From: an uncultured Verrucomicrobia subdivision 3 bacterium
GTDB taxonomy: Bacteria; Verrucomicrobiota; Verrucomicrobiia; Limisphaerales; UBA8199
DNA length: 36,875 nt
Assembly: GCA_903913865.1 (NCBI GenBank)
Contig: CAIWMU010000128.1
Coordinates: 1-36,875 of the forward strand
Direction of reading: 5' to 3'
In this document: positions 1 to 36,875 of the stretch, one piece after another
How the letters are laid out: each line of letters begins with the position of its first letter
Position numbering within the stretch: position 1 is the stretch's first letter
Notes under the pieces: generated by a model
Told to the model about the DNA's origin: nothing
What the model saw: the letters and a program-made list of their open reading frames with translations, nothing else
Database searches by the model: none
Translations under genes and position numbers: made by a program

Positions 1-1
1 G

Positions 2-181
2 ACCAGGGGCCCGCTTTGCCTGCTCCCGCCTGCCCTGAACCAGAAGGACGGATTGGTAACCCTTGCCCGCGAGTGCCGTTTTGTTGCGTTTGATGAACAC
101 GATGGACCAACCCTACGGACTCGGAGGGAAGCGGGCAAGAACAATAGCAATATATTAGAGACAACCGATAAACCTCTATAA
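2..181 (+). CDS. possible 3' end of a truncated, unidentified gene
   Basis: One reading frame is open from the left edge for 59 codons and stops with TAA at 179-181. The first 40 or so codons mostly end in G or C, as real genes here do, and the last 15 become AT-rich. The peptide includes LVTLARECRFVAFDEHDGPT and ends ETTDKPL. I do not recognise a family. It could be the tail of a gene entering from the left or a chance open frame, and nothing in the window supports a function. Confidence 0.3.
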   Translation, partial: TRGPLCLLPPALNQKDGLVTLARECRFVAFDEHDGPTLRTRREAGKNNSNILETTDKPL

Positions 182-444
182 ATAGCAGTCTGTATTATAT
201 ACAACCCACTTTAATTGACAAATATAGGGGGAACATCAGCCGGGCTTCATGGCAGAATCCCGTTGGGATTCCCGGAGGGGGATGGGGCAAGGCACGGCCT
301 TGGGGATTCCCGAAGGGGGACCCCCGGGAGATGGGGTCAGGTCCCCACTTTGTTTGTGCCGGTTACAACACGTGACCGGACCGACCTCTCATCCGTTGGT
401 TTGGGGGACCTGGCTTCATCTGGTGTGAAGGTTTCCCCGGTGTC
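182..444. other. intergenic region between the left-edge frame and the metallopeptidase
   Basis: No convincing gene is present. The first 50 bases are AT-rich. The middle, about 256-347, is a G-rich block of small inverted and direct repeats listed separately. The last 90 bases lie downstream of the minus-strand metallopeptidase stop, and no clear stem plus T-run terminator is visible there. Confidence 0.5.
256..347. repeat. cluster of short palindromes, REP-like
   Basis: AATCCC-GTT-GGGATT forms a perfect 6-bp stem at 256-270. A GGGATTCCCG(G/A)(A)GGGGGA unit occurs near 265-282 and again near 302-320. TGGGG-TCAGGT-CCCCA forms a 5-bp stem at 332-347. The GGGGTCAGGTCCCCA string is of a kind I associate with REP elements near IS200-like (RAYT) transposases. 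No transposase is visible here, so this label is an inference. Confidence 0.4.
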
Positions 445-822
445 CTATTCAAGGCCACGTTCGAAGAGTTCATCCTCATCAAGCCCGAGGTAATGGCCCA
501 GCTCGTGCAGGAAGGTGGTGTGAACCTCCTCCAGGTAGAATTCCTCATCCTGCTCAGCCAAATCCCAGAGATTCTCGAGATAAAGAATGATCTGCGGTGG
601 GATGGGGGATGCGCCGATCCCCTCCTCGGCGAAGTCCGGTCCCACGAAGAGGCCGAGGGTGTCCGGCGCGATTCCATCCGCGACAAGATCCGGGCCGGGG
701 GTGCGCTCGAGCGTGAGAGGCAGTTTCTCAGCCTGCTCGCGAAGGGTGTCCGGAAGGGCTTCCAGGGTCGCCGCCACCTCCTCCTGCGCCAGCTCACACA
801 GCCTGTCCCAATCCAGATTCAT
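445..822 (-). CDS. small zincin-like metallopeptidase family protein
   Basis: This 125-aa protein has HELGHYLGLDEDEL close to its C terminus, the HExxHxxGxxE type of zinc site typical of the short bacterial metallopeptidase-like family of about 110-140 aa. The acidic N-terminal half has no signal peptide, so it should be cytosolic. It is the last gene of the minus-strand Moco series, 64 bp after moaA, and could be co-transcribed. Its substrate is unknown and proteolysis has rarely been shown for this family. The fold is fairly secure and the role is not. Confidence 0.8.
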   Translation of the reverse strand: MNLDWDRLCELAQEEVAATLEALPDTLREQAEKLPLTLERTPGPDLVADGIAPDTLGLFVGPDFAEEGIGASPIPPQIILYLENLWDLAEQDEEFYLEEVHTTFLHELGHYLGLDEDELFERGLE

Positions 823-886
823 TCCGGGAAAGATAGCGTCAGGTCACCCATCCGTCGATGCTGGGTTGGCTCTTCCGGGGTTGGAA

Positions 887-1867
887 CTATCCGCCGATGG
901 CGGTCATGGGGCGGCAGGGCTGGAATGCGCCGCGAAACCGGTGCTCCTGCGGTTTTCCCAGGACTGCGGATTGTAACAGCTCTCGAATACCGGTGTCCCC
1001 ATCCCCACACCGTAAAGTCTCGCGCAGGCTAATCTCCCCATGATCAGCCAGGCAGGGGCGGACCTTGCCATCGGCAGTGAGTCGCAATTTGTTGCAGGTC
1101 TCGCAGAAATGGGGATTTGTGAGGGCGCCGATGAAGCCGACAAGTGCGCCGGTATGCCTGAGCTGGTAGTATTTTGCCGGGCCGAATCCGACGTGGCGTT
1201 CTGGTTGGGGGATGAGTTGATCCCGTTGGCGCAGAAGTTCCATGGCCTCGGCGGATGACATGAAATTTCGTTCCGTCAGAACTCCGCCGGATGTGACAGG
1301 CATGAGTTCGATCAGCCGCAAAGGGAAGCCGTGCTCGGCCGCAAAGAGGACGAGTGGCCATATCTCCCCCTCGTTCATGCCGCGCATGAGCACACAATTC
1401 AACTTCACCCGGTCGAAGCCGGCACTGGCGGCGGTACGAATTCCGGCCAGCACGGGGCCGAGAGTGCCGCCCGTCATCTGGTGGTATAATCCTGGATCAA
1501 GGGCGTCGAGGCTGACGTTCACGGTGGCCAGGCCTGCCTCCCGCAGTGGTTTGGCGAGTGCGGCAAGGCGGGTGCCGTTGGTCGAAATGCCGATCTGTTC
1601 CACCCCCGGGATGGCAGCCATGCCTGCCACGATTTGAACCAGGTCGGGGCGGAGCAGCGGCTCCCCGCCGGTGAGGCGGAACTTCCGGAGGCCCATGTCT
1701 GCAGCAACCCGGACGATGCGGATGATTTCCCCGGCAGTGAGATGGTCCGGTTTCAGAGACCAGCCCTGATAGCCCTCCGGCATGCAATAGAGGCAGCGCT
1801 CGTTGCATCTGTCGGTGATGGAGATTCGCAGGTAATCGATCTTACGGCCAAAAGTGTCGATGTGCAT
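887..1867 (-). CDS. moaA: GTP 3',8-cyclase MoaA
   Basis: Radical-SAM enzyme of 326 aa that, with MoaC, converts GTP to cyclic pyranopterin monophosphate, the first Moco intermediate. The N-terminal CNERCLYC gives the CX3CX2C cluster that binds SAM. The C-terminal CETCNKL...RPC gives the second CX2CX13C cluster that holds substrate. The protein ends in Gly-Gly, which in MoaA is needed for catalysis. Length is normal and the start matches the family (FGRKIDYLRISITDRC). It lies 15 bp downstream of mog in the same direction, in the moa/moe series. Confidence 0.96.
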   Translation of the reverse strand: MHIDTFGRKIDYLRISITDRCNERCLYCMPEGYQGWSLKPDHLTAGEIIRIVRVAADMGLRKFRLTGGEPLLRPDLVQIVAGMAAIPGVEQIGISTNGTRLAALAKPLREAGLATVNVSLDALDPGLYHQMTGGTLGPVLAGIRTAASAGFDRVKLNCVLMRGMNEGEIWPLVLFAAEHGFPLRLIELMPVTSGGVLTERNFMSSAEAMELLRQRDQLIPQPERHVGFGPAKYYQLRHTGALVGFIGALTNPHFCETCNKLRLTADGKVRPCLADHGEISLRETLRCGDGDTGIRELLQSAVLGKPQEHRFRGAFQPCRPMTAIGG

Positions 1868-1882
1868 GGTCTTTGTCGGTTC

Positions 1883-2371
1883 TCAGGTAATGTGTGGGTC
1901 CTCCCCGCGGAGGAGGGTGATTCCTTCGCGAATGGCCGGGAGGAGGATGTCCAGGCACTCGCGTGCGGCGGAGGGTTTGCCCGGTAGATTAAGGATGAGG
2001 GATTGTCCCCGCGTGCCGGCGATGGCGCGTGAGAGGACTGCGGTTGGGACTCTGGAAAGGGAGCACATGCGCATTGCCTCGCCGAACCCGGGCAACTCCC
2101 TTTCGAGAACAGCGCGGGTGGCCTCCGGTGTGACATCCCTTGGGGAGATTCCGGTACCGCCGGTGGTGACGATCAGGTTGCATTGGTCGACATCCGCCAA
2201 CTCCCTGAGTTTTGCTGAAATCAGCGCTGCCTCGTCCGGAAGAAGGATGGAGACAAAATCCACCCCGGGCGGGAATGCGTCTGAAAGGATCCGGTCTATT
2301 ACAGGGCCGCTTCGATCCTCGTAGATCCCCGCGCAGGCGCGGTCGCTGATGGTGATGCGGGCAATTCTCAT
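1883..2371 (-). CDS. mog: molybdopterin adenylyltransferase (Mog/MoaB type)
   Basis: A protein of 162 aa that adenylates molybdopterin before Mo insertion by MoeA. It starts MRIARITISDRACAGIYEDR, continues with the TTGGTGISPRDVTPEA substrate loop near residues 70-86, and has LNLPGKPSAA near the C terminus, all typical of MogA/MoaB. I chose the ATG at 2371 because it overlaps the moaC stop by 4 bp (ATGA) and matches the family; a longer upstream extension has no homology signal. Mog and MoaB are hard to separate by sequence alone, but adenylation is the expected role beside moeA. Confidence 0.92.
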   Translation of the reverse strand: MRIARITISDRACAGIYEDRSGPVIDRILSDAFPPGVDFVSILLPDEAALISAKLRELADVDQCNLIVTTGGTGISPRDVTPEATRAVLERELPGFGEAMRMCSLSRVPTAVLSRAIAGTRGQSLILNLPGKPSAARECLDILLPAIREGITLLRGEDPHIT

Positions 2372-2823
2372 TGTTTCGTCTTGCTGATCACGTGTATTCC
2401 CTCGATTCGCATGTGTTTGTCGACAGCTTTGCACATGTCGTAAAGGGTGAGGGCGGCGATGCTTGCGCCGGTGAGGGCCTCCATCTCAACCCCGGTTGGG
2501 GCGGATGTCTCGGCGGAGCAGGTTACATCGACGGAGTCGCGGCGGATCTTGAATTCCACGGCGACATGACAGAGGGCGATCGGGTGGCACAGGGGGATCA
2601 GATCGGAGGTGCGCTTGGCGGCTTGAATGGCGGCAATTTGGGCGACGGTCAACACATCCCCCTTGGGCAGGGCACGGGCTTTGAGTGCGCGGATAGTTGC
2701 CGGTTGGCAAACCAGTCTTGCCCCGGCGACGGCGCGGCGGAGCTGGATGGGTTTGGATCCGACGTTCACCATGTGGGCGGATCCAGCCTGATCAAGGTGC
2801 GAAAATGTAATGGGAGGCTTCAT
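2368..2823 (-). CDS. moaC: cyclic pyranopterin monophosphate synthase MoaC
   Basis: A 151-aa partner of MoaA that rearranges the 3',8-cyclised GTP into cPMP. Family signatures are visible: IPLCHP near residue 75, GVEMEALTGAS near residue 111, and DMCKAVDK near residue 128. Length and start (FSHLD..G...MVNV) are normal. The start overlaps the moeA stop and its stop overlaps the mog start, each by 4 bp, which indicates translational coupling. Confidence 0.96.
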   Translation of the reverse strand: MKPPITFSHLDQAGSAHMVNVGSKPIQLRRAVAGARLVCQPATIRALKARALPKGDVLTVAQIAAIQAAKRTSDLIPLCHPIALCHVAVEFKIRRDSVDVTCSAETSAPTGVEMEALTGASIAALTLYDMCKAVDKHMRIEGIHVISKTKQ

Positions 2824-4049
2824 GGAGTGTCATTTGCAGGGATGAACTGGACCTGGGAACCCTGTTCCAGAAACGTTGTTCGGGCGGGGACCCGTATGAG
2901 GGCATTTGCACTGGCGAGGGAGGTCAGGTCGCCAGAGCTGGCCCATCGCAGGGGCATCAAGGCCACAGTGCCATCGGCCAGACTCCAACGTGCGGGCCAG
3001 AAGGTCTCACGTGGACTCCCATCCGCAGGCAGATCGACGGTGAGTCTGGCCGTCTGGAAATCACCCCGGGCCGGGGCTGGCAGTCCTGCAAACGCGTTCA
3101 GTGCCGCGCGGAGGAAGAGGTTCAGGCAGACGAAGTGTGCGAGCGGATTCCCCGGGAGGCCAAACGCGATCACCTGCCCTTTCCGGGCGACGATGAGAGG
3201 TTTGCCGGGGCGTGAGGTGGTCCTGCTGACATGGATGGTGAACCCCAGCTCCACGAGCAACTGGCGGGTGAAATCGTGCTGCCCAACGCTCGCCCCCCCC
3301 GAGATAAGGAGGATGTCCGGTGGGGATTCCGCCAGAGCGGCGCGGAGGGTTGTTGCGATTGCCTCGCGGTCCTCACCAGTGCGCACTTGTATTGGAACGA
3401 TGCCGCGCCGACCCAAAAAAGCCCGCACGAGGGTGGAATTCGTGTCCCTGATGTGTCCCCGCTCCGGTTGCTGCCCGGGAGGCACAATCTCGTTGCCGGT
3501 GGCGAGGTGAAGGACTTCCGGCAGCCGGGACACGAGCGGGTGGGAGCAACCGGCTCCCGCCAGCAGTGCCAGGGCACCCGGCTCCAGGATGATGCCGGAT
3601 TCCACGAGCGTCTGGCCCGCTCTGGCATCCTCACCTTTGAAGCGGATGTTGCGATCTCCGGTGCGGCGGGGGATGGTGAGGATGGGGCCATCGATCCGGG
3701 TCTCCTCCAGCATCACGACCTCCAAGCCTGTTCCGGGGATGGCTCCGCCGGTGGCGATTCGCACCGCCTCACCTTGCTGCAGATCGCGCGGCTTCCAATC
3801 CCCGGCCCGGATCTCATCGACGATAAGGAAGCGGACTGAAGGATCATCGAGTTGCACGGCGAAGCCGTCGACGGCGGAGCGATCAAAGGCCGGTTGGTCC
3901 TCCGGGGCGGCCACTGACTCCCTCAAGACGCGCCCTGTGGCATCGTCCAGCTGAATGCGGACAGGTGCCAGGGGCTGGCAAAGGATCCGCACGAGGGCGA
4001 GCACTTTGGCCGCACTTGCGGCAGGGGGATCTGAGGCGGGGGGGATCAT
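2820..4049 (-). CDS. moeA: molybdopterin molybdotransferase MoeA
   Basis: A 409-aa enzyme that inserts molybdate into adenylated molybdopterin. Visible signatures are FDRSAVDGFA (N-terminal domain), GGAIPGTG...V, the SGGASVGQHDF segment of the MoCF-like domain near residue 250, and AFGLPGNPLA near residue 300. Length is normal. The stop overlaps the moaC start, and the start overlaps the moaE stop by 4 bp. No modABC transport genes accompany it in the window. Confidence 0.95.
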   Translation of the reverse strand: MIPPASDPPAASAAKVLALVRILCQPLAPVRIQLDDATGRVLRESVAAPEDQPAFDRSAVDGFAVQLDDPSVRFLIVDEIRAGDWKPRDLQQGEAVRIATGGAIPGTGLEVVMLEETRIDGPILTIPRRTGDRNIRFKGEDARAGQTLVESGIILEPGALALLAGAGCSHPLVSRLPEVLHLATGNEIVPPGQQPERGHIRDTNSTLVRAFLGRRGIVPIQVRTGEDREAIATTLRAALAESPPDILLISGGASVGQHDFTRQLLVELGFTIHVSRTTSRPGKPLIVARKGQVIAFGLPGNPLAHFVCLNLFLRAALNAFAGLPAPARGDFQTARLTVDLPADGSPRETFWPARWSLADGTVALMPLRWASSGDLTSLASANALIRVPARTTFLEQGSQVQFIPANDTP

Positions 4050-4480
4050 GATGGGGTGCGGGTTTCCGTCTGCTCCTGTTCCAGAGCCCGCCGTTTCCAG
4101 ATGGGGACGTCCTGCTTCAGACGATCCATGAATTCTGCCAAAAGCCCGAAGGCTTCAGCCCGGTGCCGGGCGGCAACGGTGACAACGATGGCAGCCTCGC
4201 CCACGGGAACAATTCCGATGCGATGGACAACGCGCACGGCGAGGCAGGGCCAGCGGGTTGCAAGATCCGCCACGATTTGCCGGATTTGAGTCTCGGCCAT
4301 GGGAGGGTAGGCCTCGTAATCCAGGGCTGTGATGACCCGGCCGGATTCCTCAGGGCGGACGATGCCGTGAAATTGTATCCAGGCACCCGCGGCCCCCCCC
4401 GGGATGGAAGGGAACGGATGCTCTGTGATTGGTCGGTCGGTGATATGGACGAATGTCTCCATTTGAGGTTGTTCAACCAC
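4046..4480 (-). CDS. moaE: molybdopterin synthase catalytic subunit MoaE
   Basis: A 144-aa large subunit of molybdopterin synthase that transfers sulfur from thiocarboxylated MoaD to cPMP. It shows FHGIVRPEESGRVITALDYEAY, VVHRIGIVPVGEAAIVV and VPIWKRRAL; the lysine of the last motif is the conserved active-site lysine. The start at 4480 overlaps the moaD stop by 8 bp. An internal ATG at 4462 (METFVHITD) would also fit the family, so the first six residues are uncertain. Confidence 0.94.
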   Translation of the reverse strand: MVEQPQMETFVHITDRPITEHPFPSIPGGAAGAWIQFHGIVRPEESGRVITALDYEAYPPMAETQIRQIVADLATRWPCLAVRVVHRIGIVPVGEAAIVVTVAARHRAEAFGLLAEFMDRLKQDVPIWKRRALEQEQTETRTPS

Positions 4481-4709
4481 CCGAAACAGGCGGAATCAGC
4501 GCAACTTCGTCCTGGTCTCCAAACAGGGTGTCGGGCCGGGCGTATTCGAGGTTTTTTGCGAGCCTCACCACTCCGCGATGTGGGGCCAGGCCGGGCCGCG
4601 CCTGGATCAGCAGGTTCCACAGGCCGGCGGTATCCACATCGCCGCAGTGCAGCTCCAATTCGGAGCAGGCGGCGGCATCCTTGAGATGTGCGAAGAACAG
4701 TATGCGCAT
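4473..4709 (-). CDS. moaD: molybdopterin synthase sulfur-carrier subunit MoaD
   Basis: A 78-aa ubiquitin-like sulfur carrier. It begins MRILFFAHLKDA and ends DQDEVALIPPVSGG, the Gly-Gly tail that is adenylated and thiocarboxylated. The ATG at 4709 lies 2 bp after the TSUP stop and the end overlaps moaE. A longer open frame in the same phase runs upstream, but the family start is at this ATG. The MoeB-type activating enzyme is not encoded in the window. Confidence 0.93.
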   Translation of the reverse strand: MRILFFAHLKDAAACSELELHCGDVDTAGLWNLLIQARPGLAPHRGVVRLAKNLEYARPDTLFGDQDEVALIPPVSGG

Positions 4710-4711
4710 GG

Positions 4712-5467
4712 TTATTTTCCAGTGAGTATGAGTTTGCCTGCGGCGATCCAGAGCACCCCTGCCAGACTGCGGCGGAAGGTGGTGTCCGGCCAGCGGTGGA
4801 CGCCGAGATACGTTCCGAGGAGTGCCCCGGTGATGCCCATCACGACCAGAGAGAGGAACATGGGCTGCCAAATGAGCGCCGCGTGGCCCAACCCCGCCAA
4901 CCCGGCGATGGAGTTGACCACAATAAACAGGGCAGAGATGCCACCCGCAACCTTCGGGGCTGCCCAGCCAAGAACAATGAGGATGGGTGTGAGAAACACT
5001 CCCCCGCCGATTCCGGTGAGGCCGGCGAGGAACCCGAGCAACGCGCCGATGAGGAGGGCCAGCGGAATGCCGGGCGGGTGGGGTTGTCCTCCCGTCCGAT
5101 TCCGGCCTCCCCAGCCGAGCATGAGGCCGGCCGCAGCGAGGGCGATCGCGAGCAGGGTCGAGTAGAACCGCCCCTCCAGATGCAACGCACTGCCGATCAG
5201 TGCGCATGGGATTGAGGCTGCTGCAAGGGGGGCAAACAGGTTCCAGTCAAAAAAGCCGGCCCGCCTGAACTGCCAGAAGGAAATCGTGGCGACAAAGCAG
5301 TTCATCCAGAGGGCACCCGGCCGGGCCACCGCCGGGGCGAGGCCCATCAGGGCGGCTGCAGCCAGATAGCCGGTGGCGCCACCGTGACCGACGGACGAAT
5401 ACAGGAAGGCCACCGCACCGATCGAGAGGATCAGCGCTACTTTGTGAATGGCGGTGAGTTCGTCCAC
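4712..5467 (-). CDS. TSUP-family (TauE/SafE) membrane transporter
   Basis: An integral membrane protein of about 251 aa with seven or eight hydrophobic segments and the TSUP signatures SVGHGGATGYLA near residue 25 and GFLAGLTGIGGGVFLTPIL near residue 140. Family members export sulfite, sulfonates or related anions; the substrate here is unknown. No ATG is available: GTG at 5467 and TTG at 5473 are the candidates. I prefer GTG, because it lies exactly 41.5 bp from the centre of the upstream palindrome, matching the geometry at the cytochrome gene. It heads the moaD-moaA unit, so it may be tied to sulfur or anion handling. Confidence 0.85.
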   Translation of the reverse strand: MDELTAIHKVALILSIGAVAFLYSSVGHGGATGYLAAAALMGLAPAVARPGALWMNCFVATISFWQFRRAGFFDWNLFAPLAAASIPCALIGSALHLEGRFYSTLLAIALAAAGLMLGWGGRNRTGGQPHPPGIPLALLIGALLGFLAGLTGIGGGVFLTPILIVLGWAAPKVAGGISALFIVVNSIAGLAGLGHAALIWQPMFLSLVVMGITGALLGTYLGVHRWPDTTFRRSLAGVLWIAAGKLILTGK

Positions 5468-5501
5468 AATCAAAACCTAGCATGGCTCCCGTGGCCATGC
5501 A

Positions 5502-5515
5502 TTGACCGGGGTCAA
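5502..5515 (-). promoter_or_regulatory. CRP/FNR/DNR-type box upstream of the TSUP-moa unit
   Basis: TTGACCGGGGTCAA, a palindrome TTGAC-N4-GTCAA that fits the FNR/DNR pattern TTGAY-N4-RTCAA. Its centre (5508.5) is 41.5 bp upstream of the GTG at 5467, the class II activator distance if transcription starts at or near that codon. Reading toward the gene, TAGGTT at 5479-5474 is in -10 position and keeps the key T-A----T bases. An identical half-site pair precedes the cytochrome gene. Confidence 0.65.
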
Positions 5516-5583
5516 GATCAGGCCCGAAGGATGCCGTTGTGGAGGATGGGAGTCCCGGCCGGAACTGAATGTCGGTTGGACAG

Positions 5584-6738
5584 TCACTTCAGGTTGGCTT
5601 CGAGAGCCCTGGTAAAATCCGCCTGCAAATCCTCGACATCCTCAATGCCGGCCGAGACGCGAATGAGGCCGTCGCTGATGCCTGCGTGGTGCCGCTCCGC
5701 CGGGGTGAGCCCCTTGTGCGATGTGCGGCTGGGGATGCAAACAAGGCTCTCCACGCCACCGAGGCTCAGGGCGGGAGTCACCAACCGGAGCGCGGCGAGA
5801 GTGGAGTCCACCCGCTGCGGATCACGCAATTCAAAGGAGAGCATCCCTCCAAAGCCGCGCATCTGGCGGCTGGCCAGGGCGTGGTCGGGGTGATGGGGCA
5901 GGCCGGGATAATTGACCGATGCCACTGCGGCGTGGTTGGTGAGGAATCGGGCGAGCGTGGCTGCGTTTTCGTTGTGCTGGCGGATGCGCAGGGTGAGGGT
6001 CTTCATGCCCCGCTCCAGCAAATGGCAGGCGTGGGCGTCGAGCATGCCGCCGTGGTTCATCGCATACGGGGCGATCCGCCCGATGATTTCCGATGAGGAG
6101 ACAACGATGCCGGCATTGAGGTCGCTGTGGCCGTTGAGATATTTGGTGGCACTGTGAACGACCACATCGATGCCGAGCAGGAGCGGGTTTTGATTGATCG
6201 GGGTGGCGAAGGTGTTGTCGGCAATGGAAAGGATGCCGTGGTTGCGGCAGATGCGGCTGATGGCCTCCAGATCGATGATCCGCAGGAGGGGATTGGAGGG
6301 AGTCTCGACATACACCACCCGCGTTTCGGGGCGCAGACCGGCGCTGACCTCGGCAGACGTCCGGGCGAACGACACCTGGATGCCGAGCCGGGCCAACTCC
6401 TGCACGAGGAGGAATGTCCCGCCATAGAGGTCGGTTTGGAACAGGGCATGATCACCCGGTTTGAGGCTTGTAAACAGCAGAGTTGAAATGGCAGCCATGC
6501 CGGATCCAAAAACCAGGGCCGCCTCCCCATGCTCCAGGGCTGCGGTCTTTTCGGCCACCACCTGCTGGTTTGGGGTGTTGAAATAGCGGGGATAAAAGTT
6601 CCGGTTGGCGGGATTGGGGAAGGCATAGGCTGTGGAGGCAAACACAGGACTGCAGACCCCCCCGGTGCTGGGGTCCAGATGGGTGCCTGAGTGGACGCAG
6701 CGGGTGGCCATACCAAAGCGATGGTGGTGAGGTTTCAT
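5584..6738 (-). CDS. Cys/Met-metabolism PLP-dependent enzyme (cystathionine gamma-synthase/lyase family)
   Basis: A 384-aa cytosolic trans-sulfuration enzyme. SATKYLNGHSD at about 196-206 contains the PLP lysine (K199). RYFNTPNQQVVAEKTAALEHG and ETPSNPLLRIIDL are also family signatures, and length is normal. Sequence alone does not separate gamma-synthase, gamma-lyase and methionine gamma-lyase. It begins 36 bp after the ferredoxin stop, so it may end the first operon, and the palindrome for the next unit follows its stop. Releasing sulfur for Fe-S clusters or MoaD would suit the setting, but that is inference. Confidence 0.88.
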   Translation of the reverse strand: MKPHHHRFGMATRCVHSGTHLDPSTGGVCSPVFASTAYAFPNPANRNFYPRYFNTPNQQVVAEKTAALEHGEAALVFGSGMAAISTLLFTSLKPGDHALFQTDLYGGTFLLVQELARLGIQVSFARTSAEVSAGLRPETRVVYVETPSNPLLRIIDLEAISRICRNHGILSIADNTFATPINQNPLLLGIDVVVHSATKYLNGHSDLNAGIVVSSSEIIGRIAPYAMNHGGMLDAHACHLLERGMKTLTLRIRQHNENAATLARFLTNHAAVASVNYPGLPHHPDHALASRQMRGFGGMLSFELRDPQRVDSTLAALRLVTPALSLGGVESLVCIPSRTSHKGLTPAERHHAGISDGLIRVSAGIEDVEDLQADFTRALEANLK

Positions 6739-6774
6739 GTATGGATCTGAGGATTTGCCGCCTTTGGAGGTGTG

Positions 6775-7053
6775 TCAAGCACACCATCTGCCCCGGCTGC
6801 TGGCCCCCGAATAAGCAACCCATGCCATGGTGATTGCCCCTGCTTTGCAGGGGTCGATGCAATGCTCCTCACTTCCGCAGGTCCCGGGCCGGACGAGGGA
6901 GGCGACATGGTTGGCCAATTCCAGAGACTTCGGGCCGCACGCCTCGATGCAATCGCCACAACCGGTGCAAAGATCGGAGTTGACCACGGGAAGCCACTTG
7001 CGCCAGTGCATTTCCAGAGGCAGGGGGGTGTCGTCTGTAAGATGCATGCTCAT
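6775..7053 (-). CDS. small ferredoxin with one 4Fe-4S site and one cysteine-poor site
   Basis: A 92-aa protein with CTGCGDCIEACG (C29, C32, C35, C39) and a second region CGSEEHCIDPC (C59, C65, C69). The second cysteine of that motif is replaced by Glu62, so the second centre cannot be a standard 4Fe-4S site; CX5CX3C is also seen at 3Fe-4S sites. It starts directly after the mobA stop, inside the molybdoenzyme operon, so it may carry electrons in cofactor assembly or to a partner enzyme. It has no signal peptide, so it should be cytosolic. Confidence 0.85.
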   Translation of the reverse strand: MSMHLTDDTPLPLEMHWRKWLPVVNSDLCTGCGDCIEACGPKSLELANHVASLVRPGTCGSEEHCIDPCKAGAITMAWVAYSGASSRGRWCA

Positions 7054-7644
7054 CTATTTTGGAAGGGATAAGGGGTGCGGCAGAGTGATATCAGCCGGGC
7101 TGTTCCAGTTTTCGAAGCAGCCCGCCTCGGCATCCGGGACGGGGTAGGCTCTCACCGCCTGGATACGGAGGCATTCCGCTGCAAAGTGGCGGGCGGAACG
7201 TTGGGATTTGAGCAGACATTCGCGGGCAATGACTCCGCAGCTGCGGGGGTAGATGGCGGCGAGCGGCTCCAACCGCCCGTGCAACTCGGGGACGATGCCG
7301 GTCGAGTCATCACACTGTGCCGCAAGCCTTTGGATCAGGCTGGGGGTGATCAGGGGAAGATCGACAGCGAGAACGAGGAGCAGCGGGGCGAGGACCGTGG
7401 AGAGCGCCCGGTCAATGCCGCTGAGGGGGCCGCAGCCGGGATCGAGATCAAACAGGACCGGGCAGCCAAGGGTTGAATAGTCGGTGCCCGCCCGGCCTGA
7501 GATGAGGACCTCCTGAATGTCCGATTCATGCAGGATGGACAGGGTGCGTGCAATCAGAGGTTTGCCGCCGAGCCAAAGCCAGGCCTTGTCCCGGCCCATG
7601 CGGCGGGACTCGCCACCGGCCAGAATGACGGCGCCAAGCTTCAT
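7054..7644 (-). CDS. mobA: molybdenum cofactor guanylyltransferase MobA
   Basis: A 196-aa GTP:Moco guanylyltransferase that makes the MGD form used by DMSO-reductase-family enzymes such as the alpha subunit of this island. The N-terminal LAGGESRRMGRDKAWLWLGG motif binds GTP, and DLPLITPSLI supplies the metal-binding aspartate region. Length is normal. The start overlaps the MOSC gene stop by 4 bp and its stop abuts the ferredoxin start. MobA next to the alpha subunit supports a bis-MGD enzyme. Confidence 0.94.
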   Translation of the reverse strand: MKLGAVILAGGESRRMGRDKAWLWLGGKPLIARTLSILHESDIQEVLISGRAGTDYSTLGCPVLFDLDPGCGPLSGIDRALSTVLAPLLLVLAVDLPLITPSLIQRLAAQCDDSTGIVPELHGRLEPLAAIYPRSCGVIARECLLKSQRSARHFAAECLRIQAVRAYPVPDAEAGCFENWNSPADITLPHPLSLPK

Positions 7645-8102
7645 GTGGAGGGCCGGAGAATTCCATCAGATAGAATTCGGGCACGCAATCCACCCCGGCC
7701 CTGCAGCCAGTCCAACGCTCCCGGGCCCAGACTCTGGTTCATCCAGGAACAGGGCTTGCACTGCTCAACTCCCTCAAACCGGATTCCCTGGATCTCGAAT
7801 TCAAGGCCGACGAGGGAATTCAAATCTGTTCCACGGGTGAAAACATTGCGGCGGGTGGCGGAAGGCTGGGCGAGGGGGATGTTGAGCTCGCTTCGCAGGG
7901 CGTCGAACACCTCCATTGAGAAGAAGGTGATCTGGCCCTTGTAATTCTCCTTGTAGCCGAAGAAGCGGTCTCCCCGGATGCCCTGGCCCGTGACGCATTC
8001 GGCCTGATCCAGGGCGACAATTGGATGCTCCCCGGCGGGCATTCCCTTGTGTCCGAAAAAATTGTGTCCGGGGGAGATGAACAACTGGCAGACCTGGATC
8101 AT
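7641..8102 (-). CDS. MOSC-domain protein
   Basis: A single MOSC domain of 153 aa. Visible features are the N-terminal ISPGHNFFGHKG segment, GIRGDRFFGYKENYKGQ, RRNVFTRGTDLNSLVG, and the near-C-terminal EQCKPCSWMNQSLGPGAL with the conserved MOSC cysteine. MOSC proteins bind sulfurated Mo cofactor or handle reactive sulfur. Standalone ones within Moco operons are common, but their exact role is not fixed. It overlaps both neighbours by 4 bp, which argues for tight co-expression. Confidence 0.9.
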   Translation of the reverse strand: MIQVCQLFISPGHNFFGHKGMPAGEHPIVALDQAECVTGQGIRGDRFFGYKENYKGQITFFSMEVFDALRSELNIPLAQPSATRRNVFTRGTDLNSLVGLEFEIQGIRFEGVEQCKPCSWMNQSLGPGALDWLQGRGGLRARILSDGILRPST

Positions 8103-9022
8103 ACAACGATGGCAACGGTTGATTTTTTCACACGGTAGACATCATAACACCGGCCGCAGACCCCGTCCATGGCTGCCCAGTGGGGGAACTCGGTCTGGAT
8201 CATGGCCACAGTGTCATCCGCCATCCTTCCTGCCTCGACCCAGGCAAAGGTGGGAAAGCCGCAGAGCGGGCAGGGGGCCCCCGGGCGCGGGCCTGTGGTT
8301 GTCTGAAGCTGGCGCGGGTCGCACACCAATTCCTCCAAAATCTGGTGGGTGGGGTGGGGATGGGACCAGAGGGATTCGAACACGTCGTTCTGCCGGGCTT
8401 CAGGCCAGAAGGCGAAGGCGGCGGAAAACTCCATCCGGCGCTGCTCCCGGGTGGCAATGGTTTGACGCCCCAGGCGGGTCAGGCGCCCATCGATGCTGAC
8501 GTCCCAGAGGGCCCTGTAACGCTCCCGCGCAAGCCGATGCTGGTTGAGAGATGGCCCGACAAGGTGCAGGTCGGGAGCATAGGCGAACCCGGGATCTATC
8601 ATGTCCTGCAGGTGGGTGAATTCGTGGCGCAGAAAGGGGCCGGGATCAGATCCGCCTGCGACGCGCTCCGGTCGCATGGCCACCACACCATTGCGCTCGC
8701 CGGTCTCATTGACATAAAGCTCGGCACTGTCGTCATCCTTGCCCCGGGATTTCCGGAAGGCCAGGATCTTGAGTGCTCCCGGCAGGAGTGGGAATTCCAC
8801 CAGCGGTTCGGTCAGCACTTTTTCAAAGCCCCACTCCCTGAACCATTCCAGATGCAGGTTGAAGAACGCTGTGTTGCGCTCGTCCGGGTCCGAGATGCTG
8901 TATAGTTTCTCACGGTGCCGGTTGAAGCGGGTGATTTGCAGGGCAGGGATGGCCTTGGGCCGACCCGATGTGCAGGCATGAACGACCGCCTCCACAAAAT
9001 CCTCGTCGTAGCGCAGGTGCAT
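8099..9022 (-). CDS. HExxH metalloprotease-like protein with C-terminal zinc ribbon
   Basis: A protein of about 307 aa from the ATG at 9022; an upstream start at 9106 is possible but would overlap the chaperone gene. RHEFTHLQDM carries an HExxH motif (H133, H137), followed by DPGFAYAPDLHLVG. The C terminus has CPLCG and, about 40 residues later, CGRC, a likely structural zinc ribbon. There is no signal peptide. It sits between the TorD chaperone and the MOSC gene, overlapping the latter by 4 bp, so a role in maturing or policing the molybdoenzyme is reasonable. I do not recognise a named family. Confidence 0.75.
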   Translation of the reverse strand: MHLRYDEDFVEAVVHACTSGRPKAIPALQITRFNRHREKLYSISDPDERNTAFFNLHLEWFREWGFEKVLTEPLVEFPLLPGALKILAFRKSRGKDDDSAELYVNETGERNGVVAMRPERVAGGSDPGPFLRHEFTHLQDMIDPGFAYAPDLHLVGPSLNQHRLARERYRALWDVSIDGRLTRLGRQTIATREQRRMEFSAAFAFWPEARQNDVFESLWSHPHPTHQILEELVCDPRQLQTTTGPRPGAPCPLCGFPTFAWVEAGRMADDTVAMIQTEFPHWAAMDGVCGRCYDVYRVKKSTVAIVV

Positions 9023-9039
9023 GGTTCGGGGTTTGACGG

Positions 9040-10005
9040 TCAGACGGCCGCCGGGCTTTGAGGCAGTGCGCCAGGCGGGAGCTGGTTGAGGCCGCAGGAG
9101 TCGCACATGGTCTCAGAGGCGGCATCCACCGGGCGCAGAAGGAGATCCTCACTGCCCGGGGTGACTCCGAACAGGGCGCATTCGGATTCGATGAAGGAGC
9201 GGGTCAGATTTGCGAGTGCCTCCAGCGGGGTGCCGGCGGCCATGCGGGCGAGGCGCCGTGTGAAGGCGGGTGTCCAGCGGCCAAGATGATCACGGAGAAA
9301 CCGCTTCTGGGCATCGCGGCAGATGGATATGGCATCCGCGTTGAGCTGGTTCCCGAGTGCGTAAGCCTCCTTGGCGGTCAGCACACACATGAACTCCAGT
9401 TCCATGCAGATATGGTCGTGGCGCTCATCGGCGTTGCCGGCGACCTCAAGACCGAAGGCCCGGTAAAAGGCGGCAAGATCAGCCAGGCGATGAGGTTGGA
9501 ACAGGGGGTCGGCCTTGATATCCCCGTATTCGATCTCGTTCAGGGGGCAACGACCCCGCGCGGCGTGCCCAAATGCTGCGAGACAGGCTGTCAGGAACGA
9601 GTCAAACGCCTCCGGGACAAGTTGTGCCTGAAAAGTGCGGGCAGCTTCGGTGAGGGCGGGGATGGCCAGAGTATGGATCGCCGGCTGGAGAACCTCGCGG
9701 CAATCACAGTTCGCCATTTTCGTCCAGCGCTCCTCTGTGGGATCCTCGAAGCACAGCGCAAGAAACCTGTGGATGAACGACCGGGCGAGGGCGGCATCCA
9801 TGGCGCTGCCAGGAAGAGATCCGGCACTTGAGGCGGCTGGATCCGGCCCCGTCTGATGGGGTGCGGGAACCGGCCCGGCGAGTGTCGTCTCCGCCTTGTA
9901 ATTGCCGAAGACGGAACGGCCCGGCTTGTCGGAGCGGGCAGCCCACTCGGATTCAGGGGGCTGGACGGTCTCAAATGGAGTTGGCATGTTTGTCGGGTCG
10001 GACAT
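9040..10005 (-). CDS. TorD/DmsD-family molybdoenzyme assembly chaperone
   Basis: A protein of about 321 aa. After a proline-rich, low-complexity N-terminal 70 residues, the helical TorD core follows, with CPLNEIEYG at about 153-161 and a DHICMELEFMCVLTAKEAYAL segment near 197-216, both typical of chaperones for type II DMSO-reductase enzymes. It should bind the apo-alpha subunit and its Tat signal in the cytoplasm until cofactor is loaded. The C-terminal tail contains CDSCG. The start at 10005 overlaps the beta gene by 35 bp; an ATG at 9987 is the alternative. Confidence 0.88.
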   Translation of the reverse strand: MSDPTNMPTPFETVQPPESEWAARSDKPGRSVFGNYKAETTLAGPVPAPHQTGPDPAASSAGSLPGSAMDAALARSFIHRFLALCFEDPTEERWTKMANCDCREVLQPAIHTLAIPALTEAARTFQAQLVPEAFDSFLTACLAAFGHAARGRCPLNEIEYGDIKADPLFQPHRLADLAAFYRAFGLEVAGNADERHDHICMELEFMCVLTAKEAYALGNQLNADAISICRDAQKRFLRDHLGRWTPAFTRRLARMAAGTPLEALANLTRSFIESECALFGVTPGSEDLLLRPVDAASETMCDSCGLNQLPPGALPQSPAAV

Positions 10006-11242
10006 GGAGGGGTTCCTCAACCGTTGTTTCAATGATCTTTGTGCCATCACGGGCGTAGCCGATGATGGTGTCATTGTAGAGTTCAAATTTCTTCCCGCGC
10101 ACTTCCGTTTCAAACACCTTGGGGCCCTCTTTGATCTCGTAACGGAAGCAGATGCGGTGGTTCTTGCCGAACAGTTGCAGGACGGCGAGCAATTCGCGGT
10201 CCGGTGCGGCGTATTTCTCGATCGCAGCATCCACACCGGGCCCGAACATCTGTCTCAGGTAGGGGCGGGGCACCCAGCGCGGCGGGATATAGTAACCGTT
10301 CGGCTCGGTTCCGAATTGGGGATAGAGCGGCAGGGCGACCTTCGCGACGTGCACCAGATAATAGAGGGGGCTTTGACGGTTCTCGATCCAGGTTCCCTGC
10401 TTGCTGAGTTCAATGAGGCCCTGGAGACGGATGTGGCCGATGCAGGCGGCCATGCAGCGGGTCTGCATGGGGAGTCCCCCACCATGCTGGTCCCTGCCCT
10501 CGACGCGGGGAAAGCAGGCGATGCATTTTTCACTGGTACGGGTGGTGCCCCGGTAGAGGCTCTTTTTATAGGGGCAGGCCTCCAGACATTTCCGGTAGCC
10601 ACGGCAGCGCTCCTGATCGATAAGTACAATGCCATCCTCGGGCCTCTTGTAGATGGCGTTGCGGGGGCAGGCCGCAAGGCAGGCGGGATAGGAGCAGTGG
10701 TTGCAAAGTCTGGCCAGGTAGAAAAACCATGTCTTGTGCTGCGGCAGGGCCTCGCCACCCTTGAAATACTGGCCCTTCACCCCCTTCTCGGAACCGGTGG
10801 GGTGGTCCTCATACCGGTTTGGTGCCGACCATTCCTCGTCAGTGGGAAGATAGCCCAGGGCTTTTTGGGCCCCTTCGGGACTGACATTGAGTCGGGCCGC
10901 CTCGAAGATGGTCCTTCCATTGAACTTGCCGTAGGGTGTTTTGGCGCTTTCCCCCTTGGGATCCCAGGTCTGGCCGCCCTGATTATTGCGCTCGAGCAGG
11001 TCCAGTGTTTTCACATCCCAGTGATGTGGATAGCCGCCGTAGGGCTTTGTCTCGACGTTGTTCCACCACATGCTTTCCTGGCCGCGTGAGAACGTCCAGG
11101 TGGATTTGCAGGCCATCGTGCAACTTTGGCAGCCGATGCAGCGGTTGAGATTGAACACAAAGGCAAACTGGTGGTCCGGATACGCCGCTTCATACGGGTA
11201 ATCCATGTCACGGCCGAGTTGCCAGTTAAAGACGTTGCTCAT
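9971..11242 (-). CDS. nxrB: nitrite oxidoreductase/nitrate reductase-type Fe-S beta subunit (NxrB-like)
   Basis: A 423-aa beta subunit carrying electrons from the Mo site to the haem subunit. Four cluster-binding groups are visible: CIGCQSCTMACK, CNHCSYPACLAACP, CRGYRKCLEACPYKK (one cysteine replaced, as at the NarH-type 3Fe-4S site) and CIACFP...CMAACIG. The start MSNVFNWQLGRDMDYPYE, the MWWNNVETKPYGGYP segment and VALPLYPQFGTEPNGYYIPP closely resemble periplasmic NxrB of Nitrospira and anammox bacteria as I recall it. It has no signal peptide and is expected to be carried out with the alpha subunit by Tat. The direction of catalysis cannot be read from sequence. Confidence 0.9.
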   Translation of the reverse strand: MSNVFNWQLGRDMDYPYEAAYPDHQFAFVFNLNRCIGCQSCTMACKSTWTFSRGQESMWWNNVETKPYGGYPHHWDVKTLDLLERNNQGGQTWDPKGESAKTPYGKFNGRTIFEAARLNVSPEGAQKALGYLPTDEEWSAPNRYEDHPTGSEKGVKGQYFKGGEALPQHKTWFFYLARLCNHCSYPACLAACPRNAIYKRPEDGIVLIDQERCRGYRKCLEACPYKKSLYRGTTRTSEKCIACFPRVEGRDQHGGGLPMQTRCMAACIGHIRLQGLIELSKQGTWIENRQSPLYYLVHVAKVALPLYPQFGTEPNGYYIPPRWVPRPYLRQMFGPGVDAAIEKYAAPDRELLAVLQLFGKNHRICFRYEIKEGPKVFETEVRGKKFELYNDTIIGYARDGTKIIETTVEEPLHVRPDKHANSI

Positions 11243-11288
11243 GATTGGGAAGGATTGGAGTTGGGGGCCGTCAGGCGTTGGAGATGAA

Positions 11289-11684
11289 TCATAGGGTGGG
11301 ATGTGGTATGGGGCTGTCCGCAGACCCGGCGGCGGGACGAGCCGCATGGGGGTCGCGGCTGGCCTGGAGGGTTGCTGGTTGGGGCGGACCCCCTGCATCC
11401 GGTCCGGCGCTCCCTGTCTGGAAGACCGCAGAGCGGCCCCAGCGGGCAAAGACTTCAGTGATGCGATCGCGGATGAAAGGCTCCCCGCGCTGTTCCAGAA
11501 CCATGTTCATTCCGAGGTGTTGCGGGTTGCAAAAGAGCTCAAGAACATGGTCCGCACTGTGGCCCATGCGCATGAACTCCTCAATAAAGCACTCGCACAT
11601 GGGATCGATCGTGTCCTCCTCTGTCAGGAGGGCCATTCCGTTCAACTCGAACGGATCCTGGAAATCGAATTCATCCTTGGGCAT
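11289..11684 (-). CDS. conserved small protein between the alpha and beta genes
   Basis: A 131-aa protein. The first 85 residues (DEFDFQDPFELNGMALLTEEDTIDPMCECF, then EEFMRMGHSADHVLELFCNP) look folded and mostly helical, and the DPM...EEF.RMGHS...L.LF.NP pattern recurs in short proteins of anaerobic respiratory operons as I recall. The last 45 residues are Pro/Ala-rich and probably disordered. It has no signal peptide or metal site. Its place between the alpha and beta genes suggests an assembly or stability role, which is inference. Confidence 0.75.
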   Translation of the reverse strand: MPKDEFDFQDPFELNGMALLTEEDTIDPMCECFIEEFMRMGHSADHVLELFCNPQHLGMNMVLEQRGEPFIRDRITEVFARWGRSAVFQTGSAGPDAGGPPQPATLQASRDPHAARPAAGSADSPIPHPTL

Positions 11685-11720
11685 GGTATGGATTGGTGTG
11701 GGAGGTTGGGGTTGCCGGGC

Positions 11721-14700
11721 TTATTCGAACCCCTGGGCTGTGGGGCCGCCACTGCCCGTAAAGGAGCCACCCAGATACTTTTTCATGACATCGTTTTCGG
11801 CATCCGGGGACATTCCGCCAGTGCCGGGTTTCCATGGGCCCTTGCCTCCCAGACCGCCGTCCTCGGCCTTGGTCACGCTGATCAGGCACTCCTTGGGCAC
11901 TGTATTCACGGCGTGATTGTCCGCCTCGCCGCCGAAGATGAAGCCCATGACGGCCTTGGTCTTGTGAAACAGGGTGTCCGTCTGGTGCATGGGCATATGC
12001 CAGTTCCGGGTGACGGATTGCTGGGAGCCGAAACGGAAGTTCGATATGTAACCCTCGTCGGTGAGGGACAAGCCATCCGGCCGGGTTTGCTGTGCCTTCA
12101 CGGTCTTCTCGGTTGCGATGAAGGAACCGTGCTTCATCATGACCACATTGTAGGGATAGGCGCCGTTATAGGTGCAGCGGAGCATGAGACGGCTGACCTT
12201 GTAGAAGGGGTCGGAGGGGGTGGCGCCGAGATAGGGCCGGTCGGCCGGGTTGGCATCGATATACACATAGTCGCCATCACTAATGCCAAGGTCCCGGGCG
12301 GCCTGGGGGTTCATGTGGACCTGATGCTCGCCGACGTTTGGCAGGCGCTTGTCGAGGCGGTAGGGATCACCAAAATTGGAGTTCCAGATGAGATGCCAGT
12401 CCACGTTGGCCCAGGATGAATGGACGCTGTGGCGCGACTTGGGTGTGAGGCAGTAGAACTGGTAGCCGTCCTTCCACAGAAAGTTCGTGGTCTTTTTCGC
12501 CTCAGCCCACGGGAGCTTCACATTACGAACCGTCCGTTCATCCCAGTGCTCTGCATCGAGTGGGATTCCGTAGTCATTGGGGCGGACGAGCGGGTTTGAG
12601 CTGATGATGACGTTGGGGAGGTATGGAGTGGCCTCGGGCCCCTCCCTGTGGACGATGAAATTTTCGCCGCAGGAGACGGCGGTGGGGTCATCGCTGTAGG
12701 AGTGCATCCGGCCGGTGTCGGTGTAAAAGGGATAGGCATCCTTGATCTGCTCATAGAAGGGGATGCGCGGGTAGGAGCGGAACAGCAACAGCGCACCACC
12801 GGGCGGGCCGTATTTGCCGGCCATGATTTCATCCAGTTTGTAGCCGGCGGTCGTGGTGCAGGTGTCGAGCAGGCGCTGGATGTAGATCCCGCGTTTGCCC
12901 TCATGCTCAAATTTGAAGTGGTCGTGAAACCGCTTGTCGCCTGTCAGCCTGCCCAGTGCCGAACCTATTCCGGCGAGGATTGCCAGGTCATCCTTCGAGT
13001 CGTAGAGCGGCTTGATGCCCCCCTTCCAGATTTGCAGAAACGGGTTGGAGCAACTTGCGGTGATCTCCAGATCCTGAAATTCAACCCATGAATTTGCTGG
13101 AAGGCCAAAGTCGGAATATTCGACGGAGGCCGTCATCTGGGTGTCCATCGTCACGATCAACTCCACGTTGGGGTTGACGTTCTTGATCATGCCGTAGGCC
13201 CACTTCGCGTTGTTGATGAGGTTGACGTTGGTGGTGAAGATGGCCTTCGTCGGCGTCGGCATGTGGGACTTCCCGGTGAAGCATTTGCGGCCTTCCTTGG
13301 GTGTCTCAACAATGAGGGGGCGGTCGCCATGGTTCCAGTAGGCCGGTTCCTCATCCTTCGTGTAGGGATGCGCCTTAACATCCCGGCCATGGGCCGCCGG
13401 ATCCAGGTTCTGTTCAAATGGATCCTCGGCAACCCAGCCTTTGAATCCCCAGCCGGTGAGTTTGCTTCCCTGGAACAGGGCCGCCTTGTAATTGCCAGCC
13501 CAGCCATGGCAGCCGGCACCCGGCTTGCCGATGTTGCCGGTGAGCATCAATGGCAGGTAGGCGGCGCGGTTCGCCTCGGTTGCGTGGAACCAGTGGTTGA
13601 TTCCCTCCCCCTGGTGGATGGATGCCGGTTTGATCGTCGCGATGTCCTTCGCCAATTGCTCGATCAGATGTTTCGGGGCGGATGTGATTTCGGAGACGGT
13701 ATCCAGATCATAGTCCTTGAGATGGGTCTGGTAGAGAGTCCATGCGGTGGCCACCTCGACCTGAGTGCCATCCGACAGTTTGAGGAGGCCCTTGAACTCG
13801 AGTTGGGGATCAATGCCGGATTTGGTCAGAGTTCCGCCAACCATGTCCCGCGTCAGGGCTTTGGGTGAGCCGCTCAGGGTGTCCAGGACGACGAAGTCCC
13901 CAAGTTTCTTGTGCTGTTCCTCGGTGAAGCCCTGAACTTTCTTGCTGGGGCTGTCCTCGGGCAACGTGCTGGTGTAATTGGGAAACACCTCGGCTGCGCG
14001 GAGGCGCTTCAGGTTGTCCGTCCGGATGAGCAGGGGGAAATCGGTGAACTGTTTGACGAATGCCTCGTCATACCATTTGTTGTCCATCATTACCCGTGTG
14101 ACCCCCAGCCAGAGAGCGGCATCGGTTGACGGGCGAACGGGGATCCAGTAATCGGCTTTGGTGGAGGGTGCCCCATATTCGGGGGCGATAACGACAATCT
14201 TGGCCCCCCGCTCCATGCATTCGATGAACCAGTGGGCATCTGCCATCTTGTTCTCCACAAGATTCTTGCCGTTCATGATGATGAGCTTGGAATTGCGCAG
14301 ATCGTTGAAATCGCATTCGCTGTTCTGCAACCCATGCACCCAGGGATGGCCTGGTGCCTGATCCCCGTGCCAGGTGTAATTGGACCAGATCCGGCCCGCC
14401 TTCGCGTCCTCCTGCCTGACACCGCGGATGTGGACATCCAGGAGGGCCAAAGAGTTGCAGAGGCGGTACATGCCGTATTTCCCCAGCACGCCAAGGAGGC
14501 CCATCCCGCCGCGCATTTTAATCGTGCGCGTGCCGGCCCCACCCATGTCATCAATCATCTCCTTGGGGTAGCCCTGGGCCTGCAACAGTTTCACCCCGGG
14601 CTCGCCGCTGTAGCGGGTTGCGATGGCTTTCATGGCTCTGGCGATATAATTCAGGGCATCGTCCCAGGCGATCCGCTCGAACTTGTCCGTTCCGCGTGAG

Positions 14701-15194
14701 TCAAAGAGGTATTTGGCTTTCACCTCCGGTGTGAGATCGGGAAAGCCCGCATCCGCCCAGCGTTTCCAACCCCGGCGCACGATCGGATGCTTGAGCCGGT
14801 AGGGTCCATACAGAATCCGGTGGAATGTATAGCCCTTGGCGCAGTGCCTGTTGCCCCAGTTGGCCGAGGCTTTGTTGCCGTAGAGATCGCCGTAAGTCTG
14901 GACGTCATACTCCTCCCCGAGGCGGACAATCACTCCATTGCGGACGTGGGCGGTGATCCGGCAGTTGTGAGTGTCGTTTGGTGCGCAGACCCACGAGAAT
15001 GAGCGGTCATAGGCGTATTGGTTGCGATAGAGTTTTTCCCAATCCCGGTTCGGATAATGGGCCAGTGGATTGGCGGAGCCGCCGGATGTCTGCGCCTGGA
15101 GATGGCGGAGGGGCAGCATCTGGGCGGCGGCCAGACCGGCGCCCACAAGTCCACTGCGCCGGATGAAATCACGCCTGTTCAAGTTGTCGTTCAT
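11721..15194 (-). CDS. nxrA: Tat-exported molybdopterin alpha subunit, NXR/type II DMSO-reductase family (NxrA-like)
   Basis: A catalytic subunit of about 1157 aa that binds Mo-bisMGD and one Fe-S cluster. The Tat signal is NRRDFIRRSGLVGAGLAA, so the active site is periplasmic. The cluster region has C70, C78 (CAPNDTHNC) and C118 (NRHCAKG). The segment WHGDQAPGHPW places D278 at the expected Mo-ligand aspartate. The CxPNDTHxC motif, the EYDVQTYGDLYGN stretch and the length match NxrA-like periplasmic enzymes better than NarG. The start is ATG 15194; a TTG at 15203 is possible. Nitrite oxidation, nitrate reduction or another oxyanion remain open. Confidence 0.88.
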   Translation of the reverse strand: MNDNLNRRDFIRRSGLVGAGLAAAQMLPLRHLQAQTSGGSANPLAHYPNRDWEKLYRNQYAYDRSFSWVCAPNDTHNCRITAHVRNGVIVRLGEEYDVQTYGDLYGNKASANWGNRHCAKGYTFHRILYGPYRLKHPIVRRGWKRWADAGFPDLTPEVKAKYLFDSRGTDKFERIAWDDALNYIARAMKAIATRYSGEPGVKLLQAQGYPKEMIDDMGGAGTRTIKMRGGMGLLGVLGKYGMYRLCNSLALLDVHIRGVRQEDAKAGRIWSNYTWHGDQAPGHPWVHGLQNSECDFNDLRNSKLIIMNGKNLVENKMADAHWFIECMERGAKIVVIAPEYGAPSTKADYWIPVRPSTDAALWLGVTRVMMDNKWYDEAFVKQFTDFPLLIRTDNLKRLRAAEVFPNYTSTLPEDSPSKKVQGFTEEQHKKLGDFVVLDTLSGSPKALTRDMVGGTLTKSGIDPQLEFKGLLKLSDGTQVEVATAWTLYQTHLKDYDLDTVSEITSAPKHLIEQLAKDIATIKPASIHQGEGINHWFHATEANRAAYLPLMLTGNIGKPGAGCHGWAGNYKAALFQGSKLTGWGFKGWVAEDPFEQNLDPAAHGRDVKAHPYTKDEEPAYWNHGDRPLIVETPKEGRKCFTGKSHMPTPTKAIFTTNVNLINNAKWAYGMIKNVNPNVELIVTMDTQMTASVEYSDFGLPANSWVEFQDLEITASCSNPFLQIWKGGIKPLYDSKDDLAILAGIGSALGRLTGDKRFHDHFKFEHEGKRGIYIQRLLDTCTTTAGYKLDEIMAGKYGPPGGALLLFRSYPRIPFYEQIKDAYPFYTDTGRMHSYSDDPTAVSCGENFIVHREGPEATPYLPNVIISSNPLVRPNDYGIPLDAEHWDERTVRNVKLPWAEAKKTTNFLWKDGYQFYCLTPKSRHSVHSSWANVDWHLIWNSNFGDPYRLDKRLPNVGEHQVHMNPQAARDLGISDGDYVYIDANPADRPYLGATPSDPFYKVSRLMLRCTYNGAYPYNVVMMKHGSFIATEKTVKAQQTRPDGLSLTDEGYISNFRFGSQQSVTRNWHMPMHQTDTLFHKTKAVMGFIFGGEADNHAVNTVPKECLISVTKAEDGGLGGKGPWKPGTGGMSPDAENDVMKKYLGGSFTGSGGPTAQGFE

Positions 15195-15199
15195 AAGGT

Positions 15200-16759
15200 T
15201 CAAGGTTCCAGAATCAATTTGTGCCAGTTGCTCACCACTTTTCGACCGTTACGATCACGGTTCTGCCCATCCCACACAGCGAAGGCCACTGGCACCGGCT
15301 TGCCCACGGCGAACTTCACATCTTCAGCCTCCCGGGACTTGAGGTCCCGCACGAGGATCACACTCCAGGAGCCGTCCCGCCAGATGCCCTTGCCCCTGAC
15401 ATTCTGACCCCGGGCAGATTGCGATCTGAGCGTGCCGAATCCGGCTGCATTTGCGTCCTCCACAGACGAGCTGTGGGGGATTGAGACCATGTTTCCCGCA
15501 TCCACAGCGGTGCGGTGGCTCGTGGGAAAATAGGTGTCGACGTGCATGGATGGGTATTTGTCAGCCATGTCCTGCCTGTTGCCTTCCGCCTCCTGCTGCC
15601 AACCGGCTTTCCATTGCCAGAGATTTACCGGATTTTTGGCATCGCCCATCCCCAGAAAGGGAGTCTCTGCGTTCAAGGGGAACTGCAGCGCTATCGCGTC
15701 CTGAAAATCCTGAACCCGGATGGGTGCACCATCCGGCACGGGGTCTTTCCACGTGCAAAGAATCGCAAGACGCTTTCCATCATGCACAGCCCTTACGGAA
15801 ACCGCATAGATGAGATCTTTCTCCGGCCATAAGGGGTTGAGGGTGATGCGGGTTGGGTCCATTCCCTCCCACACGGGATCAGACGGTTCCACCGGGAGCC
15901 TGCCATGGACACGGGGTGCTCTGACCGATCCATCGGCCGGGGCCAGAAGATCGTTGATTTCCACATCCTTCCTGCGGAGTGATTGGATGAAGTGGACGAG
16001 GCACCAGCGCTCAGAGTCGGTCATGACCTTGTTGTCGAAAGCCACCATGGGTGTTCCGGCAAGACCGGTGGAGATGCGGGTGAAAAGATCCCGGCCCGTG
16101 TGGCCGCCCCTGAATGCGCCCGTGTTGAAGTCGCGCGGGGGTAGGAAGAGGCCCTGGGTGTCCTTCAGTGTCGGAGCGTTTGGCCCATCGCCGGCCCCAT
16201 GTTCGCCATGGCACAGAATGCAGTTCAGTTTGGCAAAAAGGCGGCCACCCTCGGCCAGGGCCTGCACTGTGGCGGGCGGCTCAGGCGGGACCTGAATCGG
16301 CTCGGCAAGGGTGTTGCTCTCCTTCGCCAGATCAAAACGGTTGACCCGCAGTCCGGCGGCGTTGGTGGAGGCTGTCAGGTATTTGACATACCGCACCGCC
16401 AAACGACGGTCCTCCTCGGTCAGATACGAGAAACTCGGCATCGAGCTCCCTGGCATGCCCCGGGTGACCGAGTTCAACAGGTCGGCATCCGTGGGCAGGG
16501 CTGTGCCGGCGGTGGATTTGATCTTGAACAGCCCGGCGCTGAAATTGCGCGGCCGCGGGAAAAGCCAGACCGAGGCGGGTCCATTCCCATCGCCGCCCTC
16601 GCCATGGCAGGCAGAGCAATGTTGAGCATATACCACACGTGCACCCTGAAGATCAGGATTCGAAGGCCCATCAGCTGGAGCGCCGGTAACCGCAGCCTCA
16701 CCGGCAGGGCTGAGGCTTAACAGAGCCAGGGATATGGCTAGGATTTTATGAGCTGGCAT
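15200..16759 (-). CDS. exported dihaem cytochrome c with ethylbenzene-dehydrogenase-type haem domain (gamma subunit)
   Basis: A 519-aa protein with a Sec signal (MPAHKILAISLALLSLSPAGEA). Two cytochrome c modules follow: CSACH at 48-52 with M107 in PGSSMPSF, and CILCH at 180-184 with a GTPMVAF methionine. From about residue 270 to the end is a domain like the haem b gamma subunits of ethylbenzene dehydrogenase and related enzymes (IRVQDFQDAIALQFP..., GIWRDGSWSVILVRDL). It is first in the operon and its stop is 5 bp before the alpha start. It probably links the Fe-S beta subunit to periplasmic carriers. No membrane NarI-type subunit is present. Confidence 0.88.
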   Translation of the reverse strand: MPAHKILAISLALLSLSPAGEAAVTGAPADGPSNPDLQGARVVYAQHCSACHGEGGDGNGPASVWLFPRPRNFSAGLFKIKSTAGTALPTDADLLNSVTRGMPGSSMPSFSYLTEEDRRLAVRYVKYLTASTNAAGLRVNRFDLAKESNTLAEPIQVPPEPPATVQALAEGGRLFAKLNCILCHGEHGAGDGPNAPTLKDTQGLFLPPRDFNTGAFRGGHTGRDLFTRISTGLAGTPMVAFDNKVMTDSERWCLVHFIQSLRRKDVEINDLLAPADGSVRAPRVHGRLPVEPSDPVWEGMDPTRITLNPLWPEKDLIYAVSVRAVHDGKRLAILCTWKDPVPDGAPIRVQDFQDAIALQFPLNAETPFLGMGDAKNPVNLWQWKAGWQQEAEGNRQDMADKYPSMHVDTYFPTSHRTAVDAGNMVSIPHSSSVEDANAAGFGTLRSQSARGQNVRGKGIWRDGSWSVILVRDLKSREAEDVKFAVGKPVPVAFAVWDGQNRDRNGRKVVSNWHKLILEP

Positions 16760-17153
16760 TAAAAAAAGCCTAATGCAAGCGGTCAGCAAATCTTTGACCT
16801 GGGTCAAGGATTTGCATTTTGGCAGGAAATTTTAATCCGGATGTTTCGGGTAGCGGGGGATCGATAAAAAACGAACATCAGGCGGCAGGTCAGCCGCAAA
16901 ACTCCGGGCCCGCAGGGCTCAGTTGCAGTGGATTCAGGCAACTTTCCAGCGGCTCTGGACATGGTATCAGCCACACCCGACTTTAAGCACATGCACCAAA
17001 CCGTTGATTTTGGCGGGCGGGTCAGGAACGCTGCGTTTGACTTCCGGCAGGCGCCCCACAAGACTCCTTCGCATGAACTCAATTTCCGGGCGGGAGAATG
17101 TCCCTGTGATGCAGGGCGGGTTTGACGCGGGAGCGGTGCTTGAAGGGACATCC
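16760..17153. promoter_or_regulatory. divergent promoter region between the cytochrome operon and the glycosidase
   Basis: The left 110 bp hold the control sequences of the minus-strand operon: the palindrome at 16794-16807 and, toward the gene, TAGGCT (16772-16767) followed by a T-run next to the ATG. The right part contains only a weakly supported N-terminal extension of the glycosidase frame. GAAGGG at about 17142-17147 is a good ribosome-binding site for the GTG at 17154. I see no RNA gene. Confidence 0.5.
16794..16807 (-). promoter_or_regulatory. CRP/FNR/DNR-type box upstream of the nxr-like operon
   Basis: A perfect palindrome, TTGAC-CTGG-GTCAA on the plus strand, fitting TTGAY-N4-RTCAA. 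Its centre at 16800.5 is 41.5 bp upstream of the cytochrome start codon at 16759, the class II activator distance if the transcript starts at the ATG. Oxygen or nitric-oxide sensing through a CRP/FNR-family regulator would suit a nitrogen-oxyanion enzyme. The regulator gene is not in the window. Confidence 0.7.
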
Positions 17154-19577
17154 GTGCGCAAACAGCGTTCCCTCGCCCGGGTGGCAACTTTGGCGCTTGG
17201 CGCACTTCTCTGCTGGCACACAAGCACGGTTCATGCAGAGGGTCTGGACACTCCCCCGGAGTGGGCGCCGGGCAAAGCCCTGCCCACGATTCACGGTGGG
17301 AAGCTGACGCTCGGGAACAAGGTTTTGAAAGCTGTGTGGACCGTGGAGAATGGCAGGCTGATGCCGCTCACCGTTGCGGATTTGCGCGGGGGATCACGGC
17401 TGGAAGAGTTGGGTGAGGGGTTCAGTGTGTCGCTCAAATCGGGCGTGTTGCTGAAGGCCTCGGACTTCCGCATCACCGGAGCGCCTGTCGTCGAGATGCT
17501 TGAGCCTGTTCCAGATTCCGCCCAGCTTGCTGCCCGAATCCCGGGCCGGGCCATCACGGTGCGGTTGCAGGATGATGCAAACCGACTTGCGGTCGTGTGG
17601 CGTGCCAGCCTGCGGGAAGGAGCCAGCTACATCCGGCAGGAGATCACTTTGACCGCGCTCAATACGGATTGCGAGCTCAGCGAGGTGGCCTTTCTCAACG
17701 CCCACATCCCCGGGGCCTATCAGGCCGGATCGGTGGATGGTTCGCCTGTTGTTGCGGGAAACTTCTTTCTTGGGTATGAGGACCCTATGGCGGCCAACGA
17801 GGTGAAGACGACCATCAGGCCCGCAGGCGGTTGGGTTGCGGGGGATGCCTCGATCGGGAGGCGCCGGGAAAAGACGTGGCCGGTGGATCCCCAATCGCTG
17901 AAGTCCGGGACCAACCGTTTGCGCTTTCGTTATGAGCGCGGGGCCCACCGGCTGGACGTCTGGCGTGTGGCACTTCTGGAAAACGGGGTGGAGATCGCGC
18001 GGGACGAGCATCATGGCCGGGCGGGAACGGACACTTCGGAGAATGTGTATTCGTTGATAATTCCCAGGCTGCATCGGGGTGCGACCTGCCAACTCGTGGC
18101 AAGCCTCGGCACCGACCCCGTTCTGAAAGAACCGGATGGCGGTCTGGTTGATTCCTTCGGGACCGTGGAATGGGTCAATGCGGATGGCCCTGTGGTGTGC
18201 GGCATGCGCCGCAACGCGATGCTCCGGCGGGGTGAGTCGCTGACACAGAGTTTCGTGGTCGGTGTGGTGCCGCGCGGACAACTGCGTCGCGGGTTTCTCG
18301 GCTATGTGGAGCGGGAGCGAGCCCATCCCTACCGTCCCTATCTGCACTACAATTCCTGGTATGACACGGCCTGGGACCCCTTTGCGTTGAATGAGACGAA
18401 CTGCCTGGAGGCGATTCGCATTTGCGGTGAGCGCCTCATCAAGCCGCATGGTGTTGTGATGGATGGCATGGTGTTTGATGACGGGTGGGACAACCCGAAG
18501 ACCCTGTGGCAGTTTCACAGCGGCTTTCCGCGGGGCTTCACCCCACTTGCGGAGGAGTGCGCCAAATACAACACCCGCCTGGGCGTGTGGCTCTCCCCGT
18601 TCGGCGGCTATGGCGTGCCCAAGGATGAGCGGCTGAAACAGGGGGCGGCGCAGGGATATGAGGTGAACGACACAGGCTTCTCCCTGGCCGGGCCAAAATA
18701 TTACGGAGCGTTCAAGAGCGCCTGCACCGGCATGATCCGCAACTACGGTGTCAACCACTTCAAATTCGACGGGATCGCCACCGGGATGTATGCAAATGGA
18801 GGCGGCCAGTACATTTTAGATACCGATGCAATGCGGCGGCTGATGCTGGAGTTGAGGCGGGAGGATCCCGGACTGTATGTGAACCTCACCACCGGATCGT
18901 GGCCCTCGCCATTCTGGCTGCGCCATGCCGATTCCCTCTGGCGCCAGGGCGGGGACATGGGCCTCGCGGGCAAAGGCAGCAACCAGAGGCAATGGCTGAC
19001 CTACCGGGATCAGGAGGTTTACCGGAACGTGGTGGTCAAGGGACCCTTGTATCCCTTGAACTCTCTCATGACCCAGGGTGTGGCCTATTCGCGTCATGGT
19101 ACGGCGGGTGATCCAACCTTCAACCCGGCCGGGTTCAAGGAGGATGTGAGGGCCTTTTTCGGAAGCGGGACGGGCCTGCAGGAACTCTACATCCAGCCGG
19201 GCAAACTCACCGCTGAAGACTGGGCGGTTCTTGCGGAGGCCGCGAAATGGTCCCGTGCGAACAAGGATGTGCTGGTGGACACCCATTGGATCGGGGGCGA
19301 CCCATCAAAACTGGAAGTTTACGGCTACGCCTCCTGGTCGCGGCGCAAAGGGATTGTGATGTTGCGGAATCCGGACGACAAACCGCATGCATTCGCTCTG
19401 GATGTGGGCAGGGCGTTCGAACTCCCCACCGGGGCGGGCAGGAAATTCACTCTCCACAGCCCGTGGGCTGAGGATGCCGCACGCCCCCCCGTGACCACCA
19501 AATCCGGCAGGAATCTGTCGCTCACCCTCGCCCCCTTTGAGATCCTGATTCTCGAGGCGGAACCTTCGAATTCCTGA
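17154..19577 (+). CDS. exported GH36/melibiase-like glycoside hydrolase
   Basis: An 807-aa protein from GTG 17154, chosen for its ribosome-binding site and because it yields a compact signal peptide (RKQRSLARVATLALGALLCW, cleaved after HA). An N-terminal beta-sandwich region of about 400 aa precedes a TIM-barrel-like part with HYNSWYDTAWDPF, FDDGWD (441-446) and FKFDGIA. D539 of the last motif is the likely nucleophile of clan GH-D enzymes. The acid/base may lie in LWRQGGDMG. It probably acts on an alpha-galactoside or similar polymer outside the cytoplasm. Related PVC proteins are often loosely annotated, so the substrate is unknown. Confidence 0.8.
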   Translation: MRKQRSLARVATLALGALLCWHTSTVHAEGLDTPPEWAPGKALPTIHGGKLTLGNKVLKAVWTVENGRLMPLTVADLRGGSRLEELGEGFSVSLKSGVLLKASDFRITGAPVVEMLEPVPDSAQLAARIPGRAITVRLQDDANRLAVVWRASLREGASYIRQEITLTALNTDCELSEVAFLNAHIPGAYQAGSVDGSPVVAGNFFLGYEDPMAANEVKTTIRPAGGWVAGDASIGRRREKTWPVDPQSLKSGTNRLRFRYERGAHRLDVWRVALLENGVEIARDEHHGRAGTDTSENVYSLIIPRLHRGATCQLVASLGTDPVLKEPDGGLVDSFGTVEWVNADGPVVCGMRRNAMLRRGESLTQSFVVGVVPRGQLRRGFLGYVERERAHPYRPYLHYNSWYDTAWDPFALNETNCLEAIRICGERLIKPHGVVMDGMVFDDGWDNPKTLWQFHSGFPRGFTPLAEECAKYNTRLGVWLSPFGGYGVPKDERLKQGAAQGYEVNDTGFSLAGPKYYGAFKSACTGMIRNYGVNHFKFDGIATGMYANGGGQYILDTDAMRRLMLELRREDPGLYVNLTTGSWPSPFWLRHADSLWRQGGDMGLAGKGSNQRQWLTYRDQEVYRNVVVKGPLYPLNSLMTQGVAYSRHGTAGDPTFNPAGFKEDVRAFFGSGTGLQELYIQPGKLTAEDWAVLAEAAKWSRANKDVLVDTHWIGGDPSKLEVYGYASWSRRKGIVMLRNPDDKPHAFALDVGRAFELPTGAGRKFTLHSPWAEDAARPPVTTKSGRNLSLTLAPFEILILEAEPSNS

Positions 19578-19637
19578 GAGGATCGAGCGGTGCCCAAGCG
19601 GGTTGCATCGCCTGCTAAAACACGGCAAGCTGGGTTC

Positions 19638-21581
19638 ATGAAAGCAAACCTATGCAGCCTGCGTTTGGCATGGCGTGTCATGTTGACCGCATGGCTTGTT
19701 CTGCCGGGGATGGCCGGAGTCGATGCGGCCCGCGCCGCAGGACGGTCGGATGTCCTATTTCTTGAGGCGGAACAGTTTCAGAACCTCGGCGGCTGGGTTG
19801 TGGACCAGCAGTTTATGGACCAGATGGGGTCCCCCTACCTGCTGGCGCATGGGCTGGGCGAACCGGTGAGGGATGCGGCCACAAGTGTGATGGTGGAAAA
19901 GGCGGGCCGGGCGCGTGTGTGGGTGCGGACACGGGATTGGGTGGCACCGTGGAAGGTCAAGGGGACCCCGGGACGGTTCCAGGTGTTGATCAATGGAAAG
20001 CCGCTGAAGCCGTTGTTTGGGACTGAGGGGGAGGAGTGGCACTGGCAGGATGGGGGAATGGTGCGGCTGCAGGGGAAGGTGTCGGTTACCCTGCATGACC
20101 TGACCGGGTTTGAAGGGCGTTGCGACGCTGTCCTGTTTTCTTTTGATCCCGGGTTCAGGCCACCCGATGGGGGGGCAGCCCTGGCCGGGTTCAGACGGCA
20201 GGCGCTGGGTTTGCCGGAGCATCCATCCGAGGCCGGCTCCTATGACCTGGTGGTTGTGGGGGGAGGGATTGCGGGCACTGCGGCAGCGGTGACGGCAGCC
20301 CGACTGGGCCTCAAAGTGGCGCTGGTGCAGGACCGTCCCGTGCTGGGTGGCAACGGGAGTTCCGAGGTGCGGGTCTGGCCGCAGGGCAAGGTCCAGCAGC
20401 AGCCGTATCCCCATATCGGGGATGTGGTGGCGGAGATGGTCATGGATAAGGATCCCCGCACGGGGAACGGCAAGGATGGCAGGAATTATGACGATGACAT
20501 CAAGCTGGCCCTGGCAAGGGCGGAGCCGAATCTCAAGCTATTCCTGGAGCACCGGGTGAACGGCGTGGAGACCAACGGTGGCCGGATCGTCGCCGTGGTG
20601 GCGCAGGAGGTTTGTTCTGCACGGCGGGTACGGCTGGAGGGGCAATGTTTTCTGGACAGCACGGGGGATGCCTGCGTAGGTGCGCTTGCCGGGGCGGATC
20701 ACGAGATCACGAAGGAGCAACACATGGGGGCCAGCAATTTGTGGGGTGTCGAGGACACGGGAAAACCGCAGTTCTTCCCCGTGTGCGAGTGCAAGGACAC
20801 CAATGCACTCAACTGGGAGGCTGCCGCCAGTACGACCGCAGCCCCTTTCCCACTGTGCCCCTGGGCCGTGGATCTCCGTGATAAATCGTTTCCCGGGAGA
20901 AAGAACATGAATGGCCAGTGGCCGGACGGTGGCGGGCTGGGCAATCTCGGGGCCTGGTTCTGGGAAAGCGGGTTTGACAGGGACCCCATCGATGATGTCG
21001 AGCGTATGCGGGACCTGAACCTGCGGGCAATGTACGGGGCCTGGGATGTTCTGAAGAATGTGGACAGGCTGTATCCCACCCACCGGCTGCGCTGGGCCGC
21101 CTACATCGCCGGCAAGCGGGAATCCAGACGGCTGCTGGGGGATGTGATTCTGACTGGCGACGATTTTCGCACCGGGCACGTTTTTGAGGATGCCTGCTTC
21201 CCCTGCTCCTGGCATATCGACCTGCACTCCCCCAGCCCCGCCTTCCAGAAGGGGCACGAGGGTGAGGAATTCATCTCACTCGCCACCACGGGGACCAATT
21301 TCAACTACAAATCCCCCTACTGGGCGCCCTACCGAAGTTTGTATAGCCGGAACATATCTAATTTGTTCATGGCAGGGCGGGACATCAGCGTGACGCACGA
21401 GGCCCTGGGGGCTGTCCGCGTCATGCGCACCTGTGGGGCCATGGGGGAGGTGGTCGGCATGGCGGCATCCCTTTGCAAACAGCACAAATGCACCCCGCGC
21501 GAGGTCTATCAAAAGCATCTGCCTGAACTGCAGGCGCTGATGAAGCGGGGGGCTTCAAGGCAAAAAAGTCCGGTGGATTAA
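19638..21581 (+). CDS. exported FAD-dependent oxidoreductase
   Basis: A 647-aa protein from ATG 19638, with a signal peptide ending near GVDAARAAG. A beta-sandwich-like N-terminal domain (about 35-185; LEAEQFQNLGGWVVD...) precedes an FAD Rossmann fold, YDLVVVGGGIAGTAAAVTAA, near residue 205. The C-terminal SNLFMAGRDISVTHEALGAV closes the FAD site. This is the FAD_oxidored family, abundant and functionally undefined in Planctomycetes and Verrucomicrobia and often near glycosidases. It is 60 bp downstream of the glycosidase and probably co-transcribed. An in-frame GTG at 19590 would hide the signal peptide, so I reject it. Confidence 0.85.
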   Translation: MKANLCSLRLAWRVMLTAWLVLPGMAGVDAARAAGRSDVLFLEAEQFQNLGGWVVDQQFMDQMGSPYLLAHGLGEPVRDAATSVMVEKAGRARVWVRTRDWVAPWKVKGTPGRFQVLINGKPLKPLFGTEGEEWHWQDGGMVRLQGKVSVTLHDLTGFEGRCDAVLFSFDPGFRPPDGGAALAGFRRQALGLPEHPSEAGSYDLVVVGGGIAGTAAAVTAARLGLKVALVQDRPVLGGNGSSEVRVWPQGKVQQQPYPHIGDVVAEMVMDKDPRTGNGKDGRNYDDDIKLALARAEPNLKLFLEHRVNGVETNGGRIVAVVAQEVCSARRVRLEGQCFLDSTGDACVGALAGADHEITKEQHMGASNLWGVEDTGKPQFFPVCECKDTNALNWEAAASTTAAPFPLCPWAVDLRDKSFPGRKNMNGQWPDGGGLGNLGAWFWESGFDRDPIDDVERMRDLNLRAMYGAWDVLKNVDRLYPTHRLRWAAYIAGKRESRRLLGDVILTGDDFRTGHVFEDACFPCSWHIDLHSPSPAFQKGHEGEEFISLATTGTNFNYKSPYWAPYRSLYSRNISNLFMAGRDISVTHEALGAVRVMRTCGAMGEVVGMAASLCKQHKCTPREVYQKHLPELQALMKRGASRQKSPVD

Positions 21582-21637
21582 CCCGGGCCCCCCTGAACCC
21601 TGCATTTACAGGCCACCGGGTGACTTTCAGCCCGGGT
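21581..21637. terminator. possible bidirectional terminator at convergent gene ends
   Basis: ACCCGGGC at 21581-21588 and GCCCGGGT at 21630-21637 are perfect inverted repeats of 8 bp enclosing 41 bp. They sit exactly at the stops of two convergent genes. The loop is long and there is no T-run, so this is a weak call. Confidence 0.25.
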
Positions 21638-23378
21638 GGGTGGGGATGCCCACCTGGGTGCAGATTTTGCCCGCAGCCGTGGCATCCACCCAGCGGACGA
21701 GCGCCAGAAAGCTCTGCAGCGTCGGGCTGTCCGGCTTGGCCTGGTACATGTTGCGCAGGCTGTTCACGATCTTGTTGTAGGTGGAGGCATACTTCTCATG
21801 CGTCAACCGGGTGACGTAGGTCTCCATGATCGGCCTTGCAATGGAGGCGGTGGCCCCATCGGGAAGGTAGGGAAGGTGGCAGAAAATGCGTATGAGGGAC
21901 ATCGGGTCGGCCTCGGTGAGGGTGACCCAGCTCTGGCGCAGCTCATCTCCATCGTATTTGAGGGTGAGTCGGTCGCGGAAGGCTGCCGCAACCATGCCGG
22001 GGTCGTTTCTGGAGGAGATCATTTGCTTGATCTTGACCCAGGCGAGCTGACGTTCCAGTTCGGGGGACAAGCCCTGATCGGCCCTGAGTTGATCGGCCAG
22101 CCCCTTCAATCCAAAGGCTTCGCCAATTTTCTCCCCCAACTCCTCGGCCTCGGAGCGACGGATCCGGTCGGTGTGCAGGATGGCCTTGATGGTTGCCATC
22201 TGCATTTCCGGGGAAACCAGCCGGAGAATCTGGACGAATGTGGCGACCGGCGGGGCATTGAGTGGAGGGATCAGGTGGCGGATGAAATCCACAATGGTCT
22301 GGTCGAAATCGGACGTCTTGGGCATGCGGAGCCGGAGGACGAAGCGGGAAGTGGCCCCGGGCCCGCCGCCCTTGCCGACGTTGTTCACGACCATCTGGCG
22401 ATGATCTGGATTGATGACCATACCGAGGAGTTGTTCCGTCTCGCGGATGAGCGCTTCCTCGGGAAGGTCCGATGTGCCTCCCTGGACCAGGTATTCCAGA
22501 ATGCTGGGGAGGCGCTGGGCAAAGGCCACATCCGGGGCCTCGGTGGCCTGATTGTCGTAATAGTGGCGCAATTCGACGACAAAGGAGAGGGATTGGAAGG
22601 CGTTGCGCTGGGCACGGCCGTCCGGGGTGGCGGCGCGTGAGGTTTGGACCTGCTCAAAAAGGAGGTTCAAGCCACGCCGCTTTTCCTCAGGCAGGGTTGT
22701 GTCCTGGGCGATCAGTTCAGGGAACTCGCGGCGGAAGCCAAGCATGATCTCATCCGGCTTGGGATGCGGGTTCAGCTTCGCATCGGTGGTCATATCCGCA
22801 AAAAACGGGAGGGCACTTTCGCCGAACTCGCGGACGACCCTCTCGCGGGGAATCTGGGTTTTGATGAACCCGCGCCGTGCGCGGGCGAACGGAGGTTTGA
22901 AAAACAGTTCGGGATCCCCCTCCAGGCTGCTGAGCATGGCCGGCTCCAGTGGGGAGGAGAGTTGGATGAGCTTCGCAGCGGCTGCCTGGGTTGCGGTGGC
23001 AAGGTCCCGCTTGGTCTGCTCGAGCGTCTTGAGGACCTGGGGTTGCTCCACGGGCGCCTCTATCCCGTCCTTCACAATGGCCGAGAGGAAGTTGTTGACG
23101 TTATTGGTGTGCTCCATCAACCGGGAGACGATCACGCCGACATCGTTGATGTTCAACTTGCTCACCAGATTGGTGAGCATCATCACGAGTTCATTGTGGG
23201 ACTTCTGGCGGTGGGCGACAACGGTGTCGAGGAGGGTGCGAAGGTTCTTAATCTCGGTGGCCTGAACAGTTCGCTCAGCCTCAAGTTGCCCCAGGCGAAG
23301 TTTCAGCTCATTCCAGCCCAGCTGGATCTCCTCCAGTGAGGCTTTCGTGATAATCAATGTGTCGGTTTCGGTCATCAT
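21627..23378 (-). CDS. hypothetical protein with N-terminal coiled coil
   Basis: A 583-aa cytosolic protein of unknown function. Residues about 10-55 are heptad-like and charged (EEIQLGWNELKLRLGQLEAE, then KNLRTLLDT), predicting a coiled coil. The remainder is helical, without recognisable catalytic motifs, and contains conserved-looking stretches such as FFKPPFARARRGFIKTQIPR and VDFIRHLIPPLNAPPVATFV. No signal peptide or membrane segment is visible. Two adjacent ATGs (23378, 23375) are possible starts and no Shine-Dalgarno precedes them. It is transcribed away from the next gene's end by 124 bp and could form a pair with it. Confidence 0.75.
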   Translation of the reverse strand: MMTETDTLIITKASLEEIQLGWNELKLRLGQLEAERTVQATEIKNLRTLLDTVVAHRQKSHNELVMMLTNLVSKLNINDVGVIVSRLMEHTNNVNNFLSAIVKDGIEAPVEQPQVLKTLEQTKRDLATATQAAAAKLIQLSSPLEPAMLSSLEGDPELFFKPPFARARRGFIKTQIPRERVVREFGESALPFFADMTTDAKLNPHPKPDEIMLGFRREFPELIAQDTTLPEEKRRGLNLLFEQVQTSRAATPDGRAQRNAFQSLSFVVELRHYYDNQATEAPDVAFAQRLPSILEYLVQGGTSDLPEEALIRETEQLLGMVINPDHRQMVVNNVGKGGGPGATSRFVLRLRMPKTSDFDQTIVDFIRHLIPPLNAPPVATFVQILRLVSPEMQMATIKAILHTDRIRRSEAEELGEKIGEAFGLKGLADQLRADQGLSPELERQLAWVKIKQMISSRNDPGMVAAAFRDRLTLKYDGDELRQSWVTLTEADPMSLIRIFCHLPYLPDGATASIARPIMETYVTRLTHEKYASTYNKIVNSLRNMYQAKPDSPTLQSFLALVRWVDATAAGKICTQVGIPTHPG

Positions 23379-23502
23379 GCATAATCTGTGACGGGTGATC
23401 GCTCTTTTCCATTTAATTTTGCATGAATGGAGGCATCAAAAAGTGGCAGACCCCGCCCGCACAAACCCGGGAAGGGTCCGCCTTTGTCCTAAAATCGACC
23501 GG

Positions 23503-24363
23503 TCAGGCCCGGTATGCGGGGATATCCAGGGTCTGGCGCCAGCTGGAATCGGCGCTTTTGGCCACCCAGAAAGCCTCACAAAGGCTGATGATGGGGCAGC
23601 CATTCCGCCATTGACCGTTCTCGAACGGATAGAGGACGTAGCTCTGCCGGTCCCGGTCAAACAGGTGGATCACATCCCCATCGGCGACTGGGAACATGAG
23701 ATCCTCCTGAAGACGTCCAAAGCGTGGGACCAAGGAGCTGCGGACGGAGAACCCGGCCGGGAGGACTGTCGTAAAGTCCCCCTCCTCGACTTCGCCGAGG
23801 AAGCTGATGGTCCGATAATCGTGTGTTGGGTTGAAGAAGATGGCACCTTCACCCGGCTCCAGCCGTTCGGTGGGGTGGGTCCATCTTCCACGGGCAACGC
23901 CGTTGTCGTTGATCCGCGCAAGGCGGGTGTCAAAACGGCTGAGGGTTGTCCCATCCGGCCAGCCCCTGAGCAGGTCTTCCACAGAGCCACCCCCGACAAA
24001 CGGGTTGGCGATCATTGAGATTCCAGGAGGAACCACGGTGGAGGCGTAGCCGAGGACGGCCGTCGAGGGTGTTTCGTCAGCGATAACCCTGTAAAAGCGG
24101 TGGTTGAACTTGAAGGCCTCGGAATCGACAAACTCAAGCTGGACCTGCTCTGCGGTCCCGGCCCCGATGGGATGCCAGGCCTGCAGGTCCGTCGAGGCTT
24201 GGACCAGGTATTCCGCACCCAGTGGAAGCTCCATGTCGAACCGTACCGGGCCGTTGCGGAGGCGTTGGATGTTCTTGATGTCGGCAGGGACGAACATGCC
24301 AGCTCGATTTTCAGGCACCACCAAGGTTGCCTCATCCGTCAAAAAGGTCGTTTGCATGTTCAT
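23503..24363 (-). CDS. hypothetical protein with verrucomicrobial-type beta domains
   Basis: A 286-aa protein. Residues about 40-95 carry the pattern AEYLVQASTDLQAWHPIG ... FVDSEAFKFNHRFYRV, a signature I associate with C-terminal beta-sandwich modules of Verrucomicrobia surface proteins. The second half (PPGISMIANPFVGGGSVEDL ... LEPGEGAIFF ... FSVRSSLVP) resembles another beta-rich module found in the same group. There is no N-terminal signal peptide, which is odd for such domains, so it may be cytosolic or exported in another way. Its ATG at 24363 is divergent from the sulfatase start, 122 bp away. Confidence 0.75.
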   Translation of the reverse strand: MNMQTTFLTDEATLVVPENRAGMFVPADIKNIQRLRNGPVRFDMELPLGAEYLVQASTDLQAWHPIGAGTAEQVQLEFVDSEAFKFNHRFYRVIADETPSTAVLGYASTVVPPGISMIANPFVGGGSVEDLLRGWPDGTTLSRFDTRLARINDNGVARGRWTHPTERLEPGEGAIFFNPTHDYRTISFLGEVEEGDFTTVLPAGFSVRSSLVPRFGRLQEDLMFPVADGDVIHLFDRDRQSYVLYPFENGQWRNGCPIISLCEAFWVAKSADSSWRQTLDIPAYRA

Positions 24364-24485
24364 ATTATCGAGTTCTTATTCTTTTTGGCATCGTTGCAAG
24401 TGGCCAACATAGCATATTATCGGCCAAATTCGATTTTCCCTTAAGTGGAACGTGCAAATCAGGCTGTATTTGCTAGGCTGCCCCC

Positions 24486-25895
24486 ATGAAAATGCCCTGG
24501 ATCCTTGGGTTTTTGACCATCCTCGCCCTCAATGGGGTGGCTTTTGCCACCGCCCCCACCCCTCCGAACATCCTCTTTATTCTCATTGATGATCTGGGCT
24601 GGGCTGATGTGGGATGCTTCGGGAGCCGCTACTACAAGACCCCGGCCGTGGACCACCTGGCCGCCCAGGGGATGAAGTTTACGCAGGCCTATGCGGCTTG
24701 CGCGGTCTGTTCCCCGACCCGGGCCGCCATCCTCACGGGCAAGGCCCCGGCCCGGCTGCACATTACTGACTGGATTGCGGGTGAGGGGGCACCGAAGAAC
24801 AGCCGGTTTCTCATACCGGACTGGCAGCAGAATCTGCCATTGGAGGAAACGACTCTGGCTGAGGCACTTAAGGATCGGGGTTATGCCACTGGTCACATCG
24901 GAAAATGGCACCTCGGTGGTGCCGCTTTTTCCCCAAAGAACCACGGGTTCGATCTCAATGTTGCCGGAGGAGATATCGGGCATCCTGCCTCTTATTTCTG
25001 GCCTTACGGCAAGGAGGGTGCCTCCCACCGGGTACCCGGGCTGGCTGAGCGGGGCGGCCGGGAGGGGGAATATTTGACCGATCAACTCACTGATGAGGCG
25101 ATAAAGTTCATCCAGGACCACCGGAATGGCCCTTTTTACCTCCAACTCTGGCATTACACGGTGCATAGCCCCCTTATGGGAAAGGCCGGTTTGGTCGATG
25201 AGTTTGAGAGGCAGCCCGGCTCAAACGGGCAGAGCAACGCCGTCTATGCCGCCATGGTGCGGTCCATGGATGACAGCATCGGGCGGATTCTGAACACCCT
25301 GGAGGACCTGCACCTTTCGGACCATACCATCGTGGTGTTCACATCGGATAACGGCGGTGCCGTTCATTTCGGCAAGCCACCGGCCACATCGAATCTCCCC
25401 CTGCGCTCCGGCAAGGGCTTTGCCTACGAGGGAGGTCTCAGGGTACCCCTCCTGCTCAAGGTGCCGGGGGTGACACAACCGGGAACCACCTGCACGGAGC
25501 CGGTCATCAGCTGCGATTTCTTTCCAACCCTGCTTGAGTTGGCGGGCGCTCCCGCAGCCGTCCGGAGAAAGGGCGTGGACGGCACCAGCCTGGTGCCCCT
25601 CCTGCGGGGAAAGAAGGCTCTGCCCCATCGCGCCCTCTGCTGGCATTATCCCCATTACTGGAATAGTGGGGCAGTCTCCCCGTATAGCGTCATTCGGGAG
25701 GACTCATGGAAGCTCATCCGGTTCTACGAAAGTGGCAGGGAGGAGCTTTACAACCTGGCTGCCGATCCATCCGAGCAGCGGGACATCGCACCCGCCGAAC
25801 CGGCCAGACTTCGCAAACTGGGCAGGAAACTGGATACCTGGCTCAGGGAAACCGGCGCACAACTGCCGGTGGAACGTCAAAAACCCGGCAATTGA
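24486..25895 (+). CDS. exported S1-family sulfatase
   Basis: A 469-aa arylsulfatase-type enzyme that removes sulfate esters from substrates such as sulfated polysaccharides. The signal peptide is MKMPWILGFLTILALNGVAFA. The metal-binding aspartates are in FILIDDLGW (D35, D36). CSPTR at 75-79 is the site converted to formylglycine by the maturase. GHIGKWHLGG and FTSDNGG are further family motifs. Length is normal. The start is supported by the compact signal peptide. No maturase is in the window. It pairs logically with the nearby glycosidase. Confidence 0.93.
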   Translation: MKMPWILGFLTILALNGVAFATAPTPPNILFILIDDLGWADVGCFGSRYYKTPAVDHLAAQGMKFTQAYAACAVCSPTRAAILTGKAPARLHITDWIAGEGAPKNSRFLIPDWQQNLPLEETTLAEALKDRGYATGHIGKWHLGGAAFSPKNHGFDLNVAGGDIGHPASYFWPYGKEGASHRVPGLAERGGREGEYLTDQLTDEAIKFIQDHRNGPFYLQLWHYTVHSPLMGKAGLVDEFERQPGSNGQSNAVYAAMVRSMDDSIGRILNTLEDLHLSDHTIVVFTSDNGGAVHFGKPPATSNLPLRSGKGFAYEGGLRVPLLLKVPGVTQPGTTCTEPVISCDFFPTLLELAGAPAAVRRKGVDGTSLVPLLRGKKALPHRALCWHYPHYWNSGAVSPYSVIREDSWKLIRFYESGREELYNLAADPSEQRDIAPAEPARLRKLGRKLDTWLRETGAQLPVERQKPGN

Positions 25896-25913
25896 TCAGT
25901 GCCGCCCATCCCG

Positions 25914-26042
25914 GCACCAAAGGTGCGAACCATACCAGCCTGGGGTGGAACCTCAGGAAATCAGGCACCGAGACAATTCGAGGACTGAAGGTCCGGCATT
26001 ATCCGATCGGGCCGTTAAGGGACCAGACCGGGCCTTCAGCCC
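25914..26042. repeat. REP-like array of four short hairpins
   Basis: In order: GCACC-AAA-GGTGC (25914-25926), CCTGGGGT-GGA-ACCTCAGG (25939-25957, one G-T pair), GGAC-TGAAG-GTCC (25982-25994) and GGGC-CTTCA-GCCC (26030-26042). Regularly spaced small palindromes between genes, with phrases such as CATACCAGCCTGGGGTG, look like a dispersed intergenic repeat of this genome. A genome-wide search would be needed to confirm that. Confidence 0.45.
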
Positions 26043-26124
26043 TCCGGAGCGCCACCCGCGCCAGACCGGCCAGCACGCCTGCCTTAGCGCGGCACCCTCG
26101 TCAAAGTTTTTTCTGACTATTTTT

Positions 26125-26158
26125 GGCTGTGTCAGCCGTTGTCACACCCTTTGTGTGA
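26125..26158. promoter_or_regulatory. two adjacent palindromes in the cas upstream region
   Basis: GGCTG-TGT-CAGCC at 26125-26137 and TCACAC-CCTTT-GTGTGA at 26142-26158 are perfect inverted repeats separated by 4 bp, about 150-180 bp before cas3. They could be operators or a terminator for readthrough from the sulfatase side. The first is preceded, not followed, by a T-rich run, which fits a plus-strand terminator poorly. Confidence 0.35.
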
Positions 26159-26304
26159 AGATTCCTCACCATGACTGCGTCCAAATCTCGTTATTCGGAA
26201 GCCAATTCGAAGGTTTTGATATGGTTTGCAAGCCCGCATGAACAAATATTTTGACTGCCAGCTCGACATGATTCAGGTCTGTCATATTCTTTAGCCAGCA
26301 TCCA

Positions 26305-28929
26305 ATGGAAACTTTCGGGGGTCATTGCTGGGCGAAAACAACAGGGGAAGGCCTTCCAGGCATCTCCGTCGAGGACCACTGCACAAATGTGGGTTCCGTT
26401 GCGCAGGCGTTGATTGACGCCCTCCCTGCCCGGGTGAGGGCCATCCTCCCTCCTGGCAGTGCCACACTTGCCGCCCTGCACGACATTGGAAAAATCACCC
26501 TCGGCTTTCAGGCCAAATGCCCTGCCTGGCTCAACGCCGCCCCAATAACCCCTGAAGATCGCCTGACCGCCGCTTACTCCGTCTCGGACCACGCTCTCGT
26601 CAGCCAGATCCATATCCAGCCCCTGCTGAAGGCGACTGGTGCCCAGATCTGGGCCGTGGCCGTGGGGGCACACCACGGGCGCCCCAAGGGCCGAAGCCCC
26701 AACCTGAACGGGAAGCCCGAGGCCCTGCGAGCGCAGGCCGAAGACGCACGCCGGGAAGTCCTGTCCCGGCTGATCTCCCTCTTTGGCCAACTCCCAACCC
26801 AACCCCCTGATGAACAACGGTTTGGCGCATCGCTCTCCGACCTTTGGCTTTTGTCCGGTCTCATCACAGTGGCCGATTGGGTCGGGTCCAATGAGGAGTT
26901 CTTTTCCCCTGCCGCAGGAGTCGAACCCGCTGAGAGCCGGCGCCTGGCAGCCTCCGCCCTCGCCCGGATTGGCTGGCCCGGTGGATCCCTGCGCCAGACG
27001 ACCTTCCAGGAGGCGTTTTCCTTCCCCCCAAACACCGTTCAGGCAGCGGTCCTGGAAGCCGCTGCAACCCCCGGCTTGATCATTGTTGAGGCCCCCATGG
27101 GCTGCGGGAAGACAGAAGCCGCGCTGCATGCCGCCCAGCAGTTGATCGTCTCAGGGCAAAACAGGGGGCTTTACTTCGCCCTCCCCACCCAGGTCACCAG
27201 CAATCGCATTCACAAACGCATTGCCCGATTCCTGGGATCCACGCTCCAGGACCCTGCAACCCTGCGCCTGGCCCACTCCCACGCCTGGCTGGAGGACGAT
27301 TATGACTTCCGGTTCGAGCCTTCCCACACACCGGCACGAGATCAGGAGGATGACACCCCCCATGCTGATGCCCGGGAGGCCCGATCCTGGTTCGCCTCCG
27401 CCAAGCAGGCCCTGATCGCCCCGTATGGCGTGGGGACCATAGATCAGGCTCTTCAGTCCGTGGTGGCCGTAAAACACTTCTTCGTCCGCAGATTCGCCCT
27501 TGCGGGCAAGGTCGTCGTTCTGGATGAAATCCACTCCTACGACATCTATACAGGCACCCTCGTCGCAGCGCTGGTCCGGGAGTTGATGCACCTCGGCTGC
27601 TCCGTCATCATTCTCAGTGCAACCCTCACTGCGAGACGCCGTCAGGAACTGCTCGAAGCCGCTGGTTCACAGGAGCTTGCCGCGCCAACCAGCTACCCGC
27701 TCATCACCGTCGGCGCTGCGGGGTCCCCCATCCGCCACCTCTGCCCCGCCTGGAGTAAATCGCGAGCCATCACCCTCCGGGTCGGGCCCATTTCTGAGGA
27801 GGAAACCATCGAAACCCTTCTTTCAAGGGCCGAAGCTGGCCAGCATGTCCTTTGGATCCGGAACACCGTCGTTGAAGCCCAGCAGACCTTCCGGGCCATC
27901 CTGGCCACCATGAGGGAGGGCTCCGCCGAAGTCGGCCTCCTCCATAGCCGGTTCCCCTTTCAGCACCGGCAGGACCTTGAGCAGTATTGGCTCACCCGCC
28001 TGGGTCCCTCCCGCCCGGAGGACTCCTCTGGCAGCATTCTTGTGGCCACACAGGTGGTTGAGCAGAGCGTGGATATCGATCTCGACTTCATCGTCTCCGA
28101 CCTCGCCCCGACCGACATGCTCCTCCAGCGCATGGGGCGCCTCTGGCGGCATGACCGCACCGGGCGGAAGGCCAGCCAGCCGGAATTTTGGATTCGCCTG
28201 CCAAACCTCCCCGCGAACGGCACCGCCACCGCCCTGAAGCAGGCCATTGGCCGCAGCGCGAGAGTCTATGCCCCTTACGTCCTGCTCCGGTCCGCAGTCG
28301 TCTTTGCCGGCAGAACATCCATATCCCTCCCTGATGACATCCGCCCCCTGCTGGAAGCCACCTATGCAGAACCCACTGCCACCAACCCGGCACCCGTCGC
28401 CTGGCAGGAACTCCACACCTCCCTCCAGAAGGAAAAGCAGGACCTGACCAGCCACGCCCAAGCCGCCATGCTCCTACTCGGGCGACCGATGGTTCCCGTG
28501 GATGAGCAGTCGGACCAGGCCCTCACCCGCCGGAAAGGTCCACCCACCGTCCCGGTCCTGATTCTCCGCCATCTGACCCCATCCAACATCGCCGCCCACT
28601 GCCAGGTCACAACCCTGGAAGGTAGCACCGCAACCATCTCCGATTACCACTGGTCGATCGCCAGTGCCAAATTCCTGCACCCCTGGCTGGTGCGGGTTCC
28701 CCGGTGGATGGTTCCTCAGGAGGCACCCCGCCCCCTCTGGCTCGCCCTCCATGTCGCACCGGAGGCCGCCTACGCATGCCTCACCGATGATGGCCGGTTG
28801 CTGTTTGGGGATGTGCCCTCCGCAGCCGCATACCTGCCGCGCCTTGGTGTTTTTTCAGATCAACCAAACAAATCCCCCCAACCGGAAATCCAACCCTGGA
28901 GTGAAAACGACGATGAATTTGACAACTGA
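26305..28929 (+). CDS. cas3: type I-E Cas3 nuclease-helicase
   Basis: An 874-aa effector that nicks and degrades target DNA recruited by Cascade. HD nuclease: H25, the LHDIGK motif (H59, D60) and H123-H124. Helicase: EAPMGCGKTEAA (K269), DEIH at 407-410, a SATL motif, VATQVVEQSVDIDLD, and QRMGRLWRHDR from residue 608. Both domains are complete and in the usual HD-helicase order. It is first in the operon and its end overlaps cse1 by 17 bp. No signal peptide. Confidence 0.97.
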   Translation: METFGGHCWAKTTGEGLPGISVEDHCTNVGSVAQALIDALPARVRAILPPGSATLAALHDIGKITLGFQAKCPAWLNAAPITPEDRLTAAYSVSDHALVSQIHIQPLLKATGAQIWAVAVGAHHGRPKGRSPNLNGKPEALRAQAEDARREVLSRLISLFGQLPTQPPDEQRFGASLSDLWLLSGLITVADWVGSNEEFFSPAAGVEPAESRRLAASALARIGWPGGSLRQTTFQEAFSFPPNTVQAAVLEAAATPGLIIVEAPMGCGKTEAALHAAQQLIVSGQNRGLYFALPTQVTSNRIHKRIARFLGSTLQDPATLRLAHSHAWLEDDYDFRFEPSHTPARDQEDDTPHADAREARSWFASAKQALIAPYGVGTIDQALQSVVAVKHFFVRRFALAGKVVVLDEIHSYDIYTGTLVAALVRELMHLGCSVIILSATLTARRRQELLEAAGSQELAAPTSYPLITVGAAGSPIRHLCPAWSKSRAITLRVGPISEEETIETLLSRAEAGQHVLWIRNTVVEAQQTFRAILATMREGSAEVGLLHSRFPFQHRQDLEQYWLTRLGPSRPEDSSGSILVATQVVEQSVDIDLDFIVSDLAPTDMLLQRMGRLWRHDRTGRKASQPEFWIRLPNLPANGTATALKQAIGRSARVYAPYVLLRSAVVFAGRTSISLPDDIRPLLEATYAEPTATNPAPVAWQELHTSLQKEKQDLTSHAQAAMLLLGRPMVPVDEQSDQALTRRKGPPTVPVLILRHLTPSNIAAHCQVTTLEGSTATISDYHWSIASAKFLHPWLVRVPRWMVPQEAPRPLWLALHVAPEAAYACLTDDGRLLFGDVPSAAAYLPRLGVFSDQPNKSPQPEIQPWSENDDEFDN

Positions 28930-30385
28930 CCCCTGGATCCCGGCCATCCGGCCGGATGGCTCCCGAGCCCTGTTTAGTCTGCAGGACCTCTTTGCACAGG
29001 CCGACCAGCTTCGCGACCTCGCCGCCAAGCCCCACGAGCGCATCGCCCTGATGCGTCTCCTCATCTGCATCACCCAGGCGGCCCTGGATGGCCCGGCAGA
29101 TGAGGATGCCTGGGCCGGGTGCAAACCCCGGATCCAGTCCGCCGTTCACGATTACCTCACCCGACACGCCGCCTCCTTCGAGCTGTTTGGCGATGGCCCC
29201 CGGTTTCTTCAGGTCCCGGGCCTGCTTCCCGCCAACATCGATGCCGAGGGCAACGCCGCCACCAAACTCGATCTCGCCCTCGCCAGCGGCAACAACTCCA
29301 CCCTGTTCGACAACGATGCCGGTTCGGACCGCAGTGTGCCACCCGACCGCGCCGCGTTGAACCTGCTCACCTTCCAATGCTTCTCCCCCGGAGGGCGTAT
29401 CGGTGTCGCACACTGGAATGGGAGGGAGACACCGGGCAAAGGATCCAGCAACCATGCCCCCGGCACACCCTCAAGCATGCTGCACACCCTGATCCTTGGG
29501 CCCTCCCTTCTGAGCACCATCCACCGGAACCTGCTCACCCGGGAGCTTGTCAGGGATGTCTATCCAGCCGGTTGGGGCAAACCTCTCTGGGAACTGCCTG
29601 TGGATTCGGCCACGGCGGCCGGGGCCATCGCGAATGCCACAACCACCTACCTTGGCCGCCTCCTGCCCATGCCCCGGGCCATCCGTGTGGATCAGGAGGG
29701 TCGTTCCATCACCCTCGCCAACGGTCTGGATTACCCCCCATTCCCGGCCTTCCGCGAGGCCACCGCCACCATCATCCAGCGAAAGGATGAGCTTGCCCTC
29801 CTCCCCGCCTCCACGGCACGCAGCCTTTGGCGCCAACTCTCACCCATTACCGTCCGGCGCCGGGCGGGGGCGGAACAACAGGCCGGGCCGCTCGCTCTGG
29901 CACACTCATTGGAGGGAGATTCCATCAGCCTCTGGATCGGGGCCTTTGTGACTGACAAGGCCAAGATCGAGGACGTGGTTGAAGGCACCTACACCATTCC
30001 ATCCACACTGCTCACCGAATTCGGAAGGCTGGCCTATGAAGCCGGTGTGAAACATGCCGAGGAAGTGGAGGGTGCCCTCATTCAAACCGTGAAGACCTGG
30101 GCCTCCGATCTGAAGATCCACAACCCACCCTATGATCGGGCCCGGCATCATTTCTGGACGGCAGTCGAGCAGAGCCTGGCCTCGCTCTTCCAGGCCGCCC
30201 GGGCACTGACACCCCAGGACGGGTTTCCGCAATCCCCCTGGGGTCAGGCTGTTCGCGCAGCCGCTCAGGATGCCTATGATCAGGCCTGCCCCCACCAGAC
30301 ACCCCGGCAGATCCAGGCCTTCGCCCTCGGCCTGCGTCGGCTTCATGCAGCTTTCAAACCATCACAACCCAGCGCAACCAAGTAA
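28913..30385 (+). CDS. casA: Cascade large subunit Cse1 (CasA/Cas8e)
   Basis: A 490-aa subunit that recognises the PAM and recruits Cas3. The start MNLTTDPWIPAIRPDGSRAL is the family N terminus, so I place the ATG at 28913, inside the cas3 end, rather than at an earlier in-frame codon. GDGPRFLQVPGLL near residue 97 and PAGWGKPLWELP near residue 218 are typical of Cse1. Length is close to the E. coli protein (about 500 aa). Followed by cse2 after 7 bp. Confidence 0.95.
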   Translation: MNLTTDPWIPAIRPDGSRALFSLQDLFAQADQLRDLAAKPHERIALMRLLICITQAALDGPADEDAWAGCKPRIQSAVHDYLTRHAASFELFGDGPRFLQVPGLLPANIDAEGNAATKLDLALASGNNSTLFDNDAGSDRSVPPDRAALNLLTFQCFSPGGRIGVAHWNGRETPGKGSSNHAPGTPSSMLHTLILGPSLLSTIHRNLLTRELVRDVYPAGWGKPLWELPVDSATAAGAIANATTTYLGRLLPMPRAIRVDQEGRSITLANGLDYPPFPAFREATATIIQRKDELALLPASTARSLWRQLSPITVRRRAGAEQQAGPLALAHSLEGDSISLWIGAFVTDKAKIEDVVEGTYTIPSTLLTEFGRLAYEAGVKHAEEVEGALIQTVKTWASDLKIHNPPYDRARHHFWTAVEQSLASLFQAARALTPQDGFPQSPWGQAVRAAAQDAYDQACPHQTPRQIQAFALGLRRLHAAFKPSQPSATK

Positions 30386-30392
30386 CAAAAAT

Positions 30393-30938
30393 ATGAGCAT
30401 ATCCCAATCCAGTCCAAAAGAGCGCGCCGCCCGCTTCCTCGGCCGTTTGCGCGCCATCCGAACAGATCGTGGCAAAATGGCCGCCCTCAGGCGCGGCCTG
30501 AGCCCCGCCACCGTCATGACCGCCTGGCCGGTGGTCGCAGACCTCGGTGGCGATATAGGGCCTGCGGGTGAATCCCCGTGGGTCGAGATCGCAGCCCTGT
30601 TCGCCACCCACCCGGACGAATCCAACGCCAGAAACTTCGGCGAGTCCTGTCGGGCCCTGGCTCTGACCTCCTCCACCGACCGAACACTGCCCGAGAGCGA
30701 CCAGCGCCGCTTCCGCCGCCTCCTCGCCTGCGGGGATGTCGCGGATCTCTCAACCCAGCTCCGTTCCTGGGTGCGGCTGGCCTCCAGCAAGGGGGTCAGC
30801 GTCAATTACGAATACCTGCTGGCCGACATCCTCAACTGGCCCAACTATTCCGATGATATCCGGGTCAAATGGGCCAGATCCTTCTGGCAGTCCGGGGAAG
30901 CCCCTGCCGCCTCAAACCCCCAACCCACCACCACATGA
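30393..30938 (+). CDS. casB: Cascade small subunit Cse2 (CasB)
   Basis: A helical, basic protein of 181 aa; in Cascade two copies line the inner face and stabilise the displaced strand. MAALRRGLSPATVMTAWPVV and the terminal NYEYLLADILNWPNYSDDIRVKWARSFW fit the Cse2 family. The ATG at 30393 is preceded by AACAAAAAT with no Shine-Dalgarno; the same string precedes cas7. Its stop overlaps the cas6e start (ATGA). Confidence 0.92.
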   Translation: MSISQSSPKERAARFLGRLRAIRTDRGKMAALRRGLSPATVMTAWPVVADLGGDIGPAGESPWVEIAALFATHPDESNARNFGESCRALALTSSTDRTLPESDQRRFRRLLACGDVADLSTQLRSWVRLASSKGVSVNYEYLLADILNWPNYSDDIRVKWARSFWQSGEAPAASNPQPTTT

Positions 30939-31597
30939 GCACACTCACCACACCCTCCGCAGCCACCCTGCACCTCACTCAGATCCTCCTCCCCTATGAG
31001 GATGCCATACGCCTGCTGCACATTCGTGATTCCTACGATTGGCACCAGCGCATCTGGCAGGCCTTCGGCGGGCGGGAGACCCAGTCCAGGGATTTCATCA
31101 TCCGCGTGGACCAGAAAGAGGAGGCCTTCCGGGTCCTCATCCTCTCCCAATCCCCCCCGTCCAAGCCGGACTGGTGCCCCACCGATTGCTTCGGAACAAA
31201 GCTCATCCCGGAGGATTTCTTCACCCGCAGCGCCTACCGGTTCTCCCTGCTGGCCAATCCCACAAAGAAGCTCCGGGTGGATCTTGCCGATGGTTCCCGG
31301 AAGAAAAACGGCCGCCGTGTCCCCCTCGTCCAGCGGGCCGATCTGGAAGCCTGGATCCTGCGCAAGGCACAGGCCGGGGGCTTCGTGATCAACCCGGATT
31401 CCCTCCGCATCCTTCCCCGGGGCCGGGAGTTCTTCCACAAGGACTCCACCTCCCGGGGCACACACACTGCCGTTGAATTTCAAGGCGAATTGACCGTTGC
31501 CGATCCGGTCCAGTTCAGGCTCACCGTTGCCGCAGGCATCGGTTCCGCCAAAGCCTTCGGTTTCGGCCTGCTCGTCGTTGCCCCTTTGAACTCCTGA
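30935..31597 (+). CDS. cas6e: CRISPR RNA endonuclease Cas6e (CasE)
   Basis: A 220-aa enzyme that cuts the pre-crRNA at the base of each repeat stem and stays on the 3' hairpin. H37 in YDWHQRIWQAFGG aligns with the catalytic histidine (H20) of E. coli CasE in LHQGLWHLF. YRFSLLANPTKKLRV, RVPLVQRADLEAWI and the C-terminal glycine-rich GIGSAKAFGFGLL are all matched. It starts within the cse2 stop. Its place between cse2 and cas7 differs from the E. coli order, where it follows cas5. Confidence 0.94.
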   Translation: MSTLTTPSAATLHLTQILLPYEDAIRLLHIRDSYDWHQRIWQAFGGRETQSRDFIIRVDQKEEAFRVLILSQSPPSKPDWCPTDCFGTKLIPEDFFTRSAYRFSLLANPTKKLRVDLADGSRKKNGRRVPLVQRADLEAWILRKAQAGGFVINPDSLRILPRGREFFHKDSTSRGTHTAVEFQGELTVADPVQFRLTVAAGIGSAKAFGFGLLVVAPLNS

Positions 31598-31647
31598 CCA
31601 AAACAACATCAAACTCTCAACAATTTAGATCTCAACAAAACAAAAAT
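31598..31647 (+). promoter_or_regulatory. G-depleted A/C-rich leader of cas7
   Basis: These 50 bp contain a single G and are rich in A and C, unlike the GC-rich genes around them. They end AACAAAAATATG, the same 12-base string as at the cse2 start. An unstructured leader with no Shine-Dalgarno could raise translation of Cas7, needed in six copies per Cascade. An internal promoter is also possible. Confidence 0.4.
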
Positions 31648-32718
31648 ATGAAACTCATAGAACTCCACATCCTTCAGTCATTCCCCGTCTCATGCCTCAA
31701 TCGTGATGATGTCGGCTCTCCCAAGTCCGCCGTGTTCGGCGGGGTCAACCGTGCCCGGCTTTCCAGCCAGTCCCTCAAGCGCGCCATCCGCGAATACGCC
31801 CAGCAGAACATCCCCGCCGCCCGCTTCAGCGGTGAACGCACCAAGCTGATCGTGGAACCTCTCACAGAGGCCCTCAAACGCCACGGTGTTACCCCCGATG
31901 CCGTTGCCCTTGAGCATGCCAAAAACATCGCCGACAAACTCGCCAAGCTTGATTCCAAGGCCGCCGACACCAAGGTCGGAACCCTCACCTTCCTCGCCCC
32001 ATCTGAGATAGATGCCATGGCCCGGAATGTGGCCGAACTGCTCAAATCCAACCCCAACTCCAAGGACTACGAGAAAAACCTCCACAAGTTCTGCAAGGGG
32101 GCGGGGCTTATGGACGGGGCCGATATTGCCCTGTTTGGCCGCATGGTTGCCAGCCTCCCCTCCCTCACCCTCGAGGCCGCCGCCATGTTCAGCCACGCCC
32201 TCTCCACCCACAAGGCCGACAACGACCTCGACTTCTACTCCGCCGTCGATGACCGCAAACCCAAGGACGATGATGCCGGTGCCGGCATGATCGGCACTCT
32301 CGAGTTCTCCTCCGCCGTTTACTACCGTTATGCGGCCATCAATCTGGACCTCCTGGCAGACAACGACCACCTTGCCGCACTCCCCGTTGAGGATCGCCGT
32401 CAGGTCGTCGATGCCTTCATCCGCGCCACACTCATGGCGGTCCCGGGTGCGCGCAAGAATTCCATGAACGCCAGCACCCTGCCCGGGTTCGTTCTGGGCA
32501 CATACAAATCCACCGGACAACCAGTCCAACTCATCAATGCCTTCGAGGCCCCCATCAAACCGAGGGGGGTGGGTCTCCTGGCTGCTTCGGCCGATGCTCT
32601 CAAAGCCCACCACACCGAACTGAAGCAAACCTGGGGCATTTCCTGTGACACGGAAGCCGTCCTCCCCGACGTCAATCTCAACGCCTTCTGCTCGGCACTC
32701 ACCCAACATGTCATCTAG
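31648..32718 (+). CDS. cas7: Cascade backbone subunit Cas7 (CasC/Cse4)
   Basis: A 356-aa RAMP protein that polymerises along the crRNA spacer. The start MKLIELHILQSFPVSCLNRDD, then GSPKSAVFGGVNRARLSSQSL near residues 23-43, are hallmarks of type I-E Cas7. ALSTHKADNDLDFYSAVDD and GAGMIGTLEFSSAVYYRYA are further family segments. Length matches E. coli CasC (about 363 aa). The end overlaps cas5 by 11 bp. Confidence 0.97.
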   Translation: MKLIELHILQSFPVSCLNRDDVGSPKSAVFGGVNRARLSSQSLKRAIREYAQQNIPAARFSGERTKLIVEPLTEALKRHGVTPDAVALEHAKNIADKLAKLDSKAADTKVGTLTFLAPSEIDAMARNVAELLKSNPNSKDYEKNLHKFCKGAGLMDGADIALFGRMVASLPSLTLEAAAMFSHALSTHKADNDLDFYSAVDDRKPKDDDAGAGMIGTLEFSSAVYYRYAAINLDLLADNDHLAALPVEDRRQVVDAFIRATLMAVPGARKNSMNASTLPGFVLGTYKSTGQPVQLINAFEAPIKPRGVGLLAASADALKAHHTELKQTWGISCDTEAVLPDVNLNAFCSALTQHVI

Positions 32719-33421
32719 CCCCTCCTGCCTAGGCCTCCTGCTGGATGGCCCCTTGCAGTCCTGGGGCCACGCATCCCGCTTCGAGCGGCGCACCACCGCG
32801 CTGCACCCCACCCGGAGCGGGCTTCTCGGCATCGTTGCCGCAGCCATGGGCATCGACAAGCACGACCCGCTCGAACCGGACCACCTCGCCCGCCTGGGTG
32901 GTCTCAAGGTCACCACCGCCCTGCTGCCCCGCCACGATAGGCGCCGGAAGCCACTTCAGATCCGCCGGTTGGTGGACTACCACACCGTGACCGGCATTCG
33001 CAGGGGCAGCGGAAAGATCGATGACGAGGCCACCGTTCAAACCTACCGCCATTACCTGCTCGATGCCCGGTTCGGCGTCCTGCTTGAGGGCGATCACCCG
33101 CTGCTGGAGGAAATCGCCTGCGCCCTGCGAAACCCGAAGTGGGGAGTCTGGCTGGGTCGCAAAAGCTGCATCCCCGCGACCCCGGTTCTCGCTGCTTCGC
33201 CGGGGGAACGGGGCACCACCTGGCAGAGCCTCCTCCGCCGGGCGGGCTACTCGGGGAATGAACCTCTGGCACAGTTCGACCACGTCGTTGAAACCGGCCC
33301 CGGCGAGCCCGGTTGCGATACCATTGAGGACTCCCCCCTCGGCTACGGCCTGCCCATCGGGGAGCGCCACTCCACCCGCTCCATCCACCGCATCCCGGGC
33401 ACCCAAACACAACCCGCATAA
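32708..33421 (+). CDS. cas5: Cascade subunit Cas5 (CasD)
   Basis: A 237-aa RAMP protein that holds the 8-nt 5' handle of the crRNA. LGLLLDGPLQSWGHASRFERR and HPTRSGLLGIVAAAMG in the first 50 residues and WLGRKSCIPATPV near residue 150 are typical of Cas5e. The ATG at 32708 lies inside the cas7 stop region and gives the family N terminus. The stop is 3 bp before cas1. Confidence 0.95.
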   Translation: MSSSPSCLGLLLDGPLQSWGHASRFERRTTALHPTRSGLLGIVAAAMGIDKHDPLEPDHLARLGGLKVTTALLPRHDRRRKPLQIRRLVDYHTVTGIRRGSGKIDDEATVQTYRHYLLDARFGVLLEGDHPLLEEIACALRNPKWGVWLGRKSCIPATPVLAASPGERGTTWQSLLRRAGYSGNEPLAQFDHVVETGPGEPGCDTIEDSPLGYGLPIGERHSTRSIHRIPGTQTQPA

Positions 33422-33424
33422 AAA

Positions 33425-34309
33425 ATGGCCCTGTTCGAGCGTCCCCCCTTGGAAACCCTGGCTCCGGCCAGGGACCGCTGGACCCCCATCTACCTTGAGC
33501 ACGGCCGGCTCGAGGTGGATGATTCCAGCGTCAAATGGATCAGCGCCACCGGCCTGCTTGCCCGGCTGCCGGTGGCCACCATTTCAACACTCATCCTCGG
33601 GCCCGGCACCACCATCACACACGCCGCCATCAAGGCCTGCGCCGAAAGCAACACCCCCATCTGCTGGACCGGGGAGGACTCCCTCCGGTTCTATGCTTTC
33701 GGGCTCACCCCGAACCACACGAACGACATGCCCCGCCTCCACGCCGAGGCCTGGGCCGACAAACGCACCCGCACCCGGATCGGCAGGGCCATGTTCCGCC
33801 TCCGCTTTCCGGATCTGGACGTCGATTCCCACTCCATCAAGGAACTGCGCGGCATGGAGGGCCTCCGTGTCCGCTCCCTCTACGCCGAGATGGGCACCCT
33901 CCACGGCGTCACCTGGAAAGGCCGGAACTACGACCGGCAGAACTGGGACACCTCGGATGCCATCAACCGGGCCCTCTCCGCCGCCAACGCCAGCCTCTAT
34001 GCCCTCTGTGCCGCTGTCGTCTGCTCCCTCGGCTACCTCCCCTCCCTCGGATTCGTTCATGATGCCGGAACACTGCCCTTCATTTACGACGTGGCCGACC
34101 TCTACAAACACCTCACCAGCATCCCCGCCGCCTTCCTCGCCGTCCGCCAGAACCCGGAGGACGAGGGCGACCTTGTTCGCAAACTCCTCAAACAGCTCGT
34201 TGAGCAGGAGCGCATCCTCCAGCGCATGCCCAAGGACCTCGCCGCCCTCTTTCAGACTGCCGAACCGGCTCCGCTTCAAGCTGGTGCCCGCCCCCCTTCC
34301 GCTTTGTAA
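33425..34309 (+). CDS. cas1: CRISPR integrase Cas1
   Basis: A 294-aa type I-E Cas1 that with Cas2 inserts new spacers at the leader end. The metal-binding residues align with E. coli E141, H208, D218 and D221: E145 in LRGMEGLR, H212 in FVHDAG, and D222 and D225 in IYDVADLYK. The constant offset of four residues shows an intact core. The ATG at 33425 is preceded by an A-run without a Shine-Dalgarno. Confidence 0.97.
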   Translation: MALFERPPLETLAPARDRWTPIYLEHGRLEVDDSSVKWISATGLLARLPVATISTLILGPGTTITHAAIKACAESNTPICWTGEDSLRFYAFGLTPNHTNDMPRLHAEAWADKRTRTRIGRAMFRLRFPDLDVDSHSIKELRGMEGLRVRSLYAEMGTLHGVTWKGRNYDRQNWDTSDAINRALSAANASLYALCAAVVCSLGYLPSLGFVHDAGTLPFIYDVADLYKHLTSIPAAFLAVRQNPEDEGDLVRKLLKQLVEQERILQRMPKDLAALFQTAEPAPLQAGARPPSAL

Positions 34310-34332
34310 GGCGGAACCCAACCATCCCCCAT

Positions 34333-34635
34333 ATGACCGTCCTCGTCGCCAACGATACTCCCCCCGCCATCCGGGGGATGCTCAAACGCTGGTTCATTGA
34401 GCCGCGCCCCAACGTCTTCGTTGGCACCGTCAACCGCCGCACCCGGGACAAGGTCCTCGAATACGTGAAGCGCAATTCCGCAGGCATGAGCATGCTCATC
34501 ATCACCAGCGAGCCAAACTGTCAGGGCTTCAAAATCGACCGCTGGGGTGAACCGGACCGCCGGGACACCGAAATCTCCGGCCTGTGGCTTGTCGCCGAAA
34601 GCTGGACCGCCGAAGATCAAAACCCACCCTTCTGA
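34333..34635 (+). CDS. cas2: CRISPR-associated Cas2, type I-E
   Basis: A 100-aa structural partner of Cas1. MTVLVANDTPPAIRGMLKRW, NVFVGTVNRRTRDKVLEYV and the C-terminal DTEISGLWLVAES match the I-E Cas2 (ygbF) type. It starts 23 bp after cas1 and ends 49 bp before the first repeat, so the leader is confined to a very short interval. Confidence 0.96.
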   Translation: MTVLVANDTPPAIRGMLKRWFIEPRPNVFVGTVNRRTRDKVLEYVKRNSAGMSMLIITSEPNCQGFKIDRWGEPDRRDTEISGLWLVAESWTAEDQNPPF

Positions 34636-34684
34636 TTCCCCGAAAAAGCTCGCCTCACCCCTCCTAACCTGTTGATATTTCAGA
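34636..34684 (+). promoter_or_regulatory. CRISPR leader
   Basis: Forty-nine bp lie between the cas2 stop and repeat 1. The last 20 are AT-rich and contain an IHF consensus. The leader is short compared with E. coli, so the array promoter may lie within cas2 or the array may be read from the cas transcript. Its side is set by repeat orientation, which agrees with the I-E consensus on the plus strand. Confidence 0.7.
34665..34677 (-). promoter_or_regulatory. predicted IHF site in the leader
   Basis: On the minus strand TATCAACAGGTTA matches WATCAA-N4-TTR at every defined base. It ends 7 bp before repeat 1. In E. coli I-E, IHF binds just upstream of the first repeat and bends the leader so Cas1-Cas2 integrates there. 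No IHF gene is in the window. Confidence 0.65.
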
Positions 34685-36726
34685 GTTCTCCCCACCCGCG
34701 TGGGGATGGTCCGATTACCAAATCGGATGTGTTGTCTGCGGGGTCGTTCTCCCCACCCGCGTGGGGATGGTCCGGGCGGGATCCACTCCAGCGAGGTCTG
34801 ACTTGAGTTCTCCCCACCCGCGTGGGGATGGTCCGAAAACCTTGATGCACCATTTCCAGCACTGGACGTTCTCCCCACCCGCGTGGGGATGGTCCGTCGC
34901 AAAAACTGTTGTGTCACCCGGAACCTTTGTTCTCCCCACCCGCGTGGGGATGGTCCGAACGCAGGGAAGTTGAAGCGAGTCGGCTACTCGTTCTCCCCAC
35001 CCGCGTGGGGATGGTCCGGTAATAGAGGGTTTTCACAGAGGGGAGAAGTTGTTCTCCCCACCCGCGTGGGGATGGTCCGTATTTCGAGGCTCGTGTCAAA
35101 TCGAAGAAGGGGTTCTCCCCACCCGCGTGGGGATGGTCCGGTTAGTAGGGGACCGTCTCCCCCCACTTCGATGTTCTCCCCACCCGCGTGGGGATGGTCC
35201 GTTGGCGACCATCGCGGCAATATCCACCGGGAGGTTCTCCCCACCCGCGTGGGGATGGTCCGTTGAGGCGGCTATGTATTTGAATGCAGATGCCGTTCTC
35301 CCCACCCGCGTGGGGATGGTCCGAGCCCCTCCTCGTCGAGGATCTGCTCTGCCTGGTTCTCCCCACCCGCGTGGGGATGGTCCGTGGCGGTTGAATGCGT
35401 AGTCGGCTCCGTGCTTGTTCTCCCCACCCGCGTGGGGATGGTCCGGCGGGGGCCGCCTGATGACACCGCAGGAGATCGTTCTCCCCACCCGCGTGGGGAT
35501 GGTCCGGTTTTAGGGTTGGCTTATTGTTGGGGTATGAGGTTCTCCCCACCCGCGTGGGGATGGTCCGGCCGGGCTCGGTTATCACCTCTATGTCTACACG
35601 TTCTCCCCACCCGCGTGGGGATGGTCCGAAACTTCAGGCGGCAGCCAACCAACACAACACGTTCTCCCCACCCGCGTGGGGATGGTCCGCTTCCGGGGGA
35701 TTGCTCCCCCGGTGATGTTTGGTTCTCCCCACCCGCGTGGGGATGGTCCGCTGCCGGGCATCCCGGGGCGATGTGGGAACCTGTTCTCCCCACCCGCGTG
35801 GGGATGGTCCGAGCCTCTATGTTGGATGATGATTGAACAGCCAGTTCTCCCCACCCGCGTGGGGATGGTCCGAATCGCTTGTGTGTCGTTGCCATAGTGT
35901 TTGGGTTCTCCCCACCCGCGTGGGGATGGTCCGTCAGAATTGAACCCGATGGAGCCCAGATGCCTGTTCTCCCCACCCGCGTGGGGATGGTCCGGTGGGC
36001 TTCAATCGTCTGGAGCCGGGGGCGGCGTTCTCCCCACCCGCGTGGGGATGGTCCGATGTTCTCCGCCCAGGATAGGTGCAACCTTGGGTTCTCCCCACCC
36101 GCGTGGGGATGGTCCGGTCACTCGCCCACATATCTCCGTGTGGTATGAGTTCTCCCCACCCGCGTGGGGATGGTCCGCATCCTTGATCGGCGGGCGCTTA
36201 GCCCACACCGTTCTCCCCACCCGCGTGGGGATGGTCCGGGCCGAATGATTAGAAATCACCTTTGCCAGAAGTTCTCCCCACCCGCGTGGGGATGGTCCGG
36301 TTTGATTGACTTAGTTATGGCAAGTGTGGATGTTCTCCCCACCCGCGTGGGGATGGTCCGATACCCCGGAGCATCGGGTCAGCGGGCACCGGGTTCTCCC
36401 CACCCGCGTGGGGATGGTCCGCTACTAAAATGGGGTGGCGAACCTTTCGCATCGTTCTCCCCACCCGCGTGGGGATGGTCCGTGCGGCGGGGGTGTTAGC
36501 GTCAATGCGCGACAGTTCTCCCCACCCGCGTGGGGATGGTCCGCATCCTCCAGGATGAATTGAAAGCCCTGCGGGGTTCTCCCCACCCGCGTGGGGATGG
36601 TCCGCGAGTCCGACTTTATCGGACCACCAGGCTTTAGTTCTCCCCACCCGCGTGGGGATGGTCCGTTGCCGACGACTCTGCCAATGGTGGGGTCAGTGTT
36701 CTCCCCACCCGCGTGGGGATGGTCCG
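34685..36726 (+). CRISPR. type I-E CRISPR array, 34 repeats and 33 full spacers
   Basis: The 29-bp repeat begins GTTCTCCCCACCCGCG and ends GGGGATGGTCCG. All 34 copies appear identical and start every 61 bp, so every spacer is exactly 32 bp. Within the repeat, TCCCCAC and GTGGGGA form a 7-bp stem with a CCGC loop; cutting after G21, as Cas6e does, would leave the 8-nt handle ATGGTCCG (E. coli: ATAAACCG). There is no degenerate last repeat: the sequence after repeat 34 runs 10 bp into another spacer and then into an insertion sequence, so the array is cut. Confidence 0.98.
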
Positions 36727-36736
36727 AAGAATAGAG

Positions 36737-36875
36737 TGAGGTTGCCCCGAATTGACGGACAGTGAATTAAGGAAGACACTGAACCATGAAAGCGACCATA
36801 CAAGTGCCGGAGAGAGTCCAACGGAAATTTGATCCTGCATTTAAAGCCCAAGCCGTCCAGAACTGGATGGAGAGC
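36737..36875 (+). mobile_element. left end of an IS3-family-like element inserted in the CRISPR array
   Basis: TGAGGTTGCCCCGAATTGA at 36737, continuing to CGGACAG at 36762, resembles the terminal inverted repeat of IS3-type elements (TGA..TGCCCC....GGACA). It begins 10 bp after the last repeat, inside what should be a 32-bp spacer. A transposase start follows at 36786. The element runs past the right edge, so its other end and target duplication cannot be seen. Confidence 0.7.
36786..36875 (+). CDS. IS3-type transposase OrfA, 5' fragment
   Basis: The first 30 codons are visible and run off the window. The peptide includes VQRKFDPAFKAQAVQNWMES, the start of the helix-turn-helix region typical of IS3-family OrfA (R.F...FK..AV). 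The ATG lies 24 bp inside the terminal inverted repeat, as expected. OrfA alone binds the element's ends; the catalytic OrfB would follow to the right. Confidence 0.75.
   Translation, partial: MKATIQVPERVQRKFDPAFKAQAVQNWMES

Follow-up and report, generated by a model that had tools for sequence, protein, structure and literature searches.

An NXR-type molybdoenzyme operon with a predicted dihaem cytochrome-haem b fusion in an uncultured Verrucomicrobiota bacterium

Nitrite oxidoreductase (NXR) genes serve as metagenome markers of nitrite oxidisers. Does the molybdoenzyme operon of an uncultured Verrucomicrobiota bacterium belong to this enzyme family, and in which direction would its product work? 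The window analyzed here is a stretch of 36,875 nucleotides, in which positions 9040-16759 of the minus strand carry a molybdoenzyme operon of the NXR clade. The genes that a preliminary description had placed there were found at these coordinates, but the extent given for the operon was too small and the unit is larger. Its order is cytochrome, alpha, protein X, beta, TorD chaperone, protein Y, MOSC, MobA and more molybdenum cofactor (Moco) genes. Proteins X and Y, the EB_dh haem b domain on the cytochrome and the downstream Moco genes go beyond the first reading. The features of the locus are:

15200..16807, minus strand: gamma, with a Sec-type leader (by eye), two cytochrome c domains and a haem b domain of the EB_dh/NxrC type (PF00034/PF13442/PF09459)
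11721..15203, minus strand: alpha, NxrA-type catalytic subunit with Tat motif, Mo-bis-MGD and FS0 cluster (7b04_B match, hallmarks, tree)
11289..11684, minus strand: protein X, small undescribed protein between alpha and beta
9971..11242, minus strand: beta, NxrB-type iron-sulfur subunit without a leader of its own (7b04_A match, tree)
9040..10053, minus strand: TorD/NarJ-type chaperone, overlapping the end of beta, start uncertain (PF02613, 62 bits)
8099..9106, minus strand: protein Y, undescribed, with zincin-like HExxH and C-terminal CxxC...CxxC (Cys conservation, AF2)
7641..8102, minus strand: MOSC-domain protein, 4-nt overlap with protein Y (PF03473, 33.9 bits)
7054..7644, minus strand: MobA-type molybdenum cofactor guanylyltransferase, 4-nt overlap with MOSC (PF12804, 121 bits)
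5584..6738, minus strand: Cys/Met-metabolism PLP enzyme within the cofactor block (PF01053, 410 bits)
4712..5473, minus strand: TauE/SafE-type transporter within the cofactor block (PF01925, 110.5 bits)
4473..4709, minus strand: MoaD/ThiS-type protein (PF02597, 46.4 bits)
4046..4480, minus strand: MoaE (PF02391, 108.3 bits)
2820..4049, minus strand: MoeA (PF03453/PF00994/PF03454)
2368..2823, minus strand: MoaC (PF01967, 173.1 bits)
1883..2434, minus strand: MogA/MoaB-type protein (PF00994, 97.5 bits)
887..1867, minus strand: MoaA (PF04055 and PF06463)

The TorD-type chaperone reached 99.5 of 152.3 bits with TIGR03482 and the MobA-type protein 100.6 of 151.85 bits with TIGR02665.

The alpha subunit (1160 aa) matched the crystallised NxrA of Kuenenia (7b04_B) with 1695 bits over residues 8-1147 and was 60.8% identical to it over 958 columns. 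A chance resemblance is ruled out, since the next chain reached 192 bits. This identity is at the level given for Kuenenia compared with the NxrA of nitrite oxidisers and comammox (around 60%, according to the available portions of PMC8387239). Beta matched Kuenenia NxrB (7b04_A) over its full length with 605 bits. The motifs CAPNDTHNC, NWQLGRDMDYPYE and MWWNNVETKPYG, to which the preliminary description had pointed, are present and align with Kuenenia NXR. The FS0 ligands Cys/Asp/Cys/Cys are C73, D77, C81 and C121 in alpha, equivalent to C67, D71, C75 and C115 of Kuenenia, the substrate Asn is N76 (Kuenenia N70) and the Mo-ligand Asp is D281 (Kuenenia D275). Loss of this Asp, named beforehand as an argument against an NXR, was not seen, and all these residues are kept in 89 of 89 alphas.

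Phylogenetic analysis bore out the NXR-like nature that had been proposed for both subunits. In a quick alpha tree with long branches, in which the PcrA and EbdA rows were only 47% and 33% filled, the branch with the NXR rows was separated from NarG, PcrA and EbdA with an SH-aLRT of 99. It was calculated from 34 chosen loci of 118 with an alpha match, a number including window copies and duplicates. The beta tree gave 100/100 for the NXR branch, apart from NarH, PcrB and EbdB, with a program warning that long outgroup branches come together. Both trees contain Kuenenia as their sole characterised NXR, and the 80 loci kept contained no named Nitrospirota or Nitrospinota sequence.

Several related enzymes were rejected as assignments. 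Alpha carries a Cys at the FS0 position where NAR has a His (PMC8387239, available portions) and reached 133.8 of 1084.15 bits with the narG model. The operon proteins scanned against Pfam included no NarI-type protein, as had been noted before, and both trees separate the locus from NarG/NarH; membership in NarGHI was therefore discarded. For the type II enzymes of the Ser/Ddh/Clr/Pcr kind, alpha scored 343.7 bits with the DMSO-reductase model TIGR03479 (cut-off 984.75), by which SerA, DdhA and ClrA were solely represented, and stood apart from PcrA in the tree. An ethylbenzene dehydrogenase was rejected with 174.5 of 2000 bits for the EbdA equivalog model and a tree position apart from EbdA. 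Judged from its sequence, the enzyme almost certainly belongs to the NXR clade.

The periplasmic site suggested earlier is probable, supported by the Tat motif RRDFIRR of alpha (by eye), by TatC found in the genome and by the haem c of gamma. The ORF of gamma opens with TTG at 16807, its ATG start is located at 16759, and it contains exactly two CxxCH motifs. The dihaem half matched PDB 6h5l_B with 148.7 bits and the haem b half Kuenenia NxrC (7b04_C) with 118 bits. From the alignment with the NxrC-type domain, Met387 and Lys523 are predicted as haem b ligands; Met387 was present in all 81 gamma rows having a residue there (2 gaps) and Lys523 in 83 of 83. By its sequence, gamma fuses a dihaem cytochrome c to an NxrC-type haem b domain; no other EB_dh gene was detected in the genome.

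The NXR-ABC of Kuenenia stuttgartiensis (PDB 7b04; kustd1700/1703/1704) has the FS0 Cys/Asp ligands, the Asn and the Mo-Asp in common with the locus, and its C subunit has the Met/Lys haem b domain of gamma. In the available portions of PMC8387239 and PMC6423088, the solved C subunit holds one b-type haem with an unknown next electron partner, and the gene order is A, two unknown genes, B, C. Here, in contrast, gamma precedes alpha and a dihaem c module is fused onto it, which would be a built-in answer to where electrons leave the haem b of NXR. The NXR of Nitrospina gracilis, compared by description from the available portions of PMC3578206, has a Tat alpha, a beta without leader and a TorD-like chaperone, as predicted for the locus here. 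In its alt_NxrC copies a haem b domain is combined with 1-3 haem c sites, comparable to gamma, and its cluster keeps a 'putative zinc finger' protein. However, it has an operon nxrABC with extra NxrC copies elsewhere, whereas the genome analyzed here has a single EB_dh gene.

Neither Pfam nor NCBIfam gave a convincing family for protein X (window protein and members) or for protein Y of the window, and yet both keep their operon places across many phyla. Protein X was detected by tblastn in 75 of the 77 loci with room for it and by profile in the remaining two; its core of ~85 residues is predicted to form a four-helix domain (AF2 pLDDT 89.5). Protein Y was modelled with a pLDDT of 93.8. Alignment A1 comprised 62 of 78 prepared rows and A2 53 of 58 prepared Y rows, from which rows with stops or odd length had already been removed. 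The cysteines C251/C254/C289/C292 of protein Y were present in 52 of 53 rows, the first His of HExxH in 42 and the second in 48. Since these His residues are less conserved than the four Cys, protein Y is unlikely to be an obligatory protease. Foldseek searches with both predicted structures gave no match at E <= 0.001. In a second structural look X resembled an FF domain (Z 5.4, rmsd 3.7, 64 aligned) and Y the HExxH domain 8s5f (Z 5.0, rmsd 4.8, 160 aligned), followed for Y by mostly, not exclusively, metalloproteases. Matches of predicted models at this level do not suffice to assign a function.

With the genome 95% complete, absences from it are soft. Complex I is indicated by NuoG, ACIII-type genes adjoin a cbb3-type oxidase, and three COX1 genes as well as the Moco set MoaA, MoaC, MoaD, MoaE, MogA/MoaB, MoeA and MobA are present. 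No second nitrate reductase was found, PF00384 matching only alpha and NuoG in the genome, and no RuBisCO, by which alone autotrophy was judged. A sulfatase gene and other heterotroph-type genes neighbour the operon.

The NrfA model exceeded its Pfam cut-off (24.1 bits) in 20 of 23 genomes including the own one. Matches up to 38 bits were read as probably other multihaem cytochromes, and NrfA was counted only above 240 bits (11 genomes). By this measure the own genome has no full-length NrfA; 31.3 bits were reached only together with neighbours, in an 800-aa frame. NirK and HAO-like proteins were not found in it either. The NirS model PF02239 (cut-off 25.5 bits) was passed by 12 of 23 genomes, in the own one by three short pieces of 25.7-29.3 bits, and such short matches were taken as probably other propellers. 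One 597-aa frame of the own genome passed the NIR_SIR cut-off as a nitrite or sulfite reductase. Among the other Verrucomicrobiota genomes with the operon, 17 of 22 searched carry NrfA, NirK or an HAO-like protein, a figure standing without a control set of NXR-less relatives. NrfA above 240 bits occurred in 11, NirK over its cut-off in 4 and an HAO-like multihaem protein over its cut-off in 8 (union of the three counted by hand). NirK can also occur in nitrite oxidisers (PMC11009272, available portions).

We slightly favour an enzyme of the Nitrospira/Nitrospina/anammox type, a soluble nitrite:nitrate oxidoreductase in the periplasm that would have its own electron outlet and mostly reduce nitrate. 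The neighbouring moa/moe/mob genes would supply Moco, which would be inserted with the help of the TorD chaperone; X and Y are putative assembly factors. Alpha would be exported by Tat, carrying beta, and its Mo site would interconvert nitrate and nitrite. Electrons may pass between the iron-sulfur chain, the Met/Lys haem b, the two covalent c haems and finally a soluble cytochrome c. When oxygen is short, the net flow would mostly run from quinol over ACIII and cytochrome c to the enzyme and nitrate; with nitrite and oxygen present, nitrite oxidation towards the oxidases may occur.

As to direction, facultative nitrate respiration may be given about an even chance, favoured by the lack of a detected RuBisCO, the sulfatase neighbour and the 17 of 22 relatives with NrfA, NirK or HAO-like proteins. 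Since full-length NrfA, NirK and HAO-like proteins were not found in the own genome and its NirS pieces are short, nitrate respiration would stop at nitrite. Respiration had earlier been called the simpler guess, and a guess it is. Nitrite oxidation would agree just as well with the oxidases and the NXR pedigree. Kuenenia NXR can work in both directions (PMC8387239, available portions).

Net nitrite oxidation by a heterotroph or mixotroph, using nitrite as an extra donor with electrons running from the dihaem module over cytochrome c to haem-copper oxidases, is the best surviving alternative, possible but less probable. The pedigree of alpha and the three COX1 genes agree with it, as does the own genome, in which no full-length nitrite-consuming respiratory enzyme was found. 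In the available portions of the literature, the authors of PMC10732223 favour NxrA for a Planctomycetota branch, and floodplain soils highly transcribe nxr, though not tied to Verrucomicrobiota (PMC8141241). However, no RuBisCO was found, the neighbours are of the heterotroph type, and in many relatives the operon occurs together with candidate nitrite-reducing enzymes.

Chlorate/selenate-type oxyanion enzymes belong to the wider type II DMSO-reductase group, and the enzyme might accordingly act on chlorate, selenate or similar. This is very unlikely, since the FS0 Asp ligand is NXR-specific, the active-site residues equal those of Kuenenia, and alpha is apart from PcrA and EbdA and far under the TIGR03479 and EbdA cut-offs.

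The assumed Verrucomicrobiota host is supported by a clade of 30 rows around alpha, in which 24 of 24 phylum-named rows are Verrucomicrobiota; the other 6 are the window and loci without a phylum name. The underlying tree left out L084-L129 except L107, L109, L114 and L117, as well as L133, L134 and partial alphas, and placed Kuenenia and L130 differently from the Nar/Pcr/Ebd outgroup tree. A search across the order found the operon in 28 of 293 genomes; within the own family 2 of 13 listed rows had it, while the one listed same-genus genome lacked it. L007, of the same family, carries NXR and Moco genes in the same layout. A bin contaminant foreign to the host would fit this patchy spread, but is scarcely credible given the named clade, the order-wide occurrence, the layout of L007 and a contamination estimate of 2.08%. 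Viral contigs yielded no relative, just two pattern matches.

No statement on NXR in Verrucomicrobiota was found in the literature searched, as far as its available portions go and with most subscription papers and preprints outside it. The columns of a gene-count table by phylum in PMC8809388 (available portions) were not assignable, which limits this negative. Planctomycetota NXR is already in print, and the available portions of PMC10732223 contain no mention of Verrucomicrobi-. L041, L044, L049 and L051, which share the OFTM isolate name series with this paper and may be among its 19 MAGs, sit in the tree with the relatives of the window. They are from other phyla (three Phycisphaerae and one Sumerlaeota titles) and their alphas are 69-72% identical to that of the window.

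More diverged loci exist within the same phylum, with alpha identities of 56% (L130), 55% (L131) and 43% (L132); all of them retain the hallmark residues. The gamma of L130 carries two CxxCH motifs, and a protein X scoring 40 bits lies between alpha and beta of this locus. L132, with the order A-B-C-D, a gamma without haem c and no X, resembles nxrABCD of Nitrosediminicolota, Chloroflexota and Nitrotoga (PMC11009272, available portions). In L131, where alpha stops at the contig end, none of five profiles gave a match. Protein Y was found in none of the three.

The enzyme itself belongs to a known family; the fresh leads are X and Y, two conserved unannotated genes that may serve NXR assembly. 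In a doubtful but wider reading, heterotrophic Verrucomicrobiota and other uncultured phyla with the six-gene operon would form an overlooked periplasmic nitrite-to-nitrate guild, with gamma hard-wired to a dihaem cytochrome and an assembly needing the X and Y families. With a Verrucomicrobiota branch in oxidase-bearing genomes of the heterotroph type, the NXR markers would either hide new nitrite oxidisers or misread nitrate respiration as nitrification.

Alpha and beta matched the nitrite oxidoreductase (NXR) of Kuenenia stuttgartiensis (PDB 7b04) far above any other solved structure. For alpha, the score against Kuenenia NxrA was 1695 bits (residues 8-1147), whereas the second-best solved chain, of perchlorate reductase type (4ydd), reached 192 bits and the top-scoring NarG chain of E. 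coli 107 bits. Beta scored 605 bits against NxrB, with the runner-up at 198. The identity of alpha to Kuenenia NxrA was 60.8% (958 columns). According to the available passages of Chicano et al. (PMC8387239), Kuenenia NxrA shares ~60% identity with NxrA of nitrite oxidisers and comammox bacteria, 40% with Nitrotoga and Hydrogenobaculum and ~20% with Nitrobacter-type enzymes, Nar and EbdA. The same passages name as a hallmark of Kuenenia NXR the Asp ligand of the alpha iron-sulfur cluster FS0, with a Cys replacing the His of Nar and EbdA. The Kuenenia ligand and active-site residues C67, N70, D71, C75, C115 and D275 correspond to C73, N76, D77, C81, C121 and D281 in the window, and all six were unchanged in 89/89 alphas of the alignment, three of which come from the same phylum and are diverged (43-56% identity). 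The Mo-ligand aspartate (D281), at which the preliminary description had suggested to look, is therefore retained. In maximum-likelihood trees alpha and beta joined Kuenenia and were separate from NarGH, PcrAB and EbdAB, which bears out their initial designation as NXR-like.

The operon and its surroundings are arranged as follows.

16759 to 7054, minus strand, in order of transcription: gamma (dihaem cytochrome c-haem b (EB_dh) fusion), alpha (1160 aa), X (undescribed small protein), beta, TorD-type chaperone, Y (undescribed protein), MOSC, MobA
Farther downstream, minus strand: PLP enzyme, TauE/SafE transporter, MoaD, MoaE, MoeA, MoaC, MogA/MoaB, MoaA
16923-25892, plus strand, divergent: 884-aa protein, FAD oxidoreductase, sulfatase with SGSH_C domain
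26305-34400, plus strand: Type I-E-like CRISPR-Cas genes (Cas3, Cse1, Cse2, PF08798 CRISPR protein, CT1975-type Cas7)

From cytochrome through MobA adjacent genes were separated by 46 nt at most, assuming the likely starts, and overlaps of 4 nt were found for cytochrome/alpha, Y/MOSC and MOSC/MobA. Based on these small gaps and overlaps, the stretch from 16759 to 7054 appears to form a single transcription unit. The sole sigma-70-like site detected near its start lies on the opposite strand. Since no PF00384 proteins other than alpha and NuoG were found in the window's own genome, the molybdenum cofactor genes beside the operon probably serve the NXR-type enzyme. The TauE/SafE transporter (4712-5473) is embedded among these cofactor genes. 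The divergent genes are fitting for a polymer-using heterotroph, and the preliminary description had already called the neighbours polymer-degrading in look; the 884-aa protein had no Pfam match, and neither did a 459-aa ORF at 33021 in the CRISPR-Cas region.

The C-terminal half of gamma matched Kuenenia NxrC (118 bits), and the haem b ligands Met155 and Lys305 of the latter correspond to Met387 and Lys523. Met was found in 81/81 gamma rows with a residue at this site (2 gaps) and Lys in 83/83. The N-terminal half matched 6h5l_B, a 'conserved hypothetical cytochrome protein', with 148.7 bits; this entry is probably the dihaem protein that pairs with a HAO-like protein in Kuenenia. Two CxxCH motifs were present in 76/83 rows and fewer in 7/83. 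The homologous loci L026, L043, L044, L045 and L064, all with fewer motifs, start no more than 460 bases from a contig end, which in our reading is insufficient room for a complete N-terminal half. Of the other two, the gamma of L018 carried a single CxxCH and that of L132 is free of haem c. Gamma was the sole EB_dh gene found in its genome. According to the available passages on the Kuenenia NXR structure, electrons have no way past haem b inside it (PMC8387239); the covalent dihaem module of gamma would be the next electron stop. The fusion is not novel per se, since haem c sites fused to haem b domains were already reported for Nitrospina alt_NxrC in the part of PMC3578206 at hand.

The core of X (11289-11684) spans about 85 residues; M29, E36 and G67 were invariant in 62 rows, and a four-helix model was predicted with confidence (pLDDT 89.5). 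Y (8099-9106), likewise modelled confidently (pLDDT 93.8), shows an HExxH motif that is degenerate, whereas its four Cys are retained in 52/53 rows. By sequence searches neither could be convincingly assigned to a family: among 62 members of X no family matched more than five, none better than E 0.0015, and among 53 members of Y each family matched one, the top hit being of ferredoxin type (E 4e-8) and probably reflecting the fusion of an ORF with a ferredoxin domain. Excerpts of earlier work mention two unknown genes, kustd1701 and kustd1702, separating nxrA from nxrB in Kuenenia (PMC6423088) and a 'putative zinc finger' protein common to the Nitrospina, Nitrospira and Kuenenia clusters (PMC3578206).

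Among the best 80 of 344 relatives, co-directional matches were in identical order in 80/80 loci. All six genes were found in 62/80, and most of the 18 incomplete loci were truncated by a contig end. Where sequence sufficed, the cytochrome was present in 71/71 loci, beta in 73/73 and TorD in 63/63. X was found by tblastn in 75/77 loci with room, the remaining two being recovered by profile; Y was found in 56/58 and was absent from the matches in L018 and L038. Spacing was variable, with the cytochrome about 4 kb ahead of alpha in L046. MOSC was present in 11/24 Verrucomicrobiota loci versus 0/56 others, and MobA in 10/24 versus 6/56. Cofactor genes lay near NXR in only 4/24 Verrucomicrobiota loci within the retrieved sequence, which for many loci stops early; L007, from a genome of the same family, has NXR and the cofactor genes in the layout of the window. 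Two NXR operons, located on separate contigs, were present in each of two Verrucomicrobiota assemblies, VER2 and TGS_VER2 (L005 and L010; L008 and L020). Damaged alphas occur in genomes G497 (L124/L129) and G589 (L127), with in-frame stops in one and two overlapping frames in the other, either by decay or assembly error. L132, of the same phylum, encodes a distant NXR (43%) in the order A-B-C-D with a haem-c-free gamma. X and Y were not found at this locus; MoaA, MoeA and MoaC (by similarity) and MOSC and MobA (by eye) follow.

At E <= 1e-50, alpha was found in 28/293 searched genomes of the order Limisphaerales (18/154 high-quality genomes, 19/118 genera) and in 4/387 of an even draw of the phylum, own genome counted. 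In the family, 2/13 rows listed carried it. The presence within the order is patchy. In a tree of 91 alphas the Verrucomicrobiota formed one clade (support 100) of 30 rows, 24 with the phylum named and six being the window and loci without a phylum name. Omnitrophota and Acidobacteriota each formed one group, and Planctomycetota required four changes. As the 13 groups together required 13 changes against a minimum of 12, between-phylum transfer looks rare among the 80 relatives kept. Three record labels look odd beside this tree: L045, labelled 'Pseudomonadales', was nested among Phycisphaerae, and L019 and L076 are MAGs named after the cultured species Akkermansia muciniphila and Gemmatimonas phototrophica; all three are perhaps mislabelled or misbinned.

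Besides complex I (NuoG), the genome encodes TatC, ACIII-type genes (multihaem cytochrome, iron-sulfur protein, NrfD) adjoining a cbb3-type oxidase with FixO, and two more COX1 genes (frames of 604 and 766 aa). Searches of this genome for RuBisCO, NirK and a HAO-like protein found none. A full-length NrfA was not found either; two matches had about 21 bits, and one of them exceeds the Pfam threshold only when its neighbours are added (31.3 bits). Among 22 other searched Verrucomicrobiota genomes, 11 had an NrfA match above 240 bits, in three cases with a stop within the frame scanned; NirK was over the cut-off in four and PF13447 in eight, and RuBisCO-family proteins were present in six. At least one of NrfA, NirK or PF13447 was found in 17/22; these counts, which come from NXR-bearing genomes, lean towards nitrate use by the group. 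In the window's own genome nitrite would be the end product, or would be burnt with oxygen. For the Planctomycetota branch the direction was likewise not assignable from sequence, as stated in the accessible text of PMC10732223.

The same text already presents NXR in Planctomycetota MAGs, and an excerpt of PMC8141241 notes NXR genomes as common in floodplain soils. In the literature portions searched for Verrucomicrobi- and Pedosphaer-, NXR was not reported for Verrucomicrobiota. Judged by its tested features, the window enzyme adds a new member to the NXR family, of interest to specialists for X, Y and the hard-wired gamma, and as a caution for marker-gene surveys.
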